A DNA stretch of 64,000 nucleotides, from NCBI GenBank assembly GCA_021234155.1, contig JAJEKV010000096.1, positions 229,501 through 293,500 of the forward strand, in the 5' to 3' direction. Positions 1 through 64,000 of this stretch are shown piece after piece. This DNA comes from Isoetes taiwanensis. Taxonomy: Eukaryota; Streptophyta; Lycopodiopsida; Isoetales; Isoetaceae. The notes beneath the pieces are model-generated. The model did no database searches and was not told where the DNA came from. It saw only the letters and a program-made list of their open reading frames with translations. Position 1 is the stretch's first letter, and the number at the start of each line of letters is the position of its first letter. The position numbers were made by a program, and so were the translations under genes.

Positions 1-605
1 AACTAAAGGCTGTATTTAAACCAGGGTGGTCTGCTTCTGCTGATGCTACATCTGCCTTGACAGATGAATCTGCCCTTGATCATCTTCTCATGCTCTGTAT
101 CCCAGACATCAGAAGGCAACTTGCTGGTTTTACAACCTCTCAAGTGAGAAGACATATGCCTTGAAAGGATTAGGCAGAGTAAAGCATTTCAAACAGCAAA
201 TGGAAACACTCCCCATTGACGAATGTAAAGATGCTGCTTATTACATTCAGAAACTTCGTGCTCTCAAGGAAGAAGTCATATGTGCAGAAGGCAAATTGGA
301 GGATGAAGATCTTATCTCGTTATGCTATCTGCCATGGAAGTTTCCTATTGCCAGCAGGTAGTGAGTATTCAAACTCAAAAGGGTATCACATGGTCCTTTC
401 ATGATCTTCAAACTGTCCTTCTAGATGCAGAATTACAAAATTCCAAACGTCTCAAGATTCGGCAGTTGAATTATGCTCATGCACACAAAGATAAAGGAAA
501 GAGTGATGCAGACAGCACTAGATCTACCTTATCATATGCTGAAAAACGGGCTCAAGCTACTTGCTAGCACTGTGGAGTCACAGGGCACTATAGGTTCCAA
601 TGTAA
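1..605 (+). pseudogene. copia Gag (UBN2-type) with zinc knuckle, broken
   Basis: Pieces of a copia Gag are readable in shifting frames. Residues such as QQMETLPIDECKD and the following helical stretch (161-361) are typical of the gag-polypeptide region. A CX2CX4HX4C zinc knuckle lies at 562-603, but its second position is an in-frame TAG (565-567). Gag would package the element RNA in cytoplasmic particles; this copy cannot. Confidence 0.75.
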
Positions 606-711
606 GGCCTATAAGAAACTAGCAAGCGACTCAGCTACCTCTGCAAGACCAAGTGGAAAATCTGCCACAAAAGACACCACGAGAGGCATCTCAAGAGTTG
701 CACTTTCAGGC

Positions 712-2068
712 ATGTTTAGTGAGGAATACTTACACATGGCCGTTGCTACTAGCATACCTGCCAGTACAAAGTATTTGCTCATGGATTCAGGGGCTTCTCA
801 ACATATTGTCACCACACCACTGATTCTTGTGAATCCTACTCATGATACGTCTCTCTTAGTGACAGTAGCAAATGGAGAGGTCCTACAGTCACATTCCAAA
901 GGTATTATTAACCTTCAGCAAGAGCAAGGCATATGTCCCATCAACATGTCCCTGATGCTACAACCAACTTATTATCTGTTTCCACATTTGACAAATAAGG
1001 TGAGACGGTTATGTTTGGTAAAGGAAAGATGTATTTAACAAACTTAAGCCCTTGGAAGTTCATTCCAGAGCAACTTCAGATTAACATGACAGGACACATG
1101 AACAAACGGGGGTTTGTATATGGTGGATGGAACACCTCAAGTCATGCCTCGGCTTACGTAGCAGCAGACCTGCATCTAGAAAAATTATGGCATGCACGAT
1201 TTGGCCATGTTGGAGGACTAGCTATTGGAGAATTAGCGACATTAGGAATGGTAACAGGCCTGCCAAAGCTCAAGATCACATCATTGGGGTGTGAAGCATG
1301 TCATTTGGGTAAGCAAACTCAACATCCTTTTCCTCAACATGCTGAATTTAGAGCCACTAGTGTTCTTGAGTTACTTCATATGGATTTATGTTACATGAGA
1401 CAGACTTCTCTAGGGGGAGCTCATTGGTTTCTAATCATTGTCGATGATTACAGCAGATTTACTTGGGCATTTTGTGTAGCCACAAAGGATAAAGCCTTTC
1501 TTAAATTCCAAGAATTTCATTCATGGTACATCACTCAAAGCCGTACGGACTGATAATGGAATAGAATTTAAGAATGCCAAGTTTGATGCTTACCTACTTA
1601 CTCATAAAATAAGAAGAGAGCACACAGTACCATATGCCCATGCCCAAAATGGCGTTGCAGCAAGAAAGAATCGAGCGTTACAGAATTTTGTAAGGACAAT
1701 GCTCATTCACAAGAACCTTCCATCACATTTTTGGGGGGAAGCAGTTGTTACAGCAGCCTATTTGGCTAATAGAGCTCCAACTCTAGCAAATCCAACTGGC
1801 ACTCCATATGAGTTAGCCTATGGATGCAAAGCAAATGTGGGTATCTACGAATCTTTGGTTGTTGGTATTATCAGATATACCTCAAGAGAAGCTCAAGAAG
1901 TATGGAAAATTACATCCTAGGGCAATTAAGTGCATCTTTATAGGGTATCCTATCAGCCAAAAAGGATGGAAACTATATGATCCAAAAACCAAGACCGTAT
2001 TCATCTCACGGAGTGTAGATTTTGTGGAAAGTGCATCATACTATGATGAAGAGCCATCTTTAAAATGA
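712..2068 (+). pseudogene. copia protease and integrase, frameshifted
   Basis: The aspartic protease motif MDSGASQHI lies near 781-807. The GAG-pre-integrase segment with an H..H..C..C zinc site follows at about 1170-1320 (LWHARFGH ... CEACHLGKQ). The integrase core runs from about 1365, with the first Asp in HMDLCYM. The reading frame slips near 1548, just before the TDNG motif. The catalytic glutamate region reads QNGVAARKNR, with alanine where the family has glutamate. Both the frameshift and this substitution make the integrase inactive. Confidence 0.85.
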
Positions 2069-2224
2069 AGAATTTCAGCTCCAAATGATTCAGCATTTAT
2101 TTGAGCAAAGCATCATCTCTGCTACAAAAGATGCAGATCCACGAACAACTATTTCTCTTGAGCATGCTGCACCTGAAGATTCGGACTCATCTATGAGTTT
2201 TCATGATGAACTTGAGGATCAACC

Positions 2225-3960
2225 ATGTGTTACAACATAGCAGATCCTCCAGATCATTCTACTATTGAAAATGCTTCAATATATGAGGCATATAACCTGG
2301 ATTGGAACCCACTCCATCCTCATATTGCAGTTCCACCATCATCTGCCATGCCTCCTATTGTCGTGAGAAGATCCGAGAGGCTCAAGGCAAAGCATCAATT
2401 TGCTTGCAAGAAAAACTCTTGCAATTATGCCCTAATGACTCAACTCCTTGCTACATCAGATCCTGCCACCTACAAGCAAGTAGCTGCCATTCCCTTCTGG
2501 AATGCAACTATGCAAGCTGAATATGACATGCTTATACAGCAAGGCACTTGACAGCTCACTTCCAAACCAGCAGGCCAACATGTCATTGGGAACAAATGGG
2601 TATTTTGGACCAAATACAATTCCAATGGCAGCATAGCAAAGCACAAAGCTAGACTTGTGGCCAAGGGATATGCCCAAGAACTTGCCATTGACTATAAGAT
2701 GTTTTTGCCCCTGACGCTAGAATGCCTACCATTCGAGCAGCTATTGCATTGGCTGCCAGTACAGGATGGTCCATGTATCAGCTAGACTTTAAAATCGCCT
2801 TTTTAAATAGTGACCTGCAGGAAACTATTTATATGGAGCAACCTCAGGGATTTGTGAAAAAGTGAGAAGAATCACTTGTCTGCCACCTCCAGAAAAGTTT
2901 GTATGGCCTATGACAGGCCCGGAGATGTTGGCACAACAAGATCAATGCTTTTTTATTGAACATTGGCTTCAAATGGTCCACGGCAGATCCTAGTCTCTAT
3001 TACAAGAAAGCTGATGCTCAAATATTTATTTTGGTTCTTTATGTGGATGATTCAATCATCACAGGACGGGGGATGCAACATCTACCATTGCAGATTTAAA
3101 AGAGCACCTTGCACGCTCCTTTGAGGTCACAGACCTAGGACTTTTACATTATTGCCTCGGAATTGAAGTATGGCAAAAAGACACCTCCATTATGCTCACT
3201 CAAACCAAATACATAAAGAAAGTGTTAGACAGATTTCATATGGATTCATCCCAGCCAGTTCTTGCTCCATATGAACAAGGTAATAAACTTACCTTAGACA
3301 CTAATGGCGAATCATGTGATACCAAATTGTTTCGACAATTAGTTGGATCTCTCATCTATATCACCATTACTAGGCCAGACATCGTGTTTGCAGTTGGGCA
3401 AGTTAGCTGGTTTATGCAACACCCAAAGATGAGTCACTGGAGAGCAGCAAAGCAAATTCTAGCATATTTGCAAGGCACCATGTTTGAAGGAATTACTTAC
3501 TTTCAAAACCATGTGCCTGTGTTGTCCTTCTACACCGATGCAAAATTTGCATCCCATGACTATGAAACAAGGAAGTCTACTACGGGATTTGTCTCCTTCT
3601 TTGGAAAAAGTCCACTTCTGTGGGCCTCTAAAAAGCAGTCTACAGTGAGCCTCAGCAGTATTGAAGCAGAATTAAAAGCACTGTGCATAGGATTTCAAGA
3701 AATGGCTTGGATGCACACTCTTTTTCATGATATGGGAGTACAAGTCAAGGAAGACATTATGCTAGTGGATAATTCTGGGGCTATCGCCTTGACCAAAGAT
3801 TAGAAATATCATCCCTTAACAAAGCATTTCGACACTCAGTTATGCTTTATGAAGCAGCAACTCGATTTATACCATCATAACTCTGCAGTATTGTGCTACA
3901 CGCAAGCAACTAGCTGATGGACTGACAAAACCTCTCAGCGGCACTAAACTTCAGCAGATG
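2225..3960 (+). pseudogene. copia reverse transcriptase and RNase H, frameshifted
   Basis: The reverse transcriptase start is recognisable around 2580-2700 (NKWVFWTKYNSNG, then KARLVAKGYAQ). The polymerase active-site motif YVDD is intact at 3040-3051. The RNase H region is open from 3192 to 3803, with TRPDIVFAVG, the STTGF block and SSIEAELKAL, and ends at a premature TAG before the conserved KYHPLTKHFD segment. Several frame changes separate the blocks. The domain identity is secure and activity is not expected. Confidence 0.85.
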
Positions 3961-4054
3961 AAGCAGTCTTTAAGGCTGCAGCAGAGCCACTGAATGTTTT
4001 CTTTCTGCTATTTGTTTTGTTTTGTTAGGATTCAATTTCAGGAGGAGTATTACA

Positions 4055-4235
4055 TGAGGAAACCTAACCCTAACCCTACACATGACATGGTACCCTAACC
4101 CTACATGTCACCTTAGACCTATATAGGTCATTATTGTGCTCATACACAACACTTCATCTACCTAGAGCGTCTTCTTTCTCACTAGCTTTACACACAAATA
4201 GGCTTCCACCATTTACTGGTTTATAAGACACCATT
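4055..4235 (+). repeat. probable copia 3' LTR (approximate limits)
   Basis: The stretch follows the polypurine-like tract and begins TGAGGAAACC. It contains a TATA-like box (CCTATATAGG, 4127-4136). It also holds CCCTAA repeats at 4064-4077 and again near 4090-4100. With no partner LTR in the window, the limits are inferred from position only. Confidence 0.4.
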
Positions 4236-4237
4236 CG

Positions 4238-4576
4238 TTGGAGCTGGTTGGACAGGGTCTTGTGGAGCATGATTACACGTTTCTTATATCTGCCTCAATA
4301 TTCGATCTAGAACACACTTTAAATTTGTATATCCTACAGAGCCACAAGGTCTTAGATAGATTTCGAGGTAAATCTCACAATTTTTTTATCACTCCATTGC
4401 AGATTGGGCAAGTTTTTAATCATACAGTATTGAAGAAATGTTCTTCTGCTGGTGTATTTTTGTACAATATACATGCACTACTGGAAACACCACCATGGCT
4501 CCAATTTAAGCATCTCTTTTTGTTGGTTTGTAGAGGAATTGCATGGACAAATGTCTGGAAGCAAAAATGTGAATAA
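4238..4576 (+). CDS. unrecognised ORF downstream of the copia element
   Basis: An open frame of 112 codons starts just past the presumed LTR. The translation has no motif I recognise and no clear signal or membrane segment. It has no identifiable partner gene, and base composition matches the surrounding AT-rich spacer. It may be a chance ORF or a scrap of host gene. Confidence 0.15.
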   Translation: MELVGQGLVEHDYTFLISASIFDLEHTLNLYILQSHKVLDRFRGKSHNFFITPLQIGQVFNHTVLKKCSSAGVFLYNIHALLETPPWLQFKHLFLLVCRGIAWTNVWKQKCE

Positions 4577-4971
4577 CTATTAGATTGGTCACAATATGGG
4601 AAGCTATGGGACTCCAAAGACTGAATAATTGAGCCATGAGGCAGGACATATGCCATGTTCAATAAACAGGTCATTCTTTTCTTTTGGAATAGTATGCTAT
4701 TTAAGAAATCACATAGCCAAGTTATGGCAGAGTGATGAGATGCTAGAAGACATATTAAGGCAGAAAAAATATAGCTAGACGATAGACTTACTTGCGTACT
4801 TGAATAGCAAGAAAGATGGAATCACAACATATATTTCCTTTTGTAGATTCTTATCAGGTATATTGGTATTATTTCCCTTTGCCCGAGCAATTCATAATTA
4901 TGTACATATGGACATGTAGGGTTGGATAGCAATGCTTTTTTGCTCTAACCATTATAGAATAACATTAAAAC
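4577..4971. other. non-coding spacer
   Basis: AT-rich sequence with no coding or structural signal that I can support. It leads up to the left end of element 1. Confidence 0.5.
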
Positions 4972-4975
4972 ATTA

Positions 4976-5000
4976 AAGTCGTATTTAATTAAAGTGGGAC
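4976..5000 (+). repeat. left terminal inverted repeat of element 1
   Basis: Begins AAGTCGTATTTAATTAAAGT and continues TGGGAC. It is the exact reverse complement of 17318-17342. ATTA immediately outside is matched by ATTA outside the right repeat. Confidence 0.85.
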
Positions 5001-5249
5001 TCATTCCATTCCCATTTTTTTTCGGAACCCGGTTAATTTACATAAAAAGTAGCACCCCGACCCGAAAACTATCCTTAATTCGAATTTTTGAATAAAACTC
5101 TGAATCCGAGCTGTGCTGCAGTTTTCCCAGGTTCGCGAGTCGAGAACAAAAACAATGCAACTGAAACAAAGGAAATTCATTAAAGTTTGAAACCAAAGAT
5201 GTAGTTGAAAAAGAATTTTTATTAATAAATTGAACAGATACAATGTATT

Positions 5250-5807
5250 TTACATCGGACGCAGAGACCATGGCGGTCTTGCTGTCACTACAGTTACATC
5301 ATCTTGGTAGGTGGTCCACCTTAGGGGATTAACTTGTGGCGCTTCTTCATGCCGTCTGTAAGCCTTGGGGGCAACCTGAAGAGTGTGGAATGCCTCACGT
5401 GGAGGTGCCTCTGGAGCTACCGGCCGACCTGTCCACCCGACTTCTCCACTCGCCTCCCGCAGCCTTTCATCGAATATGCTCCTTCCCCAACCTCCGTGGA
5501 TGTTATGCAATGCTTGCAATATGCCTTGAGCTTCCTGGACTTTCTCTTTGTTCTTCGCCTGTTCTTTATCCCCAGGGTGTAGCGAGCAACCTCTGAATTC
5601 GCGAGCAACCTTGTCCCAAAGGCCGGGCAAGAGTGTAGCGTGACCGGGATCTGTGCCAGAACGGTATTTCTTCCGCCTTGAGCTGGATCTGTGTCGCCTG
5701 GAGCGGTCTCTGTGATGCCTGAGCGGGATCTGTGCTGGTGTCGGATCTGTGCCTAAACCACCTGGAGCAAGGAGAGTATGATTAACAATTACGGTGCCAT
5801 TAGTCAA
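5250..5807 (-). CDS. unrecognised basic protein exon, element 1 minus-strand block
   Basis: An open frame of 185 codons is Arg/Ser-rich near its middle (RDRSRRHRSSSRRKK), followed by LLPGLWDKVAREF and a charged, probably helical segment. I recognise no named domain. It lies downstream of the NIF-like domain on the same strand, so it could be a terminal exon of that transcript or a separate small gene. The LPGL motif followed by a charged helix loosely recalls the coiled-coil segment of element 2 (55.8-56.0 kb), but I would not call homology from that. The basic Arg/Ser stretch is compatible with nuclear localisation. Confidence 0.4.
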   Translation of the reverse strand: MTNGTVIVNHTLLAPGGLGTDPTPAQIPLRHHRDRSRRHRSSSRRKKYRSGTDPGHATLLPGLWDKVAREFRGCSLHPGDKEQAKNKEKVQEAQGILQALHNIHGGWGRSIFDERLREASGEVGWTGRPVAPEAPPREAFHTLQVAPKAYRRHEEAPQVNPLRWTTYQDDVTVVTARPPWSLRPM

Positions 5808-5892
5808 AACGAAGAAAAGAATGTTGAAATCAAATTACAACGGAGAACATTCATTCCATACAACTGCATCCAATGACGTGGGAAGTAGTGTC

Positions 5893-6172
5893 TTTCTCGA
5901 CTCGCGAGTCGAGAAAGGCCCATAAAGTCAAAGTACAACCATTCTCATTAGAATATGGTTGCATCCAATCACACACGGAAGCATACAAATGCTTTTGTCA
6001 ACGAGACAACCAGCATGCCTTTCTCGACTCGCGAGTCGAGAAAGGCCCAGGAAACCCAATGTACAAGCATTATCATAATAGATTGTGGCTGCATCCAGTC
6101 ACACAATCAAACATACAAATGGTTTCATCAACACGACAAGCATGCCTTTCTCGACTCGTGAGTCGAGAAAGG
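5893..6172. repeat. three tandem palindrome units (about 125 bp period)
   Basis: Near-perfect palindromes of about 24-28 bp centred on CTCGACTCGCGAGTCGAG occur at 5893-5916, 6018-6045 and 6145-6172. They are separated by similar spacers containing GGTTGCATCCAATCACAC-type sequence. The third centre reads CGTG instead of CGCG. The array lies between two minus-strand coding blocks. Confidence 0.85.
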
Positions 6173-6275
6173 CATCGAAAACTCAATATACAAGTATATT
6201 CATTACAAAATGGTCAATACATGTGTTCACGTTCGATTACAATATTCACACAATTTGACTATCTGAAAGCAGGGG

Positions 6276-7086
6276 TCACTCTTCTTGTTCACCAAAGTAT
6301 TTGTCGTCCATAGCTTTCATGATCGGCTTGCTCTCTGGATCGGCGACAAGAATGGCAAAGAGGGATTCCGCCAAGACAGGACAGAGTCCGAAGGACAACC
6401 ACCTATCCGTCTCATATTCTTCAGGTCGATATGGCTTAGCAATGATTGTATTTTGCGCGTTATGATAGCACTTGTAGGCGGAGTCGTCTATGATCAGCGT
6501 GTTGTGTTTGCCATAGTCCTGGAATTGCTCATAAACCCTGTCCAGCCTTTTCACCATTATAGGCTTCCCCTTTGTGATGGCTGGATCGAGGTCCTTCACA
6601 TGCTCGACCCTTTCGTTTCCCCAAACGAACTTGAACTTCAAAACTGAAATGCCGAGAACACCAAGAACATTGACAATATTTTTCTTTGCCATACAAGACC
6701 ATATGCCCACTTCGAATCCCCGTTCCAGGCACCATTCAATAATTTCCTTAGCTCTAGGCCTCGGATACACTATTTTATGCTCTGTTTTCATTGGGATCTG
6801 CGAGGTGTTAATCTCGGGGACGTCTTTGTCGTGGTATACTGCAGCTAATACTCCATTGACGTCAAATATTACAAGCTTGGTGGGACCAGCTGGATCCCAG
6901 TTGGAGTTTGGCTCTGACCATATTTCCGGTTCATCGGGATCCAAATGCGGGATCATTATCTTTTCAGGTCCTTTAAAGGCCGTGGCGGTGTCTTGCTCTG
7001 GATTGTCTTTGTCCTTTTCATTCTCCTCCTCGCGACGTGAACCGCTGCCCAATGACAATGATCCGGAGTCGTTGAGCTCGAATTCC
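6276..7086 (-). CDS. FCP1/NIF-like HAD-family phosphatase domain (3' exon)
   Basis: The exon begins after a good acceptor (CATTTCAG, 7087-7094) and runs to a TGA-type end at 6276, about 269 codons. An acidic linker (EEENEKDKDNPEQD) leads into a HAD core. Motif I is KLVIFDVNGVL, a middle block reads GFEVGIWSCMAKKN, and the motif III/IV region reads HNTLIIDDSAYK, followed by NTIIAKPY. These match the C-terminal-domain-phosphatase-like HAD family common in plants. The usual second aspartate of DxDx(T/V) is asparagine (D-V-N-G), as also in element 2, so catalysis may be altered. The domain is open and looks intact, while upstream exons are uncertain. It is the last clear domain of the minus-strand block that also carries the ParB-like domain. 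Role in the element is unknown; removing phosphate from a host or element protein is the natural guess. Confidence 0.8.
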
Positions 7087-7226
7087 CTGAAATGATGACA
7101 TCCAGCCGAAAGGAAGCGAGTTTTCTCGACTTCATGAGTCGAGAATGAAAGAAAAGGTATTGAAAGGAAGCGAGTTTTCTCGACTTTCGCGAGTCGAGAA
7201 ACACCGATAAACAAAAATAAACTCAC
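7087..7226 (-). other. intron carrying two palindromes
   Basis: Donor GAG|GTGAGT ends the upstream exon at 7227 and the acceptor CATTTCAG precedes 7086. The 140-nt intron contains two CTCGACT...AGTCGAG palindromes (7121-7144 and 7174-7201), showing that the palindrome family sits in introns as well as spacers. Phase across this junction fits only one of the possible upstream frames, so the upstream join is not certain. Confidence 0.55.
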
Positions 7227-8890
7227 CTCAATCTCGGGTTTTTCAAGAATGTGTTCGGCAAACATTCGGGTCCAAACCGACATTCTCGTCTCCGTCAGCT
7301 TTGTCTCCCTCGTCCTCGTCGTCTTTACTGCTTCCATTTGTCTTCCTCCCCTTGAAATGCTCATGAAGCAGATCCAGGTATGACCGAATGGTTTCAACCA
7401 TTTCCTTATTTCCAACCACGGATATAGGTTTCATTCCAAACAAAGATAGCCCCCTCGAGAGAACAGGCCATTCATGTACCACTCGCGCGCCAATTTGATC
7501 TTCCTCGACCAAAGCGGTTATGAAGTACTTGATAACTCTTGGCGGGATAGGAATTCTATGTATAGGACACATCCGCACCATCTTTGCTGACCTTGTCCAT
7601 CGATGGAACATCCTCCATAAATCTGCCCCCCTTCCAGGGTTCCATCTGCTCTTGAGAGATCATGAACTTGTCGAGATAATGATGCTCGCTAGACCACCAC
7701 TTATCCAGGTCGACCGCCGATCTTGAAATCAAAACCAAAACTATGTTGGCAAAGCTTGGTGCCTTCGGCAAGCCAAGTCTGCACTCATGATCAAGTTCGT
7801 ATATGGAGTGCATGATCTTGTTGGTGAAGTTAATATCAGCTGCCCATTGGGAGACAGCAGTTGTTTGATTGCCCGGCATGCAAAAGACAAGGAAACTGAA
7901 AGTATCCAGGTCGGTCATGTCCGTTTTACGTCTTGTACCACTGCTCTATGTCAGCTTTGTCATAAAAAAGGGTGGGGTCTTCGATCATATTGATGGCAAA
8001 TAGTGCCACGGGTCCAGGTGCCAGTTCGAGACCACCAAATCCCTTGTGTCCCAAAGTAACCAGAAATGGGGAGCTATCGTCTGCCTTAAATGGGACCACC
8101 CCGAATCCAAGCTTCCTTTTCGAAATTGCCATAGCACGTTCGGGAAAGGAAGGGTTTTAACGTTACGCTTCGACTTGGTGTTGATGTAGGGTTGACATAG
8201 ACGGTTCAATTCCTTCATGTCTTCCTCATCAAGGGCAGCCTTTTCCTTGTAATAATCAAAATCATGGTATTCATTAGATGCAACGTTGCAGAACTCCGTG
8301 ATGCCTTCTTCTAACGCCTTATTTGTCGCTTTAGGGGCGTGGCATAATCCTTTAGATCCCGCATTTTAGAACTCTGGTCTTCCTTAGCGGGGATTGTTCC
8401 CTCCAAGATTTTGCCTTGTAGGTCAAGCGTTTCTTTGTCCGGTGAGGCCCCAGTATCCTCTTCATGAACTGCTTGTCAAACAACTTGGGGTCCGGCACGC
8501 TTGGAAATTCTCCATTCTTTGTCCTTGACTTGCCTCTTGTCCATTGAGCCCATATGTCGGTCCATTTCTCCCCGGGCCGCCTCGGTTACTAAGAATGAGG
8601 TCATATTGGTCTGAGAGAGACTCCCCACCTTTCCTTGGTGTTCTCTTCTTCTTCTCCTCTTCTTCCTCTCCCTCGTCATCTTCCGTCCCTCCAGTGAGAA
8701 CATATCTGCATAGTTTCTCAAAGGTCTTCCACTTATCAGGGGAGCCCTGCGTCCTTTAGGGCCGAGGACAACCCAATGCTTTCCATTTGCCCTGGCGTGT
8801 ATGATGCGAGTCGGGATAAGGGCTGCATTCGGACAATGTACCAATGTCGAGCATGAAAGTATCTACAAACACCCTAATAAGCGGTAAATA
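7227..8890 (-). pseudogene. central part of element 1 cargo protein, frames broken; possible methyltransferase-like fold
   Basis: Overlapping open segments in different frames give one continuous-looking protein in the minus direction. It runs from a charged Glu/Lys-rich region (8476-8844) through KELNRLCQPYI (8218), GHKGFGGLELAPGPVALFAI (about 8050), TDLDTFSFLVFCMPGN (7918) and DKWWSSEHHYLDKF (about 7700), to PVLSRGLSLFGMKPISVVGN (about 7450) and an acidic tail. At least two small frameshifts are needed to join them (near 7920 and 7590). The pattern GLSLFG...ISVVGNKEM followed by a helix is reminiscent of a SAM-methyltransferase nucleotide site, as in ParB-methyltransferase fusions, but key motifs are not convincing. 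I treat that as speculation; the segment is otherwise unrecognised. Confidence 0.5.
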
Positions 8891-8896
8891 GTAGCC

Positions 8897-9277
8897 CGGG
8901 TTTTCTCGACTCGCGGTCGAAAAGTCCCTTGAATGTCTAATTTTCTTTTTACTTCTACGGGTTTTCTCGACTCGCGAGTCGAGAAAGCTCTACATCCTTT
9001 GATTTTTACGTATTACCACGGCTTTCGACTGCGAGCGGTCGAAACCCCGATGATAATCGGCAAATGTTAGGATGGCGGGGCTTTCTCGACTTCATGATCG
9101 AAAAAATCCTGAATGTCTAATTTTCTTTTCTTGGCTAAGGGTTTTCTCGACTCGCGGTCGGCTCTACGCATCCTTTGATTTTACGTGTTACCACGGCTTT
9201 CGACTCGCGAGTCGAGAAACCCGATGATAATCGGCAAATGTTAGGATGGCGGGGCTTTCTCGACTTCGCGAATCGAA
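8897..9277. repeat. higher-order array of the CTCGACTCGCGAGTCGAG palindrome
   Basis: Seven palindrome-bearing subunits of about 60 bp form a repeating A-B-C order. A begins near 8897, B near 8959 and C near 9018, then the order repeats at about 9079, 9138, 9196 and 9253. B units carry CATCCTTTGATTTT-type tails and C units carry GATGATAATCGGCAAATG. Several palindromes have lost bases on one arm. The array separates the ParB-like exon from the next coding segment, so it is probably intronic. Confidence 0.85.
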
Positions 9278-9325
9278 TGGAAAAATTCGAGAGAGTTATT
9301 TACCTTCGTGGCGGCACTTTCGTTG

Positions 9326-9997
9326 CTATTGTGTTACGGCGGTGGCTAATGTCTCCGTCGAAAGAACTCTGCACTCTCGCTTGGCATATCTATCCTTGAT
9401 CCTTTGCGGCACCTCCTTCTCAAGTGCAATAATACTTGAGCCGCCCTCAGCGAATCTTGGCCCGCCTACAACCCGAACCCGGGCGTCTTTTCCCTTCAGA
9501 TCTTCCTCAGACTTCCAGCTGAACAACTCACCTGTCGATCTGCTAAAAGGTATGACATCCGCAGGCATTGGATCTGCAACAGGATGTCGCACCATCAGGT
9601 TCAGAATCTCCAGCATGTGTGCTGGATTAAATTCCACAATGGTTGAACAAGGCGGCATCTCCGTGCAAACCTTCAGCCGTCTAATGTCCAAAGCAGCGAC
9701 TTGTGTGATATTCCCCACGGATAATCTTGAGCTAGACGGCTCCATTTTACGTGCCCCTCTCTGTGAAATCCTGATCTGATCATCTGGATCGAGGTTTGGG
9801 GACTCGACCATATCTTCGTCTCCTTCCTCATCTGATTCCTCCCGTGTGGTGTCATCTTCCACATCTTTGTTTTTTGGTGGACTTTTTTGTGTATGAACCA
9901 CAACTTCATTCCCCACTGCAGAGTGTTGTAGAGCCTTCAGCACAGTAGAAGTGAAGCTCCCCGTATTGAACAGTTTTCCCCGACTGAAAATCTCCAT
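9326..9997 (-). CDS. ParB-like domain exon of element 1 cargo protein
   Basis: An open frame of 223 codons. An N-terminal acidic low-complexity stretch (EESDEEGDED) precedes DIRRLKVCTEMPPCSTIVEF, a helical segment MLEILNLMVRHP, then RVRVVGGPRFAEGG with a downstream helix and CRVLS. The layout of strand, VVGG loop, helix and late strand fits the ParB/sulfiredoxin-like fold. Its hallmark is a G-G-x-H/R loop, and the usual His is not clearly present (GGPRF). It shares the minus strand and direction with the NIF-like exon, so both are probably parts of one multi-exon gene. In bacteria and phages ParB-like domains act as CTPases, nucleases or DNA-site readers. Function here is unknown. Confidence 0.55.
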   Translation of the reverse strand: MEIFSRGKLFNTGSFTSTVLKALQHSAVGNEVVVHTQKSPPKNKDVEDDTTREESDEEGDEDMVESPNLDPDDQIRISQRGARKMEPSSSRLSVGNITQVAALDIRRLKVCTEMPPCSTIVEFNPAHMLEILNLMVRHPVADPMPADVIPFSRSTGELFSWKSEEDLKGKDARVRVVGGPRFAEGGSSIIALEKEVPQRIKDRYAKRECRVLSTETLATAVTQ

Positions 9998-10184
9998 ACC
10001 AAGCTCCCTCGGATGTTAGGGTTCCGCCTCCTTCATCCCTTCCGATCCTTCCACCCAAGGTTCGACAATTTAAAGGCGCCAGAGCCTTTTTCGGTGCCCT
10101 TAGCCTTGCTCATGGAAGAGTGAGAATAATTTGAAACCAAGCTAATTTTTGGTGCGATAGAACTTACTCTTCCTCCGGCGGTCC

Positions 10185-10439
10185 TCAACATGTAGTGTTA
10201 AATGCTTGAATCTGGCGCAGAGAGGCGGAGAGCACAACACCGATTTTCTTGTACTTGTCTCCGGAGCTCTTCTTGTCCCTTTGGTGTAGAAACAGATCTT
10301 TCTCCTTCCCACTTGTCGATACCTCGACATACCACCAAGAATCTGCCGCTTGTTTCAAGAAGCTCGTCTCCGGTCCCTCGATGACGAAGAATGGAGTTCG
10401 CCCGCTGATCACCAAAGTGAGTCCGGTGAATCTTTGCAA
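10185..10439 (-). CDS. unrecognised exon of element 1 minus-strand block
   Basis: An open frame of 84 codons includes GLTLVISGRTPFFVIEGPET and SFLKQAADSWWYVEVSTS. The regular alternation of hydrophobic and charged residues and the lack of stops in a GC-richer stretch look like real coding sequence. It lies upstream of the ParB-like exon in the same direction and may be an earlier exon of that gene. I do not recognise the domain. Confidence 0.45.
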   Translation of the reverse strand: MQRFTGLTLVISGRTPFFVIEGPETSFLKQAADSWWYVEVSTSGKEKDLFLHQRDKKSSGDKYKKIGVVLSASLRQIQAFNTTC

Positions 10440-10946
10440 GAAGAAAGGATGGATCGGTTAAGGTATTCCGACAAAAGAAAAACCTCGAGCTCACACAGGG
10501 TGTTTGTCTTCTTCTTCTTCTTTGCCGGTAGAAGCATCCCCTCCGGCCTACCGCTTCTTGGGCGGAGTCATGTGCGTATGCCCTCTCATCCTCTTCGCAT
10601 ACCCCTCAGAAATTAAGTTTCCTCCGCGGGTTGTGAGTTTTAGGACTGCATGTAAAAAGATCAGGCGTGTTCTTTAGTTTGAACTTAAGGACATGCAATC
10701 ATTTATGAAAAGAAGCGGGCTAAGGGTACAAAGACGGTGGCCGCTTTTAGCCCGCCCAAACACTATTTCAAATTTAATCACATCAAGGGACTAAGTGAGC
10801 GGAGCGTAGTTTATCTTCCTCAAAAGCATTGGGGACCTCGAGTTGGAGGGGAGCATCGATCGTTAGCGACTTCGGAATGGCGCCCCGCTGACGGTAAAGG
10901 CGCTAACAGCGCCTTGCATATGTGTTTTTCCTGACCGCGCGTCCTA

Positions 10947-11183
10947 TTGCAAGCAGTTGATTTGATCGATGAGCACGGAGCTAAGGTAGGAAGCGGAGAG
11001 GAGCTGCCAGACACGGGAACTCTACACTGCGGCGCCATGGAACGGGGATACGCGAGAATCGCAGTGATACAAGTATTAGATGCGAATACACTCTTGAAGA
11101 GACCGACAGAAGAAGCAAAGACTCTAGGTGAGGCTGCGGGATCCGTGATACAGTGGCCCAAGGAATTACTGCGTGAAGAGGTG
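10947..11183 (+). CDS. En/Spm (CACTA)-type Tnp1/DUF8039-like domain exon
   Basis: The translation contains GARVGSG-like, LPDTGTLHCGAMERGYARIA and then LLKRPTEEAKTLGEAAG, with SVIQWPKELL. The order 'V.....LG.. V.V..VL....LP.PTEE..TLGEA.GS.I.WPK.L' is the small all-beta/alpha domain associated with plant Tnp1/En-Spm-like proteins (DUF8039). The segment ends at a strong donor (GAAGAG|GTGAGTTTC, about 11183), so it is an exon. It is oriented opposite to the cargo gene and the same way as the transposase. A related segment recurs near 14.3 kb. It could be a remnant of a second element or an alternative 5' exon of the transposase gene. Confidence 0.5.
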
Positions 11184-11237
11184 AGTTTCAGAGATGCCTA
11201 TGTTATTTCGCTTGTAGAACATGCCGTATGTGTTTAA

Positions 11238-11980
11238 ATAATGGAACTGCTGATAAGCTCGACGGATTCATTGTTTCTTTGTCGAGCATTTTTCAGCTTC
11301 GATAGATGATTTACTCTCTGGGTTGAGAGATGCTCGGCAAGGAAACAATGGATCGGGGGTAAAGAACAGTTCCGTTTTAGGTGTGTTTTTTCATGGACTG
11401 TTTACTTGGAATGTTGTACATAGATCAGGCTAGGACTAAGGCCCAGGAGATGCGGTTCAAATGCATCCTCTTGTAGTTAGTCGGAGGGGCCCACCACTGT
11501 CCAGAACCACTCCTCTTCGCAATATTCGAGGAAGATGGTTCAAGGAGAGTGGCTCGCATGTGCTAGAGGCACTTGGGACTAAAAAACAGAGAATAGAAAG
11601 TCAAAAGTGCTTGTAGAGAATGCAAGCCTTGGCTTCCTCTCTGTGGTTTCCCCTCGTGGTTGGTTGTAGAGGCCTCCACCCGGTCAGAGCCCCTCCCTTC
11701 CTAATACTCGGCGAAGATGGTTCGAAGGAGGAGTGACTGACTGGTCGAGGTGCTGCTACCATACAGGGAGATTAGGCGGCTAAAGATTCGACTTACGGGA
11801 AGTCGAGGAAAATGCGACTGTTAATTTTACTGTCTACGATCTCGGCTTCATAAAATGAGAATGCGCCAGCCATCGAGAACTCGGTTAGTACACCTGAGTG
11901 CACATTTGTTAAGGCATTCCCGATTCAGCGTGATCTGAAACGACAAACTCTATGGTTTCCACAATGCGGAGTTGCCGTGT
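11238..11980. other. GC-richer non-coding segment of element 1
   Basis: No coding signal that I can support. The segment includes a short inverted repeat around 11255-11350 (GCTCGACGGATTCATTGTTT against AAACAATGGATC) and degenerate repeats of TCGGCGAAGATGGTTCGAAG that recur at about 11700, 12340 and elsewhere. Confidence 0.4.
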
Positions 11981-12872
11981 CTATATTCTCGACTCGCCAA
12001 TTCGAGAATGCCTTAACCATGTCGAGAACTCCGGGGATGGTACACATGGAGTGCCGGTTGGGTAAGGCATTCCCGACTTCCTTGGCCGAGGAAATCATCT
12101 GACAAGCTCTGTGGTATCCACTGGGTTGCTGAGTTGCACTGTGACTGATCAAAACAACTTCCCGCCGCCCAGTGTCCGAGGAAGATAGAAGGAGAGTTGT
12201 TAAGACCGTCCGCAGCCAGCTCTAGAGTGCCGCTCGCAGCTGGCCGCTTTCTCACTCACGAGTCGAAAGCTGCCAGCACCTCGGTTAGTCGCCGAGGCCT
12301 CCACCCAATCGAGCCCATCCCCTTCTCGCAATATTCGGCGAAGATGGTTCGAAGGAGACGGTCTTTGATTGGGTAGAGGCCACAAATACCACATACAGGG
12401 AGAATTGGGTTGCAAGAGTTGGCCCGCACGCGAAAACCACTTCGCAAATGTCCGGCAGGAAGATAGAAGGAGAGTGGTTAAGACTGCCCGCAGCCAGCTC
12501 TAGAGTGCACTAGAGCTCTGCGTTTTCGACTCACGAAGTCGAGAAAGCGCCAGCAACTTCGCGGTTGTTGTCGCCGAGGCCTCCACCCCGGGCCGGAGCC
12601 GGTCCTCTTCGCAATATTCGATGAGCATGGTTCTGGCGAGAGTGGCTCAAATCGGGTGGGAGGCACCGGCGACCGCACAAAGAGCCATTGGCGGGGTATC
12701 ACATTCTCGACTCACGAAGTCGAGAAGGTCACCGCAGGTTCTAAAGAATGTGAAGACATTGGGTAGTCGTAGGTATCTCGAATCGCGAAGTCGAGAATCC
12801 CTCAACAACCAGCGGTCCGAGTGTACACTCCCTCTTCTGCCCTCGCGAAGTCGAGAGTTCTCGACTCATGCG
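11981..12872. repeat. dispersed palindromes and CGAAGATGGTTC-type repeats
   Basis: Degenerate copies of the CTCGACTC..GAGTCGAG palindrome occur near 11983, 12248, 12526, 12702, 12775 and 12840. Between them a larger unit recurs, with GCCGAGGCCTCCACCC, TTCGCAATATTCG and GATGGTTCGAAGGAG (for example around 11700, 12290-12350 and 12560-12640). It is a decayed tandem array, not coding. Confidence 0.7.
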
Positions 12873-13340
12873 AAGAAGAAGAAGGCCTTCTGACTTCCCC
12901 GGATCAAGTGGCAAGCTGAAGTATTCTCAACTCGCCACTCCCTTCTGCATGTCTCCCCCGCAAAGTGGATTTCTTTGTGAGTTAGAAATGGAGATTCCGT
13001 GAAGCAATTCCTATTCGAAGTCTTCTTTGGGAGAAAGACATTCCTAGTTATTTTCTCGTTAATGCTCGCAATATCTTACTTCCTAACACCGGTCTCGATG
13101 ATTTCTATCTCGGTTGCTTGCTACTACTCTAACCACTATTCTCACTTGTGCCTGCATAATGTATTCAATTCAACCACAAGCAAGAAAAAGATAACAAAAA
13201 AAGTAAAACAATACAAAGATTAATGAGATTAATGAGAAAAACAGAGAACAAAGGAGAACAAAGATCAGAACAACGCTGGAGAACAAGACATTTAAAAAAA
13301 TGAGATTAAAAAAGGGTATGATATTACAAAAACATACCTG

Positions 13341-13802
13341 GAAGATTTGCTGGATGAGGAGGAGGCTTCCGAGTTCGCTTCCATGTGGGTATAGTCGTTG
13401 GCAAAGCGTGAATAAGGATTTGTCGGGCTGTAAATTGTATCAGGGATTAATAAGAGCCTCTAACAACAGAATATAAGTAAAAATGCACTAAAGGACTTAC
13501 AGAAAACTAAAAAGCAGCACTAAAAAGGGCCTCACTTTCTTCTCAGGCGGTAACGCCCGCTCGAACAATGAATCAATGAGAACTTTATTTGGAAGCTGCC
13601 CCCGATCCGTCGACCAAGCTGCTGTCATAAGATGGCCTTGGAATCGCTCGGTTCGATCGATCGCCTGATCGGTAAAGCGGGCGCCTAAGGAAACAGGGGA
13701 GGAAGAGTGATCAGAGAAAACAGGGGAGGAAGAATGGTCGGGGGGAGAGGAAGAGGGTGCGCGATTAATTACCGCACCCTCGAACCGCGTGTAAAAGTGC
13801 AA
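13341..13802 (-). CDS. 5' exons of an element 1 minus-strand gene
   Basis: An ATG at 13802 opens a frame reading MHFYTRFEGAVINRAP, then RTERFQGHLMTAAWS and LIDSLFERALPPEKK. It ends at the donor AAA|GTGAGG (last exon base about 13536). A second exon (13431-13341) reads PDKSLFTLCQRLYPHG in phase and ends at CCAG|GTATGT. Two good splice sites in phase support a real gene start. The gene diverges from the transposase, with about 450 bp between them. I do not recognise the N-terminal domain. It is plausibly the start of the ParB/NIF cargo gene, but the intervening exons are not resolved. Confidence 0.5.
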
Positions 13803-13939
13803 TAATAAAAACCATTGTCACGTGTGGGCCATGCCCTCCATGACGTGGCAGTGCGGATTGCTGACATGGCCACGGTTTCAGCCTCTGAAGAGGCGCCACG
13901 TGGCCATGACAAAATATGAAAGGGTAGGTTATATGTTTA

Positions 13940-14170
13940 TATATGTTATCTTATGTATTTAATAAGGTTTCAATGGTTGTATTTAATATGGTTTCAATGG
14001 TTGTATTTAATATGGTTTCAATGGTTACAATGTTTACATATGGTTTAGAATGAGTGTGGTTGTATGCTTTAATATGGTTATATGATTTTAGTTAATATGG
14101 TTGTATGATTTTAGTTAATATGGTTGTATGATTTAATATGATTATATTTAATATGTTTGTATGGTTTTAT
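13940..14170. repeat. AT-rich minisatellite in the divergent intergenic region
   Basis: Degenerate tandem units of TTTAATATGGTTGTATGA and GGTTTCAATGGTTGTATT type. It lies between the starts of the divergent cargo and transposase genes, so it falls where promoters of both would be. Confidence 0.75.
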
Positions 14171-14232
14171 ATGGTTCATATGGTCATATTTGTGGTGTTT
14201 GGGGCTATATGGTTTTAATGTGAGCTTTTTCA

Positions 14233-17146
14233 TTCAGGGAGCATGTGAGATGAGTAAAATGGAGCCAGGGAATTCCAAAGGAGGCCATTGCCCTAGGCTC
14301 CAATGGAGGAAGATGGGTTGCCTTTTGTTGCACCCTTGCAACCAGACGGTATTTGCAGAGGGCATAATAACTGCAGTTGATCCATTTGATAGTGTGAATG
14401 ATGAGAGGCTGGGAGATGAACATCTTGGAGTTGGCATTGTGAAGCTTCTTATCGAAGTTGATACTATCATGTCCCAGGGAAGCTCTAGTGATTGCATTGT
14501 GTGCTCGGGGTCAGGGAGTCCCAAGCTCGAGATGGCCAATTAGATTTATTACACACAAGAATGGTGATACTCTAGAATGCCCTCATGAACTACACACCCC
14601 AAGGCCCACCCAAGGCCATGTGGAAGATTTGGTGGTCGATGAGCATCCTTTGATCACAAGGAAGAGACGCTATATGTCTTTCATAAAAGGCAGCCAAAGG
14701 TGCCCAAGAGGCCTAGAAGTGACAAATATTTAGAAAGGATGGAAAGTATGGCACCAACCAAAGAAAACCTGGAGGCAATTAGGGGACAAGAGTGTTGCAA
14801 CCTAGATTGCACAGTGCATTACAATGTGGATGACCTCGTGCAGATAAGGTCCCAATACATTGGACAGCTTCAAAAAGATAGGATTAATTTCATTTACTCC
14901 TTGTGTAGGAATTCCAGCTATGATGAAAAACACAGGATCTACCGCTATATCAATTGAGGGGAATGAAGGTATGTATGAGAGCATTGAGATGGATTCTTGG
15001 GGTGAGCAAGTCTTCATTTTACAGATACTGGGAGCAGGTTAGAAAAGGGCACACTTTGTTCCAACATGGTAATGCACTCACTTTGAAACCTAGAGCAAAT
15101 ACTCTAAAGGCCATTGCAGTCTTCGAGAGCTTTGTGAGATACATGTCTCAATCTATGCCCCACAAGTCGAAGGTGAACGAGCACGGTGTGCGAGTGGTGC
15201 AAAGAATATCCAAAAGGAGTGCCTTAAGGAGGTCAACTCCATCCTAGAAACTACTGGAGGTAGGCCTCTTTCTCAATCACATTTCAGCAAGTTATGGAGC
15301 ACTCACTTCTCGGACGTGAGTGTCCTACAACACATGCCATTCTCAAAGTGCAACACTTGCATTCAACTCAAGGATACACTTGCATCAACTGCAATAGAGA
15401 AAGAAAGAATGGCAATTAGGGAGCAATTTGCAGATCACCAAAGGGACCAAATATCATGTAGACAGTTGTATTGGCAGTGGAGAACATTTTCTGAGATGCA
15501 GCCGGACAAATTTTTGTGTATAATTCATGATAAGATGGACCAACACAAGACTTTCTTGCCAAAGCTAGATCCTTTACCCAAGCGTTGTCAAAACGCTTTT
15601 CAGATGAAAGTAAGTCCGCAAGGGTGTATTAACACATGGTCATGGAACTGGAACATATGGTCATTTTGTGTGCTTGATCTATGGAGAGATGATCCAAACT
15701 TCCATGTGAGCTCTATTTTCAAGTGCCCGAGAACACTAGAGAAAGGATCGATAGAAGGGAGGAGGTATTCCCCTTCAACACCCATTTTTGAGGCTTTGAT
15801 GGATGATCAACCGCTTTGTTACCAAAGGCAGATAAAAAAGCTCACATCCAAGGTGTCTAGTGAATCAAGGAGGACTTGGGATGATTTCCCCTTACTTGAG
15901 AAATCACTTTGAGGAGCTATGTGTTCGTTGGACAAGCTGTTGGAAAGAAAACAAGAATAGATGGATGTTTGAGGCAATGTCATACTTGACGGCCAGTGGG
16001 GAGTATTCAAAGTTGTGAAAGTGGGATTCATGATGGTTGGGCATACGCATGATGATATAGATGGATTCTTTGGAACTTTCTCCACCAAGCTCAAGAGAGA
16101 AAACGTGACCACTCTCCCTGAACTAATGGATGTGTTTGAGAGCTGCATTGACCCCAACCCAATGGCTTCCTTGATGGATGAGGTTGCAGATTGGAAATCA
16201 TTTGTAGAAGGATACTTGCTAGATGGCAAGGACCGTTTAATGAGGACACACAAAGCCACTTCAATTCAAGTTTTGGGTTAGGGATGGAATACCAATCATG
16301 CAATATAAGTGGAGACCGGTGACAAGTTGTGGATGCCCAGTACAAGGTATCGAGTTGTGGCAAAGGGGTGCTTTCTTTGGTGAAGTTCTCATTCCTAAAG
16401 GGCAGCCAAAACCACTACCTCCCTTCAAGACAGTCAAAGACTCTAGCCAACTGGTGAAGGGCATCAAGGATTACATAATGCACTGGGATGATGCTCGAAA
16501 TGGAAAGCACACCTCCACTCTTAAGAAAAATCAAATGGACTCCCTAATCAAGTACTGGGAGAAAGTTGTGACATGCTTAGAAACCCCGAACGACCATGTG
16601 GGAGGGAGCTAAGAGAGCGGGTTCTTGCCAGAGTCAAGATGGGAGGGTTCTCAAGGTGCAAGCACGTCTAAGAATGCTCACTTGGGTCCCAACAAGGGTT
16701 CCAAGTGGTTTGTGGGAAGTAAGGCCTCAAAGCCGAAGTGGTTTGATCTTCCTGAGTGGGATCCCTTTGAGGACATCAAGGAAGGATACTTTGTGCTAGT
16801 AAGGCCCCGATGATGAGGACTGCCCAATATGGTTAGGGGTGGCACTCTCGATGTGACCACCACTATGCCTGATGGAGAGGAGTTAGGTCCCCGATTCCAA
16901 ATTCAATATTGGGAGCCCATTGGGAGGCACAAGAAGGGCAACTTGAAGGAGCAATACACTGACTGCTGGGAGAAGAAGTGGAGGGCAAATTATGCTGACC
17001 CTCAAAGGAGGGAATTGGTGGAGTGTGTGGTATGGTCATATCCAAGTTCTCACATTGCAAAAGACAACACACACAAGATCCCAAGAAAGGAGATGGACAA
17101 GGCCATGAGCAACCTCCATGCTATATCATTGTATGAGGGTGCATAA
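14233..17146 (+). pseudogene. DUF7869-like (RNase-H-fold) transposase, frameshifted
   Basis: The N-terminal part (14251-14541) reads GCLLLHPCNQTVFAEGIITA, like the Tnp1/DUF8039 module. It is followed by a Cys-containing helical segment (CCNLDCTVHYNVDDLVQIR, 14790-14850) and a winged-helix-like stretch at about 14960-15230. The core has FSKCNTCIQLKD (about 15340), DKMDQHKTFLP (about 15535), the frame-shifted THGHGTGTYGH segment (about 15630), ENKNRWMFEAMSYL (about 15945) and VGFMMVGHTHDDIDGFFG (about 16025). The last three blocks are hallmarks of the DUF7869 family. The C-terminal module contains IKEGYFVLV (16770) and FQIQYWEPIG (16895) to the stop at 17146. At least five frame changes or stops break the gene. 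It would cut at the terminal repeats if functional, but it is not functional here. Confidence 0.75.
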
Positions 17147-17317
17147 TATTGAGAAGTTTGAAAACTTTCTCAACTAGTGGTTTGTAAAATTTATGAGGAA
17201 AACAAGTAACCCAATTCTATGTGTGTCATGTGTAATTCTATTCAAGCAATCAATTCAGAAATTTCTTTTATGGTGTGTGAGTCCCATTTTCAGTCCGAGT
17301 CCCAAAATTCAAGATTT

Positions 17318-17342
17318 GTCCCACTTTAATTAAATACGACTT
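17318..17342 (-). repeat. right terminal inverted repeat of element 1
   Basis: Reads GTCCCACTTTAATTAAATAC then GACTT on the plus strand, a perfect inverse match to the left end. Two further GTCCCA/GTCCCA-like copies lie at 17281-17303, suggesting subterminal transposase sites. Confidence 0.85.
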
Positions 17343-17346
17343 ATTA

Positions 17347-18708
17347 ATAATGAAATGGATTAACTATTTCTCTACCCGTATGTTATTGTAGGTTGAGATA
17401 GAGGTGAGTGGTTGGCGCATTGTTCTAAGATTTTACCAGGACTTGTTACATGGTTCTAAAGATGTTGTCAAATGTTGTATAAATAATTCTATAAGAAGAG
17501 GAATCCATGCTATTGCATATACCAAGAATTGCATGTGTTTTGGTTGCATAAAAAGTAGGATGTTAATAAGTAGACTAGGTCTTCATCTATAATTAACTGG
17601 CTTTTCATTATGTGAATATGCATGGTTTACGCCTAATGCTATGCAACCTTGAAATGGATAGGTAATGGGAGCCTTGCATACAATGGCAAAATATAAGATG
17701 GATTTTGTTCTATAGATGGATTGGATCCCTACGTCTGGACTATGTACAATGACTTTGGTAGAAGGAGGAATTTGATGGCAAGTTTTAGCAAACACCATAG
17801 GCCTACCATGTCGAATTTACATTGGCAACAAGTATTGCAAAATGAGAGGAATTGCAACTTGTGTACATTATTTTTCTTTCCCATGATCTTAAGACCTGAA
17901 TGGAACCCCATGACCCTTCCCTTCTTATGGTTCGGTGACTCTTTTTAAGCCTTTGCATACTTCATACACAACACATGAGGTCACCCCATCTTCAGGTTGC
18001 CAATCTTGCTTGTATAAGGAAATAAGATCCAAAACTACTCTTTGTGAATTGGTCTAAGTTCTTTGCACAGTTATAAGATTGATGTAGAGGTTTCTATGGA
18101 ATGTAACAAGGGTTTTTTACTCTTAGAGTCTCCTATTATATGTAAATTGCACATTATTGGCTTACACTCGACATATTAGAGTGTGCTCTAGCAGTAGTTC
18201 TATACTGGCAATCCGTATATTGGAACTCAAAAGGAGAAGTTCATCATAAATATTTCTCCATTTTTTATTCCAAAAATGTACTTTATGAAGGATCATTTAA
18301 TACATATTTGTAGATATGTCTTTGTCAAAGACTGAGTATACTGGCAAAGCCAACAAAGTAACGTTGGGCATTTTTTCTAGTAAAAGATAAAAGACAAGCA
18401 TAACTAACAAGACTCCAGCAAGTTCAAGCACTTAATGATTCCTAAAAGTGTCGGTTACAAAAAGAGACAGAGCATCAAGAAATGTGTTACATAAGATAGA
18501 CCCGAATGAACTTTCAACTTTTGTATGGCCCCTAGCATTCTCTACCATGAAACGCATGTTGCACAAATCAAAAGCTCAAATGTAGTGATGTCTGATTTGT
18601 AAAGCTGATTCCTCAATCGAGATATAAGTTGTACACGTCCTATCAAACTCTACAAGTCTGCAACATACAAAGCTGCTATCTGGGAAAGGATCCTTTATAT
18701 TTAGACAT

Positions 18709-18739
<31 letters not shown>

Positions 18740-20081
18740 GAGATGTAGGGAGTGATTACGTGATATATAACCTGTCGTCCAACTAGGGTTCTTTAGGTGG
18801 GTGTTCTCCACTGTCATTCTATGTACTTTGATTCTCATTAGACAAAAACTTTTATCCTCCCAAGAAAAAAACTGAAATTAACTTAATTGATACTAACTTA
18901 AGGGGCAAATGGAAAACAGATTTCAGTTATTTGCCCTAGTTAACTTAACTTAATTTCAAGTAGAAAATAGCCTTTATAGCAATAAAATAAAAGTAATCCA
19001 GAGACGGATCGAATAGGAGGTATAAAAACAAATGGACCTCTTCTTTACATATAGCAAAATCATTTGAAAACTCTTAATCCACGTAGTGGATTTTTAACCT
19101 CATCGTATATTTTAACAGCAAAGCAAATGGCTTTTTCTAGCAAAAGTTTATAACCTTTCTTTCTGCATGATTAGCAACAGTGATATGTGCATGTTGATAT
19201 TGGAATATAAAGGATTATGTTGATGGGCTTCTAATCTCTATGTTCTTGGACTTGATATTATAGTGCCCTTTCGTTCCTAATACTTGCAAGTGAGCATTTT
19301 ACTTTTACCATTCTCGAGCTCTATTTGCATTCTAGGGTCTGTATCATACTAGGAGTTTGTTGGAGCCGTCACGATTATGGTATAGGAGCTTCAATTCCCG
19401 TTTTGCACATAGGAGTAGTTGAATGATTAGGTATATATTTTATTGCCGTTCTTGGTATATGACGACAATTATTATTGTCAGCCCATGAAACTATACTCTC
19501 TAGGTAAGTGTGATGGACTATATACCCTCTAAGGGAAGGTGTGATGACTTCAATTCAATGCATGGGCCACAGACTTAGGGATTCTAAGAGCAATAAAAGA
19601 AGCTCAAGTTTTGGTCGTCCAACTACCATCACTTCCAAATTGGTCCGTGTTTTTTAAGAAAACATTGCTGTGTCGAATTTTGTCCTAAACCATTTTATAT
19701 TGAATGCGACTCTGTGTTGCCCCGAATAAGAGACAAAGCAATCGAAAGATAATGTAAAAATAACAACCATAGCAGCAAAGCACATGGCAACACTTGCAAG
19801 ATAGATACACAAACGAAGCACCAAAGCTTTCTTCTCCCAAGCTTTTGCAAAATTGGCAAACTCTCTCTACATGTCCACAGTAGTTGGCAAATCAGCCATC
19901 ATAAAGAAAAAAACGAGAAAAGGATCCTTTTTCACAGATACAAATCCTCTACCATGGCACATCATCAATTACCGGTTTATAAATTCTGTACAAATCATAT
20001 CGTTACAACTCCTCCAGGTTGAATAAATGTTGGACTACACTGTTCTACTGTAGAAGGACTTTCGAGCTAAACATTGCAGGC
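17347..20081. other. intergenic, no gene seen
   Basis: AT-rich spacer between element 1 and the receptor kinase. It has only short chance ORFs and a poly(T) run at 18711-18739. The part nearest 20.08 kb is the 3' flank of the kinase gene. Confidence 0.55.
18711..18739. repeat. poly(T) tract
   Basis: A run of about 29 T residues, possibly the inverted poly(A) of an old retroposed sequence. No flanking duplication is obvious. Confidence 0.7.
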
Positions 20082-23000
20082 TTATTTTCCACGACGTGGG
20101 CTAACAGGTGGGAAACGACGTGGGCTATTGGGTTGGAAGGGTCCAACATTGGGTTGAAATGGGTTATGCACAGATGATCCTCTTGGAGTTGGTGCCTGTG
20201 ATAATTCAGCTTGAAAGTCCCTTCTAAAATAAGACAGCTTCTCACTTGCTTCTTTCATTGTTGGTCTCTCATTTTTAGATGGTGCAGAGCACTGAAATGC
20301 CAGTTCTGCCAACTTCTCAAACGTAGAAAGAACGTTCTGTGTCCTTTCCAGCTTTGGATCCAGGACTTCATTCAATTTGCCTTCCACAAATTTCTTAAAT
20401 GCCTGCCCATATATAGCGAAAGTTTTTAAATAAGTTGCTTATGATACAGCCACATTCAGAAATATCCAAAAGAGAACATACCCATCTTACTGTAATGCGC
20501 TCCTCGCTTGGCCTTCGCAGCTCTATTGGCCGCCTTCCCGAGAATAATTCTACCATCAGTATGCCAAAAGAGTATACGTCACTTTTAGTTGTCAGCTTGT
20601 ATGTCTGAAGATAGTCAGGATCCAAATATCCAGCTGTTCCTTTCACTTGTGTTGAAACATGTGTTGCACCTCCTTCTGCAGGCCCAATTTTTGAGAAGCC
20701 AAAATCAGCCACTTTAGCTCTGAAATTATCTGTGAGAAGGATGTTTGTAGATTTAATGTCCCTGTGAATAATCGGTTGGTCTGCAAATTAGAAACACAGT
20801 CATACACAAATTACGTAAGCATACAATTTCTACTAGCACCTTGTGTCTCAATAGAGATAAATACCTGCATACAAATGAAGATATGTAAGCGCATGTGCAA
20901 CATCAATTGCAACATCTATCCTTTTCGCAAAATCCAATGTATCTCCATACACACCTGCATTTAAACCAGAAAGTCAGTCCTAACTTTCATAAAGCTTGTT
21001 CTAAACATATATACCATCAAGATGTTCACGTAAGTTTCCATTTGAAACATATTCCACGACAAGTATATGCTCCCGACGGTCCTCCACATATCCAATTAGC
21101 TTAACAAGGTTTAAGTGCTCAATGTTCGAAAGTGTCTTAAGTTCATTCTCAAACTCTTTTGCACGTCGAGCATCAACAGTCCCCTGCAAATATTGCCAAC
21201 AACAAGAGTTATAATAAAAGAAACAGAGTTCGGGTCAAGGAAATAGGAAGATAATTGTTATGACGCGACTTCCGACATAGACTAACCAGGTGCTCCATAG
21301 CTACTTTAAAAAACATGGGAATTAACAATGAGGGCAGTAACTAGGCAAGTGATTAACCACTGGAAATAATTCGCCTGAGAAACAATGTTCCTGACAATCC
21401 AGCAGCATAGGAATCTAAAAATGAAGTAGCCAGACATATACAATATGCTGCCACATAGATCTGATCCCAGGAAACAAATCGTGGAAAAGGCGGTTTTCAA
21501 GAACTACCTTGTCTGGTTTATTGCCTTGGGTGGTAAGTGTCCAAGAACTAGACAGCAAGGAATTCTTTCATTTCCTTCTGTAAAAAAAAATGGCATGTCT
21601 TGAATATCTAGTCTTCAATATATATGGCTTTTGTATCATTTTACTAATGGCAGTGAGTGAGCGCCCCTATCTTAAATGTATTCCATCAAGTACTATATAT
21701 ATGGCTTTTGTATCATTTTACTAGTGGCAGTGAGTGAGCGCCCCTATCTTAAATGTATTCCATCAAGTACTAGGATACGAACAATCCGCACCTGAAACAT
21801 CCCTAGAAAGTATGGAGATCAAAGATGGTAAAATGTGCGAAGAGATAATACCTTCTTAGCACGCTTCACTGCAACCAGCGTACCATCCCGAAGCTTGCCC
21901 TTGTAAACATCTCCAGAGCCCCCATGTCCAATCTTGTTATTGTTAGAGAAGTTCTGAGTAACTTTCATGAGCTCAGGCATGGTGAAGATCAGGGGACCCT
22001 GACCTGTGACCCCGCTGGTATCTCCACCGAAAGATGTAGAAGAAGTTGCTTCCTGGGATGTCTGAATGGCTGCTGAAAATGAAATGTTAGTTACAGCAAG
22101 AACAAAATTGCTACCTCACATTTCAAGTTACATTGTGGGCCTTAGAAGATGCACTTCATCTCTAAAATGTCTAAGATATCTCATGAGGCATTGTCTTAGC
22201 CCCATAAAGAGGTTAATGTATGTGCTACGGCAATGAGAGGTGACAATCACATGAAACTGACAACCTATCCCACACCAATCTTAGACATCATTCTCAAGCC
22301 TTTCTTCTTTCTTGATGTGAACAATAAGCTGGTTATATCTAATCTATTTACTTTTCTACGGTAATTTGTTTTCTTATGTATAAACCTTGCAATTACTTCC
22401 GAAAAAGAAAATTTTGAATGCAGTTAATAAACTTGTTAAATCACTGACATCGCATCATAGTTTTTGCTTTCTATTTTCAACTAGAAGTCAAGAATTGGGT
22501 TGTGCCACAACATACATCTGACGGCAGCATTGCTGTCTTTTTTATGTGCCAGAAAACATGGACAAATGAATGCGCAGGCTAGAAAGGTGCAGCCTCCCCA
22601 GAATGCAAAGATTCTGCTCCCACCGCCTTGCTGGAATCCAGAGAGTTTCACAACTATAACTTCTCGTGAAGAATTCAATAATGTGTTTGGTATGACAGCT
22701 GATTTACTGTCATGGAGTTCATCTCTTCCTCCTAAAGATGCAAACAAAGAGTATCAGCATTTGAAATCATCTGCATGAGGTACAAGTGGAAAAGTTTGCA
22801 TAGGTCATCTGTGTCTAAGTCAATAAGGATTAAAAGATAATTTGATTTGAATGCATATCCTTGGCTACACGTATACATGGATGAGAAACATATTTTCAGG
22901 TATCATAGAACCAACCTTCACTTTGTTAAAGTGCTTCACTGAGAGGCTGTCTTCCTCCTTTCTTTTCCCTTCCAGTTTATTCTTGGAATCCACAAAGCTG

Positions 23001-23801
23001 ATCATGTATCACGGTTGTTTACAACACTTATAATTCCCAAATGCAAGCACCAAAAGAACAATGCAATAGTTTTCCAAGCAGCATTGCAAAAAGTAGCTCT
23101 GTTTGCAGCAAATCCCATGAAGGATGATGCAATTACCTCCCTGGGCCTATGAAAAAATTAAAAACTTTGTGGAAAGAAATGCCGGGATCCTAGTGGCATA
23201 TATATGTACATTAGCATTCTTGGATGAATCATATCCTGGATGAGTACTCTTAACCGGATAACCTTGGGAAAGTATGCTAAAGCCTGAAAAACTTTTAAAA
23301 CATTGGAAGTTTATTCTTTGGATGATATTTTGTCAAGGTCCTGCTGAAGCTCCAACCATAAGTTTTGCGGGGACAGGTAAGAATTTAGTTACAAAATTCA
23401 TAGCAATCACACCAGGCATAGCCTTTGACAACTAACATTCCCCAAGAAATACATATGTAGAACTTCTAAATCTTACCTGAATTTGTAAGGCACAAAGGCC
23501 TTCTAGAAGGAAAAGATCTGATATAACATAAGCTCCAAGCAAGATCCTCCAAACCACTGCTCCTATCACGAGTTCTGCTGCAAAAGCATCCAGCATATGC
23601 CATGGATGCCAGGGCATCACAACATGCTTCTTTGCTGGGGGAATCATAGTGAGAAACATTCAGGCTCGTACAAGGGGCGCCCAAATCTTTTAAGCTGCTA
23701 CACACGACAGACCCGTCATTTGTGGCCCTTGCAACGGAGCAAAGTGCTCCGACCAAAACCAGAGCCGCCCACCATCTGTTTCTCATTGCAGATTGTAACA
23801 A
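20082..23801 (-). CDS. receptor-like kinase with Cys-rich ectodomain (CRCK-like kinase domain), seven exons
   Basis: The exon model is 23801-23477, 22731-22516, 22072-21852, 21183-21015, 20954-20865, 20780-20482 and 20402-20082. All junctions are GT-AG, phases agree throughout, and the product is 546 aa. A signal peptide ([21 protein letters not shown]) precedes a Cys-rich domain ([15 protein letters not shown], about residues 33-90). One membrane helix ([20 protein letters not shown], about 149-169) is followed by HKK. The kinase domain has [51 protein letters not shown] and [11 protein letters not shown], so all catalytic residues are present. The kinase most resembles the plant calmodulin-binding receptor-like cytoplasmic kinases (CRCK). 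The C-terminus is Pro/Arg-rich. It is expected at the plasma membrane, phosphorylating Ser/Thr. No ligand can be inferred. It looks intact and ordinary. Confidence 0.9.
21622..21775. repeat. 77-bp tandem duplication in kinase intron
   Basis: Two near-identical copies starting ATATGGCTTTTGTATCATTT, at 21622-21698 and 21699-21775, inside the 668-nt third intron. The copies differ at about one base, so the duplication is recent. Confidence 0.85.
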
Positions 23802-25330
23802 AACTTACGGGATTACAGACAACTCATCCTACACAATAATAAGAGTCTACAGACCCATTCAACGGGCCGCTTTCTTCGAGGAATGTTACCAAACATTGAC
23901 CTGATCAGGTCTGGCCGGCGAAGGACACAAAACAACCCAATTTCTACTTTGCGAAGATCCGTCTTCTATGGAGAATAGGGTACATAATTGAGAAGAAAAG
24001 CCTGACTATATTGGACGGCAAAGGGATACAGCTAGTTAGAATCAACATTTTGGATCAGATCTGGACTATTTGACACCATCAACTGGGTCGGAAATTGTGA
24101 CGCGGCTTGTTGCACTAAGTCATGGTCTTGCTTTGAAATTGCTACGGTTTCAGATTTCAAGGAGTTGACCTTTTCCTTTGTGTATATATTGTTAAATGTC
24201 GTTATTTCCGCCTCTGAATTTTCTGGTTGAGTTCTAAAGGTTCTGGCCAATTTCATTCGAAATGGTGCCCTTATAAATCAAATCTGATGCACTAGAAACC
24301 ACCAATAGCTTGTGTTATATCCCTTTTTGTAGTTGCTAAGAGTTCACCACGAAGAGGCTATGCATGCTCATTTTTTATGACCAAGACCTCAAGTGCAACC
24401 CTACCAGTCTAGTGAACCATATCTAGATATTAAATTGGACTTTTTCGGCAAGTGGAAAACCTTCTCAGTATCATCCCCCCTTCCCTTTTCATTCCAACAA
24501 TTCCATGAAACAAAGCAAACTAGAATTGGCATTGAAAAAGTCGTTTTCCTATATTTTCCCATGTACCATCTTGGCATGCATGCTATGATCCTTGAAGACC
24601 TTACGAGTGGCTTTGGGTGATTCTTCTAGGGATCATGACCCTCCTCTAATTCTTGATCCTTACCCTCATAATTCTTTTAGATGACAAATTCTGAGTTATC
24701 AAATGCTTCGTTTGAAATCGGGATGAGATTTTATGAATGTGATGGTGTGCACAACACAATGCATGTTGGTTCCAAGGATTAGAACTTTGAAGCTTCTGTG
24801 TTAGGCTAATTTTTGTAGAAGAAGCTTGTGGTATGGAGTTTGCATAGTAAAGCTTCTGTAATATCGACAACCTATGGGTGTTCCTTGCTTGAACTTTAAT
24901 ATTGCTAGATTAAAAAGGCCAAAGTCTCCAACCTACCCTATTTCTTTTTAGGACGAAGAATAGTCTGGACAGATATTAATTTGGTTTTCCATTACTTGAA
25001 CTATGTCATTCGTAATTGATGCTGATATGAGGTAAGACATCAACCAATTCCGCTCACTATAAGTAATGGCAGCATTCAAGCCAAGTAATATCTTTTGCTT
25101 TGCCCTTCTCTAGGTCTGAATTTGAATAGAATATGATCATAAACTTTGTCTTCTCTTTTAGAGTAGGATCAAATTCCTAGAATTTCAATCACTTAGTGGA
25201 CGTCTTTACTGCACTAGGGCGAACAACTTATTTGGTTTGTAGATTGCAATGTTTGGCAAAAAGTTTCAAGAAAATTTTGTTAATTCAACAAATAGAGTGA
25301 ATCTAGTAGAAACACAATGTTCCAGTTATA
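23802..25330. other. intergenic, includes promoter side of the receptor kinase
   Basis: No coding signal that I trust. The first few hundred bases are the 5' flank of the minus-strand kinase gene; I see no clear TATA box at a decisive distance. Confidence 0.45.
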
Positions 25331-25575
25331 ACTGTTATGACTTTGTTGGTGGTTGTCACCAGTTCCAGGGATCCTTGCAACCTATTTTATGAAAGCTTGC
25401 AACTAATGGTTCTCATGTATATCAATCATCTACGAATATTTACTTACAAATGCAGAGAAGGAGCTAGTCTGCCTCTACTAGAGAGTCTACAGAAAGGGGC
25501 TAATCTACCAGCTTGCCCCCATAACTCGTCCGCTTCATATAGTTGTCATAATCATATACCCCATATGTTTGTTCG

Positions 25576-26690
25576 TTGGTTGGACGTAAAAAATGCAGGC
25601 TTCAACATTTCAAGAAATATGGCAGAGTTCTCTTTGTTGAGTTGTTTGGGATGAGCTTCATAAAGGTCAAAACATTGACAAAGGGCCGCGAACATGTCTT
25701 TTTTGTTGAAATCTCTTTCTTAAAACTGAGTTTATCATCGCCTGAAGATCTTCAGGTGTACGTCGACAAACACATGAAAAAAAAAAGTGGTTAGCATTTC
25801 TGTCTGTGTTCTCCATGTCTTTATGAAAAATTTCTAACCTTATTCATCTTTTGTAGGACTTGCTCATAATCATGAACAATGTGTTCCAATCCACTTCGAA
25901 AGAGCTTCCCACGGATGCAGGTGAGGAGAGACCAGAAAGTCCATCCAATGAAGAAGAAGTCATTATTTCCAGTTCAGAGTCAGAGAAGGAAGAGACAGAG
26001 GAGACAGTTTTGCCTAAGCCTAAAAGGCAAAGAATGTCTCAGATGAAGAAAGGTTCTTCTTCAGTGGCCGCCCCCATAAAGAAAGGATCTAAGTCCTCAG
26101 GTGGCCGTAGCGCACTTGGTACGTAGATTGCTGACCGGGATAAGGACGTGGCATCGAAGATGCTAGAAGAAATTGAAGGGAGGTGTCGTTTCCCTAAAGT
26201 CATGCATCTACAGGTTGATGTGTCAAGTTGTGCCCAAAGAATGAAAAGGGTGAAAGAATGCTGCAGGTAAGGCCAATTTATTCTAGCCATCTGAGTGCAT
26301 TAAAGGAGTGAATCCGTGACAGGCCAATTGCTGCGACCGCCCCTCATATCTGCATTGTCGAACCATCCCAGTGCCCATGCATTCGTAAAGGAGGAAGATG
26401 AGATCTACAAGTATTACGTCCTGGGTGGGATACACAGCTTTAAGGCCAGACGACAATTATACAGAGAGACAAAGAATCACTGCTTCTCTCAGATTTTTGC
26501 TTTCGTCTATGTTGAAGTCACTGACACAGAAGCTAAGCTTTTGGAAATGAGCCATAATTTTGATAACTAGTATAAAATGAGCAGGAGCTTCATAGATAAA
26601 ATCATATTCATGCACAAGGAATATGAAATATTTAGAAGCCAATACAAGGACAATGTCATCAGCAAAGACCAGACTCTGCACCTATAACTG
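25576..26690 (+). pseudogene. ParB-like domain protein remnant
   Basis: Exon-like pieces read plus-strand. The first is GRVLFVELFGMSFIKV to KHMKKKSG (25576-25791), ending at a GT. The second starts after TTTTGTAG (25857) with DLLIIMNNVFQSTSKEL and an acidic/basic linker (SSESEKEETEETVLPKPKRQ). It continues as IADRDKDVASKMLEEIEGRC after a TAG at 26124-26126. A third block has YYVLGGIHSFKARRQLYRE (about 26428-26484) and FVYVEVTDTEAKLLEMSHNF (26505-26565), then stops. V-L-G-G-x-H-S plus the downstream TDxEA helix is a good ParB-like nuclease-fold signature, clearer than in element 1. Stops and frameshifts make it a pseudogene. No terminal repeats are visible around it. Confidence 0.6.
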
Positions 26691-26699
26691 AAAGAGCAG

Positions 26700-27450
26700 T
26701 GTGCGACAAAATGATGCATGACGTACTCAACCAGTGATGTTCAGTAGTCTCTGGCCAAATATGATAATTACTCCAGCTTGCTTTCTGCCATGGTCGGGTA
26801 TATATTCTACTTGAAGTTTTTTTAGCTTAGTTAAACTTTAACCTCGAGCCCATACGCATATAGACTGAGATCCTAACCTCAATGTTCTGCAGCTCCTTTT
26901 GGTATACTTCTGCCACAAGGTCCACAATTCTTGCTTGAAAGTGGGTTTGATTTCCTTCAGATTTATCTTCCTATTATGAAGAGTTGACCTTAATTTGCTT
27001 TGGTTTTTTTCCAAGAAGATGGCAAATATGGAATTTTCCAAATTCAAACTCTGTTCTAGCAAAGGCCCGCATAAAAATCACATGAATTAGAAACACAAAG
27101 TAGCAAAAGAAAATTCTTGCATGTCAGGAATCCATTAAGCAAGCTAGTGGCTTTAAGATTATAGCAAGTGGGTTCTATTAAGCAAGCAACTAAAAGGTCA
27201 AGCAAGCGGCTTCGAATATAGTGAGCGGCTTCCAGTGGAGTTTGAAATGCAAGAAAAGTAAAAGTTGCTAGCCCAATCAAATCATCCTCTGCATGTTTGA
27301 CCATTTCTCGTGCAGAAATCGAAGCTCTGCTACAGCCTGCACTAGACCGTACCTGACACTTCATACTGGTCGTCGCCAAACTTCAATACGTTGTACAGCC
27401 CATCGAGCAAGCAAACCAACACCGAAATATAGGTGCTAATGACATGCTAA
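26700..27450. other. non-coding
   Basis: No gene or clear repeat seen. GCAAGCGGCTT-type short repeats occur around 27130-27230. Confidence 0.4.
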
Positions 27451-27656
27451 AATTTTGCATTCTTGCACTGCGACTCGCATGAAACCAACAAAGCGCCCGA
27501 TAGATAGGCTTCTCATTCATCTCAGCAGATTTTCTACAATGGTGGATAGTGGGTAGCCGCACACATGCGAACTACCCACAAAAAATAAAGGGAAAATCCA
27601 ATTATATCGCTTGGACCCCAAAAATACGATGCTAACAGATGTTTGGTTGGTGTACC

Positions 27657-27737
27657 TGCCGAAAGCTTATCACCGGGATTAAAAAACCCCGCCCTTTCGG
27701 GTTTTCGAGGAAAAACCCTAGTGATAAACCTTCGGCA
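27657..27737. repeat. hairpin element, array copy 1
   Basis: Outer arms TGCCGAAAGCTTATCAC (27657-27673) and GTGATAAACCTTCGGCA (27721-27737) pair with two mismatches. The centre holds GGGATTAAAAAACCCCGCCC and GGGTTTTCGAGGAAAAACCC. The same centre occurs at 28930 and, with changes, at 40009. Confidence 0.8.
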
Positions 27738-28713
27738 AGGGGCTTAGACAAACGCTAGGCAGAGAAATCGCTCCCAAAAACCTACGAATGGAGGTGTCGA
27801 AACAGATGCCGCTCGCCAACCTGTACCTGCACATCACCAACACCAAAAAACAAAACAAAACAAACCTCCCAGAGTGGAGGGGCTGATTACGCGCGTGCCA
27901 CGCGACAAATATAATAAACAAAGAAGGGGGAGGGTGGGTTCAAAGAGAAATAGGTACTGCTGAGAGAAGAGGAGGCGCCGATGAAACGTCGATGAAGAAT
28001 TCCGCAATAAGTAGCAAACGCCCAACCTGATGAACGGCCCAAAACGCATGCGATGCATGCATGCGACGCATGCAATGCATGCATGCTCGTCTTGAGCAAG
28101 AATGCCGATTAAATACGCCGAATCGACGACATTCTTGCACCGCGACCGCATGAAACCAACAAAGCGCCCGAATACCAAAGGACTTCCCTTAACAAACTAG
28201 GATCGAGGGCGAAAGGTCACGCGGATGAAGGCTAAAGGCCGGAAAAGACAGCAAGAAAGCAACGCCAAATTGGCCAAACCAGGCAGGAAGAAGCCCCTCC
28301 TCTGCCTGGAAACAATTCAAAGAGAAATAGGTACTCTTTGAGAGAAGAGGAAGCCAGATGAAACGCCGATGAAGAATTCGCAATAAGTAGCAAACGCCCA
28401 ACCTGATGAAGCGGCCCAAAACGCATCACGATGCATGCATGCGGCGCTTGTAATGCATGCATGCTTCGCTTTGAGCAAGAATGCCGATTCGCCACGAATC
28501 GACGACATTCTTGCACTGCGACTCGCATGAAACCAACAAAGCGCCCGAATACCAAAGGACTTCCTTAACAAACTAGGATCGAGGACGAAGGTCACAGGAT
28601 GAAGGTTAAAGGCCGGAAAAGACAGCAAGAAAGCAACGCCAAATTGGCCAAACCAGGCAGGAAGAAGCCCCTCCTCTGCCTGGAAACAATTCAAAGAGAA
28701 ATAGGTACTTCAA

Positions 28714-28785
28714 GAAATCTGCTGAGATGAATGAGAAGCCTATCTATCGGGATAGATAGGCTTCTCATTCATCTCAGCAGATTTC
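28714..28785. repeat. perfect 35-bp-arm palindrome
   Basis: The left arm is 28714-28748, the spacer is GG, and the right arm is 28751-28785, with no mismatches. The right arm is the start of the second large array unit; the left arm is an inverted copy of that start. Perfect identity implies recent origin or ongoing gene conversion. Confidence 0.95.
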
Positions 28786-28910
28786 TACAATGGTGGACAG
28801 TGGATAACCGCACACATGTGAACTATCCACAAAAAATAAAGGGAAAATCCAATTATATCATTTGGACCCCAAAACAAATACAATGCTAATAGATGAGTGG
28901 CTGATGTATC

Positions 28911-28991
28911 TGCCGAAAGCTTATCACCGGGATTAAAAAACCCCGCCCTTTCGGGTTTTCGAGGAAAAACCCTAGTGATAAGCCTTCGGCA
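28911..28991. repeat. hairpin element, array copy 2
   Basis: Arms TGCCGAAAGCTTATCAC (28911-28927) and GTGATAAGCCTTCGGCA (28975-28991) pair with one mismatch around the same AAAAACCCCGCCC / GGGTTTTCGAGG centre as the copy at 27657. Confidence 0.8.
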
Positions 28992-29810
28992 AGGGGCTTA
29001 GACAAACGTAAGGCATAGAATCGCTCCCAAAAACCCGCGCATGGAGAAGTCAAAACGGATGGCGCTCGCCAACCTGTACCTGCACATCACCAACAACAAA
29101 CGAGAAACATACCAAAGAATAGCATCACCCAGTGGGTGGAAAAAAAGCATCACCCACCGGATGGAAAAACATGATAAACATAACTCGTACAAAAAAGAAT
29201 AAACAAAGAAGGGGGGGAGGGTGGGTTCAAAGAGAAAAAGGTACTGCTGAGAGAAGAGGAAGCGCCGATGAAACGTCGAGGAAGAATTCCGCAATAAGTA
29301 GCAAACGCCCAACCCGACGAAACGGCCCAAAACGCGCATGTGATGCATGCATGCGACGCGATGTATGCATGCATGCTGCGTCTTGAGCAAGAATGCCGAT
29401 TCGCTACGCCGAATCGACGACATTCTTGCAATCGCGACTGCATGAAACCAACAAAGCGCCCGAATACCAAAGGACTTCCTTAACAAACTAGGATCGAGGA
29501 CGAAGGTCACAGGATGAAGGCTCAAGGCCGGAAAAGACAGCAGGAAAGCAACGCCAAATTGGCCAAACCAGGCAGGAAGAAGCCCCTCCCCTGCCTGGAA
29601 ACAAATTCAAAGAGAAAAAGGTACTGCTGAGAGAAGAGGAAGCGCCGATGAAACGTCGAGGAAGAATTCCGCAATAAGTAGCAAACGCCCAACCTGACGA
29701 ACGGCCCAAAACGCATGCGATGCATGCATGCGACGCATGCAATGCATGCATGCTCGTCTTGAGCAAGAATGCCGATTCGCTACGCGAATCGACGACATTT
29801 TTATACACCT

Positions 29811-30955
29811 CCATTAAAAAAACACCTACCATTAATTTGCATTATTTGCAGCAAAAGCTACGTAGCTTGACTACAGCTTGGTATGCCCATTTCAGTTAGT
29901 AACTATCTTTCTCAGTGAGGTTTCATCTTCTATTTGTCTGCATGTTATTGTGCTTTATAGGAGATGTCGCTAAAATCTTCTAAGATCATAATCATAAAAT
30001 CATAATCAGTCCTTTTATGTTTATTATTATTTGCTCTGTGGCTAGGCATAAAATTAGGTTGTTTAGCCAATATGGCTTGCCCTGTAATGTCTTGATTGTT
30101 TCTTCAGCATACAAATAAAAATTGAACAAGTACATTTCAGTGGTTTACAATTGTTTGTGGAGTTATTACTACTTAAACAAAATGTGCCTCTAAATGCGGT
30201 TCCTTATAGCAATTATTGATGATAAAAGGTTGTCCCTGCTTATTATTTTTTTGAACACCTTGCAAACAAAAGCTCATCTTGCAAAACTGTGCTTCAATTA
30301 TGCAAGATGTTTAGGGCATCTCATTTTTTTCATGCTTTCACATGCACATTTTTGTCTATCATGAACAACTTACACATCATAACCATTTTGGGATGTGAAT
30401 TGACATATAGCATATATAGTGGCCATCTTTGAGAAGTAAAAGACATCTAAGTGTTAACCAACTTCTCTCAAAATCAAAAACTGGTTTTTAAATAATCGTC
30501 TAGGGCACCCATAGATCATGTTTCCTCATAAGTTTGAATTTCATCGAATTGCAACGATATGGTATAAGTGTTCTTGGTTGAACATCCTCATATATTACAC
30601 AACATTCCAATTCTCTCTTCATAATTAGTGACTTAATGTTCTCTGTATTTGTTTGAGCATATTTTATTTTATGTAATTGTCCTACCTATAGTCTCTCCTT
30701 GCTTTGTCATTAGAACTACTAAGTTCTAAGGCACAAACCCATAGCGGTTTAGTTAGGGTTTACACTTTTAGCATTGAGGGTTTAGGGTTATATGTTTATA
30801 GGCTATACAAATTTAAGGTTCATGTGCTAACATAATACATATATAATGCACATACAGTACAAACTCCGTTGAAAGACATATACCCACTATAACCTCTCGC
30901 CCAAGCTTACCACTATAGTCAGTAATATTTATTCAATCCAGACACAAATACTCTG
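29811..30955. other. intergenic, no gene seen
   Basis: AT-rich spacer without support for a gene. The segment from 30720 has GTTTAGGGTTTA-like stretches that grade into the minisatellite at 30960. Confidence 0.5.
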
Positions 30956-30959
30956 CTCG

Positions 30960-31091
30960 GCATTGGATTATGGGTTAAGGATTTAAGCTCTACAGGTTTA
31001 GAGTTTCGGGTTTAGGTTTTTAGGGGTTTGTGGGTTTTTATGGTTTGAGGACCATACCATAAATTAAACAACTAAAAGGACGTAATGTAGA
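30960..31091. repeat. minisatellite unit, left of the gypsy insertion
   Basis: Starts GGATTATGGGTTAAGGATTT and contains AAGCTCTACAGGTTTAGAGT and AACAACTAAAAGGACGTAAT. It matches 37080-37190 on the other side of the gypsy element, so the retrotransposon split a tandem repeat of about 150 bp. Confidence 0.8.
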
Positions 31092-31568
31092 TGTTATGAA
31101 CATGTTAAAATACATGGGGCAAGGTAAACTAAATTAAAAATCGTTAGCTATGCAAATAAATCCCTCATTAATGGGTGAAGTGGCATGGCCCGATTAGATG
31201 GGCAAGCCAACAACCATCGGGCTGGGTTGCGGCGCAGGCAGCCTCTCGGATCTGCCTTCTGAGGCATCGATTAGATCCTAAGAGGGATCTAGAAGCAGGG
31301 CTGATCGATTTGGCCAAATCGGCCCCTGGGCTTCAAGGGGAGCTCTTCATATTCCCATTGCATGCCTTGTATAGAAAACCCATATTTTTCCAAAGGGGGT
31401 AGCAGACTGTAACCTTAGCCGTTCTTGATCAATTCTATAAGCGCCAGCATCAATCTGAGTCTTCAGGGAGGCTTGAAACGTCGTGGAAGAATCAGGGATT
31501 CCGAGGGCAGAGGCGGAAGGTGTAGATTGATGCGCTTTGTAGCTTCTTTGAAGCCAAGATCCATTTCA
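31092..31568 (+). repeat. gypsy 5' LTR
   Basis: Starts TGTTATGAACATGTTAAAAT and ends CCATTTCA. It is 477 bp and aligns to 36617-37059. A TATA-like box is not clear; CCTTGTATAGAAAACCC (about 31363) is a candidate. Confidence 0.9.
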
Positions 31569-31601
31569 TTGGTATCAGAGCCTAAGTTTGAGGCTGATAT
31601 G

Positions 31602-32990
31602 GAGAGGGAAATTATGGCAGAAGATCCCCTCATGGGCCTGGCTTCCCTTATCCCAGAAGAAAAAGAAGACCTTCTTGATGATCTTGCTCCTACGGAAGAA
31701 GAAGTGAGGGAATTAAATGAACTCACCCCCAAATTCCATCAGGAAGGATGAGATAATCAGCAAGTGCATGATCAAGAAGTAGAACTTGCAGTTCAGGATT
31801 CCCCATGCACACCAGAAAAGTTAGAAGATCCTGATCCTTTCAACTTTCAAGGGGAGTTGGATTATGCCAAAGCAAGAATCCGTGAATTGATGGGGCAGGT
31901 TGCAGAAACAAAGATTGAGCAAGCACATACTAATCAATTGCTCAAGAGTTTGCAACTCCAATTAACCAAGCAAGCTAATGATGCAGCAGAAAGAGAGAAG
32001 AAATTATTTGATACCATAGCTCGATTATTGGCAAGGGGCCCAGGGGGCACCACCAATGGGGGACCTAATCAAGCTCAGGGAGCCCAAGTTAACTAGGCTC
32101 AGGGAGCTCGGGTAAAGGTCTTAACCTAAGCAAACCCCTCTCATGTAAACCCAACTGTTGTTGCAAACCAGACTAGCCAAGCTCAAGGGACTGTGGCTAG
32201 GACGATGGATGCAAATCCCAATGAGGGAGTAGAAGTCCTGGCAAACTTATCTCTTGAGGAGGTTAAGGGGCTAGAAAAGAGGGATCATACTGAATTCTAT
32301 GCCACTGAGTTAGCAGAACAAACCATTCAGTGGCTTAACTGGTTAGAGACCTATTTTCAAGCCACCAAGAAGGGAGATGCAGCCAGGGTGCTGCATGCTG
32401 CTCTTCAGTTGCGAGGGGCTGCTTCTTCTTGGTGGGGGATCCTCATGGGTAGAGGAGTAGAGATTAATAGTTGGGCAGACTTTTGCAAATTCTTTAAGCA
32501 AGAATAAGCCCCTCACCATGATGAACATCATGCACTGATCCAGCTTAAAAGCATCAGGCAAAGGGACACCTTACAGCAATACATCAACACTTTAAGAGGT
32601 GTATTTGCAAGGATCAAGGAAATGCTAGCACGGATGCAAGTAAGTTATTTTGAAGATGGGCTTCGAAATCATAGCCTTAGGGCACATATCAGGCAGGTAA
32701 ATCCAGAGGATTTTGAGTCTACAGTGTCCCTAGTACGCGCATTAACAAGCTCCCCAAGAGAAGAAGGGGAGGAAGAGAGCAAGAAAGCTCGTCACTTCCA
32801 AGAATGAAAGCAAAGAAAACTTGAAAATAAGCAAGGAGGGTCAAATAAAAGGGCTAGAATAGCCCAAGTTAACCCTCCAAGCAATGATAAAGGCAAAGGG
32901 GATGCCTCTTCAGGGAAGAAGTCCACTAAGCCATTTGCTTGTTACAATTGCGGTGCAAAGGGGCATATGGCCAGGGATTGCCCAGAACCC
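31602..32990 (+). pseudogene. gypsy Gag with zinc knuckle, several stops
   Basis: Gag reads from about 31602 (EREIMAEDPLMGLASLIPEE) through a coiled-coil stretch (QLLKSLQLQLTKQANDAAER, about 31940-32000) and a capsid-like region (FYATELAEQTIQWLNWLETY, about 32300). The CX2CX4HX4C knuckle (CYNCGAKGHMARDC) is intact at 32940-32981. Stops at 31749, 32094, 32505 and 32805 break the frame. The capsid and knuckle layout matches chromovirus Gag. Confidence 0.8.
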
Positions 32991-32999
32991 CATAAGGAC

Positions 33000-35900
33000 A
33001 AGAAGGCGATGGCCGCTACAACCAAACAAGTTGAAGGGGGAACCAAGCAACCCTCCGCCATAGCTCAGGGAGAGCCCAGTTCGGTAAGTAAGAAAAACTT
33101 TGTCGGGCAAGTTATCCGTTTACTTGGGAAAATAAATAATAGAAACGTCATTGTTCTTATTGACTCTGGGAGTACTGACAATTTCATTTCTGCAGACTTA
33201 GCACAAGAACTAAAGATGGAAATGGTTCAAGTGGCACCATACGAAATTGAGACTGAAGCTGGGAAACAGATTCAGCATTGGAGCCACGGGGTGGCTGGTC
33301 TGCACTCGACCATTGGAGACTATGAGGAAACAATGAGTTTTGACTTAGCAAAATTGACCAGATTTGATGTGATACTAGGTATCAAATGGCTTTAAATGGT
33401 CAAATTGATTGGAAAAAACATTTGTTAGTTATTTCTAGGGGAGGGAAGGAGATTACCTTCAGGGTACTCCTTTCCCCCAAGTTAATAATGGCTAGGCAAG
33501 CCAAACATTGTTTCCGTTCCAACATTAATGAAAAATATTTTGTCTATGTTCTTGACTCCCCCATAGATTCAATGCAAATAAATGCTATGGACAAGGATAA
33601 CAAGCTTGAAAGTTTGCTTAATAAATATAGGGATGTGTTCCCAGAAGGAGTACCATTGAGAGAAATCTAAAACGAGATAGAATTGGAACCAAGAACTAAG
33701 CCAGTGGCCAGGGCACCATATAGATTTAGCCTCCTGGAGCAAGAAGAGGTCAAAGAACAAATTCAAGAATTGCTCCAAAAGGGTTTCATAAGGCCTAATA
33801 AGTCACCATTTGGGGCGCCTGTCATCCTTGTAAAGAAAAAGGATGGGAACATGCGCATGTGTATCGATTATAGGGTTTTGAATAAAGCCACCATTAAAGA
33901 TCGCTACCCAATGCCTAGAATTGATGATATCATGGATCGATTGGTGGGGGCAAAATATTTCTCCAAGATCGACCTAAGAAGTGGATATCACCAAATTAGC
34001 ATTAGGGGAGGAGATGAACCCAAAACGGCCTTTCGAACCAACCAAGGGCATTTTGAATTTGTGGTCATGCCCTTTGGATTAATAAATGCCCCAGCCACAT
34101 TTATGCGGCAGATGAACACTGTTTTTCAGGGGTATCTAGACAAATTTATCCAAATATTCCTGGATGAAGAGGAGCACTTGGAACACTTGGAAAAGGTATT
34201 GATGACACTCTGGGAGCACAAACTTTATGCCAAAATTTCCAAATGTGAATTTCTAAAACAACAAGTGGCATACCTGGGACACATAGTCTCGGAAAAGGGT
34301 TTGGCCCCAGAGCTGGACAAAGTACGAGCCATAAGGGAATGGCCAGAACTTATAGATGTTCCCGATACAAGAAGTTTCTTGGGCTTAGCCACTTATTATA
34401 GGAAATTCATTCCAAAGTTTTCAAGGTGGCTGCCCCCCTTACAGACCTACTTAAGAAAGATCAACCCTTTGTATGGGGGAAGGAGCAAAAGATGTCCTTT
34501 GAAAATTCAAGTGAACCAATTCTGAAAATTCTGGATTTAAATTTGCCCTTTCAAGTTTATATTGACGCATGTGGACAAGCTCTGAGAGCAGTTCTAATGC
34601 AACAAGGGCATGTTGTGGCTTACGAAAGTTGTAAACTAAATCCGGCAGAAAGGAACTATGCCACATATGAACAAGAGTTGTTGGCCATAGTTCATGCCTT
34701 AAAAACTTGGTGACATTACTTAAGGTCAGGGACCAATAAAGAGCCACGCAAGTTTATTGTGTTCACTGATCATAAACCATTGAAATTTCTGCAAAGTCAA
34801 GCAAAAATAAGTCCCAGACAAGCGCGCTGGTTGGATTTCTTACATGAATTTCACTTTGAGATTCGGCACACCCCTGGGAAAGATAACCCAGTTGCAGATG
34901 CACTTTCCAGAATAAAATACATTAATTAAATGACATCTCTAGAATGGGATCACTTCCAACAAATCAGGGATTTGTATGAGAAGGATCAAGATCCATTTCA
35001 TTCCAAAAGAGAAGGTTCTCTTTGAGCACGAAATGACGATATATGGTTCTATAAGGGATGGATTTGTGTTCCCTTAGTAGAGAATCTTAGGAAGGAGATT
35101 CTTTACGAATTCCATAATACCCCGCAAGCAGGGCTTGGGGGGAGTGGAAGACATATGAATTGGTTAAAAGACAATTCTTTTGGCCTGGTATGAAACAAGA
35201 TGTAAAATCTTATGTATCACAGTGCCAGATATGTCAGGCGGTAAAAACAGATCATGGCAAAATGCCAGGATTATTACAACCGTTACCCATACCTTTGGAA
35301 AGGTGGGGATGCATAAGTATGGATTTCATAGTTGCACTCCCACGATCCAATCGACAACACACCCAAGTGCTAGTGATGGTCGATTGTCTGACAAAGTATA
35401 CAAAGTTCTTAGCATTACGAGGTGATGCTACTAGACAGGATGTGGCCAAGGAGTACCTACGGATTGTGTATGTTTGGTCTGCCACGAAGAATTGTAAGCG
35501 ATCGGAACTCTAAATTCACGGGGCACTTTTGGAAATATTTCATCAAGGGGTTAGGAGTAAGCCTCAGTATGAGTAGTGGAAATCACCCCCAAACTGATGG
35601 ACAAACAGAACGAATTAACATGATCCTGGAGGATATGTTAAGAAGTTTTGTATTTGAAAAATAGTCCAAGTGGGAGGAATATTTTCCCTTTGTATAATTT
35701 GCTTACAACAACGCATACCACACAGGAACCAAAATGAGCCCCTTTATGGCAATGATGGGTAGGAACCCAAGATCATATACTGGGACTAACCAAGCCTTGA
35801 AAACTGATGCAACTATCCATATGTTGGAAGATATGCAAGCCATATTATAACAGTGTAGGGCAAACTTAAAGAAGGCTTAAGATCGAGCCAGGCTAAATGC

Positions 35901-36380
35901 CAACAAACATCATAGGGAGGTAACCTTCAAGGAAGGTGAGTATGCATTCTTACGAATAGTTTACCCCTCGGCACTCAAGGTTGGGACCTTGAAGCCATTA
36001 GTCAAGGGAAAGATTCCCAAATTGACGCCCCGTTATGCTGGACCCTTCAAAGTGTTAAGAAGGATCAATGAGACAGCATATGAGTTAGAGCTTCCAGATG
36101 GGATAAGAGTGCATCCTGTCTTCCATGTAAGCCAACTCAAGAAAGCGATATTGTCCACGGTTAACGTAATTGCTCCAGTGACAATACCCCTAGCCCTTAG
36201 CTCTGAAACTCCTGAGGCGATTCTAGACACTCGCATTCAGAAGCTGCGCAATAGAGATATTACAGAGTACTTGATCTTATGGTGAGGTCAATCACTCTCC
36301 GAGGTCACATGGGAGAGTGAAGAGTACGTGCAGCAAAACCCTCATTTGACTCAAAATCCGTGGAGGCCACGGAAAGATTA
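33000..36380 (+). pseudogene. gypsy Pol with chromodomain-like tail, broken
   Basis: The protease motif VIVLIDSGSTDNFIS lies at about 33150. The RT core is open from 33683, with [20 protein letters not shown] and [13 protein letters not shown]. The active-site YxDD is damaged: the sequence reads FLDE (34157-34168) and then jumps to EHLEHL, with loss of the second Asp and about eight residues. RNase H has YIDACGQALRAVL and NYATYEQELLAIVHAL. The integrase has CQICQAVK, MDFIVALPRS, SDRNSKFTG and NHPQTDGQTER, so the Asp-Asp-Glu positions are identifiable. The tail reads [14 protein letters not shown], then a chromodomain-like [12 protein letters not shown]...SEVTWESEEYV. Several frameshifts and stops. 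Confidence 0.85.
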
Positions 36381-36616
36381 GTCGAGTCAATATGAGGTTA
36401 GTTACCTAGTACAATAAAATATGGGCTTGCATCAGGGATGGCAAGTAAGGACATCCGCAAACTACGAGCTACGAAACCGTGGTCACGAGGTGACCCAGGG
36501 AACGGGTTTCCGAAGGGACTAGATGACGAAATCATGGTCACGAGGTGGCCCAGGGAATGGGTTTTGGATTATACTCCCACAATCCTTGGGGACCAAGGAT
36601 TTGAAAGGGCGAGGTA

Positions 36617-37059
36617 TGTTATGAACATGTTAAAATACATGGGGCAAGGTAAACTAAATTAAAAATCATTAGCTATGCAAATATGTAGCATAATAACCAA
36701 CAGCCAACAGCCATCGGGCTGGGCTGTGGCGCAGGCAGCCTCCCGGATCTGCCTTCTGAGGCATCGATTAGATCCCAGGAGGGATCTAGAAGCAGAGGAC
36801 TGATCAATTTGGCCAAATCGGCCCCTGGGCTTCAAGGAGAGCTCTTCACATTCCCATTTCATGCCCTGTATTTAAAGCCCATATAGGGGGTAGCAGACTG
36901 TAACCTTAGCCATTCTTGATCAATTCTGTAAGCGCCAGCATCAATCTGAGTATTCAGGAAGGACTAAAACACTGTGGAGGAATCAGGGATTCCGAGGGCA
37001 GGGGCGGAAGATGTAAATTGATGCGCTTTGTAGCTTCTTTGAAGCCAAGATCCATTTCA
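36617..37059 (+). repeat. gypsy 3' LTR
   Basis: Starts TGTTATGAACATGTTAAAAT and ends CCATTTCA, 443 bp. It lacks the segment around 31165-31200 of the 5' LTR and carries scattered substitutions. A purine-rich tract (GGATTTGAAAGGGCGAGG, about 36597-36614) lies just upstream, as expected for plus-strand priming. Confidence 0.9.
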
Positions 37060-37215
37060 ATAGAACTTCGGATTAAACAGATATCGGCTTTGAATTAGAT
37101 TCAGTAGGTTATGGGGTTAAGCTCTACTGGTTTAGAGTTTAAGGGTTTAGCTTTTAAGGGTTTATGGTTCGAGGATTTACCATATCATAAACAACTGAAA
37201 GGACATAACATACAG
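37060..37215. repeat. minisatellite units, right of the gypsy insertion
   Basis: Continues the repeat found at 30960-31091: one full unit from CTTCGGATTAAACAGATATC to AAAGGACATAACATACAG, then the start of another at CTTCGGATTCAACAAATTTC (about 37217). The unit length is roughly 150 bp. Confidence 0.8.
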
Positions 37216-37973
37216 CTTCGGATTCAACAAATTTCATAGCAATCATGTAATCGATCACATCAAACAAACTGGTTAGACTTGGGTCTATGAAATCACATAT
37301 CTCCCATTTCACACACCCACTTTTCAATTGCAATTATGTTGACTATGCCTAAGATCTGTCATATTCGATAAAAGCATATACTGTCACACCAATACCCTAC
37401 ACTTTAGACATTCCATTGTCTCTCCATTCCATGTACATCCATGACTACATCTATCCATTCCACACGTCCATGACTAATGCTGGACATCGCCGAGCTCACG
37501 TTTTTAGTGCTATCATCTATATATAGTACTAAAATCAAAATAAGATGATAGTTTGTGCGCAATTATTGTTGCATGTGAGAACTCTTATTATAGACTGTCG
37601 ATCTAAGAGTGAAAGGATGCAATGGTTTTTCTCTTTTACGATGCCGCAAATATTGCACCCAAAATTTATTTCTGGCACAACCGTTCAATCACAGATATAG
37701 TTCGTGATTTATTGGAGATTCTGTGTGCGAAGGTAAGAATGAGACATAATGTGTGCTGTTTGAATGTGATGTACGCGGTTAAGCTTATCTGTGCTTCTCT
37801 GCATATAAATTTTTCTTATTTTGCAGTGTAAATCTAACAAGTAGTATTACCAAGGGAGCAGTCATGTAGTTAAAAGGTCATCCCCTGGTCCTGCACGATA
37901 TTAAAAACATCCTTTCTACAGTTGGCATTTGCTAACTCCTTTTGTAACTCCAGAGAATCATTCTTTGCGAGCT
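37216..37973. other. spacer with weak exon-like sequence
   Basis: A 69-codon open segment at 37622-37831 has no recognisable motif. It contains a GT after TGTGCGAAG (about 37731) and a TTATTTTGCAG acceptor-like site (37816-37826). It may be degraded gene sequence; I cannot assign it. Confidence 0.3.
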
Positions 37974-38460
37974 ATAACATTGTTCATCTGCACGGAAGTT
38001 GCCAAATTCGCATTTACTATTATGCAGTCTGCAGGATTTTTACCTTACATTGGCCCATCTAATAAGCCACCCAGAAAGTCAGGAGATAGCATGAAGCTTT
38101 TTGGTCATACAGTGGTAGTGCCCACAACAACAAAGCCGATTCCTGCACTAATTTGAAAGGTCGATAAAGGTAAATGCTATATAATGATACTTGCTTCAGT
38201 ATTCCATTTGTATGTATAACATTGTTCATCTGCACAGAATTTAACAAATTCGCATTTACTATTATGCAGTTTGCAGGATTTTTACCTTATATTGCCCCCA
38301 TCTAATAAGCAACCCAGCAAGTCAGGAGATAGCATGAAGCTTTCTGGTCATACAGTGGTAGTGCCCACAACAACAAAGCCGATTCCTGTAGTAATTTTCA
38401 AAGGTGGATAAAGGTAAATGCTATATAATGATACTTGCTTCAATATTCCATTTGTATGTA
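37974..38460 (+). repeat. 242-bp tandem duplication of an exon-like segment
   Basis: Two units, 37974-38215 and 38216-38460, start ATAACATTGTTCATCTGCAC. The first unit is open as GFLPYIGPSNKPPRKSGDSM followed by KLFGHTVVVPTTTKPIP. The SMKLFGxTVVV phrase resembles a short conserved motif in plant LHY/REVEILLE-type single-MYB proteins, but no MYB domain is nearby. The second unit keeps the KSGDSMKLSGHTVVV text with frame damage. Probably a pseudogene fragment duplicated in place. Confidence 0.5.
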
Positions 38461-38699
38461 GTAGCTATGTTATAAATAAACAATGCTCTTGAAATTAAAG
38501 CATCACGAAATATAAACCTCTAAAATGAGATGAAATTCCGGATTCTGGAGATTGTGACCAAAATGTGACTGGAGTGGAGCAGATGATCCTGAAAAAACAT
38601 AGAAAAAAGGAACAATATCCTCCCAACTTTAGACCACCCATTCAAAACGTTACCATTTTAGCATCCATTTGTTCCTGAACATCTTGGGAATGGACAATG

Positions 38700-39205
38700 C
38701 CCAGGATATATGCTAGAATTTATGAAGCATATGTATGCTGGACTACCAGTGATGCCCAATCCTGATGATGGTCAGTGTTCCAGATCCACCACACCAGAAT
38801 ATTCACGAATATTACGTGCAGGTGCTCTTGCTTATGCAAAGTACATGGAAGGGTTTCCTGGAATGCCATGCTTGCGGCTTGTACTCAGCATGGAGACCTT
38901 GAAAGAGCTCGGAAGCTCTTTAATCAAATGCCAGCACATGACGTGGTGTCATTGAATACAATGATAATGGCACGTGCACAAGATGGAGATATCGATTAGG
39001 TTTGGAAGTGTTTTGATTAAATGCCAACACAAGATGTTGTTTCATGGAATGCATTAATTGGTGTTTATTCTAGCTATCGACATCTAGAGAAGGTATTGGA
39101 ACTATATAAGAAGATGTGTAATCAAGTATTGAAGCCAGATGAGGCCACATTTGTTAAAATTGTTGAGACATGCACTAAAACTGGAGCGCTAACTCAAGGG
39201 AACCT
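38700..39205 (+). pseudogene. PLS-type pentatricopeptide repeat fragment
   Basis: Repeats read RVSWNAMLAACTQHGDLERA, then VVSLNTMIMARAQDGDID (stop) and DVVSWNALIGVYSSYRHLEK with LELYKKMCNQVLKPDEATFV. The spacing of about 31-35 residues and the W-N-A-x-I/L motifs are those of plant PPR proteins that act in organelle RNA processing. Stops at about 38998 and 39018 and a frame switch before 38850 show that it is broken. No signal peptide or C-terminal E/DYW domain is visible. Confidence 0.75.
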
Positions 39206-39920
39206 GAAAGACACAAAATGTGCTGCATTTTTTTTTAATCCTCATTGCCATTTATCCATTGATGGATGGCATCGATCTGGTTTCCTTCTATTGTTGTAGC
39301 ATGCATCCAATTCTCAGTTCTGTTGGTTCTTTTCTATGTTGCCTAATACTTGTGAATTTTTGTGGCATAGCGAATTTTGTGAATTCCATTGGTTGCACTC
39401 TTATTTTAAGGGAGTGACATATACTTGAGAAGGCTGGGTATGGTGTTCATACTCATTGAGCTTGTGCACAACTGTAGATACCTTACCTAGCTAGGATAAA
39501 AACTCAAAAAAAAAAAGGATGCAGTTTGGTTATGGATGCTGCACTATGCTTGATCATTCAGATTGCATGTTGTAAACATCATTTAGCTTGAATAACTGGA
39601 AGTTATCTCTTAAAAATAAGCATGAGACGTGTAAACTGTACATTCTGCTTTATGACCCTTTCTCATGTGTATTATGTCTCTCCAAAGGAACTTTTTTAAA
39701 GTATCAAAGCAACCAGAAGACATGTGAGTCTGGATTTTGAACCTATGGCATAATCTGTTCACGGGCCTAAGTTTAAGGTTCCAATGCTTCTGGAAAACCT
39801 ATGATTGGTAAAAATAACTGACTCAGAAAAAGGATCTATAGTTGACCTCTCTATAGTGCTGGTCATGGCACATGCATTTTGACTATTTTGGAAGGATACA
39901 GGCTATTAAAGTCCAGAATA
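39206..39920. other. non-coding
   Basis: AT-rich, no gene seen. One membrane-like chance ORF (39220-39417) has no other support. Confidence 0.4.
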
Positions 39921-39924
39921 GAAT

Positions 39925-40420
39925 AAGAATAAGAATGATTTTTTATCGCCCACTTAGACCAATCGGCCTATGGGACCCAGAAGGAGCGCAGCAAACTAAT
40001 TACTGTCCGGGTTAAAAAACCCCCGCCCTGAAGGGTTTTCGAGGGAAAAACCGTGGCAGTAATAAGAATGCTGTCAAACTGTACAAGTATACATCATCAT
40101 GAAATAAATGTATATATACATGTCAAGTGTGTGCCCGAGGACATAGCTGATCTCGCATGTCCATAACCTCCTGAAGGTATGATCCCAGCACCCGTACGGA
40201 TGCTGTGCTCAATGTCACATGTAGCGGCTGGCCAGGCCTGACCAACTCAGCATAGCGCGTCCGAATTTGATCATATGCTGGACAACTTTGAAGGGTATGA
40301 GATTCATCCTCAATGACTCCCATTTGGCAGCATTGACAGAGGATGTCCTGGCGTGGCTCACCAATCCATCTGCCCATCTCAATTCGAAGATGATGTGGTA
40401 AGAATCTCTGGGGTGTAATA
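39925..40420 (-). mobile_element. 5'-truncated LINE (non-LTR retrotransposon) 3' end
   Basis: The minus strand carries the C-terminal zinc region of a LINE reverse transcriptase: GRWIGEPRQDILCQCCQMGV, EDESHTLQSCPAYDQIRTRY (40377-40240), ending at a stop at 40123. The 3' UTR contains a hairpin (39999-40063). The element ends in an ATTCTT-type repeat tail (about 39925-39945 on the plus strand as AATAAGAATAAGAATG). The 5' end is truncated near 40420. I could not find a clear target duplication. Confidence 0.7.
39999..40063 (-). repeat. LINE 3'-UTR hairpin related to the 27-29 kb hairpins
   Basis: Arms ATTACTGTCC and GGCAGTAAT enclose GGGTTAAAAAACCCCCGCCC and AGGGTTTTCGAGGGAAAAAC. The centre is nearly the same as at 27674 and 28928, although the outer arms differ. 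Confidence 0.75.
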
Positions 40421-40804
40421 GGAAGGGCAGGAAGTGGAATATATTATGTGAAAGGGAATATTGACATTTTTTTTGTAACTTGTGTTGCAGGTTGACCTGC
40501 AAATGTAAACTCTGTGATATGGAAGGAAGTTCTGTGCATGGGCAAAGATTGGACGTGGGTTGTGCAGCTCTGATGTGCAGGTGCATCTAGCATGTATTAC
40601 CTATCCTTCTGCTCATACATAGTGTGCCTCCATAGCCATAGCTGGGCCCCTATATCACTCACAGCAGCTCCTTGCCTCACGAAAAGTAGTCCTCATTTCT
40701 TTATATTACATTGTGGTCCTTGAGACATATTCATGGTTTTCTTCTTGCATAATGTTGGAACAGTTTTTTATATCTTGGTATCTTGGTTATCCTTTTGTTT
40801 GACA

Positions 40805-40829
40805 CTGTTTTTTTTTTTTTTTTTTTTTC
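40805..40829. repeat. poly(T) tract
   Basis: A run of about 22-25 T residues in AT-rich spacer; no associated element recognised. Confidence 0.7.
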
Positions 40830-43800
40830 CAAATGTCACATTGTTAGTTCTGCTTGTAGAATTGCAACGTAGATTTAGACATGCATTATATTGCTAGGTA
40901 ATTATTGCTTTAGAATCGTATCGATGCAATCAATAAATGGATCAGACTTTGCATTAGGCTTTGCATTACGGCATCTCCTGATTGTTCATATTGCATTAAC
41001 AAATGCGTATGGGTGGTAACCGGTATAATTGCTAGCAAAAGATGCGATGTAGACAATGTGAAGTTCGCAGTGGCTGATCCTTTTTCTTGTCAGATCACAG
41101 GGTGTTGTTCAAGCAGCTTGCAGTTGCTTGCTTAACCTATTAAGAATGTTAAACCACATGGGCAGGAAGCCTCGCATTGTTGTAGTCTCTAATACTCCAA
41201 CTAATGTGTCTAAGAATAAGTAGTTACTGGGTTCATCATATGAGACATATTGCTTTTCCATGTAATGTAGCTGCATACTACCTGATGGTTGGACAATCAT
41301 GTTACAAGCATCCAATTTAGCCCAGTAAAATTACCAGTCCACCTAAATATATGTAGTACTCTTAAATTGAACTTGGGTATATCTAGGTAGGTTTATGTGC
41401 ATATCATAAGCATTTGGTGGTACCTGCAAAATACGTTATCGTTTGAGGTATATCTACGTATGTTTATATGCATATCATGAGCATTTTGTGATACTTGCAA
41501 AATAAGTTGTCTTCTGCCAAGGATCCTTCCACATCATTTTTCTTTTGCATGTGAAGGACTTAGATGTAGGAGCACAATTTGATGATGAGTTAATAAATGC
41601 AGAAGATGATGGCTCGGTGGAGGACGTCAGAGATGCAACCTTGCAAATGGAAATGAAAAGGTTGTAGATGCATCAGAAGGCATCAATAACATCACAGATC
41701 TGAGCTTAGAACGGACGGAGGCAAGTGTCCAATGTGGTTGGCTTGCATAAGTGTGCTACAGTTGAGGAAATGGGGGAAGCTGCATTGGCTGAGACTAATA
41801 TGGAATCCTTATAAGTGAGAAGGTCGATTCAAGATTATGTAAAGGAGCACGGTAACGTTGTAATAATGCAGACTCAATTTGATTTTGTTAAACATATGGG
41901 TAATGCATCATTTCAATTTTTAGATCTGGTTATCTTATGAAGAATGTCTGTAAACAGGTCCTCAAAAGATTAGAACATTTCCTGCAGGGCAGTTTTACAA
42001 GCGTGGATTTGTATTTGTAAGAGCACAGTAGGATGGATTTGGCAATGAAATGTATAAGGTTCTAAATGCAGCTGGTTTAGTCCAGTAAAATTATCAGTCC
42101 ATCTAGAGATATGTAGTACTCTTTAAAAAATGTGTATCTAGCCTTAATAGCATTCTACAAATTACAAGTTTCCCTTATAGCTTGCAACACTAGATTTACA
42201 ACTTTTTTTTATAGCCCTGCAACACTAGGCTCGGTTTGCATTAAAATATACTAAAACATACAATTTCCCTTATAGCATACATGTTTAAGGGGCATTGCTT
42301 GGGCTTGCAAATAAGAAATGCTTTTCGACTATGATTGTCAAATACTAATGCGAGTCTAAACACTACATGCAAATTGGATAACACCTACCCCAAAAATAAG
42401 TGGCAACCATCTTCATCATATAAAAGCTTTACCTAAACATTGGGATGATGGAAAATATGATGTTCGAGTGAAATTGCCACAACTAAATGAGCCTAATTGA
42501 AAGTCATTTCATCTTTTTTTTTTTGCTCAACATGTTCCTTATCTTCTCCACATTAATATACTCTTCGTGTGTTCACTAATCTAATGGAATGTTATAGAAT
42601 GGCCTATCAATATATGTTCAAGACATACTAACAATAATGACGACGACGACATAATAATAGTACCTGCTAGATATTTTTGAGATAGAATTCATGTTCGGCT
42701 AGAACATCAAAAGAATAAGAATTAGGGGCAAACTCACTTGCAACACGTAAATATTCACTCATAATTATATACCATTGCAATTGCTCTTAGACATTAGAGG
42801 CACTAGCCATAACACACGCAAAAGCTTTTACATCCGTTACCGACTTACAAACATTTATTTTCAAGGTAAAGGGCTTAATCCATATGCTATACTTTAGTTG
42901 TGTTTATTAAAAAATATCATTTCTAATAGGTTCCCAACTTATACAATTTTGGGTACTTTAGATGGTGTAAAGTTAAATTCATAAGTTTTATCAGTTTTTA
43001 ATTTATGCCTGACAAAAAGCCCAACAACGCTGGGCATATTCTCTAGTATTGTTCATAAACTTGTCCCTTCCAACATGAACTTTTGCATGATGTCAATATG
43101 ACAAGCACCACGCTCCTTCTAGAAGCATGATAATGTAATGAGGTTTTGATGATAATGTTCAAAATTTGCAAAAGATGTCATATCAAATGACATTAGCTTT
43201 TGGTCTCCTTCAATTTCGTTAAGCAATGGACAGAAAACCTAAGAAATCTATAATACAAATTCAGACTTAACTATATAAGTGAAAAGCAGCCAATTGCATG
43301 CCCTACGCAGTTGTCCAACTATTATGTGCAATGTTCAAGTCAAAGTGATCTCCATGACCAACTAATAAATGTGCCCAACCATTGGGTGCAATGCTAAGGC
43401 CGCTTCCCCTTCAAAAGCATGGCATAAAAAATGCTAAGTCTCGTCGTAATCAAGATTCTTTACAGATATCCTCTCAATGTTTGGTGTTCAATTTTGATTT
43501 GCTTGTTTTTTACTACGCTATTATAACCTTGGTTCGGAAACTTTTTAAGCACAATCGACACATTTCCTGCTGGATCTAGCCCAACCTACCAGCTACATAC
43601 TCACACTCTATTCCTAGCAAACGTAACCAAAACAATTGCTATTTTTAGGAGGAAATTTTCCTGCTATTTCTAAACTATATTGTTAATTTTCAGATGTATG
43701 CGTTAGGTTACAAGAATGTTCATAAACTTGTTCCTTCCATAATGAATTTTTGCATGATATAATAAGACAATTTTGCTTCTAGCATGGCAATATAATGAGA

Positions 43801-43949
43801 TTTGCTCTACGATGATAGATAAACCTAAAGGTACCTTGAAGATGCATGAGAAGGTGATATGTTTTAGAATAAATAGGTTCATGGCTATGGTTCCATATGA
43901 CAATGCAAAAGATGGCATAATCAAATGCATTGGGCTTTTGGTCTCCTTC
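40830..43949. other. intergenic with short degenerate duplications
   Basis: No gene that I can support. A tandem pair of about 95 bp lies around 41375-41510 (GTATATCTAGGTAGGTTTAT and GTATATCTACGTATGTTTAT). A sentence-like coding scrap (GEAALAETNMESL, about 41772) sits in 41560-41900 and may be exon debris. CAGTAAAATTAYCAGTCCAY recurs at 41324 and 42087. Confidence 0.4.
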
Positions 43950-44430
43950 AATTTTGTCTCTTAATGGGTTACTAATGACGCTTACATCAAAATCGCTAGT
44001 GTCTGAGGACCGTGGAGCAAAAACTTGCATCACTACTTGCCTTTTACATAACACAAAAGTTGAGTTCCCACCTTCAATTCTAGTTGATAATCTTCTTGAA
44101 AAGTGAACTCAATCTATATCTGCGCGTCTAGGGTCTTTCTCCAATAGCTACGAATTTTGTCTCTTAATGGGTTACTAAGGACGCTTACATCATTGCACGT
44201 CTAGAGTCTTTCTCCAATAGCTACAAATTTTGTCTCTTAATGGGTTATTAATGACGCTTACATCAAAGTCGCTAGTGTCTGAGGACCGCGGAGCAAAAAC
44301 TTGCATCACTACTTGCCTTTTATATAGGACAAGTTGAGTTCCCACCTTCAATTCTAGTTGATAATCTTCTTCTTGTAAAAGTGAACTCAATCTATATCTG
44401 CACGTCTAGGGTCTTTCTCCAATAGCTATA
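43950..44430. repeat. partial triplication of an exon-like segment
   Basis: The phrase AATTTTGTCTCTTAATGGGT recurs at about 43952, 44153 and 44226. The following 200 bp (GACGCTTACATC ... GGGTCTTTCTCCAATAGCTA) is present twice in full and once truncated. On the minus strand it reads VVMQVFAPRSSDTSDFDVSV in two copies. I do not recognise the protein. Confidence 0.7.
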
Positions 44431-46002
44431 AAAGTGCAATAACATACACATCGAAAGCGCAATGAACAATCTCTGCTACACAGGTAAATTCCAGTGAGTA
44501 GAGAATGCCAAAATGCTTGGTGCCAAGATTTCCACATTACCTCTAAGGAGACACCATTTTAAGGAAATCTTGTGCAGGAAAGGAAATATAATGCTCATGT
44601 CAGCTCCCAAGACAAGGCTCATATGCGCATTATATTCCCGTTGTCATAAAAGAGGTTGCACAAGAAAATAACATCATAAATGAATTGTGTGAAACTGCAA
44701 AGGAACCGCAAATTTTCACAGGTTTATGTAACGTTTATGGCATATTCGAATAGTGGCATAAACAAGACATGTAAGTAGCTTCAATGCAATTGTACAAGAC
44801 AAGAAATGTGAAGTTGATTAACAAGAGACGTAGACCTAAAGAACTCATGCCCTACAATCAACATAACTCCTCTAAATGTTGCCTTTGAGCATAAAATAAC
44901 ACATGTGACTGATTTGAGAACTTGGTTGGCGCAGATAACAAGAAAATTTTGTCCAAGAAAAATAAATATCCTTTACCTTTGGAAATCCACCCTTTCTGAG
45001 GATTTTTGCAATTTTAAGATGAAAAGCTCCAACTTCTTCTCCATTCATGTTGTGCAGAAAATCTACCAACATAAACCCAACAATATAAAGAAATATAAGA
45101 ATCCCAAAGGGAAATGCATATAACCTTAACCTCCCTTTATTCTGAAAGGCATTGCAGGACATGGTTCAAGATGCATTAAGTAGAATTCAGTATGATGATA
45201 GAACATCACATCAAATCAAATGCACAGTGGGAGAGTTAATAGCTTTTGCTAGGATACTTGTTTCGATCTTTTAAGACATGAAATGGTTTGATAGAGCAAG
45301 AATCAGTCTTACATTTGCATTTTCTGTGCTACGATTTGCGAGAACTAACTGCGGATTTTTCTGCCAACAGAAGATACCGACCTCGGAAACAATACTATGG
45401 CCATTACTTCAGTTTGTTCTATCCGTAATGAAATTGAGATGCTTATAAGCTGAGAAGAAGGAAAATATACACAAAAAACCTACCATGTATTCTAGAGGAA
45501 GTGTTCCATGAGGTAAAGCTTTGTGTGTCATGATGACAGTGTGTCATATCTCTCCTACGTGAGGGCTTGAATAAGGATAATCATACGCCTGCGCTATCAT
45601 ATGAGGTTAGAAGCAAAAACAGCAGAAATAACCCTAGCAGATAGGGCAACAAGGAATAAATTGGTGGCTGCATCTGGGAGCCTGCACTCACTACAGTTTA
45701 TACAATATGCATCAAATATCCAATGCTGCATTCTGCAGCAAAATTCAATTACAACTGCAAAATTTCAAACCAATATACCTATTTATGAAGGATAATTTGA
45801 ACTGCTGATCTCCATGCCACTTCAGATGGTCATATTTGCTGCTAACATCCATTCTCAATTGTTTCAATCTTTCAAGACTTGATGAGGCTTATATTTACAT
45901 TTTCTGCACTATGAGAATATAAAGAATATAGATACTTTCATTGAAAGAATATGTTGATACATCAAGGGGCATATGTCAAGCCAGCCTTGGACAAGTCTTT
46001 GT
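44431..46002. other. intergenic, no gene seen
   Basis: AT-rich; only short unsupported open frames. It adjoins the triplicated kinase 3' end. Confidence 0.45.
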
Positions 46003-47145
46003 GTTACAGAATTGGTAACACATTTGATATACAATTGGCAACTTCCATTTCATTGCCCTTTCAGTTCATCAGCAATTTTAGCAAGCAATTGCGCATGGCT
46101 TCATTGCTCGCAACCATCCACCTGCCAATACCCTTGTGTGTGGGCTTTTTTCCTTTCTTCATCAGCAATTGCACGTGGCCAATGCTTGCACCACTAATCC
46201 CTTGGAATTTGATGAGTTTAGAAGGAAGCATACATGTACCATCTTGATAGCATGGCCTCTTGTGATTTAAGCTTTCAGTTGCTGCATGTTCATGCATCAT
46301 GTCCCGTGGTATCTTAATATTTAAACTCCTTATCCTCCTCCTTTCACATGCAACTGAGTATTTGGCAATCCAAGGGTGTTATAGAATTGGTAACACATTT
46401 TATGTACAATTGGTAACTTTCATTTCATCAGCAATTTTAGCAAGCAATTGCACATGGTTCCATTGCTGGCAGCGATCCACCTGACAATACCCTTGTGTGC
46501 AGGCTTTTTACCATTCTTCATCAGCAATTAGCAAGCAGTTGCACATGGCTTCAATGCTTGCAGTGATCCACTAGTCCCTTGAAGTTTGATGAGTTTAGAA
46601 GGAAGCATACATGTACCATCCTCATAGCATGGCCTCCTGTGATATGGTCTCTTGTGATTTAAGCTTTCGGCTGCTGCCTGTTCATGCATCATGTCCCGTG
46701 GTATCTTAATCTTTGTCCTCCTTATCCTCATTCTTTAACATGCAACTGAGTATTTGGCAATCCAAGATGTTACAGACTTGGTAACACATTTTATATACAA
46801 TTGGTAACTTTCATTCCATCAGCAATTTTAACAAGCAATTGCACATGGTTCCATTCCTCGCAGCGATCCACCTGACAATACCCTTGTGTGTGGGCTTTTT
46901 TCCATTCTTCATCAGCAATTAACGAGCAGTTGCACATGGCTTCAATGCTTGCAGTGATCCACTAGTCCCTTGAAGTTTGATGAGTTTGGAAGGAAGCATA
47001 CATGTACCATCTTCATAGCATGGCCTCTTGTGATTTAAGCTTTCAGCTGCTGCCTGTTCATGCATCATGTCGCATGGTATCTTAATCTTTGTCCTTCTTA
47101 TCCTCCTCCTTTCGCATGCAACTGAGTATTTGGCAATCCAAGGGT
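46003..47145. repeat. three tandem copies of the kinase gene 3' end
   Basis: Units of 375-391 bp occupy 46003-46377, 46378-46768 and 46769-47145. Each begins GTTACAGAATTGGTAACACA or a close variant and ends CTGAGTATTTGGCAATCCAA. The third unit overlaps the coding end of the kinase (46919-47145). The two outer units carry the same C-terminal reading frame (KIPRDMMHEQAAAESLNHKR in the middle copy) detached from any kinase domain. The middle copy has a small internal duplication (TCACAAGAGACCATATCACA on the minus strand). Confidence 0.9.
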
Positions 47146-47989
47146 GTGACAATATTTGCTGCAAACTTATTCTTTCGTCGGGATCAGGCCGCAACATCGC
47201 CAAAACAAGACTCCTTGCTTCTTCTGATACCATTCCAGCGGGCCATTCTAACTCTGATACAGCCAAATCCTCACCATTGAGCAGTTTTTCTCCAATCTCA
47301 CCAGTCTCTAAGTTTGGGAAGTGATTGAGGCCAGTAAGTGACTGATATAATATCAAACCCAAACCCCATATGTCTATCTCTGTGGAATAATATCCCTGCA
47401 GAACCTCAGGAGCAAAGTAGCCATCGGTTCCAACTTGGGATGTAAAATTGGGAGGAGAACATGTAAAACGAGCCGAGATGCCAAAATCTGAAACCCTAAC
47501 ATCGTAAGGTTTTGTTGTTGAGACCACAAGAATGTTATCTGGCTTCAGGTCCCGGTGGATAATACCATTTTGATGTAGATCTTGTATAGCTAGTGCAAGG
47601 TTTCTAATAAGAAGGGCCACTTCCTTCTCGCATAACTTGCCTCTGTTCATAATTAGGTCAACCAAACTACATTCACATAATTCCATGATCAGGTGCCAGT
47701 AACCATCATCTATGATCACTTCGTGTAAGAGTATTATGCCAGGGCTGCTGGCCAATTTCTGCATAATCTCTATCTCCTCTGCTGGCTTTGTGTATTCGGC
47801 CTTCTCAATTGAGATGGTTTTGCAAGCAAACTGTTTCTTACCCCTTTTACTCCTGCAAAGGAAAACCGTAGCTTGGGCGCCATTGCCTATCTCCTTCACC
47901 AGATCATAGCGCTCCAAAAGATTAGGATATGAAGCCAAATAAGTGTAGTTGAGAACGTCTTCTTCTGCCTCTTGCATCTCTGTCTCCAT
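46919..47989 (-). CDS. intronless serine/threonine protein kinase (CDPK/PEPRK-like catalytic domain)
   Basis: The product is 356 aa. The kinase domain starts at about residue 28 (YDLVKEIGNGAQATVFLCRS). The ATP lysine lies in FACKT (residue 57), IIHRDLKPDNIL has HRD at 145-147, VSDFGISARF has DFG at 168-170, and YFAPEVLQGYY and HPWIAKYS close the domain. All catalytic residues are present. The fold and CDPK-like HPW end resemble plant CDPK/SnRK superfamily kinases such as PEP-carboxylase-kinase-related ones. No EF hands follow. I chose the ATG at 47989 over one at 48142 because a TATA box (TATAAATT, 48049-48042) lies between them and is followed by a GA-rich leader. Its last 75 codons lie in the triplicated unit. 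Confidence 0.88.
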   Translation of the reverse strand: METEMQEAEEDVLNYTYLASYPNLLERYDLVKEIGNGAQATVFLCRSKRGKKQFACKTISIEKAEYTKPAEEIEIMQKLASSPGIILLHEVIIDDGYWHLIMELCECSLVDLIMNRGKLCEKEVALLIRNLALAIQDLHQNGIIHRDLKPDNILVVSTTKPYDVRVSDFGISARFTCSPPNFTSQVGTDGYFAPEVLQGYYSTEIDIWGLGLILYQSLTGLNHFPNLETGEIGEKLLNGEDLAVSELEWPAGMVSEEARSLVLAMLRPDPDERISLQQILSHPWIAKYSVACERRRIRRTKIKIPCDMMHEQAAAESLNHKRPCYEDGTCMLPSKLIKLQGTSGSLQALKPCATAR

Positions 47990-48041
47990 TTCTTCGCGTC
48001 TCTGTGAACACACACTCTCTCTCTGAAATGAAAACGGACCA

Positions 48042-48049
48042 AATTTATA
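48042..48049 (-). promoter_or_regulatory. TATA box of the kinase gene
   Basis: The minus strand reads GGTATAAATTTGG about 55 bp upstream of the ATG at 47989. A CAGAGAGAGAGTGTG pyrimidine/purine leader typical of plant 5' UTRs follows it. Position and leader support it as the core promoter. Confidence 0.6.
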
Positions 48050-48418
48050 CCTTTCGTAAGTTGTTGACGTTTCTGTCCGTTGGATGTTGGCACGATCCCA
48101 AAGCAAACAACGCGAGCCGTTGATGCACAAACACAATCCCAAATGCTAAAAGATGCCAACTCAGCATCATCTGCCCATTAGATTTACAAGGATATGCTGA
48201 CTGGGACTTTGTGGGTGTATCTAAATAGTATATGAGAGGAAAGAGCTAAAATAACAAAGTAATAAACGCTTGGTACAATCAAATTTAGCCTAGATAGTAT
48301 CACACAGTACACTTGCAAAGCGGTGCCGTTATCGCTATCCTCGTCTGTTTGCTTATGAGCAGCAGGAGTTCCTCTGCTCTGCAGAAAAGAATTTTCATTT
48401 TTACTGGAGCAATAATGT

Positions 48419-50873
48419 TTTTTATTGCTATAGCCCTGCTTCTATTTTTTGGAGCCATAGCTCGAAAGAAACCTTACCCGCCGTTGAATCCAGCAACAAA
48501 CTCTGCTAAGGCTCCGCAAGAAACTGCGCCATAGCCCGAGCCAACAATTTCTATTTGAAATGTCACGTATCAGAATCTGAACCAAACGTCCCATAAGTCA
48601 TCGGCTAGGCAGTATTGCACCCCATAGGGCTTCAAGGCGGCCCCTCAAAGCCCTACGGGGCGTAATGCTGCTCTACCGGTGAATTACGTAGTACATAAAC
48701 TGGATTTTTCTTATTTTGCCGCCCTCGAGTAGAAGATCTGAAACTAGCCTCCGACTTAAATGGAGGACCTCTTAAAAAAAATAAGAAAGTGTAATAATGT
48801 GGCCAATCCATTTACGCACATATTATGCCACATCGCTCAAACTTATTTTACATTGTTGGATGTAAACGGATTCCCATCGACGACAACATGTTTTTTATTG
48901 CACTGCCGCTGCATTAGGGTAAATGTTCTGGTGCATAGATTTAAGCCAGCTGTGAGTTTTCTTTGCCCCTGCTGTGGCTCTCATCGGGAGTCCATTGAAC
49001 ATTGTCTAGTCTTGTGCCCACATTTGCAAGCTGCATGGGATTGGATCAGAGCATTGTTCCGGATCAGGATGTGTAGCCAGAAGATACTTCTTCATGTGTT
49101 TCCAGCTTCATGGTCCTCTCCTAAGAAGCATGCTTTCCATCTATGTAAGGCGTGGTTGGTTTGGTTGATTTGGAAACGGCGTCGTTTATGGATTTTTCAA
49201 GGGATTCAGCAACCTGCAGCCTCTCTAGTTCCATGACTCAGACATAAGTTATTCCAGAGTTTTCTTGTGTTTACTGGCCTAGAGGAGACAAAATTTCGCA
49301 TCTGGCGAGATATTTTGCACATTGTAAATGCGAATGGGGAGTTTGTACAGTGATTACTAGAGGCGATTAGAAGTTTACGCTCTAGTTTTTTAGTATGGGG
49401 TGCTGAGGTGTATCTTTTTCCTCACTACTCCTCTTGTATCATTGCCATTCTTTTAATATAAGTGTCTCAGCTTTTCAAAAAAAAAAAAACATGTTTTTGA
49501 TTGCTATAGCTCTGCTTCTCTTTTTTTTTAGAGCTCGAAAGAAACCTTACCCATCATTGAATCCAGCAACAAGCTTTGCCAGGGCTCCGCAAGAAACTGC
49601 GCCATAACTCGAGCCAACAACTTCTATGTGGAATGTCACGTATCATAATCTGAAGCAAAGCATTTATTATGTCCCCTAAGTCACTGGCTAGGCAATATTG
49701 CACCCCACAGGGCTTCAAGGTACCTCAAAGCCCTACGGGCCCTACCAAACGTCCCATAAGTCACAGGCTAGTCAGTATTGCATCCCATAGGGCTTCAAGG
49801 CGGCCCCTCAAAGCCCTACGGGGCGTAATGTTGTCCCACTGGTGCATTACGTAGTACATAAACTGGATTTTTCTTATTCTGCTGCCCTCGAGTGGAAAAT
49901 CTGAAACTGGCCTCCGGCTTAAATGAAGGACCTCTTAAAAAGTTAAGAAAGTGTAATCATGTGGCCAATCCATTTATCCACGTGTTATGCCACATCGCTC
50001 AAACTTATTTTACATCATGGTTCTATATATCACAGAAACATAATGATATGTAGAATCGTTATGTTCAACTTACAACTCTAGTGTTAAGTTCATTCCAGAA
50101 AGCATTGAAACTCTGCATTGCCCATAAACAGATTCAGAAACAAACCTAAAATGAAAGAGGAGAAAAGGATAGACTTACAGACAATGGTTACGTGGGTTGC
50201 TCTTCAACGCCAAAGAAGGGCGAACCAAATGCCTATTCACTAAAACTCACTCAATTCGTCAGAAGAAAGCCCTAAAGTATGGAGATCCCAAAAGCCCTAC
50301 GAAGAAAACATAAGAAGTGAAAGATTATTACCGGCCACAAGCTGATAACTGATTATTTTGATGTCAAATATCCTTGATGATAGCATCCTCAATTCATTAT
50401 AGTGTCAAAGCTCGAGTTTGTTGCACAGATCGGCCATCAAGAATGCTTTAGGAGCAAACAAATGTACACAAATATAGACTTCCCAGCCCATATGAAGGTT
50501 AATGACAATTGTCCATTCTCTCAATGCTAAATGCACCTCCACATATATTAAAGATGCCAATGTATCAATCCAAGATATGCCTCGACAAACTCGTAAACTT
50601 GTGCAGTAACTTGAAAGCGTTAACGCAATTCAAGTGATGTCTCGACAAATTCGTAAACTTGTGCAATAACTTGGAAGCATTAATGTTAAAACTTCACATG
50701 TTAGCTAAACAATTGATCTAGAACATTATCATACTTACAAGCCTAGTGCCCAGATCATGGATTTGGTCAATGTCTTATTAACATTCTCAATTTGAAAACT
50801 ATTATCCATCCACGCACTTATTCCTACAAGAAATTTATCACGGCGGGTTTCATATCCTCTGTCCATGTCTTCC
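48419..50873 (+). repeat. left inverted arm of element 2
   Basis: Begins TTTATTGCTATAGCCCTGCT and ends GTCCATGTCTTCC. It contains two tandem units (about 48419-48892, and 48893 to about 50020 interrupted by a LINE) that share the CATAAACTGGATTTTTCTTA, TTAAATGGAGGACCTCTT and CACATCGCTCAAACTTATTT blocks, followed by a unique inner part (50030-50873). The second unit has an extra local duplication of about 62 bp (49706-49830). Confidence 0.9.
48902..49487 (+). mobile_element. 5'-truncated LINE inserted in the left arm
   Basis: A 586-bp insertion encodes a LINE C-terminal zinc region (CPCCGSHRESIEHCLVLCPH, about 48964-49023, then ALFRIRM and WLIWKRRRLWIFQG). It ends in a poly(A) (49477-49489). 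Target duplications AACATGTTTTTTATTGC (48885-48901) and AACATGTTTTTGATTGC (49488-49504) flank it. The matching place in the right arm (about 62308) has a single uninterrupted copy of the target. Confidence 0.92.
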
Positions 50874-51060
50874 CACCACCACCACCACCACACTCCACCA
50901 CACCACATCATACCACCACACACCACCACCACCACCCTCCACAACCACACCACACCACCACCACACTCCACCACCACCACCCCCTACCACCACCACACAC
51001 CACTCCACCACCCCCCACCACCACCAACCCCCACCACCACTCCACACTCCACCATTTGGT
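50874..51060 (+). repeat. (CAC/CCA)n tract
   Basis: Almost pure CCACCACCACCA-type repeat followed by a complementary TGGTGTATGGTGTG stretch up to about 51200, so the region can fold back on itself. It lies immediately inside the left arm and upstream of the first visible transposase exon. His/Thr-rich and Gly/Val/Trp-rich ORFs here are repeat artefacts. Confidence 0.9.
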
Positions 51061-51238
51061 GTATGGTGTATGGTGTGTGGTGAATGGTGTGGTGTGTGGT
51101 GGAATGTGGTGTGGTGTGTGGTAATGTACACAGCACTAAGGTGCTCGTTCTGGTGAATATGATGAGTGTGGGGCATGGTATGGTGCATGGTTTGGTGTGG
51201 TATACACATCCTAACAGTTTAGTGTTCATTTCATGCAG

Positions 51239-53110
51239 ATGCTATTGTTCAAGAGGTTTCTGGACCAACATCCAGAAATTAAGATTCGTCTTCGAGCTTT
51301 TGAGAAGCTAAAACTCAGGTTTGTTGTGAAATTGAAGGACTTCAATAGTTGTTGTTGCATTCAGCATGTGAGGATGCAAATGCTAGTGGATGGACTCAAT
51401 GGGATGAGAACCAAACATCCGAAGAATTGCACTTCCACCTGCGATGTTTGTAGATCACATGAACTTGGTCAATGCAGGGCACACCAGCATAAAATTGCAA
51501 GTATAGGAAGCTTGTGAAGATCTATATTGTGTCCAAAGAGTGAATTAGATGAGTTTCACAAGAAGGCGTGCATCCTTGGAGATTGTGAGCTTTGTGGAAT
51601 CAAGAAGTTTCAAACCTGTCCCATGGAAGAAAGTGGCAGTAACAGGAAAGTGAAATGGGAGTACATTGACTATGAAAAAGACAACGTCTCGAGTTCTGGT
51701 AGGAGACTGACTCATCAGTACAATGAGACAGAACTCAAGGAGCTTCTGGATAAACTGAAAGAGCGTCTAAAAATCTTTCCACTGCATAATTTCAGGTACC
51801 AATGGCGGGCAAAACAATTTAAGGAGCTTCTGGAGAATCTCCCAGCAGATGCATGTCTTTCGGTAGTGGATTTTGCAGAGAACTATACATTCAAGGAACA
51901 AGAGGAGGTGCAGTCGATGCGCTGGGACAATAACCAGATTACCATTTTGGTTCAAATAACATATCAGTATGACTCAATGGCAGATGAGATTATCAAGGAA
52001 ACACATTACTATGTATCAAATGATAGGGAACACGATACTTTGTTCGTGCAACACTGCTTCATGAAGCACCACAAACATCTGGAGCAGAAAGGAAGGGTGC
52101 CAAAGAGACATTATGTGTTTTCAGATGGTGCAGCATCTCAATTCAAGGCTTCTACATCATTTTACTTTGTGGCTAGGTACACAAACGACACTGATGTCTA
52201 TATGACGTGGATTTTTTTTTGTTCTAACCACATGAAAGGTGAACACGATGGCAAAGCTGCTGAGTTGAAGAGATGGTTAAGACAACTGCAATTAAAATAC
52301 AACAGCATAAAATTGGGTAATGCTCATGAAGTGGTAGAAGTTGCCGAAGAGATGTTTACTTGTGGAACATCCGAGTGGATGAACACATCTGAAACCAGTA
52401 AGAGGAAGAATATAAAAAGGTTCTTTTGGGAAGTCAAGGTGGAGGATATAGATAGAAAGAAAGCATGGGGTGCAGAAAGGATTTTGGACACTAGGCAGAT
52501 CCATTGTGTACATGCATTCAATCCTGAATCTCCATTGCAGTTGCACACGAAGGAACTTTCATGCTTCTGCAGCTACTGCTTGGATGGCATGTGGGATAGT
52601 TGTGTGAACAAGCACTATGTTGATGATTGGAAACTTCAAGCTATTGTACCATCCTCCAATGTGCATGCTGACATTGAGGACTGTAAATCCAGCAGGTCCT
52701 TGTTCTCCTCCAATCCCACGATGTTAGCAGAGGCACTTAGAGTTGGTGATAATTTTGCTGTCGTTGCTCCGAAAGGGAATGATGAGGGTTCTGAATTTTG
52801 GATTCTGATGTGCACAAAACCAAAATGGATAGTGGAGAAAGACTTCCAACTCAATGGAACATGGTACCTCGCTGGTGATAGTGTCATAGAAGGTATGTAT
52901 TACAAGAATGGTGCAAGATCAACCGTCAGCTATGATCTTTGCAGTAAAGACACCTTAGGCATAGTATTCACAACATAGATCTGTGCAATCAGACTTCACA
53001 TGCCACCAACTAAACGTCAAAACAGGACTGTATATAGGCTGGATCCTTTAGATGAGGAGAAAATTTTACAGAATTTACCCGAAGTTCTTTCTGATGATGA
53101 TGAAATGTAG
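51239..53110 (+). pseudogene. RNase-H-fold transposase (DFAENY family), one frame with two stops
   Basis: The segment follows a CATTTCATGCAG acceptor and stays in one frame for 624 codons, with TGA at 51515-51517 and TAG at 52976-52978. Order of parts: RFVVKLKDFNSCCCIQHVRM; zinc-type CDVCRSHELGQCRAH and CPKSELDEF...CELCGIKKFQTCP; VVDFAENYTFKEQEEVQSMR (Asp at 51869-51871); YVFSDGAASQFKAS (Asp at 52124-52126); and SNHMKGEHDGKAAELKRWLR (about 52220-52280). These three blocks are the conserved core of a transposase-like family seen in seed-free plants and invertebrates. The C-terminal part ends EEKILQNLPEVLSDDDEM. The two stops are single C-to-T differences away from sense codons (CGA and CAG). 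Earlier 5' exons probably exist but are not resolved. Confidence 0.8.
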
Positions 53111-53327
53111 AACCATTCTGTAGTTTTCAGAACTCATGTGAAGTTTTGTGCTTCAGCTGTGAAAATGAGTTTGTCTTGATTTTTTTTGAAGATTTGAATT
53201 CTTCTGAACACTTGATTCCTTTGTTTGTGAGATGAATTGAATATGAATTTTCATTCAAATGAATCGAGGTTACAATAACAATTATGTACATAAGAAAGAT
53301 ATACAATGATTTGAAGTACGAGGTGAC

Positions 53328-54284
53328 TCATGCACCTACATACTTCCCAATACATATGTTCCTCTCAGTTCCAGCTTTTGTTGCTTCTAATCTTAAAATT
53401 TCAAGCATGAACACTCTAACATCAACTAGATCCTGATCTGAAATGTCCACAACCTGCAGTTAACCACACTTTGTCAATAACAGAGTTTGGTTTGTCTGCT
53501 GCATTTGAGTTGACTTACTAGATCAGGTATATCAAGTACCCCCTCACAAATTTGTGCATAAACGAACATACGGCAGGGCCACATGAATGACCATCGGTTT
53601 GAAGAGGCGTTCTGGAAATTTTCACAACATCTGAGGTTGTAAAGCTGAAATTATTGTGTCCAAGAAATTCCAGGAACCTGCATTCAAAGTTTGTTGTCAT
53701 TGTGCCACAACAGCAAAATGCAATGAGCAAGCACTAACCTCTCAATATGTCTGCTTCTGCCATGCAAGCCTGAGCTATCAAAGTGATATATCCCTGGTTT
53801 ATATCTCTGTGCGAGACACGCGTGGCTTACAATCAGAAAACAGGTCCAGTGATGTCCATCACAAGCAGGCAAAAACATGTACTGGCACTTATCCAGATTC
53901 ACATGTTTCCTTATTGTTTTGTAACTATTTGTGTTCTTGGACAATGTCGAGTGAAAAAGAGGGTCAAAGAAATGAAAGGGATGGCTCATTCCTTGGAGCA
54001 TCAAGTAGTATTCCATGTATCTGCAAACATATGCATATGATGGCACAATCCTGATGATCACAAATCAGATGAAAGTATCACCTTGAGAAGAGGAGGATCA
54101 ATTGATCATTGAACCACTGCGTATCAGCTTCCAAAATTTTGATGTCGGTGGAGCTAATCACGACAGTTTCAGTTCCACTTAGCACCACTTCCAAATGTGT
54201 ATTTGGCTTTAGATAGACAGGGACTGCCGAAGCTCTATCATCTCTAGTTCTAAACACACACGAGAATATTTGCTCACAATCCAT
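53328..54284 (-). CDS. Ulp1/SENP-like (C48) cysteine protease, four exons
   Basis: The exon model is 54284-54082, 54020-53739, 53677-53548 and 53453-53328. Phases agree and the product is 246 aa. The N-terminal part has TQWFNDQLILLFSRYMEYYL, the substrate-groove start of C48 peptidases. Catalytic positions are His in GHHWTCFLI, Asp in IYHFDSSGLHG, Gln and Cys in RTPLQTDGHSCGPAV; all four are present. The C-terminus reads VVDISDQDLVDVRVFMLEIL. Such proteases cleave SUMO/ubiquitin-like tails, and transposon-borne versions are common in plant MULE and CACTA elements. It lies downstream of, and convergent with, the transposase. An extra upstream exon is possible. It looks intact, unlike its neighbours. 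Confidence 0.8.
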
Positions 54285-54367
54285 TCAAATATCTTAAATT
54301 GAAAAAGTACAACACATATCATAGAATTTTTTTTACTTATATTGACTTTCAAAGAGTTTTACAACAT

Positions 54368-54985
54368 TCATTTATGAAAATACTTGTCGAGCATTTTCAT
54401 GCAGTTGCGCGACTCTTCAGAATCCCACATGTTCCACATTTGATGTTCCTTCACATAAGCTGGCACACTTTCTGCAGCCAGAAGTCCCTCCAGCCATGGT
54501 TTGAGTTGCTCCAAAAGGAAATTGAAATCCAACCTGTCGGGAGCAAAACTATTTGGACATATCATTGTATTCGGCTGGTTGACAGAACCCTTACATCTGC
54601 TGTCATCTATCAACAATGTGTTTTTCACCTGGTATTTCCAGAATTTCTGGTACACTTTGGACAGATCCTTAAGGAAAATTGGCTTATTAACCACTTTTAA
54701 TTTTGTGTTGGTGCAGTCATCCTGATTCCAAATAAAAAGAAATCTGCCCTTATATTCCTGCAGCAACTTTCTCATCAACAAGTCAACATTACTCTTAGCC
54801 ATGCTTCTCAAATTTTGAAAAATACCATTCTAAGAACTCCTGCAATCCAGGCCTGGAAACTGCTGCCTTTTGAAGGTTCAATTTCTGGAGGGTCACTTCT
54901 GGCTCGGGCGATGCAGGGATCTCTTTCAAGTCATAAAACTTGCCTAAAACCCCATTAAAATCCAGAACAAGGAGAATTTCAGTTA
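54368..54985 (-). pseudogene. FCP1/NIF-like HAD phosphatase domain, frameshifted
   Basis: Motif I reads ILLVLDFNGVLGKFYDLKEI (about 54967-54908), then RPGLQEFLEWYFSKFE. The frame breaks near 54826 exactly where the VGIWS block should be. It resumes as MAKSNVDLLMRKLLQEYKGR, FLFIWNQDDCTNTKLKV, IFLKDLSKVYQKF, NTLLIDDSRCKGS and MICPNSF to a stop at 54368. This is the same HAD family as element 1 (6276-7086), again with D-x-N-G-V-L. The family is known in plants as NIF/CTD-phosphatase-like proteins. The break removes the central strand, so the copy is dead unless spliced around it; I see no intron that would do so. Confidence 0.75.
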
Positions 54986-57597
54986 ACCTCTTGGTTTTTC
55001 TTGGTTGACGTTGTATTGGACTCGTTGAGCAGTTTGCATCTTGTCCGGGATCCGGGGTTTCTTTGTCAACTTCATCACCTGCATCCGCATTTGGCTCATG
55101 TTCAGCACCAAAACTTTTTTCTGGTCCCGTGCAAAATGAATCTCAAGGGAATTAATTTCCTCCCCTAAAACAGATGCACTAGGAATCTCTTCGTGATGAC
55201 TTCCATTTGCAGTAGCATTTATCTCTGTAACATAATTGAAATGAGGAAGACCACAGAAAAATACAAAAAAATAAATCATGTATGTGGCATCGGTACTTAC
55301 TTGATCTGACGCATTCGATTCACTATCAAATTTCGTTTTGGAGTCTCCACGCGTCGGCCGGTTGGGATTGACTTAGGAGTATCAAATGGGGTGAATTCTA
55401 GGTACAACCGGAGGTATCTTGCGGTCTAAATGGCTCGATCGGGCGTGGATAATCTGTTGGATATCCTTGGTCTTAAATTTACGCAATTACGCAAACACTA
55501 AGTCGATGGACACAGTGACAACATCGGTAAACATTAGTTAAGGCACTTACTTGTGTCTATTGGTTCTTGTGGTACCACTCGAACACCAAAAGCCAAAAGC
55601 CATGTCTCAGTCATAATGTGGGCACAACTGGGTGTCTGCAAAACAAATTCAAAATCAATAGAGTCTTTAGACGAGGGTTAGAGATGATAATATTTACCTC
55701 AAATGGTGTGATAGACATGGAATGTGATCTTTGGTGGCGCATTACGCTATCACAACCGGCAACATTTTACCCTCCCATTTCGGACAAACGTCCACAAAAT
55801 GGACAACCTTCATCACCCTCTTCTTACGCCTCGAGGGAAGCATTGGAAGTCGCGGGGATCTAAAGGAGTGTCATGACCACTACGCTCAGAAAAAATCTCA
55901 AATCTTTGCATTCGAGGTTGCAGCTCTAGCAGTAAGTCTTCACATGCCTTTAGCTCAATTTCAGTTTCTGCTAGTTCCTTATTTAATTGATTCAGCCCAG
56001 GCAACACTGTACCATTTAGCTCTTCATCCTTTGGTTAAACACAACCCGAACACCCTCTGCTTTGCTTTTCGGTTCTGTTGTCATGATTGATTGCCATCAC
56101 ATTGCAAATCAGCTCTAATTTCTGATGCTTTATGTTCCACCAACTCAATCTTTCTTTTGATATCATTTTTCCTATCCTCGTTTGCTTGCAATCGTTGCTT
56201 GCATCTATCAAACCTACCTGATGTTGCAGCCAACCATTCCTTCACAAGTCTGCAATAGTTTGCAAAACAAAATACTACGTATATGTCAGCCTCCTAACAT
56301 AGTAAGCCACGTACTGATGGAAAACCATAATCACACACCACACAACACAAGGTACTCTCTACACACCACTACATACCACACACCACACAACATATGCTGC
56401 ACAGTACACACCACACAACACGCTGTGGTGGTAGCAAGGAGTGGTGGGACATTGTGTAGGGTGGTGGTGGTGGTGGTGTGTGTGGTGGTGGTGGTGGTGG
56501 TGGTGGTGGTGGGGTTTAGTGGTGGTGGGTGGTGGGGTGTGGGGTGGTGGTGGAGTGTGGTGTGAGACATGGTGGAGTGTGGTGGTGGGACATGGTGGAG
56601 TGTGGTGGTGGGGTGTTGTGGTGGGGTGTGGTGTGGTGGTGGTGGAGTGTGGTGGTGGTGGTGGAGTGTGGTGGTGGTGGAGTGTGGTGGAGGGGTGTGG
56701 TGTGGGACATGGTGGAGTGTGGCAGTGGGAGATGGTAGAGTGTAGTGGTGGGAGATGGTGGGGTGTGGTGTGGGACATGGTGGATGCCAACAACTCACCA
56801 CTCACCAGACCACACATACCTCATCTATCATTCTGGCATCCACGAAATGCCCCACAGATGGCATCATAGAGACACAACATGACAATACAGCCAACATGAT
56901 GCAAAATGGTAGTAGGCATACCTGATTCTTGAAGTGGATTTGATGTTACATTTTCTGTGTTGATAGAAACAATCTAGGTCAAGCTTGAGATTTTTTTCTG
57001 TTGTAACACAACTAATAATTGAACATACCTGCAATGGCATGTTTTGGTCTTAGAACATTGCTCTGCTTTTCTATTTTGATTGTGAGTTCAGATTGAATGT
57101 GTGGTCTAGAGGAATCTGATTTGGTTTTTTCCCTATCATCTTCATCATCCCTGTCACTTTTACTATTTTCCTCCTGGTCAGGTTGGATTTGCCCATGCTT
57201 TCTCTTGGGTCTAGAAGAACTGACCTCTGCTTTCTCATCGGGAGTTTTATAATAATCCGAGAAGCTCTTCCAATTAACAGCCTCCCTTTTTATATGCAGA
57301 TAATAAGCCACTGCCCAGGTTCCAAGAGCCATTCCACCCCATGTATGTGGCTTCCCTGTAATTCTTTTGTAAATTTGCATGAACTCTTTGTATTGTTGCT
57401 CAGATTCTTCAACCTGTACGAGAAAACATATGCCTTAATTTTTCAGTTTGAACAAAAACATTTGGGGAAAAATACCTGTAGCCAGATTTATTTGGAACTC
57501 TGTCACCCCAAAGCTTCTTTAGATCTTCATGGGGCACAATCTCTTGTTTGAGGAGAGATTTCATCGTGTAACCAGTGGCATTCAATTCTGACTCCAT
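54983..57597 (-). pseudogene. upstream exons of the element 2 NIF-like gene: charged and coiled-coil protein
   Basis: Exon-like segments in order are as follows. MESELNATGYTMKSLLKQEI opens at 57597 and runs to about 57477. VEESEQQYKEFMQIYKRITG with PHTWGGMALGTWAVAYYLHI (57415-57030) ends with a Lys/Glu/Asp-rich tail at a GT near 57027. GRFDRCKQRLQANEDRKNDI (about 56215-56090) and LNQLNKELAETEIELKACED (56000-55870) are coiled coil. A last segment (55279-54983) leads into the HAD motif. The junctions are only partly in phase, so the gene is either broken or has splice sites that I did not resolve. I do not recognise a named domain. The long GTG tract at 56445-56790 lies in one intron. Confidence 0.45.
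56445..56790 (+). repeat. (GTG/GGT)n tract
   Basis: About 345 bp of GGTGGTGGTGG with GTGGAGTGTGGTGG variants, opposite in orientation to the CAC tract at 50874. The flank (56320-56440) is rich in ACACCACACAACA and can pair with the tract. Intronic on the minus strand. Confidence 0.9.
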
Positions 57598-57699
57598 TAG
57601 GGTTCAATCGGCAAGAAGCGGCAAAAAAAACAGAAGAAGAGGTGATTATTTCTTAATTCAAAATGAGGGACAATGACGTGGACCGACGCTCATTAATTC

Positions 57700-59900
57700 G
57701 CACTCCCGCAATCTCCGCTTCGGTACGCACCACCCCATTCTACCACAAAGGTGGGGATACTCCTGGGTTGCATAACCCCATTGAAGGTGTCGAACCTATG
57801 CCTTGCCCACACTCAGTGGCTTGCGATGAGGCCTAGCCTGCTAAGATCCCCGGTAGGCTTTACACACCAAAGGGATCAGTTTGTAACTGGACATGTCCTC
57901 CTTATATGTTGGTCCAACCCCGCCATCCATAGCCAGGCGGGCTCTTATGCACAGGCCGCAATAATTTGGGAATTATAAAGGCTAACTAGGTACATGATCT
58001 ACTAAAACCTTAGGGTCCAACATCATCTAATTTATCTATTTAACATACATGGTTAGGTTCTTTCATTAGAGGCTGAGATCTCGGAATCTATAGGGCTTCT
58101 AAGGCTAATTTAACCTACCAACTCGGCCTAATGCCGAACTGGAAGTCGGCAACCATCTCGGATTCTTGGCTCGCTCCAGCTCCACGGACGATGTCCATGC
58201 TATCGATCAGGAAGGAGATGAACGAATTCGGGAGATCTGTTATGCAAAGTGGGGCTTCAGGATTAATGCGGTAGGCGGGGAATGGCGCAAGTGCTTGATG
58301 AGGCAAGCTCTTGGAGTCTGGAATCCGAGAAGGCCAAATTTAGAGTTCCAGTCTCTTTTACATCTCTTTTAGGATTATGGTCAAAAGGTCATGTAGGGCT
58401 TTGCCACGTGGCAAATGGGGTTATATGAACATGTTAAAGGCATGTGCAATGCCCCCAGGGTACAACCCTTTATGGTTGCCATGTACATGTTGTCAAGGTC
58501 GACATGTAATATTGACGTGGCAGTATAATATATGTATTTATAACGTATATTGAACTGGAACATCACACTAAGCATCTGCAAAAAATGGAAATTGAGGTAA
58601 AGATAGAGTCTCATGTTCGGAAGTTGGAACCTGTGTGCAGAATGGAACAGTTGTTTGCCTCACCTGCAAATAAGACAATCAAATTAGAGAAACACATTCT
58701 AGATAGACCATTCAACCTAATTGTATCCACAACTTAGTTTGCCCACATATCTACTCCACTATTATCCCCCAAGCCCTTTGCCAAGATGTTGCACCTGCAT
58801 GAATATCAGTGGGCAAAAGAAAATCGAGAAATCTGGATATTCAAAGTTCAAAGATCTACAATCTACAACTCCAAGACAAACAGAAGACCAAAGATCTGAG
58901 GCCAAGAAAGCACTAATCGTAATCTATGCCATTGCCTGCTCTCTTTTATGTGCATTTTGATGCTTGCCCAAAGCTTGAAGGCTTGTGAAATTTCTTTGGC
59001 AATATGGACTTGGCAAATCCTTTGGCTCTGTTTGTTGCAAAGCGACCCATCTGCCGACATAGCTGCTTCAACAACCTCAGAGACTGTCCTTTGTTTGCAT
59101 CAAAAGGAGGTGGAGCAGAGTCTAATCTCTGCTCTCACATTCTACATCGCCTAGAGTGTAAGAAACCAGATTCACAGCTTATTTCCACAAAGGCGCACCA
59201 TATGGGCTCTACTGAAGAATTAAGCCGACTTTTACTTCAGGCATAGCAAATCCCTAAGAAGAAAACCTGAGAAGGAAGTTTGGACGTCAAGAATAAGCTG
59301 ATAAATCTGGCAGATCTTCCAAGGCATTAAGCAATGCCAGATTCATGACTATGGCAGGGCCGGATTTGAGTGATACTCATGAACAAATAAACAATAAGGA
59401 ACTACCTGAGATTGGATAAGCCAATTTTTACTCCCTTAATAAGCCAATTTTTGGCCTCCTGTCGAAATGTAGATGGCACAGAGATAGCTCGGAGATGGGC
59501 ACAGAGAAAACTTAGAAATCAAGTGAAAAGCTTCCTTAAAACTGGAAAATATTTTCGAAAGAGAAGGAAGAAAGAAGAGTTAAAGGTTCTACCTCCTATT
59601 ACCGCTGAAGGCCGTGTCAAACGAAATGGTCATCGTTGAAGAGTGAAATGGGTTTCAAAATGCTATTGCTCAAGGCAGCCCTGAACATAACTGTGCACTC
59701 CATTTAATCGTATCCAGATTCTCATTGTTGCCTAGAGGGAAAAATGGTCGGAAAAAGGACATTTCGCCGGAAAATCTATTTTTAGCTTCCAAATGTAACA
59801 CCCAAAAAAGGGCACACTGGCATTATCACCCACCCCCAAAAAGATTTTAAGTAAGTAGATAGGAGAAATGCATTGATAAACTCCTGAATTAAGATGATAA
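57700..59900. other. inner right part of element 2, no gene recognised
   Basis: The first 700 bp (57720-58400) has a different composition from its surroundings and includes GCCTAATGCCGAACTGGAAG with an inverse at CTTCCAGTTCGGC-like spacing; it may be another inserted repeat. A basic open frame (59412-59639, KSFLKTGKYFRKRRKKEELK) has no recognisable family. Nothing firmer can be said. Confidence 0.35.
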
Positions 59901-60189
59901 AACAACCTATTAAGAAGCATATAAGCAATTCTTATTATTAACAAACTTACACACACCATCCCTACGATGTACGTGAACCATCGCCCTTGGCTTAGGATTT
60001 TCAAGTTCCCGAGGTACAAAGGGTGTGTAGGACTTCATGATCTGCACAGTTAAAAGGTCAACAAACGTCAAAGAAACACGAAAATCCTTGAAAAAAAACA
60101 CATGCATATGTACTATATTGACAGCAGAACATTAGTCGCAAACATGATACTTACCCCCATCACAAAGCATCCGTGTAAACCACGATCCT

Positions 60190-60690
60190 TGTGAACCTTG
60201 AAATTGTATTGGCGCCTTCTTGAGGCATGGACGGTGTCTGTAATAGCAACCCAAATTCCTTTTCAATTTTGCACCTTTGAGAATGCTACATATAACTGTC
60301 CATGCATAGAGACAGGCTTTAGAAGATATATCCCCACCTTATGCATTGTCTGGCCCGATGACTTGTTTATCGTCATGGTAAATGCCGGTCGCAAGAGGAA
60401 TTGAACCCTTTCAAATTGAAATGGAAAACCTGAATCGGTAGGTACAATTGGAATGCCTGATAGGAACACAATGTCATCCACATGGGTTCCAGTTACTATC
60501 TCTGCCTCAATGAGACGTCTTTCTAGCTTTCATATAATCAATCACGTTCCATTGCACAGGCCCTTCTTGAATGACGTAGACCTCAACAACATGACAATCA
60601 TTCCCACCTTCAGATTTAGCTCGTGGGGCGGTACACCACTCTTCGTAAATGTTCGATAGCAAACAAACTTTAAAGAACTTGAAGTACTTC
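60190..60690 (-). pseudogene. Pif1-type helicase C-terminal fragment (Helitron-like)
   Basis: The minus strand reads DIVFLSGIPIVPTDSGFPFQ, FERVQFLLRPAFTMTINKSS, GQTMHKVGIYLLKPVSMHGQ and LYVAFSKVQN (60478-60264). The INKSSGQT and HGQLYVAFSK phrases are motifs V and VI of Pif1-family helicases and match the version fused to Rep in plant Helitrons. A preceding piece (60692-60507, ending VIDYMKARKTSH) fits the region before motif V but in another frame. No Rep domain or N-terminal helicase motifs are present, so this is a remnant. Confidence 0.7.
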
Positions 60691-60785
60691 AAGTTACATT
60701 GAATATTGTAAACTTTTTCTACAAGTTTTTAGCAGTTTAGACCTTTTCATTTGCAGTTTGTTATTAAATTGAATATTATTGTAGG

Positions 60786-60992
60786 TTGCATTCTAGAACT
60801 ATTGAAAGACAACGTGCCAAAAATAAACAATTGGAAAGGGCTATGTCATCTCATTCTCGAAGAAGATTAGAAAGAAAAAATTCGATAGTTGAGATTCTCG
60901 AGGGAAAAAAGCGGGTTAGTGGGACTCCTTATACGTATTCGCTGTCAGACAAATTGATAGATGTTCGCTGCCAGACGAATTTCATGCTATAA
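60786..60992 (+). CDS. unrecognised basic ORF next to the right arm
   Basis: An open frame of 68 codons is rich in Arg/Lys (RTIERQRAKNKQLERAMSSH, then SRRRLERKNSIVEILEGKKR). It follows a TTATTGTAG acceptor-like site (60777-60785). It could be an exon with a nuclear-localisation-like stretch, or chance. There is no known family to compare it with. Confidence 0.3.
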   Translation: MHSRTIERQRAKNKQLERAMSSHSRRRLERKNSIVEILEGKKRVSGTPYTYSLSDKLIDVRCQTNFML

Positions 60993-61006
60993 ATGAGTAG
61001 ACAATA

Positions 61007-62787
61007 GGAAGACATGGACATGGGATATGAAACCAGGGGGGTTGGGAAAGAGAAATGTTCGCGACGGGCTTGGCTGCCGCGATAAAATTCTTGTAGGAAT
61101 AAGTGTGTGGATGGATAATAATTTGCAAATTGAGAAAGTTAATAAGACAATGACAAAATCCATGATCTGGGCAGGCTTGTAAGCATGATAATATTCTAGA
61201 TCAATTGTTTAGCTAACACCTGAGGTTTTAATGTTAATGCTTGCAAGTTATTGCACAAGTTTACGAATTTATCGAGACATCACTTGAATTGTGTTAATGC
61301 TTTCAAGTTACTGCACAAGTTTACGAGTTTGTCGAGGCATATCTTATTGATACAATGGCATCTTTAATATATATGGAGGTGCATTTAGCATTTAGAGAAT
61401 GGACAATTGTCATTAACCTTCATATAGATTGCGAAGTCTATATTTGTGTACATTTGTTGCTCCTAAAACATTCTTGATGGCCGATTTGTGCAGCAAACTC
61501 GAGCTTTGGCACTATAATCGGCTGAGGATGCTATCATCAGGGATACTTGACATCAAAATAATCAGTTATCGATTTGTGACCAGCAAAATCTTTCACTTCT
61601 TATGTTTTCATCTTAGGGCTTTTGGGATCTCCATACTTTAGGGCTTTCTTCTGACGAATTGAGTGAATTTTAGCAAATAGGCATTTGGTTCGCCCGTCCT
61701 TGGTGTTGAAGAGCAACCCACGTAACCATTGTCTGTAAGTCTATCCTTTTCTCCTCTTTCATTTTAGGTTTGTTTCTGAATCTGTTTATGGGCAATGCAG
61801 AGTCTCGATGCTTGTGAATGAACTTAACACTAAAGTTGTAAGTTGAACATAACGATTCTGTATATCACTATGTTTCTGTGATATATTGAATCATGATGTA
61901 AAATAAGCTTGAGCGATGTGGCATAACACGTGGATAAATGGATTGGCCATATAATTATTTACGTCTTCCATTTAAGCCGGAGGCCAGTTTCAGATCTTTC
62001 ACTTGAGGGCGGCATAATAAGAAAAATCCAGTTTATGTACTATATAATTCACCGGTGGGACAAAATTACGCCCCAAGGGGCCGCCTGGAAGCCCTATAGG
62101 GTGCAATACTGTCTAGCCAGTGACTTAAGGGACATAATAAATGCTTTGGTTCAGATTATGATACTTGACATTCCACATAGAAATTGTTGGCTCGGGTTAT
62201 GGCGTAGTTTCTTGCGAGAGCCCTGACAAAGTTTGTTCTTTGGATTCAATGGTGGGTAAGGTTTCTTTCGAACTATTGCTCCAAAAAAATAGAAGCGAGC
62301 TATAGCAATCAAAAACATATTGCCGTAGATGGGAATCCGTTTACATCCAACAACGTAAAATAAGTTTGAGCGATGTGGCATAACATGTGCATAAATGGAT
62401 TGGCCACATGATTACACTTTCTTATTTTTTTTTAAGAGGTCCTCCATTTAAGTCGGAGGCTAGTTTCAGATCTTCTACTCGAGGGCGGCAAAATAAGAAA
62501 AATCCAGTTTATGTACTACGTAATTCACCGGTAGAGAAGCATTATGCCCGTAGGGGCTTTGAGGTGTTGCCTTGAAGCCTTATGGGGTGCAATATTGCCT
62601 AGCCGGTGACTTATGGGACGTTTGGTTCAGATTATGATACATGACATTTCAAAAAGAAATTGTTGGCTCGGGCTATGGCGCAGTTTCTTGCGGAGTCCTA
62701 GCAGAGTTCTTGCTGGATTCAACGGTGGGTAAGATTTCTTTTGAGCTATGGCTCCAAAAAATAGAAGCAGAGCTATAGCAATAAACA
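61007..62787 (-). repeat. right inverted arm of element 2
   Basis: An inverted copy of the left arm with the same two tandem units (62787 to about 62312 and about 62311 to 61890), but without the LINE. Near 61041-61080 it has a segment (GTTCGCGACGGGCTTGGCTG) that is missing at the matching place in the left arm (about 50845). Confidence 0.9.
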
Positions 62788-63540
62788 AGGTCTTTGTATG
62801 AGGAGGTTGCCCTCCATGGCCAGAGGGTGAAGTGGCTTAAATCATACTTCAAAGTCATAATCAATCAAAACTGCTACTTCAAATAAATAGAATACTTGAT
62901 ACCATGAGTTAATGGGAATTGGCCTGAAGAGATCTTTGGTGCTTGGCATGGAACAAGTATTGCAGAAGCATAAGGACAAGTCTAATAGAGAAGAGAATGG
63001 AAAACATGTTTTGTTAGCATAAAAATTAGAGTAACTCCTTCAAGCCTCTGATCTGTTTTTTTGTGCTCGGGAGGAGGAAAATATGGAGCATTGTTGTGTA
63101 AAGATGCTGATGCGAATGAAGTTAAAGAAATAGTGTATGAATCACTCTCCCTTTATAATTATGATGTTTTGGTGAGAACATTGTGCATATTCAAATATAT
63201 AAGATTTACAACCCTGATTTAGACCTTTTACACTGCATCCTAAAATATGAATGCCAGATTCTGGATATGACGACATTTGTGACTCCAGAGCAAAAAATGC
63301 AACACATAAAATATACATTGTTTTTACATTTGAAGATGGATGTTGTTGTGTAGCTCAGTCCTAGAGCACCGCCACTGCTTTGTGAGGAATGGATGCACCT
63401 TATCAACATTATTTAACAAAACAAAGATAGAAAGCTAGTAAATAACAATCTTACTAGAGGCATTTCAACTAAGATTTATGGGCCTAAACTGAAGAAGCTA
63501 GGTTTGATAGAGAGTTTTCAACTACTTATCTTGCGATGGG
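62788..63540. other. flank of element 2, no gene seen
   Basis: No repeat partner at the left flank of element 2 (48300-48418) and no coding signal. Confidence 0.4.
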
Positions 63541-63768
63541 GATTATCCATTCTTACAATTGCTCGATTTATCAGAAAATGGCGTTGGGGGTTCCAAATCT
63601 TCACAGACTGGCAAGTATTCTCAACTTTGCACAAGCAATCTCGCAGGGAACTCTTTATCAGGGGTTCTAGCAGTGGAGTTAGATGAGCTTAGAGCATGTT
63701 ACAGAAATCATACTGTTGATAGCAATCTGTGCGCAATCAATGCATTAGAAACATTAGTGGTAAATTAA
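63540..63768 (+). pseudogene. possible leucine-rich-repeat fragment
   Basis: One frame reads MLDLSENGVGGS and, further on, NLAGNSLSGVLAVELDEL. These resemble pieces of plant LRR repeats (LDLSxNxLxG, NxLxGxLP), but spacing is irregular and there is no complete repeat. Weak; it may be chance. Confidence 0.3.
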
Positions 63769-64000
63769 ACAATGGATCTGATGTGTCAACTGTACAATTT
63801 AGAATGCAGTCCTGGCCATGAGAAAGTAGAATTATGAAGGTCAAGAAGCATAGGCTTCAATGGTCTCACACGACCAAAGATGGGTGCTCATTTCCCAGTC
63901 CTAATTGACTAACACCCGACCATGGATGGTTCGAACTTCCAAGCTCCTACAAATATAGTGCTAGACGTTGCAATAAAAGGTCCTTCTATCGTGAAAACCC
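63769..64000. other. window end, nothing recognised
   Basis: No supported feature up to the window edge. Confidence 0.4.

Follow-up and report, generated by a model that had tools for sequence, protein, structure and literature searches.

In the available text of two reports on Sola transposons, Sola2 is described with 4-bp AT-rich target duplications and short terminal inverted repeats (TIRs) (PMC3627910), and Sola1 is listed for Physcomitrella (PMC9033089). A different kind of precedent is VANC of the VANDAL elements, a non-transposase element gene associated with a motif that is dense in noncoding regions, as described in the available parts of PMC5735166 and PMC10398659. For DUF7869, a domain family of unknown function, no mention was found in the openly licensed PMC literature. 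The window analysed here, a 64,000-nucleotide stretch of Isoetes taiwanensis DNA, contains an element with short TIRs and 4-bp duplications that carries a DUF7869 gene. The reading preferred, with a probability of about 0.8, is a two-gene TIR DNA transposon that consists of a DUF7869 transposase and a second protein recognizing the element's own palindromes, with copies lacking the second gene moved in trans.

Element ends, target duplication and copy number

The interval 4976-17342 holds a copy, with exact ends, of a TIR DNA transposon that is very abundant in the genome (Table 1). An earlier note on this DNA had reported perfect 25-bp TIRs and an ATTA duplicated on both sides, and both were found, the duplication directly outside each TIR. 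A search of the host genome with the 25-mer revealed 2,217 exact occurrences (1,102 + 1,115), whereas the reversed control gave none in either count, ruling out chance repeats. A matching 4-bp target duplication was present in 26 of 26 end pairs examined (the window copy, 8 fetched copies, 13 further pairs and 4 of the 12 short pairs), which agrees with the proposal that the repeats define both the boundaries and the target-site size. Related genes are also enclosed by other pairs of the same ends, and copies do not extend colinearly past 4976 or 17342, the bases beyond the ends being different among them. The right end of one of the 10 fetched copies (e2) was absent within 20 kb. The subterminal TGGGAC motifs of the earlier note are only partly borne out: they were located near the right end (GTCCCA at 17281, 17299 and 17318), but at the left end the hexamer occurs only inside the TIR (4995); 33 occurrences were counted on both strands across the whole window.

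Three known families were discarded: piggyBac, because 0 of 26 duplications are TTAA; KDZ/Zisupton, which has an 8-bp target duplication, versus 4 bp in 26 of 26 pairs; and CACTA (En/Spm), whose ends begin with CACTA, those of this element starting with AAGTC.

The half of the element with the second gene differs in CpG content from the rest, CpG being undepleted there. AT-rich direct repeats are located at 13948..14176, close to the border of the CpG-rich and CpG-poor halves.

Table 1. Position and strand of the features of the element in the window.
Feature	Position	Strand	Remarks
Left target-site duplication ATTA	4972..4975	.	Directly outside left TIR
Left 25-bp TIR	4976..5000	+	Perfect inverted repeat
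Left palindrome cluster, downstream of second gene	5132..6171	.	Full sites 5894, 6021, 6148; half-site 5138
Second gene, exon 3 (NIF/FCP1-like HAD domain, stop at low end)	6276..7086	-	PF03031
Second gene, putative intron 2	7087..7226	-	Donor GAG/GTGAGT, acceptor CATTTCAG/G; two palindromic sites at 7125-7192
Second gene, exon 2 (~550 residues; frame broken here)	7227..8850	-	Upper boundary approximate, by inspection
Second gene, putative intron 1 (boundaries approximate)	8851..9303	-	Contains seven half-sites
Second gene, exon 1 (start approximate)	9304..10145	-	ParB-like stretch by eye
Upstream palindrome cluster between the two genes	11801..12881	.	Within array of degenerate repeats
DUF7869 transposase gene, broken frames	14643..17146	+	PF25273 match within
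Right 25-bp TIR	17318..17342	-	Perfect inverted repeat
Right target-site duplication ATTA	17343..17346	.	Directly outside right TIR

DUF7869 transposase

The PF25273 (DUF7869) match is located at 15973-16281 of the plus strand (E 4.8e-22, 78.9 bits versus a gathering score of 26), and the best named homologues of the transposase are Physcomitrium proteins. An alignment of 40 of 42 homologues has revealed that D232 and D357 are invariant and D397 and D399 nearly so. In the structural model of one homologue, P0023, which has a predicted RNase H-like fold, the conserved Asp residues occupy the catalytic positions; three acidic residues, as in DDE/RNase H-like enzymes, are predicted where strand 1 and strand 4 end and within the last helix, and the structures nearest to the model are Mos1 (Tc1/mariner) and retroviral integrases. 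The model and its nearest structures argue for the transposase of an RNase-H-fold family suggested earlier. DUF7869 would thus gain defined ends, a target-duplication length, a predicted fold and a candidate catalytic set.

A viral source was rejected, as relatives of the transposase were absent from the viral contigs and phages searched; the best BFVD match (E 2.7e-3) came from Tetraselmis virus 1, a putative transposase.

Second gene and palindrome array

The block on the minus strand has the look of a single spliced gene with a ParB-like part recognized by eye, a middle of ~550 residues and a NIF/HAD end. The HAD domain that the earlier note saw on this strand was confirmed by a PF03031 (NIF) match in the ORF 6276-7430 (E 1.3e-10, 41.6 bits versus a gathering score of 21.8), and copy L066 gave 35.7 bits for the same family. 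In active NIF/FCP1-like HAD phosphatases motif I is DxDx(T/V), a pattern not followed by the DVNGV of the window and of copies e5, e9 and L066. The ParB-like assignment stands by eye only, as in the related copy L066, which reads FNPAHMLEILNLMMRHPVADPMPADVIPF ... VVDGQHKY; no Pfam ParB match was obtained at E up to 10 with exon-1 readings that were all broken or partial. The donor GAG/GTGAGT was found in 14 of 16 copies scanned, with an acceptor ~130 bases further in at least 7 of 16; the phase across the intron is in frame by inspection, and the exon-2 frame is open in copies L067-L069. Relatives of the second protein were looked for in phages and none was found.

An exon-2 32-mer has at least 482 exact copies in the genome (control 0), an under-count because the exon-2 word misses 5 of 14 pairs of 11-15 kb. 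Values of dN/dS were 0.10-0.32 in 20 of 21 second-gene pairs, calculated for 7 of 150 copies picked for long frames, and these low values indicate that the gene is maintained. The description of the block as cargo is not supported as written, since it looks like one spliced, selectively kept, multi-copy gene.

A 22-bp palindrome is scattered in the noncoding DNA of the second gene, with 26 half-sites, none of them in exons, and 26 of the 27 half-sites of the window fall inside the element. In a diverged second-gene copy (C1029), with no convincing TIR and no transposase within the 18 kb read, 4 of 5 palindromic sites are kept and one is lost; one site has three changes. The best guess, by analogy with VANC of the Arabidopsis VANDAL elements, is that the second protein acts on these palindromic sites.

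Alternative explanations

The transposase frame is broken in the window copy and no unbroken frame was found among the fetched copies. One possibility is that every long copy has a truly inactive transposase, with another DUF7869 lineage mobilizing the family in trans and with genuine mutations behind the differences between copies. Besides the broken frames, this explanation is favored by a first look at the genome, which gave 9,902 DUF7869 candidates (all 150 scored exceed the cut-off, with open frames up to 987 aa), and by the true deletions of copies e6, e8 and L003. However, differences between copies cluster at CG (fractions of 0.77 and 0.94 of its occurrences affected), CTG (0.95, 0.97) and CAG (0.73, 0.96), as expected of uncorrected long-read errors at methylated cytosines; indels are among them, and stretches without any difference lie in between, all of which makes a dead transposase rather unlikely. 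The frame breaks may therefore be partly artefactual; the plus-strand gene of the earlier note is real and its frame is broken here, but its status as a pseudogene is doubtful. More generally, base-calling errors at methylated cytosines may lie behind transposon 'pseudogenes' in plant assemblies built from long reads.

Concerning the palindromes, service to the transposase or to replication, or mere spreading of short repeats, is a possible but less favored explanation: several sites sit in tandem arrays of ~60 or 127 bases and En/Spm carries transposase-binding repeats, but the sites surround the second gene and none occurs in the transposase half or near the right TIR. Somewhat less probable is that the second gene goes back to a single capture from the host, as a passenger or by Pack-type capture, and is of no use to the transposon that spreads it. 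The exon-2 word was found in 0 of 12 short TIR pairs with the same ends, and copy L003 has lost the second gene and kept these ends; the short class is not wholly without it, because the pair C124:445389-450497 contains a NIF match at C124:446632-447297. Capture would also fit the distinct CpG content of this half and has a precedent in the captured Fanzor genes of Sola2, according to the available text of PMC3627910. Against it stand the low dN/dS between diverged copies and the noncoding palindromes kept together with the gene.

Proposed mechanism

In the preferred two-gene reading, the DUF7869 protein would cut at the TIR tips and join the element to the target with a 4-bp stagger by cut-and-paste DDE chemistry. 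The second protein would bind the noncoding palindromes and maintain expression of the element despite host methylation, or tune it, in the manner of VANC in VANDAL; elements devoid of the second gene would depend on mobilization in trans. Several observations weigh against this reading: the broken transposase frames of all fetched copies, the C1029 copy with neither a convincing TIR nor a transposase in the 18 kb read, and the clustering of differences at CG/CHG, which suggests current methylation of both halves in the sequenced plant and so counts against effective protection. A ParB/parS-like self-recognition, in which a fused ParB-like and NIF-like protein binds the palindrome in the introns and flanks, and thereby protects or switches this half of the element, its undepleted CpG being the trace of this, with anti-silencing evolved independently of VANC, is considered improbable.

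Comparison with known systems

The predicted catalytic-domain fold resembles those of Tc1/mariner (Mos1) and retroviral integrases, with a low sequence identity of 5-15%, and mariner duplicates TA. Bacterial ParB acts with parS sites, and the likeness lies in exon 1, part of which looks ParB-like by eye, and in the repeated palindrome near the gene; the palindrome is a different one, the element resides in a eukaryotic nucleus and Pfam gives no support for ParB here. By duplication length the closest known kind is Sola (Sola1, Sola2, Sola3), whose 4 bp were found in all 26 pairs, and the element is a candidate member of that superfamily. Physcomitrella, listed as a Sola1 host in the available text, also has DUF7869 proteins, whereas a second gene with palindromes is not mentioned for Sola in the available parts of PMC3627910 and PMC9033089.

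A motif array of the VANC type is present in the noncoding DNA of the element, although the VANDAL motif is YAGTATTAY and that of the element a 22-bp palindrome. VANDALs are Mutator-like, with 9-bp duplications and a transposase different from that of the element. Binding and demethylation have been demonstrated for VANC. The second protein may offer another example, VANC being the first, of a gene within a transposon that goes together with sites scattered through the noncoding DNA of the same element.

Element ends, target-site duplications and size classes

The element ends proposed in the earlier note have been confirmed, with perfect 25-bp terminal inverted repeats (TIRs; see table) and ATTA on both outer sides. 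When the host genome (1,658,258,908 bases, 1,110 contigs) was searched with the 25-bp end, 2,217 exact occurrences were found, and none with the reversed control. The left 66 bp of the element has at least 40 identical genomic places (best 40 of 1,131 candidates), as does the right 106 bp (best 40 of 1,212 candidates).

Ten copies were fetched, 20 kb apiece. The right end was present within 20 kb in eight of them, all with a matching 4-bp target-site duplication (TSD): ATAT, ATAT, TAAA, TGAG, GTAT, CTTT and GTAT in seven copies, and ATAA in one with an imperfect TIR. Matching TSDs were also found in 13/13 further left/right end pairs located on the same contig 8.8-55.7 kb apart and checked in 40-base windows (one being fetched copy e10), and in the 4/4 pairs checked from the short class (3.5-5.8 kb). 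The 4-bp duplication read from the window is thus a property of 26/26 end pairs, window included; none is TTAA, and A+T amounts to 80% in the TSDs of the first 22 pairs. The sequence beyond the ends varied among the copies (10 copies, 13 pairs and 4 pairs), with no colinear extension past them. The evidence for mobility by way of a DDE transposase and a 4-bp stagger is good.

Among the first 100 TIR places of the exact 25-mer search, 31 convergent pairs under 60 kb were found (12 of 3.5-5.8 kb, 14 of 11.0-14.8 kb and 5 of 23-56 kb), together with one neighbour pair under 15 kb in a different orientation. Long copies were colinear with the window in both halves save for insertions and deletions (for e2 and e10, within the part read). 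An exon-2 32-mer of the second gene had 482 exact genomic occurrences (control, 0) and was present in 9/14 middle, 5/5 longest and 0/12 short pairs, although a NIF match nonetheless lies inside one short pair on contig C124. At the left end in stretch L003, element positions 1-219 are joined straight to about position 5449, a deletion that takes out the second gene. The transposase half of copy e1 (G000:C930:19043715-19063714; stretches L009 and L010) is interrupted by a nested insertion, about 5.4 kb long, that contains two open frames (819 and 593 aa).

Features of the window
Feature	Position	Strand	Match
Left 25-bp TIR	4976-5000
Right 25-bp TIR	17318-17342
Retroelement remnant	999-1553		gag_pre-integrs/rve
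Retroelement remnant	3051-3803		RVT_2
Retroelement remnant	32808-34525		zinc knuckle/protease/RVT_1
Open frame, 408 aa, protein kinase domain	46919-48145	-	PF00069, E 6e-59
Open frame, 486 aa	51518-52978	+	no Pfam match at E 0.01

The second gene

The minus-strand block has the appearance of a single gene. In three genomic stretches (L067-L069) exon 2 stays open across 539-575 aa, and in 14/16 copies scanned it ends at GAG|GTGAGT, with CATTTCAG about 130 bases past this site in at least 7/16; by inspection, the reading phase runs on into the NIF exon. The PF03031 match behind the HAD assignment is solid, but the domain has DVNGV as its motif I. Exon 1 of stretch L066 (FNPAHMLEILNLMMRHPVADPMPADVIPF ... 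VVDGQHKY, with in-frame stops) appears ParB-like by eye only. No homologue of the second gene was found in the protein collection searched.

The exon-2 query gave 83-100% identity in the best 150 of 1,999 genomic candidates; when these were compared with the best 150 of 6,838 for the NIF query, a same-strand NIF place lay about 1.1-2.3 kb downstream of at least 47/150 exon-2 places. In seven of the 150 copies, picked for long frames (261 columns), dN/dS was 0.10-0.32 in 20/21 pairs; the remaining pair had 0.60, and dS ranged from 0.08 to 0.69. These low values indicate past selection for the second gene, which sets it apart from a simple passenger; the label of cargo previously given to the block is not supported in that form.

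Apparently broken transposase frames

No full transposase frame was found among the fetched copies. In the transposase half, the differences among seven copies formed 76 tight clusters separated by identical stretches, with 39/113 difference-free 20-base windows versus 9.2 expected; in the second-gene half (eight copies) the figures were 17/143 versus 0.4. In the transposase and second-gene alignments, respectively, differences touched 0.77 and 0.94 of CG, 0.95 and 0.97 of CTG and 0.73 and 0.96 of CAG occurrences, versus only 0.19-0.24 and 0.40-0.56 of AT, TA and AA. This concentration (e1-e9 and the window) suggests methylation-linked base-calling errors in the repeats of the assembly, and unpolished errors at CG/CHG methylation would give such clustering. 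A CG lay within 4 bases in 38/76 transposase-half clusters versus 11.7 expected, but the half without a nearby CG limits this reading, and real deletions also occur among copies.

In four profiled copies, observed/expected CpG was 0.56-1.50 in the first 9 kb and 0.09-0.66 in the transposase half, a contrast that may stem from earlier shielding against methylation or from the two halves having separate origins. Stretch L065 (G000:C1018:2446500-2456499) contains a DUF7869 frame of 987 aa without breaks. This frame has diverged from the window's family, has no recognisable TIR/TSD pair in that 10-kb stretch, and may represent a separate lineage or a gene that has lost its mobility.

Palindrome and comparison with known systems

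The palindrome TTCTCGACTCGCGAGTCGAGAA occurs five times in the window at up to 3 mismatches (0 expected). Of the window's 27 half-sites, 26 lie inside the element, between 5138 and 12860, and 0/26 fall within the three exons of the second gene, which occupy 42% of that span with approximate boundaries (p about 5e-5 if the 18 separate loci are independent). In a diverged second-gene copy on contig C1029, 71-83% identical, the palindrome is kept at 4/5 homologous places, two of them exact, and lost at one. No convincing TIR and no transposase were found in the 18 kb read around this copy, which counts against a strict link.

By analogy, the product of the second gene might be an element-specific protein acting on the element's own noncoding palindromes, a tentative proposal to which we give about one chance in three. 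The likeness is to VANC21 of VANDAL21; passages of PMC5735166 and PMC10398659 describe its 9-base motif as dense in noncoding VANDAL21 DNA. By TSD length the nearest superfamily is Sola, set beside the element here by its description in parts of PMC3627910, PMC9033089 and PMC4455052.
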